From Verrucomicrobiales bacterium (lineage in GTDB: Bacteria > Verrucomicrobiota > Verrucomicrobiia > Verrucomicrobiales > DEV007), in contig JARGNI010000032.1 in NCBI GenBank assembly GCA_029213195.1, positions 1 through 61,925 on the forward strand: a stretch of 61,925 nucleotides of DNA, in the 5' to 3' direction. Below are positions 1 through 61,925 of the stretch, piece by piece (within the stretch, counting starts at the first letter, position 1; every line of letters starts with the position of its first letter). The notes below the pieces were generated by a model. That model saw only the letters and a program-made list of their open reading frames with translations. It had not been told where the DNA came from and made no database searches. A program made the translations under genes and the position numbers.

Positions 1-38
1 CGCGAAATTCTTCATCGGGAACACTATCGAGCAATCGC

Positions 39-317
39 TTAAAGCAGTGCCATTCTTGCCTGACCCGAATGGCACGAAACGCGATAGTGATCGATCACGC
101 GCGACTTCGCCAACCAGATCGCCCAAGCCTCGAACGAGCGTTCGCCATCGTATTCATCAAAGCGCCGGGCAACCGTCAGCGCGACCTTCTGCACTACGTC
201 CTCGGCGTCTGAAAACCGGCTGATCGATGCAAACACAAACGCCCGCACCGCCGGCTCCGCCTCAATCCAGAGACGGGCGAGGCGTTCACGAGCTTCAAGT
301 TCGGCAGAATCGGTCAT
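39..317 (-). pseudogene. ECF sigma factor, N-terminal part only
   Basis: The 92-aa frame reads as sigma-70 region 2 of a PVC-type ECF sigma factor: an acidic N-terminus, then SDAEDVVQKVALTVARRF, then WLAKSRVIDHYR. After HYR the frame runs into an unrelated tail (SCHSGQARMALL) and stops, so the region 4 needed for -35 recognition is missing. Another frame of the same strand continues across the stop towards the window edge with FKRLLDSVPDEEFR, which would suit the linker of such a sigma factor. A frameshift near base 90 is therefore more likely than a clean truncation. The rest lies outside the window. It sits 78 bases downstream of the DUF1592-type gene. Family is fairly sure; whether this is mutation or sequencing error is not. 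Confidence 0.6.
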
Positions 318-394
318 CGTTGGTATGCCGACACACTATGCGAAACGTTAACAGAAAAATCGGAAAAGCGTTCACCCGCCGATTTGGACTCAAA

Positions 395-3300
395 TCATTT
401 CATTCCAAAGGGCTCACTCTGCACGAGAGCGTGAACGAATTCACTCACTGCGAAGTTCTCGTTCTTCGCCGCGGTCACAATCTCGTCGGCCAGGTCCTCA
501 TCGGTAAACCCAAACGGACGACCCAGCCCATACCCGATCAGATGCTCGGTAAACCCACGCGCAAAGTCGGGCTCCCGCTCCGCGATGATGTCCCGCAGCT
601 CGAAGTAATCCGCGAACTTGGGGCCGTTGTGAAACTGGTCGGCCGGGTCGATGGGGTGGACATTTTTCCCATGCCCTTCTTCAGTCCGCCACTTGCCGGC
701 GGCGTTGAAGTTCTCCAGGCCGAAGCCGATCGGATCGATCTTGCGGTGGCAGCTGGCGCACTGGGCCTCCTCCATGTGGGCGGCTAGCTTCTCGCGTACT
801 GTCAGGGACGGGTCTTCGATACGCGACAGCTGCGGCACGTTCGGCGGAGCCGGGGGAGGTGGATCGTTGAGCAGGTAGCGCAGGACCCAGGTACCGCGCT
901 CGACGGGGCTGGTTTCGATGCCGTCGCTGCCCATGGCGTGGACCGCAGCCATGCCTAACAAACCACCACGCGGTGACCCGGCGGGCAGGGCGACCTTTTG
1001 GAATTGATCGCCGGTGACGCCGTCGAGGCCGTAGTAGGTGGCGAGCAGTCCGTTGACGAAAACGTAGTCGCTCTTGAGCAGTTGGCCGAGTCTGCCCTGT
1101 TTCTGGTCGCGGAGGACGTGGGCGAAGGAATGATAGACCTCCTGTCGCGCCGCAGTGCGGGTGCTCTCGTCGAAGTCACGGTAGAGTCGGGTATCGAACT
1201 GGAAGAAGTCGAGGCGCTCCATGTCGAGCCACTGGTGGAGGAAGCCGGCAACAAACTCGTCGGAGCGGGAATCGGCGATGAGACGATCGACCTGGCTTCG
1301 CAGGATGTCAGGGTTGGAAAGTTCTTCGCGGCTGGCGAGGTCGAGCAATTCCTGGTCGGGCGGTGCGCTCCAGAGGAAGTAAGCGAGGCGCACGGCGAGT
1401 TCGCGATCGGTTAGGGTACGTTTGGCCTGTTGGCTTGGGCTCTGCGGCGGGTGCGGAGACCCTTTTCTACTTACTGGCTCGTTGAGGTAGAGGAAACCGG
1501 GTGAGGACAGAATGATGGCGAGCGGTAGCTCGAGGGCTTGCTCAAAGGAATCGCCCTCGGCGCGGCGGTTGTCATAGATGGCGGCTAGGCGGCCGAGGAA
1601 GTCGTCCTCGGCCGGAACGCCACGGAAAGCGGTGACGGCGAAGTTCTCGAAGATCTCGCGGGCGCGTTGGGATTCGTCGGGTGTGGTTTGAGGATCGACC
1701 CACCAATCGGTGAAGGTCGAGTCGGAGGAAGCTTGGATCGGACCTTCCCACTCGACCCAGTCAATCCAGAGGGCGGGTTCTGGGCCCATTCCGGTTTCCT
1801 TTCGGGCCTCCTCGAAGCGAGCGTTGTCGGTCTTGGGATCGCGCTTTTCACGCAGCGCAAATTTGCGCGGACCGTCCGAAGTCAAAGTGACAGGCACCTC
1901 GATGACTTGGGGGGCGTCGGTGGATCCGGTCACCTGGAAGGTGGCGAGGTGGTCGAACTGATCCTTGTCGGGAACGGCTCCCAGATCGACGAAATGCCGC
2001 TCGGTGGGCGTGCCTGCGACAGCTCCGATGCGAAACCGGATCCTGTAGTCGCCGGGAGGGAGGGATTCGACGACATGCTTCGTCTCGCGCCAGCCGGAGG
2101 GTTGTTCCGGGGGCAGCGCGATGAATTCAAGTTTGTTGACGCTGGAGATCGTCAGGAGAGAACCTGTCTGAGTCAGTGGATTCTCCAGGTAGCGGCGGTA
2201 GCTCGGACCATTTTTCTCAAAGGTCATGATCTGAAACTTCGCCTGCTGCTCGTCCTCGATTCCTTTCTGAGCTTCGCCGGTCTCCAATAACTTTTTTGCC
2301 CGTTCGGCTCCGCCCTTGAAGTACCCGTTGTAGGTGCCGCCGACTTTCGTATTGGCGTGCTCTTCGACCTCACGTCGCTGAGTCCAGGTAGTGGGTTTGG
2401 CAGGATGCGGGCCTTCCAGCTCGACCCAGTCGATCCAGATCGCCGGCGGGTGGCCGTAGCCGTTTTCCTTTCTGAACTTGTTGTGCGCGTCCCAGAGTTC
2501 TTTCAGGTTGCCGGTGTTGGGTTGCTTTTCCTGGATGGCGAACTCCTTGATCGTATCGGTTCCCACTTCGAGCGGGATCTCGATCACTTGGGGCTTGTCG
2601 ATGGTCCCGGTGACCTGGTGGCTGCTGATGGGCCGGCCCTCGAGTCCCCAGTTCCGACTCTCGATCTGGCGCTGGGGGTGTCCCACTTCGATGAAGTGGC
2701 GTGAGGCGGGTGAGCCCTCCACGGCCGCCGCAGCAACGCGGAGGGTGTAGCTGCCGGGCGGCAGTTTTTCCGGGGCGACAATGACGCGGCCGGTGCCGTG
2801 CGCGAGCTTCAGGTAGGTGCCGCGGTCCCGATGCGGGAGGCTGGCGTAGTGCTTGTGATAGGCGAGGTTGGCGCGGTCTCCTTTTGGATCACTGGCAGCG
2901 GCTTTCTGGGAGTCGCGGAAACCGAAGTCCGTGGCATCAGGCGTTCCCTCGAGCCGGTCCGCAAAGGCGTAGAACCACTGAGGGTGATCGATCTTGGGCT
3001 CGGTTTTGCGGATCTCGGCAATCTTCGCCTGGTTCGCAGGTGTGTTGACGACTGCGTCGACGCCCTTTTGCCACTCGGCAGAACGGGCCTGCGCGTCTTC
3101 GATGGTGGCGATTTGTTTCCCGTTGTCCGGATTGATCGTCTTTTCCGGCTCGATGCGGGTGATCATGGATTCGATTACTGGGTTGTCCGGGATCGGTCCG
3201 ACCAGTTCAGCCCAGTCCACCCAGATCGCGGGCGGGGTGCCGTAGCCGTTTTCTCTTTTGAATCGAAAGTGGGTATTGCGTCGTTCTTTGAAGCTTCCGG

Positions 3301-4531
3301 ATTGCCGCTCCTGGATACCAAATTCTTTGGGCTTATCCACGCCGACTTCGATCATGGTCTCAATGATTTCAGGTTGATCGATCGTTCCGGTTACCTGGAG
3401 AGTCTTGAGAGGATAGCCGGCAAAGCCGGACGGCACCTGGTTAACGCGCTGCGGATGGCCGATTTCAATAAAATGCCGTTCCGGTGGAGAGCCCTCGACA
3501 GTTCCGGCCCTCACACGGAGTTTATAGGTGCCGGGCGGAAGATCCTTCGCAGGTGGAATGATATCCAATCGGACGATATATTCTGTTGTTCTGAGATAAG
3601 TGCCGCGATCGTTGTGAGGGAGCGCTGCGTAGTGCTTGAGGCTCTTGTGGCTGGTTTCATAGTCCAACTGATAGAAATTCATCGCCGAGTCCGGGTCTCC
3701 ACCGAAGTGCTCCAGATCGGGGACACCCCTCAATCGCTTGGACATTCGGTAGATTCGGTAGGGGTGTGTATCGATATCCGGATGCTCCTTCCGAAGTTTT
3801 TCCATGATCGCGTTGTTCTCGGAAGCGTTTACTGCTTTTTCGATCGCAGCCATCCATGGTTTGATGAGCTCAAACTTCTCCTCCTGTTTCCGGACGAATT
3901 CGAGATGCTTGACATTAACCGTCTCTTCGGGCTCGAGGCGAAACACCTTGGAAGGTCGTTGCTGAGAAGCTTGACGGGCGAACATTTCACCAATCGCGCT
4001 GCGTCCGAGTTTCAGGTACTGCTCGATCTGGTCGCTCGACATGAACTGGGAAGACCCGACGGTATCGAAGGTGCCGCTTCCGCCGTCCGCCGGCAGGGAA
4101 CTGGCATCAATTTCGAAGCCTACGAGCGAGGCGATGCTGTTCTGGTATTCGCGTCGGTTGAGGCGACGCATCGTGATCTCGCCACCGGTGTCGGAGAGCG
4201 AGCGACGTGCGTCGACCATGGTCCGGGCGAGGGCATCGAGGAAGTCGGCTTTCTCACTCTGCTCGGGTTGCTTCTTGTCCTCGGGCGGCATTTCGCCGGA
4301 GTTCATCGAGTTGAGCACTTTCTGCCAGAGTTCAGCTTCCTGGATGCTGGTGACCTGGAAGGCCAGGTCTTCCAGGTTTACCGAGCCCTTTTCGGTGAGT
4401 GCGTCGTGGCAGTCGAGGCAATAGTTGGAGAGGAACTCGAAGTGTTTTTCGGGGAGCTCGGGGATGGGCTCGGCGGCGGTTGATGAGACAACCACAAGCC
4501 ACCCCGTTAGGCCGATGAGCCAACAGGGTAT
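395..4531 (-). CDS. DUF1592-type secreted cytochrome with triplicated sandwich domain
   Basis: A planctomycete-type cytochrome of the PSCyt1/DUF1587/DUF1595/DUF1592/DUF1588/DUF1585 family, presumed periplasmic; its reaction is unknown. A CLDCH haem site lies near the N-terminus (about base 4410) and a CASCH site near the C-terminus. Between DUF1587 and DUF1595 lie three copies of a beta-rich module (about 3590-3180, 2800-2400 and 2085-1735), each with LPPG.Y.LR, GTP/GSP..RHF and IDW.EL.GP-like motifs. The first two also share the preceding 90 residues. The usual protein has one such region, so this one is long. No ATG, and no GTG or TTG preceding a signal peptide, exists near the true N-terminus. 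The coordinates mark the conserved frame from an ATA codon; the nearest in-frame ATG (4768) lies antisense inside the transposase gene. A REP arm is translated at 1430-1474. Confidence 0.8.
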   Translation of the reverse strand: MPCWLIGLTGWLVVVSSTAAEPIPELPEKHFEFLSNYCLDCHDALTEKGSVNLEDLAFQVTSIQEAELWQKVLNSMNSGEMPPEDKKQPEQSEKADFLDALARTMVDARRSLSDTGGEITMRRLNRREYQNSIASLVGFEIDASSLPADGGSGTFDTVGSSQFMSSDQIEQYLKLGRSAIGEMFARQASQQRPSKVFRLEPEETVNVKHLEFVRKQEEKFELIKPWMAAIEKAVNASENNAIMEKLRKEHPDIDTHPYRIYRMSKRLRGVPDLEHFGGDPDSAMNFYQLDYETSHKSLKHYAALPHNDRGTYLRTTEYIVRLDIIPPAKDLPPGTYKLRVRAGTVEGSPPERHFIEIGHPQRVNQVPSGFAGYPLKTLQVTGTIDQPEIIETMIEVGVDKPKEFGIQERQSGSFKERRNTHFRFKRENGYGTPPAIWVDWAELVGPIPDNPVIESMITRIEPEKTINPDNGKQIATIEDAQARSAEWQKGVDAVVNTPANQAKIAEIRKTEPKIDHPQWFYAFADRLEGTPDATDFGFRDSQKAAASDPKGDRANLAYHKHYASLPHRDRGTYLKLAHGTGRVIVAPEKLPPGSYTLRVAAAAVEGSPASRHFIEVGHPQRQIESRNWGLEGRPISSHQVTGTIDKPQVIEIPLEVGTDTIKEFAIQEKQPNTGNLKELWDAHNKFRKENGYGHPPAIWIDWVELEGPHPAKPTTWTQRREVEEHANTKVGGTYNGYFKGGAERAKKLLETGEAQKGIEDEQQAKFQIMTFEKNGPSYRRYLENPLTQTGSLLTISSVNKLEFIALPPEQPSGWRETKHVVESLPPGDYRIRFRIGAVAGTPTERHFVDLGAVPDKDQFDHLATFQVTGSTDAPQVIEVPVTLTSDGPRKFALREKRDPKTDNARFEEARKETGMGPEPALWIDWVEWEGPIQASSDSTFTDWWVDPQTTPDESQRAREIFENFAVTAFRGVPAEDDFLGRLAAIYDNRRAEGDSFEQALELPLAIILSSPGFLYLNEPVSRKGSPHPPQSPSQQAKRTLTDRELAVRLAYFLWSAPPDQELLDLASREELSNPDILRSQVDRLIADSRSDEFVAGFLHQWLDMERLDFFQFDTRLYRDFDESTRTAARQEVYHSFAHVLRDQKQGRLGQLLKSDYVFVNGLLATYYGLDGVTGDQFQKVALPAGSPRGGLLGMAAVHAMGSDGIETSPVERGTWVLRYLLNDPPPPAPPNVPQLSRIEDPSLTVREKLAAHMEEAQCASCHRKIDPIGFGLENFNAAGKWRTEEGHGKNVHPIDPADQFHNGPKFADYFELRDIIAEREPDFARGFTEHLIGYGLGRPFGFTDEDLADEIVTAAKNENFAVSEFVHALVQSEPFGMK
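1430..1474. repeat. REP arm translated inside the DUF1592-type gene
   Basis: This matches, with few changes, one arm and part of the spacer of the palindromic elements at 4575-4651, 5391-5470 and 6785-6862 (core GGTGCGGAGACCC followed by TTTTCTACTT). It is read through in frame and encodes SRKGSPHPPQSPSQQ between the DUF1595 and DUF1592 parts. The same element at 4575-4651 encodes SRKGSPYPSQSPCQS when read in the same sense, which makes common origin clear. Confidence 0.8.
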
Positions 4532-4574
4532 GGTGAGGGATCTAACCCTGTTGAACTGGGAAGGAAATGTAGGT

Positions 4575-4651
4575 GAGGGTCTCCGGACCCGTAGCGAAGA
4601 ATCGGCAGATTGGCAGGGGCTCTGTGACGGGTACGGAGACCCTTTTCTACT
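4575..4651. repeat. REP inverted pair, 5' side of the RAYT gene
   Basis: Two arms in inverted orientation (GGGTCTCCGGACCCGT and ACGGGTACGGAGACCC) are separated by a spacer containing GCGAAGAATCGGCAGATTGG. They could fold into one long imperfect hairpin. The element lies 27 bases upstream of the tyrosine transposase gene, as REP elements do around RAYT genes. Confidence 0.8.
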
Positions 4652-4678
4652 CTTGTTTTCTACGCTACAGTTTTGATC

Positions 4679-5359
4679 ATGTCCTGCAGTTTTCGTGATC
4701 CGCCCCCCAATTTTGGCGGGCTGAATCCTTACGAACCGATTGAAGTCCACAGCCGCAATCTCCCGCATTGGAGACAGCGCGGGGCGACCTATTTCGTAAC
4801 CTGCCGACTCTCCGATTCGCTGCCCAAGGCAAAGGTGGATCAGCTTCGTGAATACCGTGAAGAGTGGGAACTTGAGAATCCAAAACCGCAAACCGATGAA
4901 CAGTTGCGTGAATATGCGAAACTCTTTTCGACTCGAGTGGAAGGATGGCTCGACGAAGGAGCGGGATGTTGTGCCTTGGGAAATCATGCGAATGGCGAGC
5001 TTGTGGATTCGACTTTGCGACACTTTGATGGCGATCGGTATCGTCTCTTTTGCAGTGTCGTGATGCCGAATCATATTCATGCGATCGTGAAGCCTCTAGG
5101 TGAGAATGACTTGGATGAGATTTGGGAAAGTTGGAAGAAATTCAGCGCGACCCGATTATCGAAACAAGGAGTGGAAATCCGTCCTGTTTGGTTTTCAGAG
5201 GGGTATGATCGAATCATTCGTGACATGGAACATTTGCAGCGAGTGGTGCGGTATATTGGTAGGAATCCAATCAAGGTAGGTTTGTCTAGAGAGGCGACGT
5301 TTTGCCGGATTTGTGATGATTGGTTGGCTGATGGCTGGGATTGGATGGATGGGGAGTGA
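4679..5359 (+). CDS. REP-associated tyrosine transposase (RAYT)
   Basis: A single-strand-acting Y1 (IS200/IS605-like) transposase domain of about 226 residues, the size normal for RAYTs, which bind and cleave REP palindromes. The HUH metal-site motif reads MPNHIHAIV (H132, H134 counted from the ATG at 4679), and the likely nucleophilic tyrosine is Y176 in FSEGYDRIIRDMEHL. The N-terminal PHWRQRGATYFVTCRLSDSLP is typical of the family. A TTG at 4673 is an alternative start. REP-like inverted pairs lie on both sides (4575-4651 and 5391-5470). It is antisense to, and just upstream of, the DUF1592-type gene, and so separates that gene from its DUF1552 operon partner. No IS200-type accessory gene is present. 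Known RAYTs are usually immobile as genes but linked to REP spread. Confidence 0.92.
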   Translation: MSCSFRDPPPNFGGLNPYEPIEVHSRNLPHWRQRGATYFVTCRLSDSLPKAKVDQLREYREEWELENPKPQTDEQLREYAKLFSTRVEGWLDEGAGCCALGNHANGELVDSTLRHFDGDRYRLFCSVVMPNHIHAIVKPLGENDLDEIWESWKKFSATRLSKQGVEIRPVWFSEGYDRIIRDMEHLQRVVRYIGRNPIKVGLSREATFCRICDDWLADGWDWMDGE

Positions 5360-5470
5360 GTAGAAAAGGTCGGGTTGAAGGGGCTGTAGGAAAGGGTCTC
5401 CGCACCCGTCGCGAAGAATCTGCAGAATGGCCTAGGCTCCGCGACGGGTGCAGAGACCCTCTTCTACTTT
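5357..5470. repeat. REP elements, 3' side of the RAYT gene
   Basis: A partial arm (GAGTAGAAAAGG) overlaps the transposase stop codon. A complete inverted pair follows at 5391-5470, with arms GGGTCTCCGCACCCGTCGC and GCGACGGGTGCAGAGACCC around a spacer like that of the 5' element. The pair ends right at the stop codon of the DUF1552 gene. Confidence 0.8.
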
Positions 5471-6757
5471 CTACGCCTGCAGTGCTTTCACGATCCCGGA
5501 GCTATCCCCATGCCTCTCCACATCAATCCCCATGCCATGCAGCATCGTCAGCCAGACATTGCAAAGCGGGGTGTCCTCCGGCAGCACAAGGTGCTGGCCG
5601 AGCTTCAAATTCGCGCCGCCGCCGGTGAGGACGGTGGGGCAATTGGTGAGGTAGTGGATGGAACTGATGTTCGATCCAAAAGCCACCGTCGTGTGGTCGA
5701 AAAGGCTCGACCCATCGGCTTCCTTGGTATCCTTGAGCTTGTCGATGAAGCGGGCGAGGAGTTCGCTGTGGGTCTTGTCGCGCTTCTTGGAAGCCTCCAT
5801 GCGTTCGCCGGGTGAGTAGTGGCTCACGTTGTGGGCGCTGTGGGTGACATCGAGACTCTGCAGGAGCGTGTTGCCGGGCATGCGGTAGGTGAGGGCGCGG
5901 GTGCTGTCGGTCTGCAGGGCGGCGATGATTAGATCCTGCATGATTTCGATCTCCGCTTTTCCCTTCAGCCCGGGGTCGGGTTCTTCAAGGGGCGGCTTGG
6001 ACTTGGGCACGTCGAGCCAATCCTCGTCCTTGTTGAGACGCGTCTCGATGTCGCGGATGCCCTGGAAGTATTCGTCGAGCTTGTCGGTGTCAGTTTTTGA
6101 AAGCCCGCGTTGGACACGCTTGGCTTCGCTGAGCACGGCGTCGAGGACGGAGCGGTTTTCGGTAATGGCGGCCTGGCGTTGCTCCAGGGGAAGGTCTTCG
6201 GGCGAGAAGAGCTTGTGGAAAACCTGAACCGGATCGTCCTGACCGGCGACCGGCTTGCCGCGTTGATCCCAGGCGAGGGAAAGGCCGGGGCCGTGCCCCT
6301 GGAGTTCGGAAGGGTTGAGCTGGAGGGACGCAAAGCGAGTGTCCTGCCCCAACTGCTGCGCGACGACCTGGTCGACCGAGATGCTGTTGGCCATGTTCTG
6401 ACCGGGGACGGAGTAGCGATTCGCTCCGGTGAGCCAGAAGGTGCTGCCCCAGTGCGCTTCGTTGGCATACTGATTCGCGCAGCCCTGCACCACGGTGAGA
6501 TCGGACTGGTGCCGGGCGAGCGGGGAGAGTCCTTCAGAAAGTTCGTAGTCAGAGCCGGTTTTGGTTGTGTCTGGAAACCAGGTTTCCTTGGTGACTCCGA
6601 AGCCCATGCCGAAAAAGACGGCGCGTTTGGCAGGGGACGCTGCAGCGGTCGGGGCGCCTGAAGCAAAGCGGCGAAAGCCAAAGGATTCCAGGGCCGGCAG
6701 GGCGATGAGCGCTCCGGTTCCGCGGAGGAAGTGGCGGCGTTTGAGTTGCGTTTTCAT
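5471..6757 (-). CDS. DUF1552 family Tat-exported protein
   Basis: A 428-aa member of DUF1552, a family of unknown biochemical function that travels with DUF1592-type cytochromes in planctomycetes and verrucomicrobia. I chose the ATG giving MKTQLKRRHFLRGTGALIAL, which begins a twin-arginine-like signal; the longer frame upstream is REP sequence. Family features include GMGFGVTKETWFPD, a QGCANQYANEAHWGSTFWLTG stretch and SLDVTHSAHNVSHYSPGE. It follows the secreted 225-aa protein (gap filled by a REP pair) and precedes the RAYT insertion and the DUF1592-type gene, all on the same strand except the RAYT. Original co-transcription with the cytochrome is likely. Family call is sure; role unknown. 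Confidence 0.9.
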   Translation of the reverse strand: MKTQLKRRHFLRGTGALIALPALESFGFRRFASGAPTAAASPAKRAVFFGMGFGVTKETWFPDTTKTGSDYELSEGLSPLARHQSDLTVVQGCANQYANEAHWGSTFWLTGANRYSVPGQNMANSISVDQVVAQQLGQDTRFASLQLNPSELQGHGPGLSLAWDQRGKPVAGQDDPVQVFHKLFSPEDLPLEQRQAAITENRSVLDAVLSEAKRVQRGLSKTDTDKLDEYFQGIRDIETRLNKDEDWLDVPKSKPPLEEPDPGLKGKAEIEIMQDLIIAALQTDSTRALTYRMPGNTLLQSLDVTHSAHNVSHYSPGERMEASKKRDKTHSELLARFIDKLKDTKEADGSSLFDHTTVAFGSNISSIHYLTNCPTVLTGGGANLKLGQHLVLPEDTPLCNVWLTMLHGMGIDVERHGDSSGIVKALQA

Positions 6758-6784
6758 GGTGATAAAATTGAAATTGGTATTGTG

Positions 6785-6862
6785 GAAAAGGGTCTCCGCA
6801 CCCACCGCAGTGCTCCTGCCAATCTGCGGATTCTTCGCGACGGGTGCGGAGACCCTTTTTAA
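6785..6862. repeat. REP inverted pair between operon genes
   Basis: Arms AAAAGGGTCTCCGCACCC and GGGTGCGGAGACCCTTTTT surround a spacer that is the reverse complement of the spacer at 4575-4651, so this copy is inverted relative to the two flanking the transposase. It fills most of the gap between the 225-aa protein gene and the DUF1552 gene. When transcribed it would form a hairpin between the two cistrons. Confidence 0.8.
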
Positions 6863-6866
6863 TTTC

Positions 6867-7544
6867 TTATTCACTGCAGTCCCAAAGGCGGACGGAGTCG
6901 AACAGGATTTTTGAACCTTCGCCTCCCTTGAAAGTAAATCGAGGTCCGTATTTGTCGTTCTTGTTGTTGATAGTCACCTTCTCGTGCTCGTAGGTTTTTC
7001 CTTTCCCGTTGACGCTGATTCGGATCGTTCCCTTCTTGTATTCGATGATCAGATCGATCCACTTATCGAGGGCCATATCTGATTCAGGCTCGCTGAATGT
7101 AGGGCCATGATCGGGAAGTTTTACCCGGTGGCCTCCTTCTGCCAGAATTCCGAGATTGATCATGTGGTGACCAATCTGAAAACTGGGGCGACCGGGAGTG
7201 AGTTCTTTCTTCTCGAACTGGTAGCGCAGGTGGCAAACGAACTGCTCGGGGATCTTGTTGAGGTGCGCCACCGGTTCAAGGCCAAGGTGGTGATCGCGAT
7301 TGAGAGCTTTCATGGCCTCCTCTTTCGAAGTGAACAGGGGAGTCACGATCAGGTTGCCGTCGACGACCTTCTTGTCCTTCTTCGGGGCGCCCCAGCGCTC
7401 CGGGTTGAGCTCGCCGTCGAAGTCATCGGAGTAGACGAGGGTTCCGGAGGAGAACAGCTCGGATTCAAAGACTGGTTCCGCCGCGTAGAGATCAGCGAAA
7501 AGTGTGAAAGCCAGGAGGGCGGACAAGAGAAGGCAATTGTTCAT
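6867..7544 (-). CDS. Secreted concanavalin/LamG-like (DUF1080-like) protein
   Basis: A 225-aa exported protein: signal peptide MNNCLLLSALLAFTLFADLYA, then a single jelly-roll-like domain with YSDDFDGELNPERWGAPKKD, DKWIDLIIEYKKGTIRISVNGKGKTYEH and a closing KILFDSVRLWDCSE. This pattern matches the DUF1080/LamG fold often annotated as glycan-binding or glycoside hydrolase-like in PVC bacteria. No catalytic pair can be assigned with confidence. It lies 33 bases downstream of the anti-sigma gene on the same strand and precedes the DUF1552 gene, so it is a likely member of the sigma-controlled operon. Confidence 0.7.
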   Translation of the reverse strand: MNNCLLLSALLAFTLFADLYAAEPVFESELFSSGTLVYSDDFDGELNPERWGAPKKDKKVVDGNLIVTPLFTSKEEAMKALNRDHHLGLEPVAHLNKIPEQFVCHLRYQFEKKELTPGRPSFQIGHHMINLGILAEGGHRVKLPDHGPTFSEPESDMALDKWIDLIIEYKKGTIRISVNGKGKTYEHEKVTINNKNDKYGPRFTFKGGEGSKILFDSVRLWDCSE

Positions 7545-7577
7545 TGTGAGGGAATGGGAAAGTGCTCTTCAGAAGAG

Positions 7578-8552
7578 CTACTTCACAAACCGGACCGGAA
7601 GATTTGGCTGCTTGATCGCGGTCAGCTGGATGTCGTCTACGAAGTATCCGCCTAATGGAATGGGAGTCGTTCCGCCTGCGCGAGTGTTGGCCGAGACGGC
7701 GATGAGAGCAAAGGTCACGTCCGGGTTCAGGAGGCACGAGGCAGAGATGGTGGAGGCTTCATCGCCCGGCGCCAGTCTGATGGATTGCTTGCCGAGCGCG
7801 TCGGCGTCACGCAATACATTGGGCCAGTTGCTGCTGACGAATTCAGGTTTTCCCTGGAAGAGGAAGATGCGAACACCCGCTTCCAGCTTTGGTAGGTCCG
7901 CATCGTTAGGAGCCGCTTCACGGCGAAACTGAGCACTGAGCTCCAGGGCGATCTGAGACTCGGAACGATCGACCCCCAACTGATGCTGCAGGGAGGTCAG
8001 ATCAACCAGTTGAAACACCGAGCAGTTGGTCGCCCCTCCGCCAGGCTCGCCCATGACATTTCCGGTCTCGAGGAATCGAAGAGACTGGTTGCCGTCAGGC
8101 TCCAAAACGACGTCAGCAGGGTTGCCACTCCAGTAGCCAAATTGATGCGGGAATCCCGTGGCGACAGGTCCTGACACCGACTGAAAATCGCCGTTCGCAA
8201 TCGCGATGAAACTCGCCTCCGATCGGGGAAAATTCACGGCCCAGACGACGCCGATTCCGAGTAGGCCGACAAAGGCGCCGGCGACTACCGCGGCAGCGAG
8301 TTGTTGCGGCATGGCAAAGAGAGAGCGGCCGCGTTCCTTTGTCGCTTCAGGCTGCGGAAAGGGAATCGTCTCGAGGTCAAGTCCCATCGTCTCGTCGCTG
8401 AGTGCCCCATGAATCTGGGCCGCCTTGAGATAGTCGGATCGCACGGCTGCGTCGCTGACGATCTGTTCGGAGAGCGATGCGGCTTCCACTTCGGAGGTTT
8501 GTCCGTCGAGGTGTTTCTGAATGAGGGGTGGCCAATCGGTTTCGTCTGTCAT
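7578..8552 (-). CDS. Membrane anti-sigma factor-like protein with jelly-roll exterior
   Basis: A 324-aa protein with a cytoplasmic N-terminus of anti-sigma character (LIQKHLDGQTSEVEAASLSEQIVSDAAVRSDYLKAAQIHGAL), one transmembrane helix around residues 90-112 (AAAVVAGAFVGLLGIGVVWAV), and a large outer domain resembling a beta-sandwich ending in GGYFVDDIQLTAI. It lacks a clear FecR domain. The start codon overlaps the stop of the preceding ECF sigma gene by four bases, so translation is probably coupled. The likely role is to hold that sigma factor until a signal reaches the outer domain; the signal is not evident. Confidence 0.75.
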   Translation of the reverse strand: MTDETDWPPLIQKHLDGQTSEVEAASLSEQIVSDAAVRSDYLKAAQIHGALSDETMGLDLETIPFPQPEATKERGRSLFAMPQQLAAAVVAGAFVGLLGIGVVWAVNFPRSEASFIAIANGDFQSVSGPVATGFPHQFGYWSGNPADVVLEPDGNQSLRFLETGNVMGEPGGGATNCSVFQLVDLTSLQHQLGVDRSESQIALELSAQFRREAAPNDADLPKLEAGVRIFLFQGKPEFVSSNWPNVLRDADALGKQSIRLAPGDEASTISASCLLNPDVTFALIAVSANTRAGGTTPIPLGGYFVDDIQLTAIKQPNLPVRFVK

Positions 8553-9133
8553 GCCAGTTCGGAGTTCAGTTGTCTTTCGATGCAGGCCTGCAGTTCACGC
8601 CGGGCCCGTTGGATGGTCTTGTAGATCGCTTCGACCGTTCGGCCTTCGCGCTGGGAAAGAGCCTCGGGCGTGTGCCCCTCAAGATAGTAGCCGCTGATCT
8701 GACGCCGGGCTTTCTCGCTGAGTTTGCCGAGGCAGGTGGCGAGATGCTTCTCGATAGCACTGTCAAATTCGCCCGAGCCTTGTAGGTCCATCTCGAGCGC
8801 TTCGATCGCCTGTTCGGTGAGTTGGGCGCGCCGCGATTCGCGGGACAGGAAGCGTCTTGTCTCGATGCGGGAAAAGCCCATCGCCCAGTTCAGGAATGGA
8901 CGCTCAGGGTCGTAGGTCTCAAACTGACGCCACAGAGCGACGGCTGTTTCCTGAAGGATCTCCCGAGCATCCGCCCGGTGCGGGACCGAGACGAGAATCG
9001 AGCGCAGCATGATTGGCTCACTCTCGAGGAGCATGCGAGTAAAGCGTTCGTGATCGCTGCTGGAATCGGGTGGGGGCATTCGGAAAAGGGTATCTTCTAC
9101 AACAGGTCCACGGAAGGCCGGATTATTGGACAA
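8549..9133 (-). CDS. ECF RNA polymerase sigma factor (PVC type)
   Basis: A 194-aa sigma-70-like factor. Region 2 runs from about residue 30 to 95 (ILVSVPHRADAREILQETAVALWRQFETYDPERPFLNWAMGFSRIETRRF). Region 4 with its helix-turn-helix is at about 130-185 (LSEKARRQISGYYLEGHTPEALSQREGRTVEAIYKTIQRARREL). It heads a minus-strand run: anti-sigma, jelly-roll protein, DUF1552, DUF1592. It is divergent from fabI with 107 bases between the starts. Intact, unlike the sigma gene at the left edge. Confidence 0.93.
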   Translation of the reverse strand: MSNNPAFRGPVVEDTLFRMPPPDSSSDHERFTRMLLESEPIMLRSILVSVPHRADAREILQETAVALWRQFETYDPERPFLNWAMGFSRIETRRFLSRESRRAQLTEQAIEALEMDLQGSGEFDSAIEKHLATCLGKLSEKARRQISGYYLEGHTPEALSQREGRTVEAIYKTIQRARRELQACIERQLNSELA

Positions 9134-9240
9134 AAAGCTTCGTTTTTCTGCTCCCCCCTGCGAAATCGATGGGCCGCGCGATTCATCTGCGGATAAAAGA
9201 AATCCCTTGAAAAGAAGCCTTCTTCTCCCTAGTTGGCAGG
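9134..9240. promoter_or_regulatory. Divergent upstream region of ECF sigma and fabI
   Basis: This 107-base gap must hold promoters for both directions. A purine-rich stretch and GGCAGG precede the fabI ATG. No -35/-10 pair stands out enough to assign. Confidence 0.4.
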
Positions 9241-10032
9241 ATGTCGCTTTTAGCAGGAAAGAGGGGAATCGTAACGGGACTGGTCAACGAATATTCGTTC
9301 GCTTACCACATCCTGAAAAGCCTTCAGGCCCACGGGGCGGAAGTCGGGTTGGCTTACCTTCCCGGGAAAGCGGTCGAACGGAGGATTAAGAAGATTTCCG
9401 AAAAAGAGGGGGTGTCTTTCACTTGCCCGATGGATGCTCAGTCCGACGAGTCGATCGAGAGCGGGTTTGCCGCGATCCAATCCGACTTTGGGGACATCGA
9501 TTTCTTCGTTCACTGCATCGCTTTCGCCAAAACCGAGGACCTCGAGGGAACCTTCGTCGACACCACCCGCGAAGGGTTCGCCCTGGCACTGGATGTCAGT
9601 GCCTACAGCCTGATCCCGATGGCGAGGGAAGCTGCCAAGATCATGCCCGAAGGTGGTTCCATTCTGACACTCAGCTATCTCGGCAGTGAGCGGGTCATTC
9701 CGAATTACAATGTCATGGGCGTAGCCAAAGCCGCCCTCGAGGCATCGGTGCGCTACCTGGCCTACGATTTGGGAGCGCAGAATATTCGAGTGAACGCCAT
9801 TTCCGCCGGTCCGCAGAAGACTCTGGCCGCATCCGCCGTGGGTGATATCGACAAGATGATCGATTACACGGAAAAAGTAGCGCCGATGAAACGAAATATC
9901 GAAGGACAGGATGTGGGCGACAGTTCTCTCTATCTACTCAGTAGCCTTTCCAATGGGGTCACTGGAGAAGTGCTCCACGTCGATTGCGGTTACTCGATCA
10001 TGGGTGCGCCGTCGATGAGTACGTTCGAGTGA
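9241..10032 (+). CDS. fabI: Enoyl-[acyl-carrier-protein] reductase (NADH), FabI
   Basis: Reduces the enoyl-ACP double bond in the last step of each fatty-acid elongation round, in the cytoplasm. The 263-aa sequence is a full-length short-chain dehydrogenase of the FabI type. The active-site segment LSYLGSERVIPNYNVMGVAK carries Tyr146, Tyr156 and Lys163, aligning in number with the Escherichia coli enzyme. The C-terminal NGVTGEVLHVDCGYSIMG is also canonical. Monocistronic and plus strand, it is the only obvious housekeeping gene here and is followed by repeat-rich DNA. As a FabI homologue it is the usual target of triclosan-type inhibitors. Confidence 0.97.
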   Translation: MSLLAGKRGIVTGLVNEYSFAYHILKSLQAHGAEVGLAYLPGKAVERRIKKISEKEGVSFTCPMDAQSDESIESGFAAIQSDFGDIDFFVHCIAFAKTEDLEGTFVDTTREGFALALDVSAYSLIPMAREAAKIMPEGGSILTLSYLGSERVIPNYNVMGVAKAALEASVRYLAYDLGAQNIRVNAISAGPQKTLAASAVGDIDKMIDYTEKVAPMKRNIEGQDVGDSSLYLLSSLSNGVTGEVLHVDCGYSIMGAPSMSTFE

Positions 10033-10332
10033 GACGCGAAACGAGGCACGAGGACTTGCTCCTTTGTTGCTGGTGGTGGCAGGCGAACCCTACGATTTCT
10101 CGTCCCGCACTAATTCGGGAACGATAGACGAGCCGAGCTCGCTTTGATTACCTGGCGTCCTTGCGAAAATGGCGACCCGTACGGGATTAAGCGGTCGCGA
10201 TGCTACCTCTTCTGCGGGATGCGTCGCTGCCGCTCCGTTATAGCGTTCGCTATCGCGACGTGGCAGGCGAACCCTACGGTTTCTCGTCCCAACGGATCAC
10301 AACAAAAAAAACGCCACAAGTGGCGGTTTAAT
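10033..10332. other. Gene-free, repeat-rich spacer after fabI
   Basis: About 300 bases without a supportable gene. A 29-base unit (GGCAGGCGAACCCTACG then a TTTCTCGTCCC end) occurs at 10078-10106 and 10262-10290 with one mismatch. A partial GGCGACCCGTACGGGA copy of the tRNA-end-like core is at about 10170, and a small perfect palindrome (ATAGCG-TT-CGCTAT) lies near 10242. The composition suggests accumulated repeat insertions. Confidence 0.6.
10303..10325 (-). terminator. Intrinsic terminator, minus strand
   Basis: Read on the minus strand, CGCCAC-TT-GTGGCG is followed at once by eight T residues, the form of a rho-independent terminator. It lies just past the tRNA-end-like core of the repeat at 10333-10495, where a tRNA terminator would sit, and is also downstream of the XylR-type regulator gene. 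Confidence 0.7.
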
Positions 10333-10495
10333 TTGGCGACCCGTACGGGACTCGAAGCCGGATTCGCAATTCCCTGATCTGCATCGATTTGCACTAATCT
10401 GCACGAATACAGTGACTTACAAAAATGACCATTTTGCAGATTGATGCAGATAAATGCACATTCTACGGAACATTCTGTTGTGCGTTGTTGTGCAT
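10333..10495 (-). repeat. Direct repeat R1 with tRNA 3'-end-like core
   Basis: On the minus strand the element ends in GGCTTCGAGTCCCGTACGGG then TCGCCA, which has the T-loop (TTCGAGT) and CCA end of a tRNA, but no D-arm or anticodon arm precedes it. Upstream are several TGCA-centred words spaced about 10-11 bases. By eye it matches R2 (29732-29894) with about 14 mismatches over 163 positions, in the same orientation. Such tRNA-end fragments are typical att sites of tyrosine-recombinase elements, but no integrase gene is in the window. Confidence 0.8.
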
Positions 10496-10549
10496 CAGGA
10501 ACTGTGAATGAAGTGATCGGAAACTGCGGAAATCGGTGCCTGTCGTTGT

Positions 10550-11719
10550 TTAATGGAATTGGATGGAGTCTAAATCTCCAATGCGAAGTTGGCGCGGCGT
10601 GAGTCCTCGCTCTCTTTTCAGGACATGGCCGAGATATTCGTGATGCCGGAATCCGCACCGTTCGGCGATATCGGCGAAAGTAAGATCGGTGGTGCGAATC
10701 AAGTCCTCGGCGCGTAGGAGGCGCCGCTCGGTCAAGAATTGGCGCAGCGTTGTACCGACCGCAGATCGAAACCGAATCTGGAGGCGGGTCTTCGATACCC
10801 CGGCCGCCTTTGCAATTTCTGCTGTCGTGATCGGATCGGAAAGGTGTTCGCGAATGAATTGCATGGCGTTTCGGACGACAGGATCGGAGACACTGCGACT
10901 GTCGCTGGATTCGCGGACGACAATCTCGTTGACCGGAACCAGGTGGGGGGAGGGGGGGACGGCTTCGCCCGCCATCAACCTTTCGAGGAGCGCCGCCGCC
11001 TCACGACCGACCCGATAGTGGCCGCCGCGGACGCTGGAAAGATTGGGTGTGGCGACTTCGCAGAGAGCCAGATCATTGTCTACTCCAACAACGGCGGCCT
11101 GCTCCGGTACGGCAATGCCCGCCGCACGGCAGGCTTCCAAAACGAACAAGCCGCGCTGGTCGCTACAGACCATGATCCCAACGGGTTTTGGGAGGTCTTT
11201 CAGCCAGCGTTGTAGCCTCAGAAAGTGAGCTCGGGCTCCCTCCGTTTTCCCTCGCCGGGAGTGAATCGAGGAGAATGAACCGCTATCCTTCGTCGCTTTG
11301 CGAAAGGCCGATTCCCGGCGCTGCGACCAGTTCTCGTTCTCGATGCCATAAAATGCGAAGTGTGAAAAATCCCGCTGCAGAAAGTGCACGGCGACTTGGC
11401 GGGAAATCTCTTCGTCGTCCACGTGAACCAAGGGAAAGTCGTGGGGAGGGACGCCCAGCACGTCGACAACCGGTGTATTCAATTTCTTCAGGATATTTAC
11501 CATATCAACGTTCTGGATTCGTGCGATGACCCCATCACTCTTCAATGACTCCAACCATTCGGGAACTTCGTCTTCGAGGCCTCGGGCGGCATGAAACAGC
11601 TCCCAATTCCTGTTTTGTTTGGAAAAATCGGCGATCCCCTTGAGGATCTCACGGCCGGAACCCAGCGATGTCTCCACGAGAAGGGCGATGCGTCTGCGCC
11701 TGGCATTGAGTCGGTTCAT
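10550..11719 (-). CDS. XylR-type AraC-family sugar regulator
   Basis: A 389-aa transcription factor. Residues 9-280 form a LacI/periplasmic-binding-like sensor (RIALLVETSLGSGREILKGI, PKPVGIMVCSDQRGLFVLEACRAAG, AAVVGVDNDLALCEVATPNLSSV). The C-terminal 100 residues are an AraC double helix-turn-helix (TTAEIAKAAGVSKTRLQIRFRSAVG and FADIAERCGFRHHEYLGHVLKRERGLTP). This is the architecture of the E. coli xylose regulator XylR. It is divergent from galK, separated by 87 bases, and so probably controls galK and perhaps the enzyme chains behind it. The ligand is presumably a sugar released from the target glycan; which one cannot be told. Confidence 0.9.
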   Translation of the reverse strand: MNRLNARRRRIALLVETSLGSGREILKGIADFSKQNRNWELFHAARGLEDEVPEWLESLKSDGVIARIQNVDMVNILKKLNTPVVDVLGVPPHDFPLVHVDDEEISRQVAVHFLQRDFSHFAFYGIENENWSQRRESAFRKATKDSGSFSSIHSRRGKTEGARAHFLRLQRWLKDLPKPVGIMVCSDQRGLFVLEACRAAGIAVPEQAAVVGVDNDLALCEVATPNLSSVRGGHYRVGREAAALLERLMAGEAVPPSPHLVPVNEIVVRESSDSRSVSDPVVRNAMQFIREHLSDPITTAEIAKAAGVSKTRLQIRFRSAVGTTLRQFLTERRLLRAEDLIRTTDLTFADIAERCGFRHHEYLGHVLKRERGLTPRQLRIGDLDSIQFH

Positions 11720-11806
11720 TCGGTTCGATTTCTACAAAAATGGGTTCGATGTCTCAAGGGCAAATAGTTGCTCCCATTTGGCGATGTGATTTGCTGGCGG
11801 GCGAAA
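11720..11806. promoter_or_regulatory. Divergent regulator/galK control region
   Basis: The 87-base gap has an inverted AAATGGG (11738-11744) and CCCATTT (11773-11779), and a short direct repeat of CGGTTC near the regulator start. These are candidate operator half-sites for the adjacent AraC-type regulator. No promoter is assigned. Confidence 0.35.
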
Positions 11807-12985
11807 ATGAGTGCTGCCGTCAAACAGTTCCGGGCCAGATATGGGGTCGAACCGACGATCCGAATCGAGGCCCCGGGGAGAGTCAATTTGATCGGCGAGC
11901 ACATCGACTATTTGGACGGATGGGTCATGCCGGCGGCAATCGAGCCGCGAATCACCTTGCTTGCAGCTCACGATCCCTCGGCTTGCGGAATCGAAGTTTG
12001 GTCGGCCGAGCGAGGGGGGATGGTGCACCAGCTTTCGACTTCGGAGTTCAAGGTCCGGTCGAACCCTGAGGAAGCGTGGTTGAATTACCTGGTCGGTGTG
12101 TTGGCCGTCTACGGCGATCGGGGCATCAGGGTTCCCGTTTGTCGGGTCGGTATTTTCTCCACCTTGCCTTCTGGGGCCGGGTTGAGCAGCAGCGCAGCCC
12201 TGGAGACGGCCATGGCGTTGTTAGTGGAGGCCTTGATCGGGAAACAAACTTCAGCCCGGGAACGGGCCTTGCTCTGCCAGAAGGCGGAGCATGACTGGGT
12301 GGGGGTGCCCTGCGGGATCATGGATCAATTTGCGGTTGGCATGGGGGCTGAAGATTATCTCCTGAAGATCGACTGCCGTGATCTGAAAGTGGAGCCGACT
12401 CCTCTACCGCGGGCTGTTAGCCTGGTGATCGCTGACAGTGGCGTGAAGCACGCCCTCGGCGATGGGGAGTACCGCAAACGGCGCGATGATTGCGAAGCTG
12501 CCCTGGCTGTTCTTGAGGCGAGTTCGTTCCGAGATGTTTCCCTGGAATTGGTCAATCAATTCCGTAGCGAACTCGGCGACCGCCTCTTTCGCCGAGTTCG
12601 CCACGTGGTTACGGAAATGCGGCGGGCTGGGGATTTCGCGAATGCTCTCAAGGCGGGCCAACTGGATGACTTGGGCCGGCTGATGCGGGCGGGGCACGAT
12701 TCACTCAAGAACGATTTCGAGGTGAGTTGTGCAGAACTCGATTTTTTGGTCGATGCGGGATATGCCTTCGGTCCCGATCGCGGGCAACTGGGTTCGCGTA
12801 TGACCGGCGGTGGCTTCGGTGGATCGACCGTTCATCTGGTCCGCGAGGAAGTCGCGCCAGCTTTCCTGAAGCATCTGAAGGCGGAATACCGACGGGCATT
12901 CGACGTCGATTTGAACTGCTTCGTCACCCGCGCCGCCGGGGCTGCCAAGTGCGAACTGATTTTGTCGGCACCGTCCACTCGATGA
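11807..12985 (+). CDS. galK: Galactokinase
   Basis: Phosphorylates alpha-D-galactose at C1 with ATP, the entry step of the Leloir pathway, in the cytoplasm. All three GHMP-kinase motifs are present: GRVNLIGEHIDY near the N-terminus, LPSGAGLSSSAALETA in the middle and GSRMTGGGFGGS near the C-terminus. I chose the ATG giving MSAAVKQFRARYG (392 aa, normal length) over the upstream in-frame start because the extra 13 residues are not galactokinase-like and GGCGGGCG precedes this ATG. Divergent from the XylR-type regulator and 78 bases ahead of the first giant enzyme chain, it indicates that galactose is a product of the locus. Confidence 0.96.
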   Translation: MSAAVKQFRARYGVEPTIRIEAPGRVNLIGEHIDYLDGWVMPAAIEPRITLLAAHDPSACGIEVWSAERGGMVHQLSTSEFKVRSNPEEAWLNYLVGVLAVYGDRGIRVPVCRVGIFSTLPSGAGLSSSAALETAMALLVEALIGKQTSARERALLCQKAEHDWVGVPCGIMDQFAVGMGAEDYLLKIDCRDLKVEPTPLPRAVSLVIADSGVKHALGDGEYRKRRDDCEAALAVLEASSFRDVSLELVNQFRSELGDRLFRRVRHVVTEMRRAGDFANALKAGQLDDLGRLMRAGHDSLKNDFEVSCAELDFLVDAGYAFGPDRGQLGSRMTGGGFGGSTVHLVREEVAPAFLKHLKAEYRRAFDVDLNCFVTRAAGAAKCELILSAPSTR

Positions 12986-13063
12986 GTAAGGCGATCACAA
13001 CAACCTCGCCGACGACCGGCTTCGCTTCACCTGTTCTGCCTTGAAATTTTTTCCATTCAACGA

Positions 13064-16000
13064 ATGAGAACCACAACCAAACATCGACTCACACAACTTG
13101 CTCTCGTCCTCTTGCTTCAGTCGTGGAGCTTTCCAGCCGCTCTTGCCCAGAACGCCGCGCCAGGAGAAGGCCCCTCCATGATCACCGAGTGGGGCGAGAA
13201 GGTGACCCCGGAAAACGCCTGGAGGGAATATCCACGCCCGCAGATGAAACGGAAGGACTGGACGAATCTCAACGGGAGCTGGGACTACGCCATCACCCCG
13301 ATGGAACAGGCTGAGGCCCCCGAGAAGTGGGTTGGCGAGATCCTCGTTCCTTTCCCGCTGGAGTCCCGGATCGGCGGCGTGCAGAGACTGCTCCAGCCCG
13401 ACGAAGGGCTCTGGTATCGGCGTGCGTTCGATCTCGACGCGCTGCCGGACGGCCGCCTGCTTCTGCACTTCGAGGCGGTGGACTACAAGACGACGGTCTG
13501 GGTCAACGGCAAGGAGGCCGGAACCAACGTCGGAGGCAGCCTGCCTTTCAGCTTCGACATCACCGACAAGGTGATCGCCGGGCGCAACGAGATTCGTCTC
13601 AAGGTGACCGATCGCACAGACGCGGAGGACTCCTTCCAACTCGTCGGCAAACAGCGTCTCCGGCCGGGAGGGATCACCTACACCCGCGTCTCCGGAATCT
13701 GGCAGACAGTCTGGCTGGAGGAGGTCCCGGAGACCCACATCCGCTCGTTGAAGATTCTCGGTGGGATGGATGGAACGATTCGGATCGAGCCGTCCATCAC
13801 CGGCGAGGGCAGCATCCGCGCGGAGGCGTGGCTCGATGGCGCGAAGGTAGCCGAAGGCGGCGAGACGCTGCGGGTCGAGAATCCGAAGCTCTGGAGTCCG
13901 GACTCGCCCACTCTGTATGATCTCAAGATCACGCTGCTCGGCGCAAAGGGCGAGGCGGTGGACGCGGTCGAGTCCTACACCGGGCTGCGCGAGGTGGGCA
14001 AGGTCAAGGATGCCGACGGGAACTGGCGCTTCACTCTGAACGGCGAGGAAATCTTCCACTGGGGCCCCCTCGATCAGGGCTGGTGGCCGGGTGGTCTGCT
14101 GACACCTCCGTCCGAGGAAGCTATGCTCTTCGAGTTGGATTTCCTGAAGAAGAGCGGCTTCAACATGATCCGCAAACACATCAAGGTCGAACCCAGCCGC
14201 TACTACTATCACTGCGACCGGATGGGCTTCCTGGTCTGGCAGGACCAAGTTTCCGGAGGCGCGAGCCCACCGTGGGAGCGCCTCGATCCCAGGCGCAATG
14301 TGCGCAAGGCGCCGAAACCGGGCGATTCCCTCGACGCCGAATGGCCGGATGACGAACACGCCCAGTGGATGGCCGAGCACCAGCAGATGATCGACCATCT
14401 CTACGGCCATCCGTCCATCGTGGTCTGGACGCCTTTCAACGAGCGCTGGGGACAGCATCGGACGATGAAGGTCGGCGAGTGGGTCACGAAGTACGACCCG
14501 TCCCGTCTCATCAACATCGCGAGCGGAGGGAACTTCTTCTCCGTCGGCGATATCGCCGACATGCACAGCTACCCGCACCCGACCTTCCCGTTCCACATCG
14601 GCAAATATGACGACTACATCAAGGTCGTCGGGGAGTTCGGGGGCCATGGCTGGAAAGTGGAGGACCACGTCTGGGTCGAGCAGGATCGCTACATGGTCTA
14701 CGGCGGAATGCCGAAGGACGTCGAGGAGTTCAAAGGGCGCTACGCGGAGTCGATCCGATTGTTGGCCGAACTGAAGGCGCAGGGCGTTGCGGGCGGCGTC
14801 TACACCCAGACCACCGACATCGAGCGCGAAATCAACGGCCTGATGACCTACGACCGGAAGGTAATCAAGATTCCGGCGGAGGACCTGGAGAAAATCAGCC
14901 GTTCCCTCTTCGAGCCTCTTCCCGAGACCGCCACCTACCTCCCCGTCTCCTCTCCGCACTGGAAGTTCACGACCAAGGCCCCGGCAAAGGGCTGGTTCCG
15001 GTCCGGGTTCGACGACAGCGCCTGGAAGACCGGTATCGCCGGCTTTGGAAGCAAGGGAACACCCGGCGTCACCATCCAGACTGACTGGACTGGGCGGGAG
15101 ATCTGGCTGCGCAAATCCTTCGGCATCGGAAAGCTGCCCGAGGGCGGTGAGTTCCGGCTCCTCCTCTATCACGATGAAGACGTCATCGTATACCTCAACG
15201 GCACCGAGGTGGTCGCGCGCAAGGGCTACACGACCGATTACATCAGCGTGCCTCTCGATGCGAAAGCCCGGCAGCTGCTGAAGGCCGGCGAAAATGTCAT
15301 TGCCATCCACGTGCGCCAAACCCGAGGCGGGCAGGGCATCGACGCCGGGCTCGAATGGAGGGAAACCCCGTCCCCGCAGGCCGCCGAAACCGCGGAGCCG
15401 GATTTGAGCCTCGCCGGCGCCGCCATCCAGGCCCTCGTCGCCAAGGGGGACGCGGAAGTCCTCGCCATGATCAAGGGCTCGGGAGGCGCGATGGCGCTCA
15501 CCCCAGAGAAGGCCCGGAAGTTCGTCCGGAAAGCCCTGGACCAGGGGCTCATCTCCAAGGACGACGCGGGCGCCTCTACCGCCGGCGGCAAGATGCCCGA
15601 CTTCCAACAAGTCGGACCGGCTCTGCAGGCTCTTGCTCAGGCTGGTGACAAAGAAGCCGCCAAACTGCTCCAAAGTGCGATGAAGACCGGGATGCTTCCG
15701 CTCACGCCGGAGTCTGCCAACGCCCTCATCGAGCGGGCCCGGGCACAGGGGCTCCTGGGCGGAGGAGAAAACGCCAAGGCTTCCCCTCCGGACAGGCCGA
15801 TGCTCTGGAAGGTCACAGGCAAGAACCTGAACGCCCCCTCCTACCTCTTCGGGACCATTCACACCACCACCGATCGCATCAGGAAGTTTCACCCCGCCGC
15901 CGAGCAGGCCTTTGCGGAAGCCGACGTGGTCGTCACCGAGGTCCCGATGAGCCCGGAAGCGCAACTGGGAGGCCAGCCGCTGCTCATGCATGGCAAGTCG

Positions 16001-19000
16001 AAGCTCTCCGAGCGCCTCGACGAGGAGACGTATGGAAAACTTTCCGACGCCCTCAAGGCCATCAATCCGGAACTGATACCGAAGCCCTTCGAGCCTCTCA
16101 AAACCTGGGCGGTCGCCTACCAGCTGATCATGCTGCCCGAGCAGATCAAGGGGCGGCAGCCACTCGACCAGATCATCTGGAACCGGGCCATCGACGAGGG
16201 CAAGAGCGCCCGTGGGGCGGACACCATCGAGAACCAGTATACCGCTTTCGACGTGCTGAACGAGGAAGAGCAGATCACCTTACTCAAGGGGGCCATCGAG
16301 CAAGCTGGTAGCGGCGAGAACATGCTGCGGGAGATGGTCGCGCTCTACGAGAAGGGCGACAAGGAAGGTATCCATACGCTCATGCAAGACGATCGCATGC
16401 TCGGGATGGGGGAGACCGAGGAGCATCGCCGCATCGCCGAGAAGCTGAACGCCAAGCTCCTCGGCGAACGCGACCAGCGCATGACTGCCAGTATCGTCGC
16501 GATGCTCGAGGCCGAGCCGACGCGGAGCCACTTCTTCGCCCTTGGCACAGCGCATTTCCTCGGCGAGAAGAGTATCCGGGCGCAACTTCAGGAAGAGGGA
16601 TACACGGTCGTCGCAGTCGAGCAGGGAGCACCCAAGCCAACGACATCAGCCGCAGGAAACGAAAAGCCCGATCCCTACCTCCAGACCGTGCCCGGCCGCT
16701 GGACCAAGGAGCGGATCAATGCCTGGTACGCGAAGCAACCGTGGCTGGTGGGATGCAACTACTACCCGGCCACCGCCATCAACCAGATCGAGATGTGGCA
16801 GGAATCCACCTGGGACCCGGAACAGATCGACAAGGAGCTCGGATGGGCAGCCGACATCGGCATGAACACCCTGCGGGTCTACCTGCACGACCTGGTCTGG
16901 GCGGATGATGAGGAGGGGCTCTATTCGAGGATGGACGAGTTCCTGAACATCTGCCGGAAACACGGCATCCGCCCCTGGTTCGTCTTTTTCGATGATTGCC
17001 ATTTCCCCAATCCCACTCTCGGAGAGCAACCGCTCCCGGTCAGGGCCTTCCACAACTCCGGATGGGTGAACAGCCCTTCCCGGGACCTCGCCATCCGCTA
17101 CGCCGAGGGCAAAGCAACCGAGGCCGAGGACGCCCGTCTCAAGGGCTACGTTCAGGCTACCATGACCCGCTTCCGGGACGATGAGCGCGTCCTCATGTGG
17201 GAACTCTACAACGAACCCGGACGCGGTGCCGGACTCGAGGGCGACATGGCCACCACCAAGGCCAGGGACAGCATTGGAGAGTTGTCCAACCGGCTCGTTT
17301 ACGATTCCTGGGTATGGGCGCGCGAGGTGAATCCCACCCAACCGATCCTGTCGAACTCATCGGGGTCGGTGGGCAGACGGAATATTCGGATCAATCGCCT
17401 CAACAGCGATCTACACTCCATCCACAGCTATGGCGGCGGAGCCCCGCGACTGAGGAAGGAGATCCTCGAATACCAGAAGGATGGACGTCCGGTGATGGTG
17501 ACCGAATGGCTGGCGCGGGACAAGGGCAGCCGCGTGGAAACCTGTCTGCCGGTGATGAAAGAGTTGAATGCGGGGGCAGTGAACTGGGGTTTCGTTTCAG
17601 GCAAGTCCGCCACGATCTGGAACTGGGAAAGCCGGCGGAATGCCGAAGGAAAGAAGCGCAGCGTGAAGCACGAGCGTGAAGCCGGCAATGTGGTGAAGCC
17701 TGGCGAGCCTTTTCCCGAACCCGATGTCTGGTTCCACGACCTGCTGCGGATGGATGGAACGCCCTACGACGCGAAAGAGATCGAGACCTTCAAAACCCTG
17801 ACAAGTACGGGGCCGGTTCCGGTCGGAGCCCGTGCCGCCGACCGTCCCGACATCGTCGTCTTCCTCTCCGACGATCATACCTGGCGCGACTCGTCGGTCT
17901 ATGGCTCGACCGAGATCGAGACGCCCCACATGGCGCGGCTCGCCAAAGCCGGCATGACCTTCGACCGGGCCTTTGTCGCCTCGCCATCCTGCGCCCCCAG
18001 CCGGGCCGCCCTGCTCACCGGACTCTACCCCGCCAACAACGGCGCGGAGCCGAATCACTCGCGGCCCGATGCAGACATCCGAAAACTGCCCGCCTACCTC
18101 CAGGAGCTGGGATATGAGGTAGTCTCTTTCGGCAAGGTCGGGCACTACGCCCAGACGCCGGAGTACGGCTTCGATCTCGCCCGGCACTTCGGCTATCACG
18201 AGGACATTGCGATTCCCAAGGCTCTCGAATGGCTGCGCGAGAGGAACAGCGACCAGCCGCTCTGCCTCTTCGTCGGCTCGAACTGGCCGCACGTTCCGTG
18301 GCCGAAGAAGACCGAGTTCGATCCCGCCAAGCTCCAGGTTCCTCCCACCCACGTGGACAACCCCACGACCCGCGAATGGCGCGCGAAGTACCTCGCCGCC
18401 GTGCGGAAGATGGATGACGAACTCGGCCAGATCTACGACCTCGCCCGCGAGAAGCTCGGCGAGGACACCTTCTTTCTCCATACCAGCGACCACGGTGCGC
18501 AGTGGCCGTTCGCCAAGTGGAACCTCTACGACGACGGCATCCGCACTCCGCTCATCGTGAGCTGGGCCGGGCGCATCGAGGCGGGCAAACGCACCGACGC
18601 GATGGTTTCGTGGATCGATATTCTCCCGACCCTGCTGGAGGCCGCCGGTGGTGAAGCGCCCGAGGATATCGACGGCCGCTCCTTCCTTCCCGTCCTGGAG
18701 GGCACTGCCGAATCTCACCGTGACGTGATCCTGACCACCCACAGCGGAGACGGTAGCAACAACGTGTATCCCATCCGCAGCGCCCTCACCGCGGACGGCT
18801 GGAAATACATCCGCAACCTCCGTCCCGACCTGCGCTTCAACAGCCACGCCACCCGCAACAGCGGCGATGGCGGATACTGGGACAGCTGGGTCGAGTCGGC
18901 CGTCGACTCGCCCGGGGCCCGGAACAACGTGCGCCGCTACCAGCAGCGTCCCGCCGAGGAACTCTACCGCGTCACCGACGACCGGTGGGAAATGAAGAAC

Positions 19001-22000
19001 CTCATCGACGATCCCAGCCAGGCCGAGCGCGTGGGCGAGCTTCGCAAGACAGTCGACGCCTGGATGGCCGAGACCGGGGATCCGCAGGAAATCTACGGCA
19101 CGCCCGTGAAAGTCGCGAAGGCGGACGCCCCCAACATCGTCACTGTCTTCATCGACGACATGGGCTGGTCCGATGTCTCGTGCTTCGGTGGCGATGTCGT
19201 GAAAACCGAGAACATCGATCGCCTCGCGGCCGAGGGAATGAAGTTCACCCAGTTCTACGTCAATTCCCCGATCTGTTCGCCCTCGCGCACTGCCCTGACC
19301 ACCGGACAATACCCGCAGCGCTGGCGCATCACCTCCTTCCTCAACAACCGGAAACACAACGAGGCCCGCGGCATGGCCCCGTGGCTTGATCCTGCAGCGC
19401 CGGTGCTGGCCCGCGAACTCAGGAAGAACGGCTACGCGACCGGGCACTTCGGGAAATGGCACATGGGCGGCCAGCGCGACGTCGCCAACGCCCCACCCAT
19501 TTCCGACTATGGCTTTGAGCGCAGCCTGACGAACTTCGAGGGAATGGGCGCCAAGTTGCTCCCGCTCACTCTTACGCCCAAATCGGACCAGCCCGGCCGC
19601 ATCTGGGAAGGCGCCGTCAAACTCGGCGAACCGGTCACGTGGATGCAGCGCAGCGAGATCACCGCCGGCTTTGTCGATGCCGCGCTTGACTTCATTGACG
19701 AGGCCGGTGCCAAGGGGCAACCCTTCTTCATCAATGTCTGGCCCGACGATGTCCACTCGCCCTTTTTCCCGCCGGTCGACCGCTGGGGCGACGGCGGCAA
19801 GCGGGCGCTCTACCACGCCGTGCTCGACACCATGGACGAGCAGCTCGGCGTGCTCTTCGACCGCATCCGCAACGACGAGAAACTCCGCGACAACACTCTC
19901 GTCGTCTTCTGCTCCGACAACGGTCACGAGCCCGGCGCCGGCACCAGTGATCCTCTGCGCGGCTCCAAGACATGGCTTTACGAAGGCGGCATCCGTTCAC
20001 CCCTCATCGTCTGGGGACCTGGTCTGCTCTCCGAAGACGCCGTCGGCCAGACCAACGATACCGCGATTTTCAGTGCCATCGACCTCAACCGATCGCTCTA
20101 CGCCCTGACCGAAACACCTCTTCCGGAAGGGCACGAACTCGACGGCGAGGACGTCCTTCCCGCGATACTGGGCAAGGCAAAGGAAGCCCGCGAGGCGCCG
20201 ATCTTCTTCCGTCGCCCTCCCGACCGGCCCGGGAACGACAAGACCTGGGGCATGGGCGACAACCCCGATCTCGCTGTGCGTGACGGGAAGTGGAAATACC
20301 TCGTCAACTACGACGGCAATGATCCGCAGCTCTACGATCTCAACACCGACATCGCCGAATCGAAGAACCTCGTGACAGAAAAACCGAAGATCGCAGCCCG
20401 GCTCCGCGAGGCCGTTTTCGCCTGGAACGCTACCTTGCCACCCGATGCCGGGGATCCGCATTACGCCGAGAAAACAGCTGCGGCAACCGGGGCTCTGCCG
20501 GAAAACCAGTTCGTCAATCCCGTCGCCGAAGGCGCCGACCCGTGGGTCGTCCGCGACCCGAATGCCGATCGCTACCTCTGGTGTTTCTCGGAAGGCAACC
20601 GCGCCATTGCGATCCACGCCGGACAACGGCTCACTTCACTGGGCGAAAAGCATATCGTCTGGACCGCTCCCGACGTCGGCCTGGTTTCTCAACAGGTGTG
20701 GGCACCGGAGTTGCATTTTCTCGACGGCAAGTGGCACATTTACTTCGCCGCTTCCGATGGCAAGAACGAGAATCACCTCGCCTATGCCCTCGTCTCCGCG
20801 GACGCTGATCCGCTGGGAGAATACACCTTGCACGGCCCCCTCGAAACTGGCGATCGCCCTGGCGAGCCCGTCTGGGCGATCGACATGACCGTGCTCGAGC
20901 ACGAGGGCAAACGCTACGCCCTTTGGTCCGGCTGGGACGAGCCCGGCAGCGATCGCCAGTACCTCTACGCCGCCGCCATGAAGTCGCCCACCGAAGTCGT
21001 CCCTCCGCGGGTTCGGATTTGCAGCAACGACGACTTTCCCTGGGAGTTCACCCTCAACGCCGGGAAGGGCCGTGGGCTCAACGAGGCGCCCCAGGTGATC
21101 AAGACCGATCACAGCACCTTCGTCACCTATTCCTGCGGCGCCTCGTGGAAGCCAACCTACAAGCTGGGCCGTCTCGAACTCACCGGGCGCGACCCGCTCG
21201 ACCCCTTGTCCTGGGTGAAACACAAGCGCCCCGTGTTCACCTCGACCGACCATACTTTCGGCGTGGGCCATTCCTGCTTCGTCCAGTCGCCCGATGGTTC
21301 CCAGCTCTGGCACGTCTACCACGCCAAGCGTGACCGCGAGGACGGCTGGCGTCGTGGCATCTTCGTCCAGCCCATGGACATCGGGCCGAAGGGCTTTCCC
21401 CGCTTCTTCCGCCCCGTCGCGCCGGGCGAAGCGCTCGACAGGCCCGCGGGGGAGGCACCACTGCCGGAGATCGCATTGCCTTTCGAGTCGCCGCTCGATG
21501 CGAACGTTGCCAGCCCCTGGAGTCTTTACGGCCATCACCAGCGGATCGCGTTCAAGGAAGATGGCCTCCATCTCGGCCAGCAACCGGATGACCCGGTCAA
21601 TGACTACCGCTGCGGCGAGAAGGTCATGCTCGATCGGGCCGTGCCGACTGATCTTCGCGCGGAAGTCGTCATCGACTTCCGCGATGGGAAGAAAAGCCGC
21701 GACGCCGGAATCGTCTTTCGCGTCACTGGACCTGCGGTCGGATACGATGCCCAGCGCGGCTATTTTGTCGGCTTGATTCCAGGAACCAACCGACTCGTTA
21801 TCGGCAGGATGGATGGAAAGGGCTGGACCGAACTGGCCCGCGCTGAAACCGCGATCGACCCCACCGAGCCGCAACGCGTCGCCATCGAGGTGAAGGGCAA
21901 CCGCCTCACCGCATTTCACAACGGAAATGAGGTCGTCGCCACCGAAGACGACACTTACGCCAGCGGGCGGATCGGTCTCCGCGTCGTCAACACCCATGCG

Positions 22001-22039
22001 GTATTTCAGGAACTCACCATTACGCCGGTCGCCCAATGA
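13064..22039 (+). CDS. Giant secreted polyenzyme: GH2, TraB/GumN, GH5-like, two sulfatases, GH43
   Basis: One uninterrupted 2,991-codon frame with a single signal peptide (MRTTTKHRLTQLALVLLLQS...ALAQ). Modules by residue: 30-620 GH2 glycosidase (acid/base E460 in FNERWG, nucleophile E524 in VGEFGGHG); 625-765 galactose-binding-like sandwich; 770-905 Ala-rich linker with two 50-residue helical repeats; 912-1190 TraB/GumN (LFGTIHTT at the start, LGTAHFLGEKS at the end); 1212-1583 GH5-like (E1384 in LYNEPG, E1481 in VTEWLA); 1593-2018 sulfatase (CAPSR, C1643); 2022-2465 sulfatase (CSPSR, C2071); 2480-2790 GH43-like (D2492, E2674); 2806-2991 LamG/DUF1349-like. Catalytic residues are intact in every glycosidase and sulfatase. 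Both sulfatase modules are preceded by residues resembling post-signal-peptide ends (ARAADRP, AKADAP). The stop overlaps the next start by four bases. Function inferred: extracellular attack on a sulfated glycan. Confidence 0.9.
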   Translation: MRTTTKHRLTQLALVLLLQSWSFPAALAQNAAPGEGPSMITEWGEKVTPENAWREYPRPQMKRKDWTNLNGSWDYAITPMEQAEAPEKWVGEILVPFPLESRIGGVQRLLQPDEGLWYRRAFDLDALPDGRLLLHFEAVDYKTTVWVNGKEAGTNVGGSLPFSFDITDKVIAGRNEIRLKVTDRTDAEDSFQLVGKQRLRPGGITYTRVSGIWQTVWLEEVPETHIRSLKILGGMDGTIRIEPSITGEGSIRAEAWLDGAKVAEGGETLRVENPKLWSPDSPTLYDLKITLLGAKGEAVDAVESYTGLREVGKVKDADGNWRFTLNGEEIFHWGPLDQGWWPGGLLTPPSEEAMLFELDFLKKSGFNMIRKHIKVEPSRYYYHCDRMGFLVWQDQVSGGASPPWERLDPRRNVRKAPKPGDSLDAEWPDDEHAQWMAEHQQMIDHLYGHPSIVVWTPFNERWGQHRTMKVGEWVTKYDPSRLINIASGGNFFSVGDIADMHSYPHPTFPFHIGKYDDYIKVVGEFGGHGWKVEDHVWVEQDRYMVYGGMPKDVEEFKGRYAESIRLLAELKAQGVAGGVYTQTTDIEREINGLMTYDRKVIKIPAEDLEKISRSLFEPLPETATYLPVSSPHWKFTTKAPAKGWFRSGFDDSAWKTGIAGFGSKGTPGVTIQTDWTGREIWLRKSFGIGKLPEGGEFRLLLYHDEDVIVYLNGTEVVARKGYTTDYISVPLDAKARQLLKAGENVIAIHVRQTRGGQGIDAGLEWRETPSPQAAETAEPDLSLAGAAIQALVAKGDAEVLAMIKGSGGAMALTPEKARKFVRKALDQGLISKDDAGASTAGGKMPDFQQVGPALQALAQAGDKEAAKLLQSAMKTGMLPLTPESANALIERARAQGLLGGGENAKASPPDRPMLWKVTGKNLNAPSYLFGTIHTTTDRIRKFHPAAEQAFAEADVVVTEVPMSPEAQLGGQPLLMHGKSKLSERLDEETYGKLSDALKAINPELIPKPFEPLKTWAVAYQLIMLPEQIKGRQPLDQIIWNRAIDEGKSARGADTIENQYTAFDVLNEEEQITLLKGAIEQAGSGENMLREMVALYEKGDKEGIHTLMQDDRMLGMGETEEHRRIAEKLNAKLLGERDQRMTASIVAMLEAEPTRSHFFALGTAHFLGEKSIRAQLQEEGYTVVAVEQGAPKPTTSAAGNEKPDPYLQTVPGRWTKERINAWYAKQPWLVGCNYYPATAINQIEMWQESTWDPEQIDKELGWAADIGMNTLRVYLHDLVWADDEEGLYSRMDEFLNICRKHGIRPWFVFFDDCHFPNPTLGEQPLPVRAFHNSGWVNSPSRDLAIRYAEGKATEAEDARLKGYVQATMTRFRDDERVLMWELYNEPGRGAGLEGDMATTKARDSIGELSNRLVYDSWVWAREVNPTQPILSNSSGSVGRRNIRINRLNSDLHSIHSYGGGAPRLRKEILEYQKDGRPVMVTEWLARDKGSRVETCLPVMKELNAGAVNWGFVSGKSATIWNWESRRNAEGKKRSVKHEREAGNVVKPGEPFPEPDVWFHDLLRMDGTPYDAKEIETFKTLTSTGPVPVGARAADRPDIVVFLSDDHTWRDSSVYGSTEIETPHMARLAKAGMTFDRAFVASPSCAPSRAALLTGLYPANNGAEPNHSRPDADIRKLPAYLQELGYEVVSFGKVGHYAQTPEYGFDLARHFGYHEDIAIPKALEWLRERNSDQPLCLFVGSNWPHVPWPKKTEFDPAKLQVPPTHVDNPTTREWRAKYLAAVRKMDDELGQIYDLAREKLGEDTFFLHTSDHGAQWPFAKWNLYDDGIRTPLIVSWAGRIEAGKRTDAMVSWIDILPTLLEAAGGEAPEDIDGRSFLPVLEGTAESHRDVILTTHSGDGSNNVYPIRSALTADGWKYIRNLRPDLRFNSHATRNSGDGGYWDSWVESAVDSPGARNNVRRYQQRPAEELYRVTDDRWEMKNLIDDPSQAERVGELRKTVDAWMAETGDPQEIYGTPVKVAKADAPNIVTVFIDDMGWSDVSCFGGDVVKTENIDRLAAEGMKFTQFYVNSPICSPSRTALTTGQYPQRWRITSFLNNRKHNEARGMAPWLDPAAPVLARELRKNGYATGHFGKWHMGGQRDVANAPPISDYGFERSLTNFEGMGAKLLPLTLTPKSDQPGRIWEGAVKLGEPVTWMQRSEITAGFVDAALDFIDEAGAKGQPFFINVWPDDVHSPFFPPVDRWGDGGKRALYHAVLDTMDEQLGVLFDRIRNDEKLRDNTLVVFCSDNGHEPGAGTSDPLRGSKTWLYEGGIRSPLIVWGPGLLSEDAVGQTNDTAIFSAIDLNRSLYALTETPLPEGHELDGEDVLPAILGKAKEAREAPIFFRRPPDRPGNDKTWGMGDNPDLAVRDGKWKYLVNYDGNDPQLYDLNTDIAESKNLVTEKPKIAARLREAVFAWNATLPPDAGDPHYAEKTAAATGALPENQFVNPVAEGADPWVVRDPNADRYLWCFSEGNRAIAIHAGQRLTSLGEKHIVWTAPDVGLVSQQVWAPELHFLDGKWHIYFAASDGKNENHLAYALVSADADPLGEYTLHGPLETGDRPGEPVWAIDMTVLEHEGKRYALWSGWDEPGSDRQYLYAAAMKSPTEVVPPRVRICSNDDFPWEFTLNAGKGRGLNEAPQVIKTDHSTFVTYSCGASWKPTYKLGRLELTGRDPLDPLSWVKHKRPVFTSTDHTFGVGHSCFVQSPDGSQLWHVYHAKRDREDGWRRGIFVQPMDIGPKGFPRFFRPVAPGEALDRPAGEAPLPEIALPFESPLDANVASPWSLYGHHQRIAFKEDGLHLGQQPDDPVNDYRCGEKVMLDRAVPTDLRAEVVIDFRDGKKSRDAGIVFRVTGPAVGYDAQRGYFVGLIPGTNRLVIGRMDGKGWTELARAETAIDPTEPQRVAIEVKGNRLTAFHNGNEVVATEDDTYASGRIGLRVVNTHAVFQELTITPVAQ

Positions 22040-25000
22040 AATATCGATTTCCATTTTTCTTCCTGGTTTTCCTTTTTCCTACCATTGTCGAGGCCGAGAA
22101 CCTGGCCTTCGTTCCCTTTGAGCAGGTCGAGGTCCGCGACGAGATCTGGCGACCGCGCATCCGGACCCTGGTGCGGGACACGCTGCCCCACGCCTTCACC
22201 CAGACCGAAGTCGCCCAGCGCCGCCTGCGCATGTGCGCCCAGTGGCTCGAGAGCGGGGGAACCACACCGAAGCCGCCGGCTCACCGGTTCAACGCCTCCG
22301 ACCTCTACAAGGTGATGGAGGGCGCTGCCCTGATGATCAAGGCGGAGCCCAACGAGAAGATCGAGGCGGAACTCGACCGCATCATCGATCTCATCGCCCG
22401 AGCCCAGCAGGACGATGGCTATCTCTACCTCAGCCACATCGTCGGCAACCCGACCGTCGGCAACATGGGGGCTCACCCCTACGCTCACGTCATCCATAGT
22501 CACGAGCTCTACAATGTCGGTCATCTCTACGAGGCTGCCGTCGCCTACGCCCGCGCCACGGGCAAGACCAAGCTCCTCGAAGTCGCCGAGAAGTCGGCCG
22601 AGCACGTCAACCGGGCCTTCTTCGAGGGCGACCCCAGCTACAACGACGGCAAACCGGTGCGGCAGGCACCCGGTCACCAGGAGATCGAACTCGGACTGCT
22701 CAAGCTCCACCAGTACACCGGCAAGCGCCTCTATCTGGACATGGCAAAGCGTTTCCTCGATATCCGCGGCGTCACCTTTGTTCCCAACGGGGAACGAGTG
22801 AACTCTCCCAGCTACGCCCAGCAGCACGCGCCAGTCGCCGAGCAGACCGAAGCCGTCGGCCATGCCGTGCGGGCCACCTACCAGTATGCCGCCATGGCCG
22901 AGACCGACTCCGTTCTCGGCTCCGACGACTATTCGCGGGCCCTTGACGCGATCTGGCACGACATCGTCGACCGCAAGATGCACCTCACCGGCGGTCTCGG
23001 CGCCGTGCACGGGATCGAGGGCTTCGGGCCTGCCTACGAGCTACCTAACAAGCACACCTATCTCGAGACCTGTGCAGCCGTCGGGAACGTCTTCTTCAAC
23101 ATGCGGATGTTCCTGAAATACCGCGACGCCCGCTACGTCGATGTTGCGGAGGTCGCCTTGCTCAACAACTGTCTCGCCGGCATCGGTCTGGACGGAAAGT
23201 CGTTCTTTTACCCGAACCCGCTTGAGGCCGACCACCAGCACCGCCCTCGTTCCGGTTGGTTCGGCACCGCCTGTTGCCCCTCGAATGTCGCCCGCCTCAT
23301 CCCGCAGGTTCCTGGTTATCTCTACGCCGTCGAGGGAGACGAGATCCGCTGCGCCCTCTATTCCGCCAGCAAGGCCACTCTGCAACTGCCCGCGGGAAAG
23401 GTCGCCCTGAGACAGTCAGGCAACTACCCGTGGGACGGACGAATTACCTTCGATATCGATCCGGAGGCACCGGCCGAGTTTGCCCTCCATCTCCGTATTC
23501 CGACCTGGGCGGGCGACAGGCTCGTGCCCGGCGAACTCTACCGCTATACCGTCCCCTCGGAGGGATGGTCGATCACGATCAACGGGGAAGTCGTCGATGC
23601 TGCGCCCGAAAACGGCTTTGTTGCTCTCCGGCGCCCCTGGAAGTCAGGCGATCGGGTCGTCCTCGAACTTCCGATGCCGGTGAAAGCGAACACCTGCATC
23701 GACGAAGTCGAGGCCAACCGCGGCCGCGTCGCCTTTTCGCGCGGACCACTCGTGCTCAGCGCCGAGGGCATCGACAACGGTGGAGCTGTCCAACGTTTCG
23801 TCGTCGATCCCTCTGCCGGGGAAGAGGCCGAAGTCGCCGCTCTCGGCGAAGGCGTTCTCCGTGGAATCACCTCCGTGACCCTGCCGGCGCGGGAGAAACG
23901 ACCCGACGAAACCCTCGCAGCGGCCCGGGTGCGCCTGATTCCCTACTTCGCCTGGAGCAATCGCGACCGCTCTTCGATGATCACCTGGATGCCCACGGAT
24001 CCCGTGCTCGCCGCTCCCGATCTCAACGATCCGACCCACCTGAAGTTCGCCACCGTCACCGCCTCCCATACATACTCTGGTGACAGTAGCGAGGCTCTGC
24101 GGCAGCTGCGCCTGCCCAGGTCCTCCGCAGACAAGACGATCCGCCGCTGGACCAGTTGGCCACGGCGGGGGCGGGAACAGTGGGTCGAGATCGATCTCGG
24201 CGAGACGAAAACGGTGACCTCCGTCGGCGCCTATTTCTACAACGACAAGGGCGGCGTCCAACTTCCGAGTTCGTGGCACATCGAGGTTCCCGACGGTGAG
24301 GGATGGAAGCCGCTGGAGATCTACAACACCGACGAGTTCAGCACCCTGCCCGATACCTACAACACGGTGCAGCCCGCCGAGCCGACCAAGACAAGCCGAC
24401 TCCGACTGGTGATGACTCCACGCCACGAAAAGACCTGTGTCGGCCTGCTCGCGGTTGATATCGAAACTGCCGAGAAGCAGGCAGCGCCAACAAATGTCAG
24501 CTCACCCTTGGCGAACTTATCGAGGCCGAACGTTCTCTTCATCGTGGTGGACGACCTGAATGACTGGTCAGTCAGCAAGCTCGGCGGAAATGCGCAAACT
24601 CTCACGCCCAATTTCGACAAGCTCGCTTCGCAGAGTGTGTTGTTTTCCAATGCTCATTGCACTGCACCCGCCTGCGGGCCATCGAGAGCGAGCACACTGT
24701 CCGGCACTCGTCCCTCGACCTCTGGGAATTACCACAACCAACACGACTGGCGCAAAAACGCGTTCTTTGATGACGTGCCCATGCTTCCGAGGTATTTCAT
24801 GAATCATGGCTACCGCGTCGTTGGTGGTGGAAAGATTTTCCACACAAACGAAACAAGAACCGGTCTCCAGAAGCAGGGACACAACGATCCCGATGTCTGG
24901 CATGAGTTCTTCCCAAGCAAGGAACGACAGTTACCCGAGCCCTCCCGTCCAACCGAGCTTTACTACAAGAGTTCGGGGCACTTTTCCTTCGGTCCAACTG

Positions 25001-25863
25001 GAGAACCCGTCGAAAAGATGGGCGACCACCAGATGGTGGACTGGGCGGTCAGCGAACTGGAGAGGGAGTACGACAAGCCCTTCTTCCTCGCGGCAGGCAT
25101 CTACCGTCCCCATCTCCCCTGGCACGTGCCCGCAGAGTTCTTTGACCAATACGATTTCAGCGAAATCAAGCTGCCGGAAAATCGCCCCGATTGGCGTGAC
25201 CAGTTCGAGAAGCCTCTGAACAGAATGGGGGAATCGCGGAGAGCATGGGGCCGCGCCCTGAAAAGCCACAATCGTGAGCGAGCCGCAGTTCTTGCGTATC
25301 ATGCCTGCGTAACCTATGCCGACTACGAGTTGGGCCGCCTGATGGCAGCCCTCGACAAAAGCCCCCATGCCGACAATACCATCGTCGTGCTCTGGTCGGA
25401 CCACGGATGGCACCTGGGCGAAAAGGATACCTGGGCCAAGTTTACCCTCTGGGAGGAATCCACCCGCATTCCGCTGTTGTTCCGCACACCGGATCATACC
25501 TCTGCTGGTGCCGTCTGCACAGAGGCCGTCAGCTCGCTCGACATCTATCCCACCTTGCTCGCGCTCGCGGGCCTGCCTGCCAACGCCAGGAACGAGGGCG
25601 AGAGCCTGGTGCCGCTGATCCAGAAGCCACACGCGAGGAAAGCCAGCCCGGCGATCACTACACTGGAGGAAAACTCCCACGCCGTGCGCTCAGATGACTA
25701 CCGCTATATCCGCATGTCTGGCGGTGCTGAGGCCTTCATCGACCACACCAAAGATCCTGGCGAGTGGAACAACCTGATCGAGGACCCGAACTACCAGGAT
25801 CTCATCGCCGAGCACCGCGATTGGCTCCCCAAACAAAACGCCACGGCTCAGAAGGCCAATTAA
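22036..25863 (+). CDS. Secreted GH127 - discoidin - sulfatase fusion
   Basis: A 1,275-aa chain with one signal peptide (MKYRFPFFFLVFLFPTIVEA). Residues 24 to about 640 are GH127 (beta-L-arabinofuranosidase type): the metal/nucleophile set appears as ETC (E344, C346) and ACCPSN (C413, C414), with IEGFGPAYELPN ahead. About 675-815 is a discoidin/F5-8-like domain (QWVEIDLGETKTVTSVGAYF). About 835-1275 is an iduronate-2-sulfatase-like sulfatase (RPNVLFIVVDDLNDW, CGPSR with C880, DHGWHLGEKDTWAKF). The sulfatase part visibly uses more A/T-ending codons than the GH127 part, hinting at separate ancestry. The start codon overlaps the stop of the 2,991-aa chain (ATGA), so translation is likely coupled. 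Some GH127 relatives act on 3,6-anhydrogalactose in carrageenan, but the conserved cysteine set favours arabinofuranose. Confidence 0.9.
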   Translation: MKYRFPFFFLVFLFPTIVEAENLAFVPFEQVEVRDEIWRPRIRTLVRDTLPHAFTQTEVAQRRLRMCAQWLESGGTTPKPPAHRFNASDLYKVMEGAALMIKAEPNEKIEAELDRIIDLIARAQQDDGYLYLSHIVGNPTVGNMGAHPYAHVIHSHELYNVGHLYEAAVAYARATGKTKLLEVAEKSAEHVNRAFFEGDPSYNDGKPVRQAPGHQEIELGLLKLHQYTGKRLYLDMAKRFLDIRGVTFVPNGERVNSPSYAQQHAPVAEQTEAVGHAVRATYQYAAMAETDSVLGSDDYSRALDAIWHDIVDRKMHLTGGLGAVHGIEGFGPAYELPNKHTYLETCAAVGNVFFNMRMFLKYRDARYVDVAEVALLNNCLAGIGLDGKSFFYPNPLEADHQHRPRSGWFGTACCPSNVARLIPQVPGYLYAVEGDEIRCALYSASKATLQLPAGKVALRQSGNYPWDGRITFDIDPEAPAEFALHLRIPTWAGDRLVPGELYRYTVPSEGWSITINGEVVDAAPENGFVALRRPWKSGDRVVLELPMPVKANTCIDEVEANRGRVAFSRGPLVLSAEGIDNGGAVQRFVVDPSAGEEAEVAALGEGVLRGITSVTLPAREKRPDETLAAARVRLIPYFAWSNRDRSSMITWMPTDPVLAAPDLNDPTHLKFATVTASHTYSGDSSEALRQLRLPRSSADKTIRRWTSWPRRGREQWVEIDLGETKTVTSVGAYFYNDKGGVQLPSSWHIEVPDGEGWKPLEIYNTDEFSTLPDTYNTVQPAEPTKTSRLRLVMTPRHEKTCVGLLAVDIETAEKQAAPTNVSSPLANLSRPNVLFIVVDDLNDWSVSKLGGNAQTLTPNFDKLASQSVLFSNAHCTAPACGPSRASTLSGTRPSTSGNYHNQHDWRKNAFFDDVPMLPRYFMNHGYRVVGGGKIFHTNETRTGLQKQGHNDPDVWHEFFPSKERQLPEPSRPTELYYKSSGHFSFGPTGEPVEKMGDHQMVDWAVSELEREYDKPFFLAAGIYRPHLPWHVPAEFFDQYDFSEIKLPENRPDWRDQFEKPLNRMGESRRAWGRALKSHNRERAAVLAYHACVTYADYELGRLMAALDKSPHADNTIVVLWSDHGWHLGEKDTWAKFTLWEESTRIPLLFRTPDHTSAGAVCTEAVSSLDIYPTLLALAGLPANARNEGESLVPLIQKPHARKASPAITTLEENSHAVRSDDYRYIRMSGGAEAFIDHTKDPGEWNNLIEDPNYQDLIAEHRDWLPKQNATAQKAN

Positions 25864-25871
25864 GAGTTCAT

Positions 25872-28800
25872 ATGAAGTTCAGACCAGTTTTTGCCGCGCT
25901 CTCGTGGTTGTCCTTGTTAGCAGTCGCACAGGCGACAGAGCGCCCTAACATCATCCTCATTCTCGCCGACGACCTCGGCTATTCCGACCTCGGCTGCTAC
26001 GGCGGAGAAATTGAGACGCCGCACCTCGACCGGCTTGCGGAGAACGGGGTCCGCTTCACCCAGTTCTACAACGCCTCGCGCTGCTGCCCTTCGCGGGCCA
26101 GTCTCCTCACCGGTCTCTACCAGCACCAGGCTGGCATCGGGAACATGGTCTACGGCGACTGGGGGGAAGGCTATCGCGCGGATCTGGTCGAGGAAGTCGC
26201 GACCTTCGGCGAGGTGTTGGGAAAAGCCGGCTACCAGACGATGATGTCGGGCAAGTGGCACGTCGGCCATACCGATCCGAAGGCGCGGCCGGAGGCGCGC
26301 GGCTTCGACCGCTTCACCGGCATCTACTCCCACGTCGACAGCTACTGGAAGGTGCTCAAGGGCTGCGACATCTACCGCGACGGGGAACTCTTCATCCCCG
26401 CCCAGGAGAATCCGGAGAACCCATACCGACCCGACGAGGACTTCTACACCACCGACTTTTTTACCGACGTCTCCATCGACTACATCGACCAGGCGCTCGA
26501 GGACCCGAATCGTCCTTTCCTTCTCTATCTCTGCCACAATGCGCCCCATTTTCCCCTCGAAACTCCGGACGACCTCATCGAGAAATACCGGGGCCGCTAC
26601 CTCAAGGGCTGGGATGTCCTGCGGAAGGAAAAGTTCGAGCGGATGAAGGCGATGGGTCTCCTTCCCGAAGGTCAGCAGCTGCCTGAGGTGCGAGGATTCG
26701 AGAACAAGCGCATCCCCGGTTTCACCGCAACGGGTGTGAGCAGCGATGTTCTGCCCGCCTGGGACTCGCTCAGCGAAGAGGAACAGCGCGAACTCGACTT
26801 CCGCAGGGCGATGTATGCCGGTCAGGTTGACAGCCTCGACCAGAACGTTGGCCGTCTCGTCGAGCACCTGGAAAAGCGGGGCGCCCTGGACAACACGCTC
26901 ATTCTCTTTCTCTCCGACAACGGCTGCTCGGGGGAACTGGGTCTCTTCGGGATGAACTGGGAGCAGCATCGCGAGAAGAACTACGAGACCTGGAAACGCA
27001 AGAGCGGCTGGTCGATCTCGCAGGGACAGTGCTGGGCCGCCTTCTCCAACACCCCGTTCCGGAAATACAAGAAATTCACCCACGAGGGCGGCATTGCCAC
27101 TCCGCTCATCGCCCACTGGCCCGCCGGGATCGAAAGGCCCGGGCGGATCGAGTCGAAGCAGGCGTTTCATCTCATCGACATCATGCCAACGCTCCTCGAG
27201 GGCGCCGGCGCAGAGTATCCCGCGGAGCGGGATGGGCACACGGTTCCATCGATGGAGGGCGTGAGCCTGCTGTTATCAATTCGCGGAGCGGAAGGAGCAC
27301 CGGTCGTTGATAGGGCGCTCTACTGGCAGCACGAAACCCATGCCGCCATTCGCGAGGGAGACTGGAAACTGGTGACCGACGACGACCGCAGTGTCGACGG
27401 TTGGGAACTCTACGACCTGAGCCGCGATCGAAGCGAAACGGAGAACCTGGCAGCGCAGCAACCGGAAAAAGTCGCCGCGCTCTACTGGAAGTGGAAGGCA
27501 TGGGCCGGGCGGGTCAACGCGATTCCTTTTCCGGAACAGCGCGATCGCAGCCGCGCCCCTGAAGGGAGCGCCGACGTCACCACATGGAAATCCGGGAAAA
27601 TGACGGTCAAGGCGTCGCACTGTTTCTCCCGTGATTCCCTCCAAGCGATCCTCACAAACAAGCCGCCCGCCGGCTCGGGGGATAAATCGAAGCCAAAACA
27701 CACTTTCTGGCCGCGAAAGGGGACCGAGGAAACGGTGACGCTCGATTTCGGCGAAACGCGGACGACCGAGGGAGCGAATCTCTACTGGTTCGACGACACC
27801 GGAAGGGGTGGGTGCCGGACGCCGGAATCCTGGCGGGTGGACTACTACGACGGAAAGGCGTGGCAGGCGGTGAAGACTTCCGATTCCTACACGACCAACA
27901 GGGACACCTTCAACGAAGTCCGTTTCGAGCCTGTCAGCACGTCCGCGCTGCGGATGACGGTGAAGCTGCGGGAAAACTTTTCCGGAGGCGTGCTGAGGTT
28001 TCTGCCGCAGTTCGCCGCATCGGTCCGAGCGGTTAACGACAGCCCTCCCAACATCGTCCACATCATTGCCGATGACCTCGGCTGGGGAGATGTCGGTTTC
28101 CACGGCAGCGAGATTCCCACGCCCCATCTCGACCGGCTCGCCGACGAGTCAGTTGTCCTGGATCGCTTCTACGTCACCCCGATCTGCTCACCGACCCGCG
28201 CCGGCGCGCTGACCGGCCGCTACCCTTGGCGCTTTGGCATCTGGGGTGGCGTTTGTTCACCCATAGCCCGGCACGGCCTGCCTCCTTCGGAAACCACCGT
28301 CCCCGAAGTTCTGGCAAGAGCCGGCTACCAACATCGCGCCCTGCTAGGCAAGTGGCACCTCGGACTTGCCTCCGACATCTTCCACCCGCTCGAGCACGGC
28401 TTCACCACCTTTTACGGCCATTACAACGGCGCCATCGATTACTTCAGCCGTGAGCGTTTCGGGCAGCTCGACTGGCATCGCGATCGGGAGCCGGTCCACG
28501 AGGAGGGCTACTCCACAGATCTGCTGGGGAGGGAAGCGGTCCGCTTTATCCACGAGACAGACGGTCCCTTCTACCTGCTGGTCTCCTTCAATGCACCGCA
28601 CTCGCCTCTCCAGGCGAAGGACGATGACCTTGCAGCGGTCGGCTTCGATCCTGCCGGATCGCGAGCGCCCAATACCGACGCCGGGATCGCGAAACGCGAG
28701 AAGGATCCCGACTACGGTGAAGCCGGCAAAGGCAACTCTGAAAGGCAGACTTTCACCGCGATGACCCGTGCCATGGACCGCAACATCGGTCGCCTCGTCG

Positions 28801-29372
28801 AGGCGCTCGAAACGTCCGGCAAAGCCGAAAACACCCTCCTCGTCTTTCACAGCGATAACGGCGCCGATCCCCGGCACGGAGGCAGCAACGAACCCTTGCG
28901 CGGCACCAAGTTCACCACCTGGGAAGGTGGCACCCGGGTCGTCGCCCTCTTGCGGTGGCCCGCGAAGATCGAGGGGGGGCGTTCCTTCACCGAGCCGGCC
29001 GCCTACATCGATCTTCTCCCGACTTTTGCCGCTGCTGCGGGAATCGAAACACCCGAGAACCTCGATGGAATCGACCTGCTTCCCTTGCTCACCGATGAAT
29101 CCGAGCTGCAAGATCGTGTTGTTCTGTTGGGCAAGGATGCCGCCATCTCCGGTCGCTGGAAACTCAAGGGAAAGGAACTATTCGATGTCGTCGCCGATCC
29201 CGGCGAGACGGGTGATCTCGCCGACCAATATCCCGACTCGGCCCTGCGTCTCCGCCAGGCCCTGGACGACTTTCCCGCCATGCAGGGACCACAGTTCAAA
29301 TCAAAGCTACCGAAACCAGCCCAGTGGCCACCCCGCGAATGGATGTTGCCGACCGCCACAGAGGAAGAATGA
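25872..29372 (+). CDS. Secreted sulfatase - discoidin - sulfatase fusion
   Basis: A 1,166-aa chain from the ATG at 25872, eight bases after the previous stop; the in-frame upstream extension is out-of-frame sequence of the preceding gene and lacks a signal. Signal peptide MKFRPVFAALSWLSLLAVAQA. Module 1 (about 23-560) is an arylsulfatase (RPNIILILADDLGYSDLG, CCPSR with formylglycine site C71). Module 2 (about 570-715) is a discoidin-like sandwich (EETVTLDFGETRTTEGANLYWF). Module 3 (about 722-1150) is a second sulfatase (PPNIVHIIADDLGWGDVG, CSPTR with C772). Both sulfatases keep the C-x-P-S/T-R motif for formylglycine maturation; no maturase gene is in the window. The frame continues past the stop into sulfatase-like sequence, suggesting a once longer chain. 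Confidence 0.9.
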   Translation: MKFRPVFAALSWLSLLAVAQATERPNIILILADDLGYSDLGCYGGEIETPHLDRLAENGVRFTQFYNASRCCPSRASLLTGLYQHQAGIGNMVYGDWGEGYRADLVEEVATFGEVLGKAGYQTMMSGKWHVGHTDPKARPEARGFDRFTGIYSHVDSYWKVLKGCDIYRDGELFIPAQENPENPYRPDEDFYTTDFFTDVSIDYIDQALEDPNRPFLLYLCHNAPHFPLETPDDLIEKYRGRYLKGWDVLRKEKFERMKAMGLLPEGQQLPEVRGFENKRIPGFTATGVSSDVLPAWDSLSEEEQRELDFRRAMYAGQVDSLDQNVGRLVEHLEKRGALDNTLILFLSDNGCSGELGLFGMNWEQHREKNYETWKRKSGWSISQGQCWAAFSNTPFRKYKKFTHEGGIATPLIAHWPAGIERPGRIESKQAFHLIDIMPTLLEGAGAEYPAERDGHTVPSMEGVSLLLSIRGAEGAPVVDRALYWQHETHAAIREGDWKLVTDDDRSVDGWELYDLSRDRSETENLAAQQPEKVAALYWKWKAWAGRVNAIPFPEQRDRSRAPEGSADVTTWKSGKMTVKASHCFSRDSLQAILTNKPPAGSGDKSKPKHTFWPRKGTEETVTLDFGETRTTEGANLYWFDDTGRGGCRTPESWRVDYYDGKAWQAVKTSDSYTTNRDTFNEVRFEPVSTSALRMTVKLRENFSGGVLRFLPQFAASVRAVNDSPPNIVHIIADDLGWGDVGFHGSEIPTPHLDRLADESVVLDRFYVTPICSPTRAGALTGRYPWRFGIWGGVCSPIARHGLPPSETTVPEVLARAGYQHRALLGKWHLGLASDIFHPLEHGFTTFYGHYNGAIDYFSRERFGQLDWHRDREPVHEEGYSTDLLGREAVRFIHETDGPFYLLVSFNAPHSPLQAKDDDLAAVGFDPAGSRAPNTDAGIAKREKDPDYGEAGKGNSERQTFTAMTRAMDRNIGRLVEALETSGKAENTLLVFHSDNGADPRHGGSNEPLRGTKFTTWEGGTRVVALLRWPAKIEGGRSFTEPAAYIDLLPTFAAAAGIETPENLDGIDLLPLLTDESELQDRVVLLGKDAAISGRWKLKGKELFDVVADPGETGDLADQYPDSALRLRQALDDFPAMQGPQFKSKLPKPAQWPPREWMLPTATEEE

Positions 29373-29560
29373 CCTAACGTCGTCCTTATTTTTACCGACG
29401 ACGCCGGTTCCATCGACTTCGGGTTCCAACCCGGGGGGTGATCCCGCTCTCGCCGCGCTGACTCCAACCATAACTGGCATTGGCCAGGAGGGCGCGGTCT
29501 TCGCCCTCGATCTCATGCCCACCATCCTCCGTCTCATGGGCGGCGTGACCGGGCCCGCTT
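29373..29560 (+). pseudogene. Decayed third sulfatase module downstream of the fusion gene
   Basis: Immediately after the TGA of the preceding gene, and in the same frame, the DNA reads PNVVLIFTDDAGSIDFGFQP before another stop; this is the canonical sulfatase N-terminal metal-site segment. About 125 bases on, in another frame, comes FALDLMPTILRLMGG, the conserved segment found late in sulfatases. Around 850 bases of a normal sulfatase gene are therefore missing between them. This is a deleted remnant, probably once fused to the upstream chain. Confidence 0.75.
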
Positions 29561-29668
29561 GGAATTTCGCGCTCTGCCTCCGCGTTTGGATGGGAGATGG
29601 AGGCCGGAAGCCGGGGCCCCCACGACTTGCTGACTCGGGCTTGAGTCATCGAATTTGAGGTTTGGGGA

Positions 29669-29894
29669 GGCGTCCCGTACGGGGCTCTCTCCCGCGTTGA
29701 TAGAAGCTGCAACTACCTGACTATTAGGTAGTTGGCGACCCGTACGGGACTCGAAGCCGGGTTCGCAATTCATCGATCTGCATCAATTTGCACTAATCTG
29801 CACGGATACAGCAACTTACGAAAATGACCATTTTGCAGATTGATGCAGATCAATGCGGATTGTACGGAACATTTTGTTGTGCGTTGTTGTGCAT
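29669..29894 (-). repeat. Direct repeat R2 with tRNA 3'-end-like core and hairpin
   Basis: 29732-29894 is the second copy of R1, same orientation, about 91 percent identical by eye. It is preceded by a perfect 9-base inverted repeat (CAACTACCT, 7-base loop, AGGTAGTTG; 29710-29734) and, at 29669, by a degenerate GGCGTCCCGTACGGGGC copy of the core. The right-edge repeat (R3) shows the same order of degenerate core, spacer and core, so R2 and R3 share a longer unit than R1. Confidence 0.8.
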
Positions 29895-29918
29895 TTTCGC
29901 GGCTTTGGAAGTAACTCT

Positions 29919-31448
29919 TCAGCGGGATTCTTTGAGATGCTCGATAAGGGCTTCCCGGTCTTGGGCGTTCAGCAGTCCCTGGAACTCCATCTTCGTTCCC
30001 GGAGCGAAAGTTTTCGGACTGGTCAGAAACTGATTGAGCAGTTCCGGTGTCCATTTTCCTCCGTTGCCCCGGCCGATCCGTGACAGGGCATCCGAGTAGT
30101 CGAACCCCGGTCCCGAGGCGATGGGGCGTTCCCAGAATCCGTCCAGGCTGGGTGCTGGCATACCGACGCGGTGCTGGCCCGGGGCGCCGTGGCATCCCGA
30201 GCACAGAATGGCCAGGGTCGCGCCCCGTTCGGCCATGTCGAGGGTGGCGACCTGGGTTTCGTCGAGGACGTAGTCTCCCCGCATCTTCATGAGCGCCGCC
30301 ATCTTCTCTTCCGTCATCGAAGCCCGTATCTTCCGATAGGCTTCGGCCTCGATGCAGGCAGCATCCATTTCGAGTCGGCCCATCGCCCGCGCGAGTTCGT
30401 GAACGCGCTCGGGATCGAAGCGTTCCGGACCGGTGCGGAGCAGCGCGAGTTGTTCGAGGAACTCATGCCGCTTTTCGAGGAACTCGCGGACGACCGGCAC
30501 CTGGATGTCCACCGCCTGCTCGATGAGGCCCTGCTGCTCCTCGTCGAGCAGGGCGAAGAAGTCCTTCGCGATGGTTCCGCGACTGGCGGCATGGCCGCTC
30601 TTGTGGCGGATCGAGACGAAGCCGAAGAACTGGGCCGGTTGCCCGATGGGGATGATCTCGTTGTCCTCGGGCGTGCCGGTGAGCCAGGAGAATGCCTTGG
30701 CATAGAGATCCTCGAGTTGTTTCGCATCCTCACGATCGATTCCCGCGGCTGAGACACGAACTCCATCGCCATGCTTCCGGGCTGTTTCCGGGTCGGCACG
30801 CCAGGCGCGGAGGAGTCCTGCTTGGGATTCCGTGAGGCTGTCTTCGAGCTCGGCATAGGCCCTGGCTTCGTGGACGGCGACCTCACAGTTGAGGAGTGAG
30901 AAGCGTTCTCCCAACTCATGGAGTTCCTCCCGGTCGATGGGAAGACCGGTGTAGAGGTGGTCTTCGAGTCGTGTCAGGATTTCCTCGCGGACACTCCACC
31001 AGTTCTGAAGAGCTTCCTTCTCTGCTCTGACGGCTTCGGCCATGCGCCGTTTCTGGGCTTCGTCGGCGACGGCAAAAAAGGCCCGCCCCAGGGTCCCGCG
31101 ATTGGCAGCTCGCCCGCTCTGGTAGCGCAGTGCGACGAACCCGAAGAACTGGGCATTTTTGCCGACAGACAGTTTCTCATTGTCGGCGGGCGAGCCGGTG
31201 ATCCAGGTGAATCCTTTCGAGGCAAGGGCCGCCTGGAGATCCTTCTCGTTGCGGAGGCCGCTGTATTCCTCGGCGGTCCAGGTGCTCGTGTCTTTCTTGT
31301 CGGGTCTGTTTCCCTTGCGCCCTTCGCCTTTCCGTTTCTCTCCCTGCGAATGGGCGGAAGTGAGGAGAAAGGCAAGGCAGAGGAGAGAGGCAAACCTCTT
31401 CAGTCCTCGACCCGACCCTGTTGCGTGAATTGAGTGAAACGATTTCAT
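29919..31448 (-). CDS. Secreted duplicated-domain protein with C-terminal cytochrome c
   Basis: A 509-aa exported protein, family not recognised. After the signal peptide (RFASLLCLAFLLTSAHSQG) and a Lys/Arg-rich stretch, a helical domain of about 150 residues occurs twice (about 68-222 and 243-395). The shared markers are FTWITGSPADNE / FSWLTGTPEDNE and AQFFGFVALRYQSGRAANRGT / AQFFGFVSIRHKSGHAASRGT. The C-terminus is a c-type cytochrome: CSGCH at 416-420 and a likely axial Met at 487 (GTKMEFQG). Its start overlaps the stop of the upstream sulfatase gene by four bases, so the two are translationally coupled. A periplasmic electron-transfer or redox-sensing role is inferred only from the haem site. 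Confidence 0.7.
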   Translation of the reverse strand: MKSFHSIHATGSGRGLKRFASLLCLAFLLTSAHSQGEKRKGEGRKGNRPDKKDTSTWTAEEYSGLRNEKDLQAALASKGFTWITGSPADNEKLSVGKNAQFFGFVALRYQSGRAANRGTLGRAFFAVADEAQKRRMAEAVRAEKEALQNWWSVREEILTRLEDHLYTGLPIDREELHELGERFSLLNCEVAVHEARAYAELEDSLTESQAGLLRAWRADPETARKHGDGVRVSAAGIDREDAKQLEDLYAKAFSWLTGTPEDNEIIPIGQPAQFFGFVSIRHKSGHAASRGTIAKDFFALLDEEQQGLIEQAVDIQVPVVREFLEKRHEFLEQLALLRTGPERFDPERVHELARAMGRLEMDAACIEAEAYRKIRASMTEEKMAALMKMRGDYVLDETQVATLDMAERGATLAILCSGCHGAPGQHRVGMPAPSLDGFWERPIASGPGFDYSDALSRIGRGNGGKWTPELLNQFLTSPKTFAPGTKMEFQGLLNAQDREALIEHLKESR

Positions 31449-32869
31449 GGTTGTTGTTTTCCTTTCTTGTTCTTCCTGTTCTGTCCGTCCTTCTTCTCCC
31501 CGCGATTCTCCTTCAGGGACGGTGGATTCTTGGGATCGTATTGCGGATTCTTCTCCGGCATCTGGGCGTCCACCTCGGCGAGGTAGGCGAAAAGTTTCTC
31601 TTTCAGCGCATCAACCAGCTCCGGTTTCTCTTTCGCCAGGTCGTGCCGCTCGGCGATGTCATTGTCGAGATCGAAGAGGTGCGTCTCCCCGGTCTCGTAG
31701 AAGTGCATGATCTTCCAGTGGTCGAGCAGCAGGGCGGAGTGCGGCGTGTCTCCCTGGTAGTGGGGGAAATGGAAAACCAGTTCTTCCCGTAGGCGCTTCA
31801 CCGGCTTGTCCTCCCCTCGGAACAGGTGGGTGATCGACCCGCCCTCGATGGTTTCCGGCAAGGCCTCCTGTACCCCGGCGAGTTCGCAGAGGGTCGGGTA
31901 GAAATCGTAGCCGACGACGCGCTGGTGGCTCCAGGAGTTCGGCGCGATCCCGGGACCACGTACGATCAGAGGAACCCGCACGCCGCCCTCCCAGACTCCG
32001 CCCTTGCCGCCGCGAAGCGCCTGCTTTGTCGAGGAGCCGTTGTCGGACATGTAGATGACGTAAGTCGTGTCCGCGATCCCGAGTGCCTCGATCTTTTCCA
32101 GCAACTTCCCGATGCCTTGATCGAGCGCTTCCGCCATGGCGGCGCGACCGATTTCCTTTTCGTTCCCCTTCGGATTGAGCTTCCGGTATTTCTCGACGAG
32201 TTCCCGGGGCGCATTCTGCGGGTAGTGCAAGGCGTGGTAGGACATCTGGATGAAGAACGGCTTCCCGGCCTGCTTCGATCGCGTCATCAAGGCGATGGCA
32301 CGTTCTCCCATCCCGAAGATATCGACCGGGTTGGGTGGCAGGTGCGGCTCGGCGTCCTGGTTGCCGGTGTCGCCGTCGCTTTCGTCATAGCCGTGCTGCT
32401 CCGGACCGCCGCCGGAGATGTGCCACTTCCCGAAGTGGGCGGTGGTGTAACCGGCGGACTGAAGAAGCTCGCCAATGGTCGTTTCCGCCGCGTCGATGCT
32501 GCGCCGATTCTGTGGTGGGATCAGGGGGAACCCGTCCTCGGCCGTCATCGAACCGGCCGCCTTGGTCCAGTGGCACTGGGCCGGACTCTTGCCGGTCTGC
32601 AGGCTGATGCGGGTTGGCGCACAAACCGAAGCCGGAGAGTATCCGGCGCTGAATCGCATTCCCTCTTCGGCGAGTCGGGCGATGTTCGGTGTTTCGATGT
32701 ATCGGCTCCTCGAATCGGGCATGTCCGGGTGCATCTGGCAGGACAAGCCGTTCCACGCCTGATCGTCGGAGAGAAGGAAGAGGAAGTTGGGTTGGTCCGA
32801 GGCGGGAGAAAGTATGGGGAGCAGCAGGAGAGAGGAGAGAAGGATGGTCAGGGCGAGAGTTGTTTTCAT
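31445..32869 (-). CDS. Secreted arylsulfatase (CAPTR type)
   Basis: A 474-aa formylglycine-dependent sulfatase with signal peptide MKTTLALTILLSSLLLLPIL. Metal-site N-terminus PNFLFLLSDDQAW; maturation motif CAPTR with C83; GYTTAHFGKWHISGGGPEQHG and a late YMSDNGSSTKQALRGGKGG give the remaining conserved blocks. The last 25 residues are a Lys/Gln-rich tail (NRGEKKDGQNRKNKKGKQQP) that is probably unstructured. It lies 144 bases downstream of the histidine kinase gene on the same strand and overlaps the following cytochrome gene, so the two-component system and this sulfatase may form one transcription unit. Substrate unknown. Confidence 0.93.
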   Translation of the reverse strand: MKTTLALTILLSSLLLLPILSPASDQPNFLFLLSDDQAWNGLSCQMHPDMPDSRSRYIETPNIARLAEEGMRFSAGYSPASVCAPTRISLQTGKSPAQCHWTKAAGSMTAEDGFPLIPPQNRRSIDAAETTIGELLQSAGYTTAHFGKWHISGGGPEQHGYDESDGDTGNQDAEPHLPPNPVDIFGMGERAIALMTRSKQAGKPFFIQMSYHALHYPQNAPRELVEKYRKLNPKGNEKEIGRAAMAEALDQGIGKLLEKIEALGIADTTYVIYMSDNGSSTKQALRGGKGGVWEGGVRVPLIVRGPGIAPNSWSHQRVVGYDFYPTLCELAGVQEALPETIEGGSITHLFRGEDKPVKRLREELVFHFPHYQGDTPHSALLLDHWKIMHFYETGETHLFDLDNDIAERHDLAKEKPELVDALKEKLFAYLAEVDAQMPEKNPQYDPKNPPSLKENRGEKKDGQNRKNKKGKQQP

Positions 32870-33013
32870 GAAATCCGGTCGTGGTTACAGGCTAGTAAAC
32901 CTCCGGTTTGTTTCAGAAAGATTTCGCGCGGATTACACGGATGAAATGTTTCGGAAAACGGGAAACCGGCAGCCAGCGCACGGTTTCGCCTTCCCGACCG
33001 CAGGTTGCGCCCC

Positions 33014-34462
33014 TCACATCGGGAGCGACACCGTCATCATCGTCAGTCCTGCGTCGGTCACGCTTGCCGTGACGCTCCCTCCATGCGCGGTAACGATCTC
33101 CTTCACGAGGCTCAGCCCCAACCCCACTCCCGACTCGGTAGCATCGTTTGCACGACACCCACGTTCAAAGCGGTCGAAGATACGCTCGCGATCCGCCTCG
33201 GCGAGGGCATCTCCCGTATTGGCAATCGTCCACTCGATGCCGTTCCCGGTGCGACGGAGTCTGCAATCGATGACTCCGCCCTCCTCATTGTACCGGACTG
33301 CGTTGGAAAAAAGATTGTGCGCCACCTGCTGCAGGAGAACGGGGTCGCCGTTGATCTCGATGCCGGACTCGATTTCGCTGCGGATCGTGAGGTCGCGAGC
33401 CTCCGCGAGCAGGTCGGCATCTTCCAGCCAGGTTTCCAACAGGCTGCTCAGATCAATCCGCTCGGCGCTGATTTCGAGTTTCCCGGCGTCGGCCCGGGAA
33501 AGAAGCAGGAGGCTTTCGAGAATGGCGCCCTGGCGATCGGTTTGTTCGAGTAGCTGTGAAAACGCTTCCTGTGCTTCGGGGAGATTTCGACATTTCTCGA
33601 GGCCCTGCTCGAGAGTGCCGCGCATGATGGCCAGTGGAGTCTTGAGCTCGTGCGAGGCGTCGGCGCTGAAACGATTGGCCTGGTGAAAACTGCGTTCCAG
33701 TCGCTCCAGCATCGCGTTGTAGGTTTCGATGATTCTGGCAAATTCGAGATCGGCTCTTCCGGCGTCCAGCCTTTGGTCGAGATCCCGGACCGAGAGGTTT
33801 GCCATGTCCTCTCCCAGCACCCGGATGGATCGGAGTGCTTTTCTTCCCAGCCACCACGCGCCGAGGGCGATCATGGCGAGCGCGGCCGGTAACGCGACAA
33901 GGAAGGCATTGCGCAACTGGAGCAATGCCCGGGAAAACTGATCGAGATCCGCTCCGGTAACGAGCACCACGTTCTCGTTGCGAAAAACACCAAGCCGGTA
34001 GCGCTTGCCTTCGGTGTCGACGGTGTAGAAGCGGGGTTCATACAACGGGCGCAGTTCGCGATCAGGGCGGGCTTCTCCCGGTTTCGGGGTAGGGATAACC
34101 AACTCGGGCTGGGGATCGAGGAGAGAATCGCCAGGGGCATACTTGATGGGGTCGAGCCTTTCCGGCCACCATGAAGAGCGGAAGAGAGTCTTCTCCCTTT
34201 GATTCAGGATCGCAAAAAAACGATGGGGTGCCACTTCCGAGCCCACCATGCTGGCGAGAGTCTCTTCCTGTCGTTCTCCACTCACGTTCGGACCGGACCG
34301 GCTCGCGAACCGGTAGCCAAAGGTGGTGAGTTCCTGGTCGAGGGAGCGCAGTTGCGATCGCGACAGGGCGGCCCACGAGACCAGGCCAAAGACGAGCAGT
34401 GCTAGGCCCGAGAGTCCCATCGAGATCAGGGCGAGCCGGAAGCGAAAGGATCGGCGCTTCAT
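33014..34462 (-). CDS. Sensor histidine kinase
   Basis: A 482-aa membrane kinase of the classical (EnvZ/PhoR-like) type. It has an N-terminal membrane helix (LALISMGLSGLALLVFGLVSWAAL), a periplasmic loop of about 140 residues, a second membrane helix (AFLVALPAALAMIALGAWWLG), a HAMP-like linker and a dimerisation box with H271 in FSADASHELKTPLAIMRG. The C-terminal ATPase domain shows HNLFSNAVRYNEEGG (N box), IANTGDAL (G1) and GVGLGLSLVKEIVTAHGG (G2). The partner response regulator lies four bases upstream on the same strand. The periplasmic loop has no recognised sensor fold. Confidence 0.94.
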   Translation of the reverse strand: MKRRSFRFRLALISMGLSGLALLVFGLVSWAALSRSQLRSLDQELTTFGYRFASRSGPNVSGERQEETLASMVGSEVAPHRFFAILNQREKTLFRSSWWPERLDPIKYAPGDSLLDPQPELVIPTPKPGEARPDRELRPLYEPRFYTVDTEGKRYRLGVFRNENVVLVTGADLDQFSRALLQLRNAFLVALPAALAMIALGAWWLGRKALRSIRVLGEDMANLSVRDLDQRLDAGRADLEFARIIETYNAMLERLERSFHQANRFSADASHELKTPLAIMRGTLEQGLEKCRNLPEAQEAFSQLLEQTDRQGAILESLLLLSRADAGKLEISAERIDLSSLLETWLEDADLLAEARDLTIRSEIESGIEINGDPVLLQQVAHNLFSNAVRYNEEGGVIDCRLRRTGNGIEWTIANTGDALAEADRERIFDRFERGCRANDATESGVGLGLSLVKEIVTAHGGSVTASVTDAGLTMMTVSLPM

Positions 34463-34466
34463 GGAT

Positions 34467-35141
34467 TCACGGAACCTCCTTCATCCGGTAGCCGACACCA
34501 CGCACCGTATCGATCAGCTTCGGTTCGCCCGGTGCCTCGATTTTCTTCCGGAGTCGCGTCACTGCGACGTCGACCATGTTGGTGCCGGTGTCGAAGTGGG
34601 TATTCCAGACATGCTCGCAGATCTGGGAACGAGAGAAGACGCGCCCGGGAGACCGCATCAGGTATTCGAGCAGGGCGAACTCCCGCTGGCTCAGTTCGAT
34701 CTCGCGGTCACCGCGCTTCGCCTCGTGCCGAATCAGATCGAGGGTGAGATCGTCGACCTGGAGGACGGTCAACGCCGTTCCCGAAGAGCGGCGCAGGAGC
34801 GCCTGGAGACGGGCGACCAGCTCCTCCACGAAGAAGGGCTTCGTGAGGTAGTCGTCCGCCCCGAGATTCAATCCCTCGACCCGTTCGTTCAGTTCGTTGC
34901 GCGCCGTCAGGAGAATGATGGGAAGGGTGACGCGGCGCTCGCGGAGGCTGCGGAGAATGCTGAGCCCATCGCGCCCCGGAAGCATGATGTCGAGCAGCAT
35001 CGCGTCGAAGGACTCGCTCGTCGCAAGGTCGAATCCTTCCTCGCCTGTCCGGCAGAGTTTGACGACGAAACCCGCTTCTTCGAGACCGGACTGGATGAAT
35101 CCGGCGATCTGGGGCTGGTCTTCGACGACGAGGATGCGCAT
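34467..35141 (-). CDS. OmpR/PhoB-family response regulator
   Basis: A 224-aa regulator with a receiver domain (acidic pair E7/D8, phosphoacceptor D51 in MLLDIMLPGRDG, K in DDYLTKPFF) and a C-terminal winged helix (RVFSRSQICEHVWNTHFDTGTNMVDVAVTRLRKKI). I prefer the ATG at 35141, which shares its A with the stop of the upstream secreted-protein gene (TGATG); a GTG one codon earlier is possible. Sits between that secreted protein and the cognate kinase. Family members bind direct-repeat DNA when phosphorylated. Confidence 0.95.
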   Translation of the reverse strand: MRILVVEDQPQIAGFIQSGLEEAGFVVKLCRTGEEGFDLATSESFDAMLLDIMLPGRDGLSILRSLRERRVTLPIILLTARNELNERVEGLNLGADDYLTKPFFVEELVARLQALLRRSSGTALTVLQVDDLTLDLIRHEAKRGDREIELSQREFALLEYLMRSPGRVFSRSQICEHVWNTHFDTGTNMVDVAVTRLRKKIEAPGEPKLIDTVRGVGYRMKEVP

Positions 35142-35965
35142 CACTGCTTACCTTGGCCCTTTCCCTCCGCCTTTTCTACTGCCGCATTTGCCTTACCGGC
35201 TTTCCGTCGATTCGATTCGTCAATTTTCCCGCGAGGCCATTCTCGCGGGAGAGGAGCTCCATTCGGCGGACGGGCAATCACGGTTCGGAAGAGGACGGTA
35301 TTGTCGAGCGCCAGATCCTCAGTCCAGATCCACTTGGCGCCAGCGAAGTCGTGGTCGTAGAAGGGCTCTTTCGGTCCGACGGCTTCTACACTGTGCTCTA
35401 CGGCATCGTCCCAGCCGCTGTCGTCAAAATCGACCTCGAACCAATCAGCGGGAATCGGGGTATGACGAGTTTTCGGATTCTGCCTGTCCCCGTTGATGGG
35501 GCCATGGAAAACGCTCCTCGCTTTCCAGGTCGTGTCGGTCACCGTGCCGTCCCCGAACTTGAGGACGAATCCCCCGTCACCCAGGTTCGTGTTGTCGTAT
35601 TCGAGCCCGGTGTCCTTGTCCGCGTTGTCTTTCGCCATCACCGCGATCGTCATGGGATACTCCGGGAGGATGTCCACTGAGACGACGTTGTGAGGGATGA
35701 AGGAGATCGAATCCACCGCCACGAGATTGCCGTTGATGTAGAGCTTGAACCAGTTGTCGGCATAGACGTTTGCCTTCACGGTGTCGGAGATTTTCGGCTT
35801 GGCGATTTTCGGCCCGCCTCCTTTCTTGCCTCTTTCGGTAGGGCCATTGCCCCGTTCACCGGCTCGTGGTTTGCGATCGTCTTGAGACTGCGCTTGGCTC
35901 GCCTGGTAGAGAAGGCCAAGAGTTCCAAGGCCAGTCATCAAAATAAGGAAGGGAAACGATTTCAT
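35141..35965 (-). CDS. Secreted galactose-binding-like jelly-roll protein
   Basis: A 274-aa exported protein; the start chosen is the ATG giving MKSFPFLILMTGLGTLGLLYQASQAQ. After a low-complexity Gly/Lys/Arg-rich linker, one sandwich domain follows (TVKANVYADNWFKLYINGNLVAVDS, PADWFEVDFDDSGWDDAVEHS, AKWIWTEDLALDNTVLFRTVI) like those appended to PVC glycosidases. The last 40 residues are again basic and low in complexity. It is first in the operon and overlaps the response regulator start by one base, so it could bind a ligand for the kinase; this is inference from gene order only. Confidence 0.65.
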   Translation of the reverse strand: MKSFPFLILMTGLGTLGLLYQASQAQSQDDRKPRAGERGNGPTERGKKGGGPKIAKPKISDTVKANVYADNWFKLYINGNLVAVDSISFIPHNVVSVDILPEYPMTIAVMAKDNADKDTGLEYDNTNLGDGGFVLKFGDGTVTDTTWKARSVFHGPINGDRQNPKTRHTPIPADWFEVDFDDSGWDDAVEHSVEAVGPKEPFYDHDFAGAKWIWTEDLALDNTVLFRTVIARPPNGAPLPREWPRGKIDESNRRKAGKANAAVEKAEGKGQGKQ

Positions 35966-36020
35966 GGTGAGTGAAGGTCTGTGATTCACATCCATGAAAC
36001 CTCGTGATGGTGTCGAAACG

Positions 36021-36047
36021 ATTACGATCGGATTACACGATCGTAAT
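36021..36047. promoter_or_regulatory. Perfect inverted repeat in a divergent control region
   Basis: ATTACGATCG, a 7-base centre, then CGATCGTAAT: two perfect 10-base arms in the 171-base gap between the two-component operon (minus) and the esterase/sulfatase operon (plus). It is a good operator candidate. The centre shares CGGATTACACG with 32929-32939, just upstream of the neighbouring sulfatase gene, although similar words also occur in widespread PVC intergenic repeats. Confidence 0.45.
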
Positions 36048-36136
36048 AATCCGAATCCATCGCATGATTCGGTCCTATAATCTTGCCAGCACGGCCCTAT
36101 TCAGGCAGACACGTCACAACACTTGGAAAAGAATTC

Positions 36137-36934
36137 ATGACACCCATCCGAAGTCTCCTCTTCTCGGCTTTGCTGATCCCTGTCTTGCTGAATGCCCAGA
36201 GCTTGGAGCCCGCAGTCGAGTCTCTCGACCAACAGCGCACTTCCAAAGTCACTTTTCTCAATCCCGAATACCTCGCCTACCGTCCGGTGGAGGTCGAGAC
36301 CGGCGAGAAACTTCCACTCTTAATCTACCTCCACGGGGCCGGAGGACTCGGGTCGGATATTCGGAAAATCGCCGGGCAATCCCGCAGATTGGTTCAGGCG
36401 ATCGGGCAATTCGGCAAAGGGCCTTGCCTGGTCGTCGCTCCGCAATGCCTGGGCGAAAGCGAGAAGTCCGACCTGAAGGGAACCTGGGAGCCGGCCGACC
36501 TCGACCTTTTTCTCGAACACCTTCTCGAAACCTACGAATCCATCGATCCCGACCAAATCTACCTGACCGGCAACAGCATGGGTGGCTATGGCTGCTGGGT
36601 ATGGGGCGGCCATTCGCCGCAGCATTTCGCGGCCATCTCCCCCATGGTCGGCGGGATCGGGCGCGGTGGTCCGAAGGACGTGTCGCCCGACATCGAGAAA
36701 TGGGCTGCGAATTTGGCCAAGGTTCCCGTCTGGGCCTTCGCGGGAGAGCAGGACAAGGTCGTCCCGGCGGACCGCTCCGAACGCATGATCTCCGCGATCA
36801 AGAAAGCGGGCGGAACGAAGGCGCGGATTCTCGTGTATCCAGACGAGGGGCATGGCGCATCGCGCCGGGTTTACGAAAGCGAGGAGTTTTTCGATTGGCT
36901 GTTCTCGCAGACACGGAAAAAGTCGGGCGAATGA
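36137..36934 (+). CDS. Secreted alpha/beta-hydrolase (esterase/phospholipase-like)
   Basis: A 265-aa exported serine hydrolase from the ATG giving MTPIRSLLFSALLIPVLLNAQS. Oxyanion region LLIYLHGAGGLGSD; nucleophile S147 in GNSMGGYG; Asp206 in AGEQDKVVPAD; His239 in DEGHGAS. This is the complete triad of the dienelactone-hydrolase/prolyl-oligopeptidase-like superfamily, close to the predicted peptidase/esterases common in PVC polysaccharide loci. It starts a plus-strand operon with a sulfatase 84 bases downstream. Removal of acyl esters from an algal polysaccharide is plausible but not shown. Confidence 0.85.
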   Translation: MTPIRSLLFSALLIPVLLNAQSLEPAVESLDQQRTSKVTFLNPEYLAYRPVEVETGEKLPLLIYLHGAGGLGSDIRKIAGQSRRLVQAIGQFGKGPCLVVAPQCLGESEKSDLKGTWEPADLDLFLEHLLETYESIDPDQIYLTGNSMGGYGCWVWGGHSPQHFAAISPMVGGIGRGGPKDVSPDIEKWAANLAKVPVWAFAGEQDKVVPADRSERMISAIKKAGGTKARILVYPDEGHGASRRVYESEEFFDWLFSQTRKKSGE

Positions 36935-37018
36935 GCCGGAGTGTGTCATGGGAAAATGCGACGCGTGATTTTCGGTTAGTTTTTAGGATTGGCGGAAGTG
37001 ATGGGGAAACCAATCCCT

Positions 37019-38719
37019 ATGCAAAATCTTTTTAGACTCGTAGCTATCTTCGCGGCCTGTTCCGTTTCTCCCGCCCCGGCCGGGGAGAAAAAGCCGAACG
37101 TCCTTCTCATCGTCTGCGATGACTTGAACGACTACGTCGAGACGCTCGGCGGACATCCGCAGGCCGCGACGCCGAACCTGACGCGGCTGATCGAGAGCGG
37201 AGTCTCCTTCACCCAGGCGCACTGCAACATCCCGATCTGCAATCCCTCGCGGGCGAGCTTCATGACCGGAATCTATCCGCACACTTCGCAGGTCTTCGGT
37301 TTCGAGAATTGGGACGAGAACGAGGTTTTGCAAAATTCCCGCACCTTGATGGCGCACTTCCGCGCCCACGGGTATCGCGCTCTCGGTACGGGCAAGGTGA
37401 TGCACAACCGCGACAAAAAGGAATGGGACGAATACGGTCACATCTCCGACTACGGTCCCTTCGCCTTCGATGGAGGAAAGGAAAACCTGCCGCACCCGGA
37501 TACGCCGTCGCCTTTTCCTGACGACTTTGGTGCGGTCGATGGTTCCTTCGGTCCGCTCCGCAAACTGCGCGCCGAAGAGAATCTCACCTGGCGCACCGGC
37601 AACTGGGCGAAACCGCGCGAGTTGCGCTGCGAATCCGACGACGACCGCGATCCGACGGGCGACGAGTTGAATGCCCGCTGGGCTGTCGAGAAACTCAAAT
37701 CTCTCGCCGACGACCCTGCCGCCGAACCCTTCTTTATGGGTGTCGGATTCGTCCGGCCGCATACGCCGTTGATCGTGCCGCAGGAATATTTCGACCGTTT
37801 CCCGATCGGGGAAATCGAACTGCCGGAAATCCTGGAGGGAGATGCCGAAGACACTTTCAAGTCCACCGTGACCTCGAAGGAGGATGATCGCAGCGACGAT
37901 CGCGGCACGAAAATGTATCACAGTCTCGTCGCTTCCTACGACGGCGACCGCGAGCTGGCGTTGAAGAAATTTATCCAGGCCTACCTCGCCAGCGTTGCCT
38001 CGGTCGACGACCTGCTTGGCGACATTCTCGATGTCGTCGACAACTCGCCGCTCAAGGACAACACCATCGTCGTTTTCACCAGTGACCACGGTTGGGGTAT
38101 GGGAGAAAAGGACTACCTTTACAAGAATTCGCTCTGGCAGGAAAGCACCCGCGTTCCCTTCGTGATCCGCGCCCCCGACGTCACGGAAGCAGGAACGGCC
38201 TGCGACACGCCCGTCAGCCTGATCGATCTTTACCCGACCCTGATCGATCTCTGCGGGCTGCCGTCAGACACGATGAAAAATGACAAGGGCCGACCGCTCG
38301 ACGGATTCTCCGTGAGACCCCTGCTCGAAGATCCCGCCGCCGGCGAATGGGACGGGCCGGACGCCGCTCTCACCGCACTCTACAAATGGGCAAACTATTA
38401 CGACCCGGCGTTCCAGAGTTACTCGCTGCGGACGAAAGACTGGCGCTACATCCGCTACGAAAACGAAAAGGAAGAGCTCTATCACACCGCCGAGGATCCT
38501 CACGAGTGGACCAACCTCGCCCTCGACGCGGCCCATTCCGAGAAACTCGTCTCCTTCCGTCGCCAACTGCTCGACATCATTCCCAAATCCATCCCCGAAC
38601 CGGAAACGAGCGCGGAAGATTGGAAAGACGGATATTTCAAAAAGCACCCCGAAGCCGAAACCAACAGGGACGGTAAGCTCTCGTGGCCCGAATTTCGTGC
38701 TCACAAAAACAATCAGTAA
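37019..38719 (+). CDS. Secreted iduronate-2-sulfatase-like sulfatase with EF-hand-like tail
   Basis: A 566-aa sulfatase from the ATG giving MQNLFRLVAIFAACSVSPAPAG, with GGGGAAA-like purines upstream. Metal site KPNVLLIVCDDLNDYVETLGG; maturation motif CNPSR with C74; DHGWGMGEKDYLYKNSLWQESTRVP late in the chain, as in iduronate-2-sulfatase relatives. The C-terminus ends with ETNRDGKLSWPEF, which fits a calcium-binding EF-hand loop (D-x-N-x-D-G-like spacing, Glu at the last position). Between the esterase and the beta-lactamase-like gene on the same strand. Substrate unknown; members of this branch act on 2-O-sulfated uronates or other sugars. Confidence 0.93.
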   Translation: MQNLFRLVAIFAACSVSPAPAGEKKPNVLLIVCDDLNDYVETLGGHPQAATPNLTRLIESGVSFTQAHCNIPICNPSRASFMTGIYPHTSQVFGFENWDENEVLQNSRTLMAHFRAHGYRALGTGKVMHNRDKKEWDEYGHISDYGPFAFDGGKENLPHPDTPSPFPDDFGAVDGSFGPLRKLRAEENLTWRTGNWAKPRELRCESDDDRDPTGDELNARWAVEKLKSLADDPAAEPFFMGVGFVRPHTPLIVPQEYFDRFPIGEIELPEILEGDAEDTFKSTVTSKEDDRSDDRGTKMYHSLVASYDGDRELALKKFIQAYLASVASVDDLLGDILDVVDNSPLKDNTIVVFTSDHGWGMGEKDYLYKNSLWQESTRVPFVIRAPDVTEAGTACDTPVSLIDLYPTLIDLCGLPSDTMKNDKGRPLDGFSVRPLLEDPAAGEWDGPDAALTALYKWANYYDPAFQSYSLRTKDWRYIRYENEKEELYHTAEDPHEWTNLALDAAHSEKLVSFRRQLLDIIPKSIPEPETSAEDWKDGYFKKHPEAETNRDGKLSWPEFRAHKNNQ

Positions 38720-38797
38720 ACTCCAAACGCCGACCCGGTTGAAAACCAGCGGGATGTTCCTGAAGACGGAGAAGCAACAATGACAACGATTCCCCAC

Positions 38798-39973
38798 ATG
38801 CAACGATTTCTCATCGCCCTGCCCTTTCTTTGTGTCGCCTCTCTCCCGGGCGAAGAAGCTGATGGTCTCGCCCCCGAAGTCACCGATCTAAACGCGGCCG
38901 ACGTTTCCTATCAGCTGGAGGCGAAGCTGCCCGATCTCGAAAAACCCTACGTCTCCACGAATCCGAAAGCTGGAAACGACGGCATCCCTGTGACCGAGTT
39001 TTCCGCCGACTCGCGCAGCAGGGAAGCAATCCTGACATTTGCCGACGAGATCGCGGCAGGCGATCACGGTGAAATCGACAGCTTTCTCCTGATGCGCGAC
39101 GGCGAACTGGTATTTGAATCCTACTACCGCCGCGGCCGTGCCAACTACCCGCACTACCAGATGTCCATCACCAAGTCCTACACCGCGATGGCCTTGGGAC
39201 GCGCGATCCAGCTCGGGCATCTTACCATGGCCGATCTGGACAACCCGGTAGTGGATTTTCTCGACCAGATCGACCGGAGCAAGCTCGTGAAAGGCGCGAC
39301 CGATATCACCCTGGCCGAGGCGATGAATATGCGATCCGGGATCCGGATCGATCCGGCCAAGGCGAAAGAGCTGATGAGAAATCCGGAGATGCTCGAAGGG
39401 CAGGCGCAAATTCAAGCCTACCTGGAGAACAGCGCTCCGATTCCGCCGACTCCCCGTGAATTTAAATACCAGGGCTCCGATCCATCGATGACAATGCAGG
39501 TGATCGAATCAGTCGTTCCCGGTTCCGCACGGGAATTCATCGAGTCCGAACTGCTCGGCAAAATGGGCATCACGAGCTTCGCCTGGCAGGATGACGTCAG
39601 CGGTCTGCCCAAATCCGCCGCCGGAAGCAGCATGCGATCCCGCGACATGATCAAGTGGGGCATGCTGGTGATGAATGGAGGAAAGTGGAACGGCGAGCAA
39701 CTCGTCCCGGCCGAATTCGTGAAGCGCGCGACGAGCTCCCTCCATACCAATTCCCGGAGAACCAGCTACGGCTTTTTCTGGTGGCGCCACGACATGGAAT
39801 TGGGCGACCGGACGGTCGACTGCATTTCCGGCCGGGGCGCGGGAGGGCAATTCATCCTCATGTTTCCCGAACTTGACCTCATCGCTGTGATCACCGCTCA
39901 CAACAAAGGCATGGGAAATTTGCTGAAAACATTTCCCGAACGGGTGCTGCCCGGTTTTCTGAAGAAACAGTAG
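38798..39973 (+). CDS. Secreted serine beta-lactamase-like hydrolase
   Basis: A 391-aa class C beta-lactamase/penicillin-binding-protein-fold enzyme from the ATG giving MQRFLIALPFLCVASLPG. The catalytic S-x-x-K motif is S123-I-T-K126 in YQMSITKSYTAMALG; WGMLVMNGGKWNGEQL and GRGAGGQFILMFPELDLI are typical of the esterase-like branch annotated as 6-aminohexanoate-dimer-hydrolase relatives. More likely an esterase or peptidase than a resistance gene. Last in the plus-strand operon. Confidence 0.88.
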   Translation: MQRFLIALPFLCVASLPGEEADGLAPEVTDLNAADVSYQLEAKLPDLEKPYVSTNPKAGNDGIPVTEFSADSRSREAILTFADEIAAGDHGEIDSFLLMRDGELVFESYYRRGRANYPHYQMSITKSYTAMALGRAIQLGHLTMADLDNPVVDFLDQIDRSKLVKGATDITLAEAMNMRSGIRIDPAKAKELMRNPEMLEGQAQIQAYLENSAPIPPTPREFKYQGSDPSMTMQVIESVVPGSAREFIESELLGKMGITSFAWQDDVSGLPKSAAGSSMRSRDMIKWGMLVMNGGKWNGEQLVPAEFVKRATSSLHTNSRRTSYGFFWWRHDMELGDRTVDCISGRGAGGQFILMFPELDLIAVITAHNKGMGNLLKTFPERVLPGFLKKQ

Positions 39974-39975
39974 CG

Positions 39976-40003
39976 ACTCCGGAATCCAAAGATACGACGG
40001 AGT
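39976..40003. terminator. Possible bidirectional terminator
   Basis: ACTCCG and CGGAGT (6-base arms, 16-base loop) followed by TTTG lie between two converging genes. The stem is short, so support is weak. Confidence 0.3.
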
Positions 40004-40033
40004 TTGTGCCCCCTCTTACCTGCCCCCTATATT

Positions 40034-41281
40034 TCAGGACCAATCTAGCAACCCTGAACTTGAGGCAAAGGAATCGGTCTCAATACCGATTTCCTGGAGC
40101 ATGCGGACGTAGAGGTTGCTCAGCGGGGTGTTCTGGGTTTCATCGTGAGCGTGGTAACCGCCGTGGTTGAGCCCGCCGCCGGCGAGGAGAACCGGGTTGT
40201 TTCGGGGATCATGAGACGCAGCGTTGCCGAGGTTGCTGCCGAGGAGGGTGAGGGTCTGGTCGAGAAGGCTGGCCCCGGCTTCCTCGTGTAACTTCATCCG
40301 GGCCAAGAGCTGATCAACGCTGTGGAGGATCGCGCGCTCGATCTTCTTCAACTGGTCGATCTTGTCCGGATCACGACCGTGATGGGAGAGGTTGTGGTGC
40401 TCGGCGTCGACCCCGTTCACCAGAGGAATTCCGTGGTTGTTCTGGATCACGATGCTGATGACGCGCGATGAGTCCGTCTGGATCACCAGGGGAACGAGTT
40501 GGAAGAGCAACTCGATTCGGCCCACGAGGTCGGCCTTGTCAGCGATGTCCTGGGGAGCCTCGGCATCGACCTTCGGTTTCGGGCGATCGAACCAGGCCTC
40601 GGCTTCGGTAATGTCCCGCTCTGCCTGCCGAACCGCCTCGAAATAGGCATCGAGCTTCTCCCGGTCCATGGGCGAGGCATTTCCGAGGAGTCGGGTCCGT
40701 TCGTCTCCAAGAGCATCGAGAATGCTTCTGCCGTCGCTCAGTTTCTGTTTCTCCCGTTTCACGTCGTCCGGCCGCCCCTGGAGAAACAATTTCGCGAAGA
40801 CTTCGGAGGGCCGTTCCATTGCCGGAATCATGACGCCACTGGCGGTGTAGGACTGGCTCATCGGTCCATCGCTGCTGAGGGACAGCGAGGGAAAGCGAGT
40901 CACGTAGCCAAGTCGGCTTGCGGCGAACTGGTCGACCGAGAGGGAGTTCCGGAATCCGTCGCGACCGGGGTTGCGGGCCGCGCTCAACCAGGTCATCTCG
41001 CATTGGTGCTCGCCGCCCTGGTCGGGATGGGAGAGGCCCGAGAACACGGTAAAGTCGTCGCGGTGATCTTCGAGAAGAGCGAGATATTCCGAGGCCTCGT
41101 AGTCCGGTCCGGCTTCCCCGGGAAAGAATGCCGGAGAGTAGAAGCCCAGGGTATTGCAGATGAACAAAGCCCGCTTCGGTGGCGTTTCAGCGGCCTTCCC
41201 GAAGGCTTCCAGCAATGGCAGGCCCAGGGAGATTCCGGAAGCCTGGAGAAATTGGCGGCGAGTGGCGTTTCTGGGGGACAT
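40034..41281 (-). CDS. DUF1552 family Tat-exported protein
   Basis: A 415-aa second member of the DUF1552 family, function unknown. I chose the ATG giving MSPRNATRRQFLQASGISLG, a twin-arginine signal (RRQFLQ), rather than the upstream in-frame ATG that overlaps the cytochrome gene. Conserved blocks include FICNTLGFYSPAFFPG, FSGLSHPDQGGEHQCEMTWLSAARNPG and DAEHHNLSHHGRD. It starts 19 bases after the stop of the DUF1592-type gene and is the last gene of the four-gene minus-strand operon. Paralogous to the gene at 5471-6757. Confidence 0.92.
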   Translation of the reverse strand: MSPRNATRRQFLQASGISLGLPLLEAFGKAAETPPKRALFICNTLGFYSPAFFPGEAGPDYEASEYLALLEDHRDDFTVFSGLSHPDQGGEHQCEMTWLSAARNPGRDGFRNSLSVDQFAASRLGYVTRFPSLSLSSDGPMSQSYTASGVMIPAMERPSEVFAKLFLQGRPDDVKREKQKLSDGRSILDALGDERTRLLGNASPMDREKLDAYFEAVRQAERDITEAEAWFDRPKPKVDAEAPQDIADKADLVGRIELLFQLVPLVIQTDSSRVISIVIQNNHGIPLVNGVDAEHHNLSHHGRDPDKIDQLKKIERAILHSVDQLLARMKLHEEAGASLLDQTLTLLGSNLGNAASHDPRNNPVLLAGGGLNHGGYHAHDETQNTPLSNLYVRMLQEIGIETDSFASSSGLLDWS

Positions 41282-41300
41282 GATGGAACGAGGGGGCGGT

Positions 41301-43721
41301 TTACTTGCTGCGAAACAATTCACTCTGGACGACAGCGTGAATCATCTCCCGGATGCCGTAGCCATTGTTTCGAGATCGTTCGAGCAGCTGATCAACTTCG
41401 GCACGGTCGGCGAACTGAATTTCGGCTCCCGTGGAGAAGGCAATCAACTGGTGTAGAAAGTGGCGAGCGATCTGGTCTTCTTCTCTCAACAGCAATCGCT
41501 TGAAATCCCGGACTCCCGAGAAGGCTTCGCCGTCGGGGGTGGTGCCCGTGGAGTCGACCGGACGGCCGAGCCGGTATTCGACGATTGGTCGTCCGAACAG
41601 GGTTCCCTCCGGCACCTGCCCCTGTCCGGTCGATCGATAGCGAGTCCGAAAGCCGCCGATGGGATCGAAGCTCTCCAGTGCGAAGCCGGGTGGGTCGATC
41701 TCCCGGTGGCAACGGTTGCACGTTTCGACACTGCGGTGCGCCGCGAGTTCCTCCCGGATGGTAGTGGTTCCCCGAGTGTCCGGTTCGACGGATCCCGCAC
41801 CTGGAGGTGGCGGACTCGGAGGCGTTCCGAGGAGGTTGGCGAGGACGAAGGCTCCTCGCGGGACCGGCGAAGTATTCGTCCCGTTCGCAGTGATCTTGAG
41901 GATACTCGCCTGGGTGAGGAGACCACCGCGTGGGCTGTCCACGGGAAGGGACACCTTCCGAAACTCAAGTCCGTCGACGCCGGGGATCCCGTAGTGGTCC
42001 GCGAGTCGCCGATTCACGAAGGTGAAATCCGAATCGATCAGTTCGCGGACGCCACGATCGTCCCAGATCAACTCCGAGAAAAAGCGACGCGTTTCCTCCA
42101 GCATGGCCTGGCGCAGGATGTCGTCGTACTCCGGGTAGAGATTCTCGTCCGGGGTGGTGGCGTCGATGTCTGCCAGTTCGAGCCACTGGTCGAGAAAGTC
42201 GTCGATGAACCGCTGCGCCTTCTCGTCATCGAGCAGGCGGTTCGTTTCGGCTTCCAAAACCGCTGGATCGCTCAGCTTTCCCTCGGCGGCGAGGTGGAAG
42301 AGTTGGTCGTCCGGCAGGCTCTTCCAGAGGAAAAAGGAAAGTCGGGTCGCCAGCGCATGATCGTCCAGCGGCCCGGGCTTTGCCCGGTGATAGAGAAACT
42401 CCGGAGAACTGAGCATCCCGCGCAGGACGACGCGGAGAGCTTCCTCGAAGCCGCGTCCTTCGGCGAGTGCCGGCATCGCGAGGGATGCCCATTGTTCGGG
42501 TTCGCCGTTCTCGAGCGGTCTTCGGAAGGCTCGCGGACCAATTCGACTGACAACATTCGCCACCCGGGCGAGGGGTTCATCAGGGAAGACGGGTTCGTAT
42601 CCTCCGCCGTTCCGCATCCGGAAGTCGACCTCTCCGAGCAGGTTCCGGGTTCGCTCCGGCGGCCATTGCTTCTCGAGCGGTCCTTCCAGGGTGAGTCGGC
42701 GAATCGCGAGTCCTTCGCCGGGATAGTCTCTGGCACCAAAGGCCCAGAACGAACGCCCGTCCGGTAATTCGTCCAGATCGGCGGGGGCGAGATAGAAATA
42801 ATCCTCCGGGGTGAAGTAGTGTTCGATCTCAACTTGTCGGGGCTGTCCCGGATCCAACTGCCAGCTTCCGATCAGTTCGGCACTGCCGGCCCGGTCATTG
42901 CCCCGGTAGATACAGAAGGTCACCGGTGTTTTCGCCTGGTAGGCGTAGGCATCCGCCGCGATGCGATACCGACCCGCGACCGGGAAGCGGATGCCCATGT
43001 TGTCGGTTCGGGTCGTGTGGGGGCGGCCGTCGAAGGTGACGAGCGCGTCGTCGGTCCGCTTCACGGTGTTGCCGCCACGCCGAAGTTCCCGCTCGAACCA
43101 CATCCGGACATAGGGATGGTTCCGATAGTCGATCAGGCGCGGCCCGGAGTCCGGCTTCGGTCCGAGCTGCAGGGCCTCGTCGATCGCGGCATCCGCCGCG
43201 GTAAGGTAGGCACGCAGGTGAACGGGTGAGATTCCCTGTTCGATCGCCACGGTGTCGAAAGGAGCGGAGACATTTTCAGGCGGCAATACCGAGGACAGAT
43301 CGCCGCCGATCCCGAGGAGGTCATGCAGGGTGTATTCGTATTCGGTTCGGGTCAGGCGCCGCGCCGGGACGCGGCCGTTCTTCCGCTGTTGTGCCAGGCT
43401 CGTTTCGCGCAGGTGGCGGCCGAGTGAATCGAGCGCGGCCTGTTTCTTTACCGAATCGGGGCGAGGCTTCTTTGCGGGGGGCATCTCGCCGGATTCCACC
43501 TGGTCGAAGACCTTCTCCCACATCCGGAACACTTCCGGCTTCGCCAAATCGAAGGTCAATGCCTCGAAGTCCAGCGCGGTCTCCGTGTCGCGATCGTGGC
43601 AATCCATACAGGAGGCTTCGACAAGGGGAAGAACCTCGGCCTCGAAGGCGCGTCCCGCCGTTCTCCACTGCCCGAGGAGGCAGAGGACGACCAGCAGCCA
43701 TCTGGATCCATTCGCGCTCAT
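41301..43721 (-). CDS. DUF1592-type secreted cytochrome
   Basis: An 806-aa planctomycete-type cytochrome of usual length. Signal peptide region WLLVVLCLLGQWRTAGRAF; haem site CMDCH near residue 38 (PSCyt1); then DUF1587 (RRLTRTEYEYTLHDLLGI), a single beta-sandwich module, DUF1595, DUF1592 (LATRLSFFLWKSLPDDQL), DUF1588 (PRGGLLTQASILKITANGTNTSPVPRG) and DUF1585 with a second site, CNRCH. It is the intact counterpart of the triplicated protein at 395-4531. The start overlaps the stop of the upstream sulfatase by four bases and the DUF1552 partner follows directly. Presumed periplasmic electron carrier or oxidoreductase; reaction unknown. Confidence 0.93.
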   Translation of the reverse strand: MSANGSRWLLVVLCLLGQWRTAGRAFEAEVLPLVEASCMDCHDRDTETALDFEALTFDLAKPEVFRMWEKVFDQVESGEMPPAKKPRPDSVKKQAALDSLGRHLRETSLAQQRKNGRVPARRLTRTEYEYTLHDLLGIGGDLSSVLPPENVSAPFDTVAIEQGISPVHLRAYLTAADAAIDEALQLGPKPDSGPRLIDYRNHPYVRMWFERELRRGGNTVKRTDDALVTFDGRPHTTRTDNMGIRFPVAGRYRIAADAYAYQAKTPVTFCIYRGNDRAGSAELIGSWQLDPGQPRQVEIEHYFTPEDYFYLAPADLDELPDGRSFWAFGARDYPGEGLAIRRLTLEGPLEKQWPPERTRNLLGEVDFRMRNGGGYEPVFPDEPLARVANVVSRIGPRAFRRPLENGEPEQWASLAMPALAEGRGFEEALRVVLRGMLSSPEFLYHRAKPGPLDDHALATRLSFFLWKSLPDDQLFHLAAEGKLSDPAVLEAETNRLLDDEKAQRFIDDFLDQWLELADIDATTPDENLYPEYDDILRQAMLEETRRFFSELIWDDRGVRELIDSDFTFVNRRLADHYGIPGVDGLEFRKVSLPVDSPRGGLLTQASILKITANGTNTSPVPRGAFVLANLLGTPPSPPPPGAGSVEPDTRGTTTIREELAAHRSVETCNRCHREIDPPGFALESFDPIGGFRTRYRSTGQGQVPEGTLFGRPIVEYRLGRPVDSTGTTPDGEAFSGVRDFKRLLLREEDQIARHFLHQLIAFSTGAEIQFADRAEVDQLLERSRNNGYGIREMIHAVVQSELFRSK

Positions 43722-45238
43722 TGTCCGTGCCTGCTCCAGTCCGGACCTTCTTCCATCACATCGGCCGTGATCTCCAACAGCTCCCGTTTCAGTCGCTCGT
43801 AGACTTCCGGGAGTTCACTCGCCAGATTCTTCTTCTGCCCGATATCCGCTTTCAGGTCGAAAAGCTCGAACCCCTGATACTCCATCGCCTTGACCGCCGG
43901 AATCCACGACTCATGAAACTGATTGTGTCGAATCCAGGCGCCGCGCAGTTTCTCTGCCTCGCGGTCCTTGAAGCCCTCGAAGAGACTTGCCTTGATGGTC
44001 GCCTTCGGATTCGGATCACCGTTCTTCGCCAGCGTCGATTCGATCTGCTTCATCAGCTCAGTCATCGCCTCGCGATCACGCGGGTATTCTCTCGACTTTC
44101 GTCCCAGCAACGCGTAGCGCCCGTCGCGTACCGCGATGGGCCACCCTGACAAAGGCAGGATCCACGCCAGCGGTTGAGCGCGTTCGATCGTTTCAGCCTC
44201 TCCCGTGAGGAGCGGGGTCAGGTCCGCTCCGTCGAGAGGCACGCCCTTTGGCGGATCGATTTCCAGCAAGCCGCAGATCGTCGGAAGCAAGTCGATCTGT
44301 CCTGCTGGTTCATCGATTACGCGCCGCGCCGGAATCTTCCCCGGCCAGGAAACAATTCCGGGCACGCGGATTCCTCCCTCGAAATTCGAGCCCTTGGCAT
44401 CCCGCAACTCGCCCACGCGGTCGCGGCGGTAGCTGCCGTTGTCGGAAGAGTAGATGACCAGCGTGTTCTCATCCAGCCGGTCCAGCAACTGCTCGATCGC
44501 CCGGTCGGTGTTGTCGATCGTTCCCGAGTAGATCGCAGCGGGATCGGTCGTGTTTCCATAGTCGGCGACGATGTCATTGGGCGCGGCAATCGGCGCATGG
44601 GGCTCGTGAAACCAGACGTTGAGGAAATAGGGCTTCTCCGGGTCACGCTCCTCATTCAGCCACCGGATCGCATCTTCCACGACGAGATCGCAGGCATACC
44701 CTTCGAGCTGTCCGACTTGCTCGCCGTTGCGGATGAAATTGTTCGGATTTCGATGACTCGGCCCCGCGTTGTTGCGTGTCGCGAACCAGTAGTCAAAACC
44801 ATGCTCGGCCGGCGTCGGCTTTTTCTGATCGCGATAGGGCAAGCCAAGATGCCATTTGCCGAAATGCGCTGTCGCATAGCCTTCCGCCTTCAGGATTTCC
44901 GCCAGGGTCACCTCGCTCTCGAGCAGGTGCGATTTTTGATCGTGGTCATTGATCCAGCTGTAAACCCCCGTTCTGACATGATGCCGCCCCGTGAGCAATG
45001 TCGCCCGAGACGGTGAGCAGACAGCGGCGCCGGAATGAAAGTCGGTGAACCGCACTCCGCTGCCGGCGAGCCGGTCGAGCGCTGGCGTTTTCACCGGTCC
45101 GCCATAGCAGCGGAGGTCCTTCCAGCCGAGATCGTCGGCGAGGAGGATGACGACGTTGGGACGAGCCGTTTCTTCCGGAAACGCGCTGAGAGGAAGAAGG
45201 GCGGCCAATCCGAACGCTGCGATGAGTCCGTTTCGCAT
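43718..45238 (-). CDS. Secreted arylsulfatase (CSPSR type)
   Basis: A 506-aa sulfatase with signal peptide MRNGLIAAFGLAALLPLSAF. Metal site RPNVVILLADDLGWKDLRCYGG; maturation motif CSPSR with C74; YATAHFGKWHLGLPYRDQKK; late IYSSDNGSYRRDR. Its ATG shares one base with the stop codon of the giant protein upstream (TGATG), with GGAGGA as ribosome site inside that gene, and its own stop overlaps the DUF1592-type gene. The tight coupling suggests the four proteins are made together. Confidence 0.94.
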   Translation of the reverse strand: MRNGLIAAFGLAALLPLSAFPEETARPNVVILLADDLGWKDLRCYGGPVKTPALDRLAGSGVRFTDFHSGAAVCSPSRATLLTGRHHVRTGVYSWINDHDQKSHLLESEVTLAEILKAEGYATAHFGKWHLGLPYRDQKKPTPAEHGFDYWFATRNNAGPSHRNPNNFIRNGEQVGQLEGYACDLVVEDAIRWLNEERDPEKPYFLNVWFHEPHAPIAAPNDIVADYGNTTDPAAIYSGTIDNTDRAIEQLLDRLDENTLVIYSSDNGSYRRDRVGELRDAKGSNFEGGIRVPGIVSWPGKIPARRVIDEPAGQIDLLPTICGLLEIDPPKGVPLDGADLTPLLTGEAETIERAQPLAWILPLSGWPIAVRDGRYALLGRKSREYPRDREAMTELMKQIESTLAKNGDPNPKATIKASLFEGFKDREAEKLRGAWIRHNQFHESWIPAVKAMEYQGFELFDLKADIGQKKNLASELPEVYERLKRELLEITADVMEEGPDWSRHGQ

Positions 45239-48200
45239 CAGTCCTCCTTGGGCGGAAAGATGAATCTGGTTTCGCCCGCGGCCTCTCCGTTCTGATCGAC
45301 GGTGATCTCCTGCTCCCCGAACCGCTCATGCCATGCTCCCAAGGTGTATTCGCCTCGTGGCAGATCCGGAATCGAGAAGCGTCCCTCTGCATCCGTCACC
45401 GCGAAGAACGGGTGATCCATCACCCAGAAGTGGGCCGTCATCCAGGGGTGAAAATCGCACTTCAGGGTGATCGGGCCTTCGGCAGTATCGAATGTCTTCT
45501 CCCGGTCGGGGGAACCTGCCGGTTGGGCGATGTTGAAGGAGCGGTTCTTCCGCGAAAGGGAGCGGATGTTGTGAATGAAGGGGTCGCCATTCTTCATCAC
45601 CACTTCCTGTCCGACGCGGATGCCCTGGACACGAGGACGGAACATGGACTTCTGCTGATCGAGGACGGCGGGCTCTTTCGGTAGCGTGAAATCTCCCCGA
45701 ATCGGGCTCTTCACATAGACGAAGACATTGGCGAGGCCGCCTGATTCGCTGATGAGGACTTCCTCGTCGAGAGCGGGCTTGCCGTCGTAGAGCTTCCGGC
45801 TGGCTTCGTCCAGGGGGAGCGCTTTGCGCTTCGGGCGAGGCCCGTCGAAGCGAACGGTGCCGTTGAGCTGGCTGGCTCCTGTCGCGGGCCTGGGTGGTGC
45901 AGATGCCGTGACGTCCACCACTTCGGCACGGAGGATGAGGTCCCGGAAGGCCTCGTCTTTCACGGCGGCCAGGGAGCGCTGGAAGGCGATCAGGTCGGGA
46001 AGATCGGCCGCGGTGATTTTCAGACCGGCGTAGTCGGCGTCGCCTTCGGCGGCTCGCTGCATCTTGCCACGAAGGATGGCTTCGAGATCCGAGTTCGACC
46101 ACTTCCCGTCCCGGAGTGATCCACCGGAGGAGATCGCGAACTCCGGGGGGGAGTGACAGGCGGCGCAGTTCGTTACGCTCGCGTTGCCCTCGGAACCGAG
46201 GAAGGTCTTGAAGCCGCGATACGCCTCGAGATCGAGACCGGGCGGCAGCTTGAGCTGGATCCGACCCTCCTGGTTGGCGAGACGACCGTGGATGCGGCCG
46301 GCAAAGTCTCGCGAAGACTCGCCCTCGCGTGGCTGGTCGGGAATCCGGTTCACGTAGACGAAGGCATCGAAGGCGGAACGGCGTTCGTTGTCGAGACGAT
46401 GGACGCCCGTTTTCTTTTCCATCGATTGGGAGGTAGATGGTGGGATGGCGCCCTTCTTCGGTCGGGGCGGCTGCGCTTCGATTCGCCGGGTCACCGCCTC
46501 GACGACGCCCTTGCGGAATCCCTCCTGCGAGATCGAGTTGGCCCATTCCAAGGCACTCTCCGGATCAGAAGCCACCAGGCCGTGGGCCAATCCGTTCCTC
46601 GCGAAATCCTTGTCCCGTTCCTCGGACAATGAGTCCAGGCGACCCACGACGGCGTAGAGTTCCACGCCTCCTGCGCCTCCGCCCAGTCGTCCAAAGGCAG
46701 CCGAGAGAGCGGCGCCGCGGATCTTGGGGTCCGACTGGGATAGGGCCATCGTCACCGCCTCGAAGGGAGCCGCATCGAACTTCCCGGATTCAATCAACTC
46801 GGCGGCGGTCTTCTCCTCGACCGTTCCCGGGTTCGTCCCCGGACCTGGCTCGGCTGGCATCTCGGTGGCGCTGCCTCCCTTGGCGACGTAGTCGAGAATG
46901 CGGATGAAGGTGTGCCCCGGATTCTCCATCTTCGCCCCGGACTGGCGCCGTTCGTTGAAGAGCTGCCCGACACGCGCGCGGCGGTGCTCGGGGATGCTTT
47001 CCATGACCTGATCCACGTATTGCTGGTGGGTCTTGGGGTCGTAGTCCTCGGGAAGCTTTCGCGCTTCGATCTTGGCGAAGAGGGAGCCGAGTTGCGTGTT
47101 TCCTTCCTGCCTCTGTTTCTGTTCCTGGGCTTCGGTCAGGATCCCCTGCTCCTCCAGGCTCAGCTGGATCGGTGTCAATTTCATGCCGCCGGTTTCATCG
47201 GCATCGGCGGGAATCTCCAACTTGATGAGGGTACCACAGACATTTTCCATGTGCCGTGCGGGACCACTGGTGCTGGTCCAGACATTGCCGTCCTTGTCGA
47301 ACTCGATTTCCCGCGTGTAGCTGACGCGAAACGGTAGGGGAAATTCGACAAGATACTCGGTCTCGGGATTGAATCGATAGAGGGTGTCGTTGCCGGTGCC
47401 ACAGATCCAGACCATGCCGTTGGGGGCGACGTTGAGCGCGTAGGGAATCTGGTTGAGGTAATCGGGCAACGGGTAGGTGGTCCACTCCTCGGTTTTTGGA
47501 TCGAACTTGCCGAAGACGCCCGAGCCGAAACCGGGCACCCAGACGTTTCCATCGGGAGCGACGTGAAGGCGCCGTGGTCCGCGGAAGGGCGGGTTCCACT
47601 CGGTGATGTCGCCGTCGGGCGCCTTGGGATCGATCCGGCCGATGCGGTTTCCGTTGAGCTTGGAATACCAGATCGTTCCATCCACGGGCGAGTAGTCGAG
47701 GCCGTAGGGGGTGATACCACGGGACTCGCCCTTGCCGCCGGCTTTGACCTGGCCGGCCTCGAGGAGGTGATACTCTTTCCGCTCCAGCGTCTTCGGGTGA
47801 AGGCGGAAGACGGAGTTCCGACCCGCATCGGTATACCAGATGAGACTCTCGGGATCCTTGGGATCGGTCCGGAGCGTGTGTGGCCAGGAACCGCGTTCCG
47901 CGGGCGGCTCGGCACTGGAGAGAATGGTGTATTCCTTCGTCTCGAGATCAAACTTGGCCATTTCCCCGGAGACGCAGAGGGTCAGCCACATGTCGCCATG
48001 ATTGTCCGGCTCAATCGAGTGCGGACCGTGCGATCCACGCGGAAGCTTGTAGAAGATTCGTTCCCCGGTCTTCGGATCAAGCGTCGCGGTGTATTGCTTG
48101 CCGATGTGGACGACGTAGGCGAGCCCGTCGTCTCCGACCTCGAGATCGTGAAAGGATCCTTCGTAGTGATCTCCTATTTCCCAGGCGGTGATCTTCGCTT

Positions 48201-50658
48201 GAGTCACCATGCCAGTCGGGGCGGGAGGCGGCACATACTCGGGCCATTTCTCAACTGCATCGCCCTTGTAGGTATCGATGATGCGTTTCACGATCGTGTC
48301 CTTGGTGTGAGGATAGAGCCCGCCAAAGCCGTCCATTCGGGTAATCATGGTCTCCCAGTCGACGGGTTTCTCCGGCGTGCGAAATCCGGGCGTGCCGATC
48401 TGGTGGCAGTAACTGCACATCATTTTGAAATTCAGCCGGTCACGTGGGCTGTCGAATTTCAGCTGGGCGAACGCATCGGTGGCGGGGCGCTGCTCTTCGA
48501 GCTCGCGACCGGTAGCCGGCTCCATCGTCACGGCGATCTTATCATCACCGAGTTTCACGTCCTCGACCCAGTGATCCCGCTGGCCGGGGAGTCGGGCGCG
48601 GATGCGGTAGTCTGCCTCGTGCAGGTCGTCGATTTGAAAGCTTCCGTCCAGCTGGGAAAAAACTGAGATGCTCTGCCGATTATCGTCATCAAAAGCGGAA
48701 ACCATCACGCCTCCCATGGCCTTGCCGTCCTTCGATTTCACCGAGCCCGCCACACTGCCAGTTACTCCGGGAGTGATGGTGCCCTCAACGCGCCGAATCT
48801 CGGCCTTCACCTTGCGCTTGATATGGGGGTTGCCCTCGGCCGGAGACTGGGCCTTGGGCGAGGCTTTCGGTTTTCCCGGGGGAGGTGTCTTTCCGGATCG
48901 CACATGGTCGAGGATGCGAACGAAAGACTCGCCGCGATTTTCCATGTCGGGAAACAGCCGCTCCTGCGCTTTCCAGAGCTGACCGAGCCGGCCCATCTGT
49001 TCCGGCGAAAAACCTTTCATCACCCGTTCCACGTACGGTTGGTGCCCGTTTCCACCCGGGTAATCTTTCGGAACCTCCCGCTTCGCGATCTGCTCCAACA
49101 GCGATCGGGTCTTTGCCTCTTCCCCCATTCCGGCGAGCCAGCGCTTCACGTTTCCTTCCTCCTCGGGGAAGGCGGTGAGATACAGCTCGATCGATTCCTC
49201 GGCGGTGAGTTTTCCGGCCTCGACCATCCCGCGCAGCCGGTCGCTCAGCGCTTTCTTGGGGTCGGCTTGAGCCTCGCCCTTGGCGACGGGTTCCGGTTCC
49301 GGCCTCGTTGCGGCAGTCACCTTGGTTCCGTCCGCCGATCCACCTTCCTCGAGGCAGTAGAGAAAGCGCATTCCCCGGAGGAAGAGTTGCTTGCCGGCCA
49401 GGGCGGGGGAGGCATGGAAATTGTCGTCGAGCTGGTTGGTGGCGAGCACCTTGAACTCATTCCCGGGTTCGATCACCACGGTGGTTCCCTTTCGCCCGAC
49501 GAAGTAGATCCGCCCGTTCGCACCGACGGAAGATGCGTAGATGTCGCCGAGATCGGGAACCCGGGTGCGTTCGATGACCTCACTGCCGTCCTCGGCCCGG
49601 AGGCTCGTCAGGATGCCCTGGTTCGACTGGGTGAAATAGAGCTGACTGTCGTAGAGGATGGGTGACGGCACGTAGGGAGTTCCCCGGTCGGCTCTCCAGC
49701 GAATTTGGTCGGTGACATCTCCCGTGCCGGTGATGGGGATCGCCAGCAGCGCGTGCCCCTCGTAACCGGTCATGCAGTAAACCGTGTCTCCCGACACGAG
49801 CGGACAAGGTGTGCTGTTTCCGGTCAGTCCGGTCGCCGTCCAGATGATGTCCCCGCTTTCGAGATCGTAGCTGCGCACTGCGTTCGATGCGGTGGTGATC
49901 ACCTGGGTGCGTTCGCCGTGCTCCGCGATGGCCGGTGTGGCCCAGGCATTGCCCTCGTCGCGATCCTTCTTCCAGAGGGTCTTCCCGGTGGCGGCTTCGA
50001 GGCACTCGATGGTGGACAGGCCGGAGTGATCACGAACAATGATGAGCCTGCCTTCATGCACCACGGGAGAGCTGCCTTCTCCCAAACTCGCTCCCACTTT
50101 TGCCGGTCCGAGATCGCGCTCCCACAACTTTTCTCCATTCAACGAATAGGCAAACATCCCCGCCGAGCCGAACCAGAAATAGACTCGCTCTCCGTCGCAA
50201 AAGGGAGAAGCCGAGGCAAAGCTCGCGTCTTTGTGATGACCTTCATGAGGTACTACCGTCTTCGCGACATCGCGCCATGCCTGCTTGCCGGTACTCCGGT
50301 CGATACAGAGAACGACCATCTCGTAGCTGGTGTTCGGGAACTTGATCCCGAAGACCCGTTCGGGTTGATCCTCCGGCTTCGGCAATTTCGGATCGACCTT
50401 ACCCGTGTTGATCGCAGTGGTGAGAAACACTTTGTCGCCCCAGATGATGGGGCTGGAGGTTCCGTGCCCTTTGATTTCCGCCTTCCACTTCAGGTTCCTC
50501 TGCTCGCCCCACTTAAGCGGGGGAGTCGCGGTCCGGGAAACGCCGTTGTTCTCGGGGCCGCGCCACTGGTGCCAGTGGTCGGCCGGCGATTGGGCCTGGC
50601 TGGGCGTAGTCGCAAGAATCGAAAGGGCGGAAAGAAGGAAAGTGGCTCGGAGCGTCAT
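45238..50658 (-). CDS. Giant secreted mosaic: PQQ and Vgb propellers, two cytochromes, cupredoxin-like end
   Basis: A 1,806-aa chain from the ATG giving MTLRATFLLSALSILATTPSQAQ. Modules by residue: 25-420 PQQ/BamB-like propeller (HQWRGPENNGVSRTATPPLKW); about 520-595 module Y (first copy; ESFVRILDHV); 613-720 carboxypeptidase-regulatory-like sandwich; cytochrome c with CSYCH (C748, C751); 817-1143 streptogramin-lyase (Vgb)-like propeller; about 1190-1262 module Y (second copy; HTFIRILDYVAKG); about 1275-1390 module X (SAAFGRLGGGAGG, NGLAHGL, WANSIS, VTRRIE); cytochrome c with CAACH (C1498, C1501); 1595-1806 cupredoxin-like end with CDFHPWM. Several genes' worth of redox and binding domains lie in one frame. 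It shares a base with the downstream sulfatase start. A periplasmic oxidoreductase scaffold is inferred; substrate unknown. Confidence 0.85.
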   Translation of the reverse strand: MTLRATFLLSALSILATTPSQAQSPADHWHQWRGPENNGVSRTATPPLKWGEQRNLKWKAEIKGHGTSSPIIWGDKVFLTTAINTGKVDPKLPKPEDQPERVFGIKFPNTSYEMVVLCIDRSTGKQAWRDVAKTVVPHEGHHKDASFASASPFCDGERVYFWFGSAGMFAYSLNGEKLWERDLGPAKVGASLGEGSSPVVHEGRLIIVRDHSGLSTIECLEAATGKTLWKKDRDEGNAWATPAIAEHGERTQVITTASNAVRSYDLESGDIIWTATGLTGNSTPCPLVSGDTVYCMTGYEGHALLAIPITGTGDVTDQIRWRADRGTPYVPSPILYDSQLYFTQSNQGILTSLRAEDGSEVIERTRVPDLGDIYASSVGANGRIYFVGRKGTTVVIEPGNEFKVLATNQLDDNFHASPALAGKQLFLRGMRFLYCLEEGGSADGTKVTAATRPEPEPVAKGEAQADPKKALSDRLRGMVEAGKLTAEESIELYLTAFPEEEGNVKRWLAGMGEEAKTRSLLEQIAKREVPKDYPGGNGHQPYVERVMKGFSPEQMGRLGQLWKAQERLFPDMENRGESFVRILDHVRSGKTPPPGKPKASPKAQSPAEGNPHIKRKVKAEIRRVEGTITPGVTGSVAGSVKSKDGKAMGGVMVSAFDDDNRQSISVFSQLDGSFQIDDLHEADYRIRARLPGQRDHWVEDVKLGDDKIAVTMEPATGRELEEQRPATDAFAQLKFDSPRDRLNFKMMCSYCHQIGTPGFRTPEKPVDWETMITRMDGFGGLYPHTKDTIVKRIIDTYKGDAVEKWPEYVPPPAPTGMVTQAKITAWEIGDHYEGSFHDLEVGDDGLAYVVHIGKQYTATLDPKTGERIFYKLPRGSHGPHSIEPDNHGDMWLTLCVSGEMAKFDLETKEYTILSSAEPPAERGSWPHTLRTDPKDPESLIWYTDAGRNSVFRLHPKTLERKEYHLLEAGQVKAGGKGESRGITPYGLDYSPVDGTIWYSKLNGNRIGRIDPKAPDGDITEWNPPFRGPRRLHVAPDGNVWVPGFGSGVFGKFDPKTEEWTTYPLPDYLNQIPYALNVAPNGMVWICGTGNDTLYRFNPETEYLVEFPLPFRVSYTREIEFDKDGNVWTSTSGPARHMENVCGTLIKLEIPADADETGGMKLTPIQLSLEEQGILTEAQEQKQRQEGNTQLGSLFAKIEARKLPEDYDPKTHQQYVDQVMESIPEHRRARVGQLFNERRQSGAKMENPGHTFIRILDYVAKGGSATEMPAEPGPGTNPGTVEEKTAAELIESGKFDAAPFEAVTMALSQSDPKIRGAALSAAFGRLGGGAGGVELYAVVGRLDSLSEERDKDFARNGLAHGLVASDPESALEWANSISQEGFRKGVVEAVTRRIEAQPPRPKKGAIPPSTSQSMEKKTGVHRLDNERRSAFDAFVYVNRIPDQPREGESSRDFAGRIHGRLANQEGRIQLKLPPGLDLEAYRGFKTFLGSEGNASVTNCAACHSPPEFAISSGGSLRDGKWSNSDLEAILRGKMQRAAEGDADYAGLKITAADLPDLIAFQRSLAAVKDEAFRDLILRAEVVDVTASAPPRPATGASQLNGTVRFDGPRPKRKALPLDEASRKLYDGKPALDEEVLISESGGLANVFVYVKSPIRGDFTLPKEPAVLDQQKSMFRPRVQGIRVGQEVVMKNGDPFIHNIRSLSRKNRSFNIAQPAGSPDREKTFDTAEGPITLKCDFHPWMTAHFWVMDHPFFAVTDAEGRFSIPDLPRGEYTLGAWHERFGEQEITVDQNGEAAGETRFIFPPKED

Positions 50659-50826
50659 GGTGTCGTCTTTCTTCCGCGCTGACGGAGGAAATTCGGGAAA
50701 AGTTTTCCGAAAGTTCATTGGTCAGGTGGAGAAATAGGGAATCCGCTCCGTTTCTAAACCCACAGAGCTCTCCCTCAAGTCTTCAAGTAACTGCCAGAGC
50801 ATTCCGAAAACCAATAGTGACAATCC
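50659..50826. promoter_or_regulatory. Divergent upstream region
   Basis: 168 bases between the giant mosaic gene (minus) and the 500-aa secreted protein gene (plus); it must hold both promoters. No palindrome or clear promoter pair stands out. Confidence 0.35.
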
Positions 50827-52329
50827 ATGAAGAGATTCACCATCTCCGTCTTTTGCCTCCTTCCTCTTCTAGGACTCGGTCAAGGTTTGCCGGTACCGGG
50901 GGATTCAAGAGAGCTTTCTGAAATCGGCAGGGGCAAGCTATCCGCAGAAAGCGCCCCACCGACTTGGGTGCAATCGTTTCGAGCCGGAGAACTCGACCGC
51001 AACGGACACTACATGGGCGGATCGACAATCGTTCACCTCGTCGGCCACAAGGGCAAACTCTACGCGGGGAACAGCTACTGGCATGACGCGAGAAACATCT
51101 GGTATGGCGGAAAGGATCCCGGCACGGGCTGGGCGCAGGTGTTGAGGCTCGACGAGCCGGGAGGGGAGTGGGAAGTCGACCACGATCTTGGACCGCAGCA
51201 CCTGCGGGTGGAGATTCTCAAGTCTCTCACCTTCACGATGGATGGCTCCGGCCGAAAGCTGAGCGAACCCGTGAATCTTCTCGCGGCAGCCGAATATTCG
51301 CCCGGGGCGGACCATGTGGACATCAATTTCTTTTGCCGGAATGACCGGACGGGCGTGTGGGAGAAAGGCACGGTCTATTCGGGGCCGCGGCCGGCCGACC
51401 TGGAGGACCGTTCCTGCCGGGCCATGCGCGTTTATCGTGACAAGGTGACCGGTCTCGAACGTGTCTTTCTATCGCTCGGCAAACTCGGAGTGATCTCGGG
51501 AGTCTACGACCCACGAGCACCCGGGAAGGTCCGATGGGATTCCGAACCCGAGTCGGCCAATGTCGAAACCCGTGTCCTCGCCGTCATCGAAGCCAACGAC
51601 TCGCTCCTGTTTTCGGCGGGCCGGAAGATCTATCACCGGATCGACGGGGAAACGCCTTCCTGGGAAGTCCTACACGATATGAGCGATCTCTTTCCCAATG
51701 TCGCCAACCAGCCAATCGGGGGAATCCGAGGGCTCTCCGCAATTCCGAATCCCGAAGGAAATGGCGATTCCCTCATGTTCGTCATGGCCGAGGGCAAGCA
51801 ATCCCGGGGCACGATTTATCGACTCGATCCCGATGGAGAAGGCGGGTTTTCCCGAAATCGGGAGGCCGATCTGGCCTCATTGATGAGCGAGTACCTGGAC
51901 GGCAATCCGGTTTACTTCATCCTGGCCGCCTACAACGACATCTATCCGGTCGTCGATCCGCAATCTGGGGAGACGGTTCACTTGATCGGTTTCGACTCGT
52001 GGATCGGTGGGAAGCGCTTCCCAATGTGGCACTATGATGCCGCCAAGAACGGAGGGTTCTACGCCGGGGGCATGTATGCCATCCGCGACAGCCGCGGAAA
52101 CTATAGACTCCGCGAGATCAATGGACCTGCCGACCCATCGAAGCCGCCTCTGGTCGCGACCTGTGTCTTTGCCCGTTCCCCGTTTCCCGAGGATCGCGGC
52201 GATAGGATCTACTTCGCCGGTCACGACGGCAACCATCGGGAATCAACCAACCACGCCTGGATCTTTTCCACTTCCTTGGAAAATGCCCTGCGGCCAGAGC
52301 CGGCAATCGCATCAACGCCGCGTGATTGA
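50827..52329 (+). CDS. Secreted protein of unknown function, propeller-like
   Basis: A 500-aa exported protein (signal MKRFTISVFCLLPLLGLGQG) not assignable to a family. It has recurring short beta-strand pairs with Gly turns and Trp/Tyr (GGSTIVHLVGHKGKLYAGNSYW, RVLAVIEANDSLLFSAGRKIYHRI, GIRGLSAIPNPEGNGDSLMFVMAEG, GDRIYFAGHDGN), as in beta-propeller proteins. No haem or hydrolase motif is visible. It is 17 bases upstream of the beta-lactamase-like gene in a plus-strand run that ends with the efflux genes. Confidence 0.55.
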   Translation: MKRFTISVFCLLPLLGLGQGLPVPGDSRELSEIGRGKLSAESAPPTWVQSFRAGELDRNGHYMGGSTIVHLVGHKGKLYAGNSYWHDARNIWYGGKDPGTGWAQVLRLDEPGGEWEVDHDLGPQHLRVEILKSLTFTMDGSGRKLSEPVNLLAAAEYSPGADHVDINFFCRNDRTGVWEKGTVYSGPRPADLEDRSCRAMRVYRDKVTGLERVFLSLGKLGVISGVYDPRAPGKVRWDSEPESANVETRVLAVIEANDSLLFSAGRKIYHRIDGETPSWEVLHDMSDLFPNVANQPIGGIRGLSAIPNPEGNGDSLMFVMAEGKQSRGTIYRLDPDGEGGFSRNREADLASLMSEYLDGNPVYFILAAYNDIYPVVDPQSGETVHLIGFDSWIGGKRFPMWHYDAAKNGGFYAGGMYAIRDSRGNYRLREINGPADPSKPPLVATCVFARSPFPEDRGDRIYFAGHDGNHRESTNHAWIFSTSLENALRPEPAIASTPRD

Positions 52330-52346
52330 CTCTCACCATTCTCTTT

Positions 52347-53525
52347 ATGTCTTCCAAAATGAAACTCACCCAATCTCTCATGCTTCTGGCTGTCTTCCTG
52401 GCGCCTACGGTTACGCTCGCCCAGAATGCCCAATCGGAATTCCAGCCCGATCCAGCGGCCGCCAAGCTCGACCCGGAAGCGCTTGGGAAACTCGACGCGG
52501 CCATGGAGCAACAGGTCGTCAAGGACAAGGTCGCCGGCGTCATCGGCCTGATCGCCCGGAACGGGCAAGTTGGCTATTACGCAGCCCACGGTCAGCGATT
52601 CATCGAGCAGGACAAGCCTATGGCGAAAGACACGCTGTTCCGGATCTACTCGATGACCAAGCCAATCGTCGCCGTCACGGCCATGGCCATTTGGGAGGAG
52701 GGTAAGTTCAAGCTCGACGATCCGATCGCAGATCACTGTCCGGAATGGAACGAGCCCGTCGTCCGAAACGGCAAGGGCACGGAGGAAGCCAGGAGCCCTG
52801 TCACCGCCCGCCAGCTGTTCACCCATTCTTCCGGCCTGACCTACGATCGAAAGGGGCTGAATCTCTCGCCGACCGCGACGCTCGAGGAGTTCTCGGCATC
52901 CGCGGCGAAGAAACCGCTCAAGTTTCATCCCGGCACCCAGTATGCCTACGGCTACTCGACCGACATCCTTGGCCGTTACATCGAGGCAGTCGAAGGCAAG
53001 CCGCTCGATGTCGTGATGCGGGAGCGCGTGTTCGACAAGCTGGGCATGGACGACACCGAGTTCTGGGTGCGGAATGCCGAAGACAAGGGACGTGTCGCGA
53101 TGGTCTACACCAGGGGCAAGGACGGAAAGCTCAAGCCAGCGATGAAGATCGACGACGTCATGAAGAAGCCGGCCCGCATGATGGGCGGCCAGGGCCTGAT
53201 GTCGACGACGGAAGACTACGCGCGGTTCTGCGCGATGATGGCCAACAAGGGTGAATACGGTGGCGCCCGTGTGCTGAGAGCGGAAACCGTCGACCTGATG
53301 CTCCAGAACCACCTCAAGGACATCAAGAAAGTCTACGGACTTGGCGGCATGGTGAATGGCAAGGGCGGTTACCAATGGGGCGGTGCGGCCGGAACCCGTT
53401 TCTGGGTGGACACGAAGGAGAACGGCTACGGGGTCTTCATGATCCAGACATGGAGTTACGAGGCGCCCACCTTCGGGCTGTTCGAGAAACATGCCCGGGA
53501 GATTTTGGGGAGGCCGTCGAGGTAG
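52347..53525 (+). CDS. Secreted beta-lactamase-like esterase
   Basis: A 392-aa serine hydrolase of the class C beta-lactamase fold, EstB-like branch. Start MSSKMKLTQS chosen; the ATG four codons later is an equal candidate. Signal TQSLMLLAVFLAPTVTLAQ. Catalytic S102-M-T-K105 in RIYSMTKPIVAVTAM and the conserved YAYGYSTDILGRYIEAVEGKPL carrying the Tyr motif; C-terminal GGYQWGGAAGTRFWVD. Probably an esterase or peptidase-type enzyme. Second gene in its operon. Confidence 0.88.
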   Translation: MSSKMKLTQSLMLLAVFLAPTVTLAQNAQSEFQPDPAAAKLDPEALGKLDAAMEQQVVKDKVAGVIGLIARNGQVGYYAAHGQRFIEQDKPMAKDTLFRIYSMTKPIVAVTAMAIWEEGKFKLDDPIADHCPEWNEPVVRNGKGTEEARSPVTARQLFTHSSGLTYDRKGLNLSPTATLEEFSASAAKKPLKFHPGTQYAYGYSTDILGRYIEAVEGKPLDVVMRERVFDKLGMDDTEFWVRNAEDKGRVAMVYTRGKDGKLKPAMKIDDVMKKPARMMGGQGLMSTTEDYARFCAMMANKGEYGGARVLRAETVDLMLQNHLKDIKKVYGLGGMVNGKGGYQWGGAAGTRFWVDTKENGYGVFMIQTWSYEAPTFGLFEKHAREILGRPSR

Positions 53526-53606
53526 TGATTCACACGAAGCGAACTGCCCGTGAATCCGTTTCCGAATCTCTCGAACGGACGAGGAGATCATTATAGAATC
53601 GCTGGA

Positions 53607-54884
53607 ATGGAGATGCCTCCCGAGAACGATCAATATCCGCCGACACCATCGAACGTGGGCGGAAAGATCGTGCGTCTGCTGCTCCCGGTCGCATTACTCG
53701 CGGCGGGGTGGTTTGGCTTTTCCCAGCTGAGCGTCAAGCCGGAGGCGGCCAGGGAGGAGGAGCAGGAAGCAAAGCCCATCAAGACGCGGGTCACAGAACT
53801 GGAGGTCGTCGATTTCCGGACGGTCGTCACCACCCAGGGAACGATCCGTTCGCACGAGAAAGTTCCGCTGAGCTCACAGGTCGCGGGTGAGATCGTGCGG
53901 ATTCATCAGAACTTCGAGGACGGCGCCTTTTTCGAGAAGGGTGAAATCCTCCTCGAACTCGATCCCTCCGATTTCGAGGCCGCCCTCGCCGCAGCCGAAT
54001 CCGAGAAGGTCCGCGCCGAAGTCGCCCTTGCCCAGGAGGAGGCTCGCGCGGAGCAGGCGCGGCTCAACTGGGAGAGGCTCGGCAAGCAAGACGAACCCGG
54101 TGAACTTGTCATGCGACTTCCCCAGTTGAAAGAGGCCAGGGCGAATCTCGCCGCCGCCACCGCTGCTTATGGTAGGGCGCAACGCGACCTGGAACGGACA
54201 AAGATTTCGGCGCCGTTTGCCGGGCGGGTTCGCACGCGAGATGTCGGGCTGGGCCAGACGATCGCCACGGCCACTCCTTTGGGCACCGTGTTTGCGATCG
54301 ACTACGCGGAGGTGCGGTTGCCGCTGTCGTCCCGCGATCTGGCTCTCCTGGATTTGCCGGAGGATGCGAGTGACCCTGCTGTCGCTGTGGTATTGACCGA
54401 CGGGCTCAACCTGGAGAATCCCGCGACTTGGGAAGCGAGGATCGTTCGGACCGAGGGCGTTCTCGATCCCGACTCACTCGAACTGTTTGCCATCGCCCGC
54501 ATCAGCGATCCCTTTGGACGAGAATCGGGCGAGCCACCGCTGCGAATTGGTCAGCCCGTGGTAGCGCGCATCGAGGGCAAGATTCTCGAACGGGTGCTTG
54601 CCCTGCCTCGTGGCGCGGTCTTTCAACTCGACCAGATCCGGTTGATCGACAAAGACGACCTCACCCTGTCGTCCCGAACGATCACCCCGCTCTGGTCCGA
54701 CGAGGAACACATTCTTATCCGCGATCCCTCCATCGATCCCCGCACACAGGCTCTTGCCCTGACCCGTCTCGTTTACGCACCCGAAGGTGCCAAAGTGGAA
54801 ATCGTCCCGAACATCGACGACTCCGACGACGACGACCTCACGCTCGACGCGGATGTGGCAGAAAGGGACGACACCAGTTCGTAG
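53607..54884 (+). CDS. RND efflux periplasmic adaptor (membrane fusion protein)
   Basis: A 425-aa HlyD/AcrA-type adaptor linking an inner-membrane RND pump to the outer membrane. An N-terminal anchor (IVRLLLPVALLAAGWFGFSQL) is followed by the first lipoyl half (TQGTIRSHEKVPLSSQVAGEIVRIHQNFEDGAFFEKGEIL), an alpha-helical hairpin rich in Glu/Ala (about 140-215), the second lipoyl half (ERTKISAPFAGRVRTRDVGLGQTI) and beta-barrel. The Asp-rich C-terminal tail (DDSDDDDLTLDADVAERDD) is unusual. The pump gene starts 19 bases downstream. Confidence 0.94.
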   Translation: MEMPPENDQYPPTPSNVGGKIVRLLLPVALLAAGWFGFSQLSVKPEAAREEEQEAKPIKTRVTELEVVDFRTVVTTQGTIRSHEKVPLSSQVAGEIVRIHQNFEDGAFFEKGEILLELDPSDFEAALAAAESEKVRAEVALAQEEARAEQARLNWERLGKQDEPGELVMRLPQLKEARANLAAATAAYGRAQRDLERTKISAPFAGRVRTRDVGLGQTIATATPLGTVFAIDYAEVRLPLSSRDLALLDLPEDASDPAVAVVLTDGLNLENPATWEARIVRTEGVLDPDSLELFAIARISDPFGRESGEPPLRIGQPVVARIEGKILERVLALPRGAVFQLDQIRLIDKDDLTLSSRTITPLWSDEEHILIRDPSIDPRTQALALTRLVYAPEGAKVEIVPNIDDSDDDDLTLDADVAERDDTSS

Positions 54885-54903
54885 CCGCACCATTTCCTCA
54901 ATC

Positions 54904-57900
54904 ATGATTCGCTGGTTCACCAACAACGGGATCGCCGCCAATTTCCTGATGGCAGCCATCCTGTTGGCCGGCTGCTACACCGCCTTCAACAAGATCCCTC
55001 TCGAGGTGACGCCGCAACTGAGTTGGGACACGGTGATGATCGACATTCCCTACCGCGGGGCGACCGCGAAGGACGTCGAGCGTGCCATCCTGATCCCGGT
55101 CGAGGAAGCGCTCGAAGGCGTCAACGGCATCAAGATGCTCCACTCCGACGGCTCCCGCGGACATGCCAGGTTCTACATCAATGCCCGTTCGGGGACGGAT
55201 CTCCGGGCGCTGATGGACGATGTCAAAGCCCGTGTCGATGCGATCGAGACCTTCCCCGATGAGATCGAACCGCCGCAAGTTCGCATTCCCGATTCAGCCA
55301 ATGCCTTCGAGGTGCTGACGGTTGCCGTCACGGGAGAAATGAGTGCCCTCGAATTGCGCGACGCTGCCCGAAAGGTCATGGAAGACCTGCTCGAGCTTCC
55401 GGGCATCAGCCTGGCACGGCTCTCACCGAATCCCCGGATCGAGATTTCCGTCGAGGCGCGGCCCGAGAAGCTGGAGGCCTATGATCTCAGCTTCCAGGAA
55501 CTCGCCGACGCGATCCGCCGTTACTCGATCGACCTGCCGGCTGGAGCCATCGAAAGCGACAGCGGCACCCTGACCGTCCGCACCAGAGGGCAGGCCTACA
55601 ATCGGAAGGAGTTCGAGGAAATTCCGGTGCGCTCGGCCGACGGCGCCGAAGTCCGGCTCGGTGAAGTCGCCGCCGTGATCGAGGAGTTCGTCGGGAAGGA
55701 CAAAATCGTCGAGTTCGACGGTAAGCCGGCGCATTTCGTAGAGATCATGCGGACGGGGAACGAGAGTGCGATCGCCATTTCGGACAAGGTCCAGGAATAC
55801 GTCGATACCGCCGGCTCCCGGTTTCCGGACGGGATCGAACTCGGAATCTGGAAGGACACCTCTTACGCCATTCGCGGTCGACTCAGCACGCTCGCGGTGT
55901 CGCTGATGCAGGGGATGGTGCTCGTCGCGATTGTGCTGGGCATTTTTCTCCGGCCGGCGCTCGCCTTCTGGGTCGTGCTCGGTATTCCGGTCTCTTTTGC
56001 AGGCGGTGTGCTGCTGATGCCATGGTTCGGGATCACCGCCAACGTGATGAGCCTTTTCGGCTACATCATCGTCGTCGGGGTGGTCGTCGACGATGCCATC
56101 ATTACCGGTGAGAACGTCTTCCAGAAGCAGAAGGAAGGACTCTCACCGCTTGAGGCCGCCGTGGTCGGAACCAAGGAAGTGGCCGTGCCAGTGACCTTTG
56201 GCATTCTCACCACCATCGTGGCCTTCCTGCCGCTACTCTATTTCGAGGGGACCTGGGGCGATTTTGCCCGGCAGATTCCACCAGTTGTGGCGCCTGTGCT
56301 GCTTTTTTCGCTGGTGGAGTCCAAGCTGATTCTACCGGCTCACCTCAAGCATCTCCGGATCCGGGAAGCGAAGAACTGGTTCAGCCGGATGCAGACCTCG
56401 ATCGCCAACGGCCTGGAACGATTCGTGGAGAAGGTTTACCAACCGTCGCTCGACTTCGCGATCCGCTACCGTGCCTCCGTGCTCGCCCTGTTTGTCGCGA
56501 TGGGACTGGTGATGGCCGGCTATTGCCTGGGTGGGCGGATCGGATTTCAATCCTTCCCTTCGGTCGACACCACGCGGATCAGCGCTTTCCTCGATCTGCC
56601 AAACGATACCCCGATCGAAGTGACCCATCGCTACATCCAACGCATCGTCGCTGCCGTCGACGTTCTGAAAGAGGAGTTTGTCGATCCGGGATCGGGGGAG
56701 TCGCTGATTCGGCACACCTCGATCATCACCGGAGGCACCCGGCGCGGACGCGGCTACGACAAGTCGGAGGGACTTGTCCAGATCGAGGTCACCGCGCCGG
56801 ATCACCGTAGTGAACCGGGTCCGAAGAACAGTGTCATCGTCGAGCGCTGGACCGAGATCATCGGCGAGATTCCCGAGGCGACCCAGTTCCGGACCTTTTC
56901 CGAATCCACCCTGAAGAAGGGCGTGGAGTACGATGAGGAAGCGCTCAACCTCGAACTACGGGGACCGTCTTCAGATGAAAAGGCCGAGGTTGCCGAGCAG
57001 ATTAGCGATTTGCTGGAAGGCTACGAAGGAATCAGCTCGGCATGGGCTCGCGTGAACTTCCGGAGCAACGGACTCGAGTTTACCCTGAAACCGCGGGCCG
57101 CCGAACTCGACGTGACCCAGCAGCTGCTGGCCCGCGAGATCCGACAGGCTTTCTTCGGCGAGGAAGCCCAGAGGGTTCAGCGGGGAATCGATAGCATCCG
57201 AGTGATGGTGCGACTGCCGGAGGAGGAACGTCGCTCTCTCCATACCCTGGACCAGTTGAAGATCCGCACGCCGCGCGGTGCAGAGGTCCCGCTGGCCACC
57301 GTCGCCGAGGTCGAATTTATCAAGGCGCCGTCTTTCGTTGAGCGCAACGACGGGGCCGAGGTCATCCGAATCGGCGGGCAGCCCATCGACGAGAATGTCG
57401 ACATCGTCGGCATTTCCAAGGATCTCGAACCGAAGATTGAGGCGCTCTGCGCAGAGGGTGGATACACGTTTCAATGGGTCGGCTACGTCGCTGAAGCGGA
57501 GGAAGCGCGAAAGCGGACCATCATTGGATCGCTGGCACTGCTCTTCGCGCTGTACGCGATGCTGGCGATTCCCTTCCGGTCGATGGTTCAGCCCTTTTTC
57601 GTCCTGATCGCCCTGCCATTCGGTGTGATCGGTGCACTGCTCGGCCACATGATCATGGACATCACTCCCTCCTACCTTTCGGTGTTCGGCATGCTGGCGT
57701 TGGCGGGAGTCGTAGTGAACGATTCGCTCGTCATGGTCGATTACATCAACCGCCGCCGCCGAGAGGGCATGAAACTACTCGAAGCGTGCCGCGAAGCCGG
57801 GGGACGACGGTTTCGCCCCATCCTGCTCACCTCGATCACGACTTTCGTCGGTCTCGCCCCGTTGATGTTCGAGCGATCACTCCATGCCCAGTTTCTCATC

Positions 57901-58077
57901 CCCATGGCTGTCTCGCTTGGCTTCGGCGTGATGTTCGCCACCGTCATCACGCTCTATCTCATCCCTTGTTCGCTCCTCGTGGCGGAGGATCTGGGACGGA
58001 TCCTGCGAAAACTCTACCGTTGGTATCAGGCGCCCTTTCGCCCTGGAGAAGTCCTGGGTAAAACCGGGACAAGGTGA
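54904..58077 (+). CDS. RND-family efflux permease
   Basis: A 1,057-aa inner-membrane pump of the AcrB/HAE superfamily; starts at the ATG giving MIRWFTNNGIAANFLMAAILL. The proton-relay pair of TM4 is kept (VVVDDAIITGENVF), while the TM10 lysine of E. coli AcrB is replaced (AGVVVNDSLVMVDYINRR), as in many HAE-1-like environmental pumps. Typical duplicated halves with two large periplasmic loops. Cotranscribed with the adaptor; no outer-membrane TolC-like gene is in the window. Substrate unknown. Confidence 0.95.
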   Translation: MIRWFTNNGIAANFLMAAILLAGCYTAFNKIPLEVTPQLSWDTVMIDIPYRGATAKDVERAILIPVEEALEGVNGIKMLHSDGSRGHARFYINARSGTDLRALMDDVKARVDAIETFPDEIEPPQVRIPDSANAFEVLTVAVTGEMSALELRDAARKVMEDLLELPGISLARLSPNPRIEISVEARPEKLEAYDLSFQELADAIRRYSIDLPAGAIESDSGTLTVRTRGQAYNRKEFEEIPVRSADGAEVRLGEVAAVIEEFVGKDKIVEFDGKPAHFVEIMRTGNESAIAISDKVQEYVDTAGSRFPDGIELGIWKDTSYAIRGRLSTLAVSLMQGMVLVAIVLGIFLRPALAFWVVLGIPVSFAGGVLLMPWFGITANVMSLFGYIIVVGVVVDDAIITGENVFQKQKEGLSPLEAAVVGTKEVAVPVTFGILTTIVAFLPLLYFEGTWGDFARQIPPVVAPVLLFSLVESKLILPAHLKHLRIREAKNWFSRMQTSIANGLERFVEKVYQPSLDFAIRYRASVLALFVAMGLVMAGYCLGGRIGFQSFPSVDTTRISAFLDLPNDTPIEVTHRYIQRIVAAVDVLKEEFVDPGSGESLIRHTSIITGGTRRGRGYDKSEGLVQIEVTAPDHRSEPGPKNSVIVERWTEIIGEIPEATQFRTFSESTLKKGVEYDEEALNLELRGPSSDEKAEVAEQISDLLEGYEGISSAWARVNFRSNGLEFTLKPRAAELDVTQQLLAREIRQAFFGEEAQRVQRGIDSIRVMVRLPEEERRSLHTLDQLKIRTPRGAEVPLATVAEVEFIKAPSFVERNDGAEVIRIGGQPIDENVDIVGISKDLEPKIEALCAEGGYTFQWVGYVAEAEEARKRTIIGSLALLFALYAMLAIPFRSMVQPFFVLIALPFGVIGALLGHMIMDITPSYLSVFGMLALAGVVVNDSLVMVDYINRRRREGMKLLEACREAGGRRFRPILLTSITTFVGLAPLMFERSLHAQFLIPMAVSLGFGVMFATVITLYLIPCSLLVAEDLGRILRKLYRWYQAPFRPGEVLGKTGTR

Positions 58078-58113
58078 CAGGTGATTGATCAAACTGCGAA
58101 AACGACTTTTCGC

Positions 58114-58998
58114 CTAACGCCGTTCGATCCGCCTGGTCACATTCTCTACCACTACCTTGCGGAATCCCTCATTGGAGATGGAGTTGGCCCATTTCAGAGC
58201 ACTCTTCGGGTCTCGACCAGCAAGCCCGTGAGCCAGTCCGTTGATCGCAAAATCGCGGTCGCGCCCGTCCTCCAGCGAGTTCAAGCGCTTGACGGCATCG
58301 TTGATCTGGATTCCTCCGACCCCTCCACCCAGCCGGCCGAATGCGGCCGACATCACGGTTCCGCGGGCCTGGGGGTTGGACTGGGAAAGCGCCATCTTGA
58401 TGGCGTCGTCGGGAGCCCGGTCGAAACCGCCTCCTTCGATGAATTTTGCGATGGCCCGACCTTTCTCAACAGGGTCCTGGATCTCGTTGATCGAATCAGG
58501 CAGGATGTTGTGCGCGATCATTTTCACCGCGAACTGCAGCGACCGTTCCCGGACGCCACGAGCCGTGAGTTCGCTCGCCTTCCGGGCTCGTTCCTTGTCG
58601 TAGTAGACTCGGACGGTTTCCCCACCTTCCATCGCAACGGAAGCCCTGGCCACCTCCAGATCCTCAGGTCGCTCGAACTCGACCAGCTTCCATCCCAGGA
58701 GGTTCGGGATCTCGGAAACGGCCATGGTTCGGCCGTCCGTGGTGTCGATGAGGGTGACGAACAGTTCGCCGTTCAATTCGGCGAAGCCGGTCAGGACGAG
58801 GGTGTCGGAGAGGTTGAGCGAGCGGGTGAAGGGGGAGTGTTCCAGGAGCGCCTGGAAGTGTTCGGCCGTCAAAGACATTGGCAGGACGTCCCGATTCGGG
58901 TCGGCGCGGGCGGACCAATCGCAACAGGTCAGTCCAGCCAGAGCGAAGACACTTGCCTTGATTCCTGTGCCCGTCCGTCGTGCCATGCGAATCGCCAT
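58114..58998 (-). CDS. Secreted protein A: SPFTR domain plus module X
   Basis: A 294-aa exported protein, family not recognised. Signal peptide about 1-30 (KASVFALAGLTCCDWSARA). Residues 40-145 form a domain (LTAEHFQALLEHSPFTRSLNLSDTLVLTGFAELNGE) paralogous to that of the upstream gene. Residues about 175-292 form module X (MALSQSNPQARGTVMSAAFGRLGGGVGG, INGLAHGL, ALKWANSIS, VTRRIE), which recurs at about residues 1275-1390 of the 1,806-aa mosaic with most positions identical. The DP.SAL.WANSI pattern resembles a helical-repeat unit. Last gene of the ECF sigma/FecR operon, four bases after protein B. Confidence 0.7.
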   Translation of the reverse strand: MAIRMARRTGTGIKASVFALAGLTCCDWSARADPNRDVLPMSLTAEHFQALLEHSPFTRSLNLSDTLVLTGFAELNGELFVTLIDTTDGRTMAVSEIPNLLGWKLVEFERPEDLEVARASVAMEGGETVRVYYDKERARKASELTARGVRERSLQFAVKMIAHNILPDSINEIQDPVEKGRAIAKFIEGGGFDRAPDDAIKMALSQSNPQARGTVMSAAFGRLGGGVGGIQINDAVKRLNSLEDGRDRDFAINGLAHGLAGRDPKSALKWANSISNEGFRKVVVENVTRRIERR

Positions 58999-59002
58999 CG
59001 AA

Positions 59003-59755
59003 TCACTTTTCGTTTTTCTCGACGTAGTCGAGGATCTGCGAGAACACCTCGCCCCTCTGCCGGTCGCTCAGGTTGGGATTCGACTTCATCTTCTCCTGCA
59101 TGATCTCCCCGACCCGGCGTTTTTGATGATCGGAAAACTTGCTCATCCGGCTCTTCACCCATTCGCCGAACTTGCGCCGCTCTTCCTGCGTCGGCAACGG
59201 GCGTCGGTCGGGACCCCGAGGGGTTTTCGGCAGAGACCCGGCTCCCGTCTTTCGCTGGGCGGGATTCAGTTGCTCTTCGCGATACTTGAGAGTGACAACT
59301 TCGCCTCCGGCGAGGGAGAAGGTGGCGGACACCTGCGCCGGATCGGGATTCTGATTCAGCTCCACGATTTTCCACCCCTCGGTGTTCGCGGTCTCGGACA
59401 GCTGGAATCGTTTCTTGGTCTCCCGGTTGACCATTGTCGCGACCTGCTCGCCATCGATCAGGGCCACGCCCATCAGCTGAAAGGTTTCGGAAGGATCCAA
59501 CACTCGCGTGAAGGGGGAGCGCTCGAGCAGTTCCTCGAAATGCTCGTCCTCGAGGGGCTGGGGCAGGATCGAATCCTCCAGATCCTCCGCGAAACCCGGC
59601 AAACCCGAGAAGAGTAGAAGCGAGCCCGAGGCAACGATGACTGCTACCCAGGGGGGGCGGCAAGACGAGGAGCTCCGGAGCCGTGTGGGATGCGAACGGC
59701 AACCGGTCGAAGCCGATTCAACTCGGCGATCGAAAGGCAATGCGAGGAATGTCAT
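59003..59755 (-). CDS. Secreted protein B: SPFTR domain plus module Y-like end
   Basis: A 250-aa exported protein, family not recognised. Signal region PPWVAVIVASGSLLLFSGLPGFA. Residues 65-165 carry the same domain as protein A (LEDEHFEELLERSPFTRVLDPSETFQLMGVALIDGE ... WKIVELNQNPDPAQVSATFSLAGGE). The C-terminal 80 residues (KFGEWVKSRMSKFSDHQKRRVGEIMQEKM then EVFSQILDYVEKNEK) match module Y, seen twice in the 1,806-aa mosaic. Its ATG overlaps the FecR stop by four bases. Confidence 0.7.
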   Translation of the reverse strand: MTFLALPFDRRVESASTGCRSHPTRLRSSSSCRPPWVAVIVASGSLLLFSGLPGFAEDLEDSILPQPLEDEHFEELLERSPFTRVLDPSETFQLMGVALIDGEQVATMVNRETKKRFQLSETANTEGWKIVELNQNPDPAQVSATFSLAGGEVVTLKYREEQLNPAQRKTGAGSLPKTPRGPDRRPLPTQEERRKFGEWVKSRMSKFSDHQKRRVGEIMQEKMKSNPNLSDRQRGEVFSQILDYVEKNEK

Positions 59756-61047
59756 TGCCTCAATTCGATACTCTCGATGACCAGTCCCGCATCCACCTTC
59801 ACCGTCTGAACCCAGAGCCAGTCGATCTCGTGCCCGACCGGGGAATCCGGGAAACGATCTCTCATTGGCTGGAAAGCATCGAGTGCGATTTCAAACGCAA
59901 ACCGCCCGCTTTCATCCGGAACGACCTCGAATTTTCCGGGAACATGATATTTCCCCACGAAGCCGCCGCGGCTGCGATTCGTCCCGAAGCCGACGTGAAG
60001 CCGTTCTCTTCGATCGATTCGTCCCGTGACCTGGAAGCGTGAACCTTCCGCGAGCCGAACGGGTGGCAGCTTGCCCGCCGAGGGATCGAAGACCGCCGAA
60101 TAGAGCAGGATGGGATCTCTTGATTCACCGAAGTCGCCCCGAAAGAGATGAGGCATGGCCCGCAGCCCCCCGGTGTGAGAATCCTCACCTGGCTCCCACC
60201 GCCCCTGGAGTCGATCTCTCGGCAACTCGCTCCGCCAGTTCTCGACAAATTCGCGGCGCGGGCTCGCGGTGAACTCCGTGTCCCGTTCCAGCGCGGCGAC
60301 GACGACCTCGTCGGCCCCCACCTTCTCGATACTGCCGTCCGCGAGTCTCTTGACCTTGACCAGTCCCTCGTTCACGACGAACCGGGCGGAGAACTCGTCG
60401 GCTTTCACGTTGAACTGGGTGCCGAGAACTTCCGCTTCCGCCGAGGGCGTGAGCACCCGGAGCGGACGTCCCGGCGGTTGCTTCGCGGCCTCGATCGACA
60501 GATTCCCTTCCCGAAGCCGCAGCACTTTCTGTCCATCCATCAGCGCGATCGTGATCAGCGACTGTCCGGCGAGGGAAAGGGAAGTGCCGTCGGAAAACGC
60601 CACTTCGATCCAAGAGTCCGGAGTCAGCGTCTCCAGCGTTCCGCCCGGGAGGTCGCTGCCGGTGGCGATGCTTGGGTCCCCATTGCCGCGATCGTCCATC
60701 CATCTCACCGACCCGTCATAATCGACCACCCGTACGATCGGATCCGGTGCCTCACCATCGCGGAGGAGGACCACCGCCGCGACGGAAATCGCTGCCGCCG
60801 CAGCCAGTCCGGCTGCCAGCCAATGACGCCGCCGGAGACGTCGGATAAAGGGTCCGGCCTGCTCTCCGCCATCTACCCGCACGAGGTCGGCGTGAAGGTC
60901 GAGGTAATGCAGGTAACGCCGCTGCGCTTCCGGGTGACCATCGAGTCGCCGTTCCAGTTCCGCCATTTCCTCCGGGGAAATCGTTTCGTCCACGAGATGG
61001 GCGAGCAGGGAGTCGAGGTTCTGGCTTTCGTTTTGAGAATCACGCAT
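59752..61047 (-). CDS. FecR-type anti-sigma/signal-relay membrane protein
   Basis: A 431-aa protein: cytoplasmic anti-sigma-like N-terminus (LLAHLVDETISPEEMAELERRLDGHPEAQRRYLHYLDLHADLVRV), a basic stop-transfer (RRLRRRH) and membrane helix at about 75-97, a FecR domain at about 110-255 (VAFSDGTSLSLAGQSLITIALMDGQKVLRLREGNLSIEA, LGTQFNVKADEFSARFVVNEGLVKVKR), and a C-terminal jelly-roll-like domain of about 150 residues. The start overlaps the ECF sigma stop by eight bases. It probably gates that sigma factor in response to an outer signal. The added jelly roll makes it longer than enterobacterial FecR. Confidence 0.9.
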   Translation of the reverse strand: MRDSQNESQNLDSLLAHLVDETISPEEMAELERRLDGHPEAQRRYLHYLDLHADLVRVDGGEQAGPFIRRLRRRHWLAAGLAAAAAISVAAVVLLRDGEAPDPIVRVVDYDGSVRWMDDRGNGDPSIATGSDLPGGTLETLTPDSWIEVAFSDGTSLSLAGQSLITIALMDGQKVLRLREGNLSIEAAKQPPGRPLRVLTPSAEAEVLGTQFNVKADEFSARFVVNEGLVKVKRLADGSIEKVGADEVVVAALERDTEFTASPRREFVENWRSELPRDRLQGRWEPGEDSHTGGLRAMPHLFRGDFGESRDPILLYSAVFDPSAGKLPPVRLAEGSRFQVTGRIDRRERLHVGFGTNRSRGGFVGKYHVPGKFEVVPDESGRFAFEIALDAFQPMRDRFPDSPVGHEIDWLWVQTVKVDAGLVIESIELRQ

Positions 61048-61564
61048 CGCTCCAGCCCTCCTTTCTCAGGAACAGGTCCACGCAATCGAGCAACTGCCCG
61101 CGAATCTTTTCCAGGGCGTAATAGAGTTTGTGCATGCTGACCCCGGTCTTCTCGGCTTCCTCCTTCACGGCGCCGTGACGGCCGTAGCGGAGGTAGACCC
61201 ACTTGCGCTGCTGATCGCTCAGCTTGCTGAGGCAGGAGTCGAGCGCCTTGCGCCGCGCTTCCATCAGCGGAGCTTCCTCGTCGTGGCGCTTGTGCAGTTG
61301 TTCCAGCAGCGAGTCTGAGAACACCAGTTTCTCCCGCGCCTGCCGCTGTCGCCATTTCAACACCTCGAGGTAGGCGAAGCGAATCGCCCAGGGAACAAAG
61401 GGCCGCTCCGGATCATATTGGTCCCACTTTTTCCAGAGGAGCACCGAGACATCCTGCAAGACTTCGGCCGCGTCGGCCTGTCGCGGAATCATCATGAAGA
61501 GATACCGCTCCACCTCCGCCTGGTGGCGGGTCCAAAGCCTGACAAACTCGGAGTTCGGATCCAT
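61040..61564 (-). CDS. ECF RNA polymerase sigma factor (PVC type)
   Basis: A 174-aa sigma factor from the ATG giving MDPNSEFVRLWTRHQ (another ATG lies four codons upstream). Region 2: RYLFMMIPRQADAAEVLQDVSVLLWKKWDQYDPERPFVPWAIRFAYLEVLKWR. Region 4: LSKLSDQQRKWVYLRYGRHGAVKEEAEKTGVSMHKLYYALEKIRGQL. Heads a compact four-gene operon (sigma, FecR, proteins B and A). Paralogous to the sigma factor at 8549-9133. Confidence 0.94.
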   Translation of the reverse strand: MDPNSEFVRLWTRHQAEVERYLFMMIPRQADAAEVLQDVSVLLWKKWDQYDPERPFVPWAIRFAYLEVLKWRQRQAREKLVFSDSLLEQLHKRHDEEAPLMEARRKALDSCLSKLSDQQRKWVYLRYGRHGAVKEEAEKTGVSMHKLYYALEKIRGQLLDCVDLFLRKEGWSDA

Positions 61565-61837
61565 GGGAAAGACCAAGGATAGAATGCTCCCCGGGTGGAA
61601 GTCATTCTCCCTCTGATCTATTTCCTCTCAGCTGCGGGATATTCGGAAAAAAATCACCCGGACGTTGGCTGACCACAAGCAAGGGGGCAAGAGGGCGAGC
61701 CAGATTTTCAGTGATTGAGTCTCCCAGGTTTGAGGCCACGAACTTTTCAAGGGATGCTCTTCGGCTTCAGAAGTCGCAAGGATCAGACCCGAAGGGACTT
61801 GCGAAAACAGACGGACAAATTCGTGTCCTGACCAAAC
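61565..61837. other. Gene-free upstream region of the sigma/FecR operon
   Basis: About 270 bases with no supportable ORF. It should carry the promoter of the sigma operon on the minus strand; an A-rich run near 61650 is the only notable feature. It ends in the repeat at the window edge. Confidence 0.5.
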
Positions 61838-61925
61838 TGGCGACCCTTACGGGGCGCTCGCCCGTGCGGATCAGGGATGCAACAGCCTGATAATCAATTA
61901 GTTGGCGACCCGTACGGGACTCGAA
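61838..61925 (-). repeat. Direct repeat R3, cut by the window end
   Basis: A degenerate core (TGGCGACCCTTACGGGG at 61838) is followed by a spacer and then a perfect core at 61902-61925, identical to the first 24 bases of R1 and R2. The order matches the left part of R2. The sequence ends inside the element, so its full length is unknown. Confidence 0.75.

Follow-up and report, generated by a model that had tools for sequence, protein, structure and literature searches.

In Verrucomicrobia, PSCyt/PSD genes neighbour sulfatase genes, and PSCyt2 and PSCyt3 occur beside two families of unknown genes; the functions of the PSCyt genes were called unknown in the 2017 survey that described this arrangement (He et al. 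2017, PMC5615132). The 61,925 nucleotides of DNA from a Verrucomicrobiales bacterium analysed here (the window) also carry PSCyt/PSD genes near a sulfatase gene, whereas the part of the survey available to us is silent on the modules named below X, Y, Z, SPF and WA, on ECF/FecR control and on a mosaic protein with split and fused forms. The locus resembles ECF-FecR systems (TIGR02989 and PF04773) in its adjacent sigma and FecR genes, both of which score above their curated cut-offs. In ferric-citrate systems FecR is driven by the TonB receptor FecA, whereas the next slot here holds SPF-X, SPF-Y or WA proteins. In the cellulosome, several secreted enzymes bear small non-catalytic modules of the dockerin/cohesin assembly at their ends; the locus is alike in that small non-catalytic modules recur on secreted enzymes of one system, and no dockerin or cohesin match was listed by Pfam at E 1 for 23 Z/Y, 14 SPF and 10 X members. 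Reading of the loci also showed no scaffold protein in which receptor domains recur. The features of the locus are as follows:

61620..61653, minus strand: ECF-type promoter element before the sigma gene, TTTTCCGAATAT, with 15 nt from GAAT to GGA (31.1 and 30.2 bits, top or joint top in the window)
61040..61576, minus strand: ECF sigma factor, TIGR02989 Sig-70_gvs1 (NCBIfam 150.6 bits, cut-off 124.55; likely start ATG 61564)
59752..61047, minus strand: FecR-type anti-sigma (PF04773, 59.6 bits, cut-off 24)
59003-59755, minus strand: protein B, SPF-Y, 250 aa (SPF 59261-59584, Y 59006-59254)
58114-58998, minus strand: protein A, SPF-X, 294 aa (SPF 58579-58902, X 58117-58467)
50827..58077, plus strand: P10 (500 aa), beta-lactamase-family hydrolase, HlyD-type membrane fusion protein (MFP) and RND transporter
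50700..50733, plus strand: strong promoter copy before P10-bLac-MFP-RND (28.7 and 30.2 bits, second or joint best in the window)
50670..50703, minus strand: weak promoter copy before the mosaic ATG 50658 (13.4 and 12.0 bits, rank 4 in the window)
45238..50658, minus strand: mosaic, 1806 aa from ATG 50658 (open frame to 50718, 1826 aa)
49123..49287, minus strand: Z of the mosaic (1e-18 with a profile of sulfatase Z modules from three other genomes)
48886..49122, minus strand: Y1 of the mosaic (6e-17 with a profile from B-type Y)
46870..47103, minus strand: Y2 of the mosaic (1e-12 with the same B-type profile)
46459..46818, minus strand: X of the mosaic (1e-52 with a profile from A proteins)
43718..45238, minus strand: sulfatase (PF00884, 211.3 bits, cut-off 25; CSPSR motif present)
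41301..43721, minus strand: PSD2-PSD5/PSCyt1/PSCyt3 protein (DUF1585, 1587, 1588, 1592, 1595)
40034..41323, minus strand: HXXSHH protein (DUF1552)

The P10-beta-lactamase-MFP-RND row, which an earlier note on this DNA had left out, sits on the opposite strand between ECF-FecR-B-A and mosaic-sulfatase-PSD-HXXSHH, and Pfam gave no match for P10. The FecR-type protein has, by reading, a single membrane-spanning stretch. The window sulfatase, which has the C-x-P-S-R motif of sulfatases, lacks the C-terminal Z-X of its counterparts in three other genomes. An anti-phage system was dismissed, PADLOC returning no match at E 0.001 for six proteins.

The mosaic comprises, in order, a PQQ_2 propeller, Z, Y1, CarboxypepD_reg, a cytochrome c (CSYCH), a Vgb_lyase propeller, Y2, X, a second cytochrome c (CAACH), a cupredoxin-like stretch (assigned by reading) and a CarbopepD_reg_2 domain (scoring under the Pfam cut-off). 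The length of 1,806 residues given in the earlier note corresponds to the internal ATG 50658, which lies, by reading, ahead of a signal-peptide-like stretch, and the positions that it proposed for X (46475-46830) and for the two Y copies (46870-47075 and 48880-49085) are correct within a few codons; the third shared module, Z, had gone unnoticed. An assembly artefact was dismissed, the PQQ and Vgb parts sharing one frame in at least 10 genomes. Other giants are present in the window, namely a 2991-aa GH2-TraB-sulfatase-GH43 frame, a GH127-sulfatase and a double sulfatase.

The comparisons uphold the earlier reading that A and B have an N-terminal domain in common (37% identity over residues 33-148 of A, E 6e-18) and differ in their C-terminal module, A ending in X and B in Y, and that both modules recur in the mosaic. 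First, X of A and X of the mosaic (46474-46815) are 63% identical over 114 aa (E 2.3e-41), and an X profile built from the enzymes gave E 3e-51 to 1e-58 against X of the A proteins. Second, the profile built from B-type proteins alone retrieved Y1 and Y2; in single-sequence comparisons Y1 matched Y2 at E 1.5e-8 and Y of B matched Y1 at E 0.06. Third, Z of the mosaic was found with a profile from the sulfatases. At the level of sequence, these data show homology, module by module, between the copies of X, Y and Z on A, B and the mosaic and those that sulfatases and stand-alone propeller proteins bear in relatives. Chance repeats are excluded for X and Y by the E value of 2e-41 and the cross-family profiles. 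General linkers of giant proteins were rejected as well, since four other window proteins (1202-2991 aa) gave nothing better than E 0.14 for X, Y or Z.

Structure prediction gives a helical fold for all three modules. The best VIA match was importin-4 for X (Z 8.1, rmsd 5.5, 140 aligned), which is a common arrangement, the VIA structure rows for A covering residues 154-294 only; for Z-Y it reached Z 4.6 (rmsd 3.7, 70 aligned). In Pfam, three of the 10 X members matched the Sel1 repeat (PF08238; best E 0.046) and one of the 23 Z/Y members matched the CpxP/Spy-type Metal_resist domain (PF13801) at E 0.0017, while SHOCT-like_DUF2089-C gave 16.7 bits for the window Z-Y1, under its cut-off of 27, with two of the 23 members matched at E 1.

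The X profile also reached beyond the locus. In genus g2, it matched repeats at the C-terminal end of WA2 (E about 1e-11), "WA-type" being the name coined here for an unnamed Verrucomicrobia family of helical repeats; the WA2-type proteins of L041 and L040, at E 1e-11 to 2e-12, are counted as homologs. All 20 sampled weak X matches were of WA type, four of them in an ECF-FecR operon of similar kind and 15 elsewhere; the remaining one was a WA1-WA2 pair, with no ECF gene in the stretch examined. X differs from these proteins as a branch of its own, with an FGRLGGG loop and an NGLAHGL motif that are, by reading, absent from the genus g2 WA2. As judged from its profile matches, X is thus a locus-specific branch within the wider WA-type family. 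The earlier note had asked whether the modules might be generic helical repeats of unrelated contexts: this is partly so for the X superfamily, because 15 of its 20 sampled WA-type members lie in other contexts, and is not so for the X branch common to A, the mosaic and the sulfatases.

SPF is likewise more widespread: the family is general to the Verrucomicrobiales, with members in 127 of 288 genomes, and the source genome has six more paralogs outside A and B that had been missed before. SPF is predicted as a six-strand domain and may in this respect be compared with PilP of type IVa pili: among the Foldseek matches to A, the third was 3jc8 chain Pa of the type IVa pilus machine, which we take to be PilP. 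However, its E value of 0.2 is not significant, Foldseek giving nothing for A at E 0.001, and sequence searches with SPF against PilP/GspC-type domains, including Pfam for 14 SPF members, gave no match.

In relatives, the modules sit at unit boundaries on many different units. The propeller carriers are PQQ-Y (L138), PQQ-Z-Y (L156), PQQ-Y-YNCE/ankyrin (L150), PQQ-sulfatase-Y and CpR-cyt-Vgb-Y (both L106) and CpR-cyt-Vgb-X (L147); the sulfatase carriers are sulfatase-Z-X (L059, L060, L062), sulfatase-Y-PSD (L160) and YNCE/ankyrin-sulfatase-Y (L144, L148, L151, L152, L158, L159). Y was found in three families of the order, and X in one further family of the class. Among 74 family genomes, X occurs in 12 (a count that leaves out the WA protein of G066), the mosaic in 15 and both in 11 (Fisher 4e-9, uncorrected for kinship), and in all six genomes with A and a second X carrier the two lie on the same contig, the nearest distance being 3.5 to 11.3 kb. 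The ECF sigma factor, at 62% identity or more, is present in 20 of the 74 genomes, source genome included. The sequences show that the same parts of the system occur separate in some genomes and fused in others. The earlier note's proposal of an uncharacterised set stands in that the modules co-occur, belong to one conserved locus and are borne by different parts, and has to be narrowed in that SPF is general to the order and X is part of a wider family.

Could X and Y serve as C-terminal tags by which exported proteins are directed or fixed to one envelope site? The module indeed lies at or beside the C-terminus in the single-unit proteins PQQ-Y, Vgb-Y, Vgb-X and sulfatase-Z-X, the 895-aa sulfatase-Y of L154 being the exception. 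However, three fused chains (the mosaic, sulfatase-Y-PSD and PQQ-Y-YNCE/ankyrin) have Y or X in their interior, and X, Y and Z come out of structure prediction as helical folds, not as short signals, so that we regard such sorting as very improbable.

A weightier alternative starts from the view that operon neighbours in this lineage often fuse or swap their C-terminal ends. X, Y and Z would then be passive by-products, i.e., leftover ends of accessory SPF-Y and WA proteins with no role in binding. In line with this, the other giant fusions of the window (the 2991-aa GH2-TraB-sulfatase-GH43, the GH127-sulfatase and the double sulfatase) lack X, Y and Z; since fusion of neighbours looks common here, fusion alone counts for less as evidence. 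Also, the tree of X (26 rows) groups mostly by carrier (four changes, minimum three), as if few transfers had been followed by inheritance, and X is missing from some mosaics (L059, L062, L114, L115) and Y2 from others (L057, L058, L061). Against mere leftovers, no part of A is better conserved than X, the identity of which among A proteins exceeds that of SPF in 45/45 pairs (means 77% vs 58%); 35 X positions are invariant in 10 copies on A, the mosaic and sulfatases; and the same modules recur at the boundaries of many units across the families given above. We consider this explanation unlikely, yet worth keeping in mind.

Concerning expression, the earlier note had suggested co-regulation by the ECF sigma factor. 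The promoter matrices were learned from ECF genes of other genomes with the window left out (the second also without rows G052 and G057; G035 and G036, which had no anchorable site, are in neither), and with them the sigma and P10 operons of the window score strongly, which supports the suggestion, although the mosaic's own window site is weak. The latter overlaps the strong P10-side site, and matches above 12 bits arise by chance about 0.45 times per random window. Elsewhere the mosaic sites score 28.5 (G055), 22.2 (G057), 20.9 (G011), 19.1 (G021) and 15.2 bits (G028), and the mosaics of G007 and G030 have no site at 14 bits. The element lies near the start of 8/49 module-bearing genes vs 3/286 others (p 1.4e-5); perhaps some of the 41 module-bearing genes that had no site in this test are internal to operons or have had their starts miscalled. 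Seven sites of at least 18 bits are placed ahead of or within other genes (L060 at 3373, L064, L068, L123, L125, L138 at 13491, L143). The pattern CCGAATWTCCN11GGAA gave two exact sites in the whole genome and 10 with one mismatch, vs none in the reversed control; we rely on the matrices learned without the window, because this pattern was drawn from its own two exact sites (sigma gene and mosaic). Together, these sequence data support the membership of a good share of the module-bearing genes in one ECF regulon, and a single predicted regulon that has both split and fused parts is well supported. The P10-beta-lactamase-MFP-RND genes are probably one operon of this regulon.

The slot after FecR was compared in 21 ECF loci and holds an SPF-type protein in six, a WA-type protein in nine and both types in none, six being unresolved. 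Since A/B or WA directly follows FecR in 15/21 loci and the promoter element is enriched at module-bearing genes, one could imagine that A/B or WA are periplasmic partners of FecR, and that the X/Y copies of the enzymes compete for the same site and so report enzyme amount or engagement to the sigma switch. However, the place after FecR is compatible with simple co-expression as well, and SPF proteins occur in seven 12-kb stretches (six in the source genome, one in G019) with no match to the locus FecR. We hold such a regulatory role to be improbable.

The presence of the same three helical pieces, in many combinations, on the parts of a jointly controlled system suggests that the pieces hold this system together. 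We thus lean towards an ECF/FecR-controlled secreted redox-and-sulfatase system, the parts of which bear the non-catalytic helical modules X, Y and Z and would be held together by them. FecR would sense an outside signal, perhaps a glycan, and then free the sigma factor; the parts would be exported and dock through X, Y and Z, for which A and B would serve as non-enzymatic docking partners. In other genera, the WA-repeat proteins of the same operon slot, membrane-anchored by reading, may play this part, and the mosaic would be the same assembly with several parts fused. More tentatively, X, Y and Z may form a small docking code, with no sequence match to dockerin, which would assemble ECF-controlled secreted cytochrome, copper, propeller and sulfatase units outside the cytoplasm, the giant fused chain being an alternative form of the same machine. 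PSCyt/PSD and sulfatase genes being abundant in Verrucomicrobia, the shared modules and the promoter element are of interest in that they tie one PSCyt/PSD-sulfatase cluster to propeller, cytochrome, cupredoxin-like and RND genes as a switchable unit. They also provide three testable candidate connector domains, and single out a sigma factor, the trigger of which could lead to the substrate of the system.

Finally, an early pattern had detected a site at the mosaic in the window and G011 alone, and sites in shifted positions came to light with the matrix in G055, G057, G021 and G028; the third window match of the early pattern (36367, minus strand) falls, by reading, within a gene of the opposite strand. 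A second pattern gave six genome sites, two in the window and four outside, vs one in the reversed control. Genes related to those of the P10 row also occur near the same system in relatives: MFP and RND in L144, hydrolase and RND in L147, P10 in L148 and the hydrolase in L073.

This locus is best explained as a single ECF regulon that includes a secreted redox-sulfatase system; the parts of the system are linked by fusion or may be linked through the small helical modules X, Y and Z. In the genome studied (5.9 Mb, 115 contigs), the window is one complete contig of 61,925 bases, on which the genes are arranged as follows:

61576 to 58114, minus strand: ECF sigma-FecR-B-A row, at the right end of the window
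between the two minus-strand rows, plus strand: P10 (500 amino acids), beta-lactamase-family hydrolase, HlyD-type membrane fusion protein, RND transporter
50658 to 40034, minus strand: mosaic (1806-aa fusion protein), sulfatase, PSD/PSCyt protein, HXXSHH protein, left of the ECF row

Proteins A and B combine the N-terminal SPF domain with X and Y, respectively. The X modules of A and of the mosaic share 63% identity over 114 residues (E 2e-41), and the two Y copies of the mosaic, Y1 and Y2, match each other at E 1.5e-8. The Y of B is too distant from the mosaic Y for single-sequence comparison (E 0.06); a profile of B-type proteins alone recovers Y1 at 6e-17 and Y2 at 1e-12, and the reverse profile, built from enzymes, recovers the Y of B at 1.3e-10 (12 proteins searched). 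The third module, Z, located in the mosaic between the PQQ propeller and Y1, was found at 1e-18 by a profile from the sulfatases of three other genomes. X, Y, Z and SPF gave no convincing family match in Pfam, and no significant solved-structure relative by sequence search. In the predicted structure of A (mean pLDDT 83.9), residues 67-133 form six strands and residues 176-293 are helical, and block means reach 94 to 98 from position 171 onward; with a pTM of 0.51, how the two domains sit relative to each other is uncertain. In a fold search with predicted structures, X resembled HEAT-like superhelices, a common arrangement (best Z 8.1, rmsd 5.5, 140 aligned); Z-Y1, predicted entirely helical (mean pLDDT 85.4), gave no clear match, and the sole SPF match, a type IVa pilus chain, was non-significant.

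Among 74 family genomes, 44 hold some X match at E 1e-3. There are 20 matches at E ≤1e-27 (10 A-type proteins, six mosaics, three sulfatases and one WA helical-repeat protein, in G066), followed by the next one at 2e-10. All 20 weaker matches with fetched surroundings are of the WA type: four in ECF-FecR-WA1-WA2 operons whose ECF gene is orthologous to the window's sigma gene, one WA1-WA2 pair with no such ortholog in the fetched stretch, and 15 elsewhere. An even sample of 384 class genomes, which seems to hold few own-family genomes and thus gives no family count, yielded X at E 1e-18 in the genome studied and in one genome of another family, where a Vgb protein and a WA protein carry it. 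Across 288 genomes of the order, Y occurs in 38 (E 1e-6) and SPF in 127 (E 1e-4). The genome studied encodes six more SPF proteins outside this cluster (C36, C72, C2, C81, C44, C11), whose 12-kb surroundings gave no match to the window's FecR and one ECF match (L018); the one on C81 comes after what is presumably the end of lon.

We compared 21 ECF loci found at E 1e-50 (20 at ≥62% identity, one at 47%). SPF proteins directly follow FecR in six (G000, G028, G030, G031, G055, G057) and WA proteins in nine (G033, G034, G035, G036, G041, G042, G043, G049, G052), never both together; the type cannot be told in the other six, owing to contig ends (G021, G044, G046, G056) or because neither type is seen (G019, G065). 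This pattern suggests that WA1/WA2 and SPF-X/SPF-Y do the same job.

At E 1e-60, 15 of the 74 family genomes contain the CarboxypepD_reg (CpR)-cytochrome-Vgb part of the mosaic, including 11 of the 12 genomes with X, the exception being G056, whose A is on a 5.9-kb contig. Genus g2 shows another arrangement (ECF-FecR-WA1-WA2, PQQ-sulfatase-Y, CpR-cyt-Vgb-Y, CpR-cyt-Vgb-Y-cyt-Y-cupredoxin-like), which is seen as a whole in G035, whereas short contigs of G033, G034 and G036 show fragments of it. Other combinations are PQQ-Y (G019), PQQ-Z-Y (G017), sulfatase-Y-PSD (G262), YNCE/ankyrin-sulfatase-Y (six loci), PQQ-Y-YNCE/ankyrin (G082) and sulfatases with Z-X (G007, G011, G030), the mosaics of G007 and G030 lacking X. 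The strongest rival explanation is that X, Y and Z are passengers of gene fusions, which are frequent here. That X is highly conserved and is absent from the other giant proteins of the window makes this less likely.

On C81 of the genome studied (L024 7305-9785, minus strand) lies a paralog of the first 810 residues of the mosaic (74% identity), which then breaks off. It has a promoter element of its own (18.3 bits), and a different ECF sigma gene is nearby. In G028 (L064 8530-11748, plus strand), the mosaic stops within the Vgb propeller and runs on as HXXSHH, as though a deletion had removed the genes for the sulfatase and the PSD protein.

As to co-regulation, a bipartite element is common to the sequences upstream of the ECF gene: TTTTCCGAATWT and GGA, with a spacing of 15 nt. 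Matrices were built first from 17 and then from 15 other genomes, both without the window. With these, the window's sigma-gene site ranks first (31.1, then 30.2); the site upstream of the P10 genes comes second at 28.7, then ties with it at 30.2; and the mosaic's site is fourth (13.4, then 12.0). Since 18 hits exceeded 12, and one exceeded 20, in 40 first-order random windows, the mosaic's site, taken alone, could be due to chance. In five other genomes the mosaic has a site of 15.2 to 28.5 bits, a range that also covers the site of the truncated C81 paralog; others accompany A in G021 (29.4 bits), sulfatase-Z-X (21.4 bits) and the PSD gene (25.8 bits) in G011, PQQ-Y in G019 (18.3 bits) and YNCE/ankyrin-sulfatase-Y in G041 (21.4 bits). 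On the other hand, seven sites of at least 18 bits lie before or inside other genes, and the G007 and G030 mosaics have no site at 14 bits. Among 335 non-ECF genes, from related and thus not independent genomes, a site above 15 bits lies near the start of 8/49 module-bearing genes versus 3/286 others (p 1.4e-5), the latter being neighbours, and several of the same genomes having fed the matrix via other sites. The pattern TTTTCCGAAN16GGA occurs at four further sites in the genome (C34:62216, C57:111199, C81:125680, C115:22826; one site for the reversed control), which may mark additional members of the regulon or have arisen by chance.

The window has another ECF sigma cluster (395-9133, minus strand), which encodes HXXSHH and three further proteins: one of 324 aa that includes a hydrophobic stretch, one of 225 aa, and a PSD/PSCyt protein of 1561 aa. 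The 324-, 225- and 1561-aa proteins gave no X, Y or Z match. The window also holds a 2991-aa open frame (13064-22039, plus strand) with GH2, TraB/PrgY, two sulfatase, GH43 and 3-keto-disaccharide hydrolase domains, neighboured by large fusions at 22036-25863 (GH127-sulfatase) and 25764-29372 (two sulfatase stretches).
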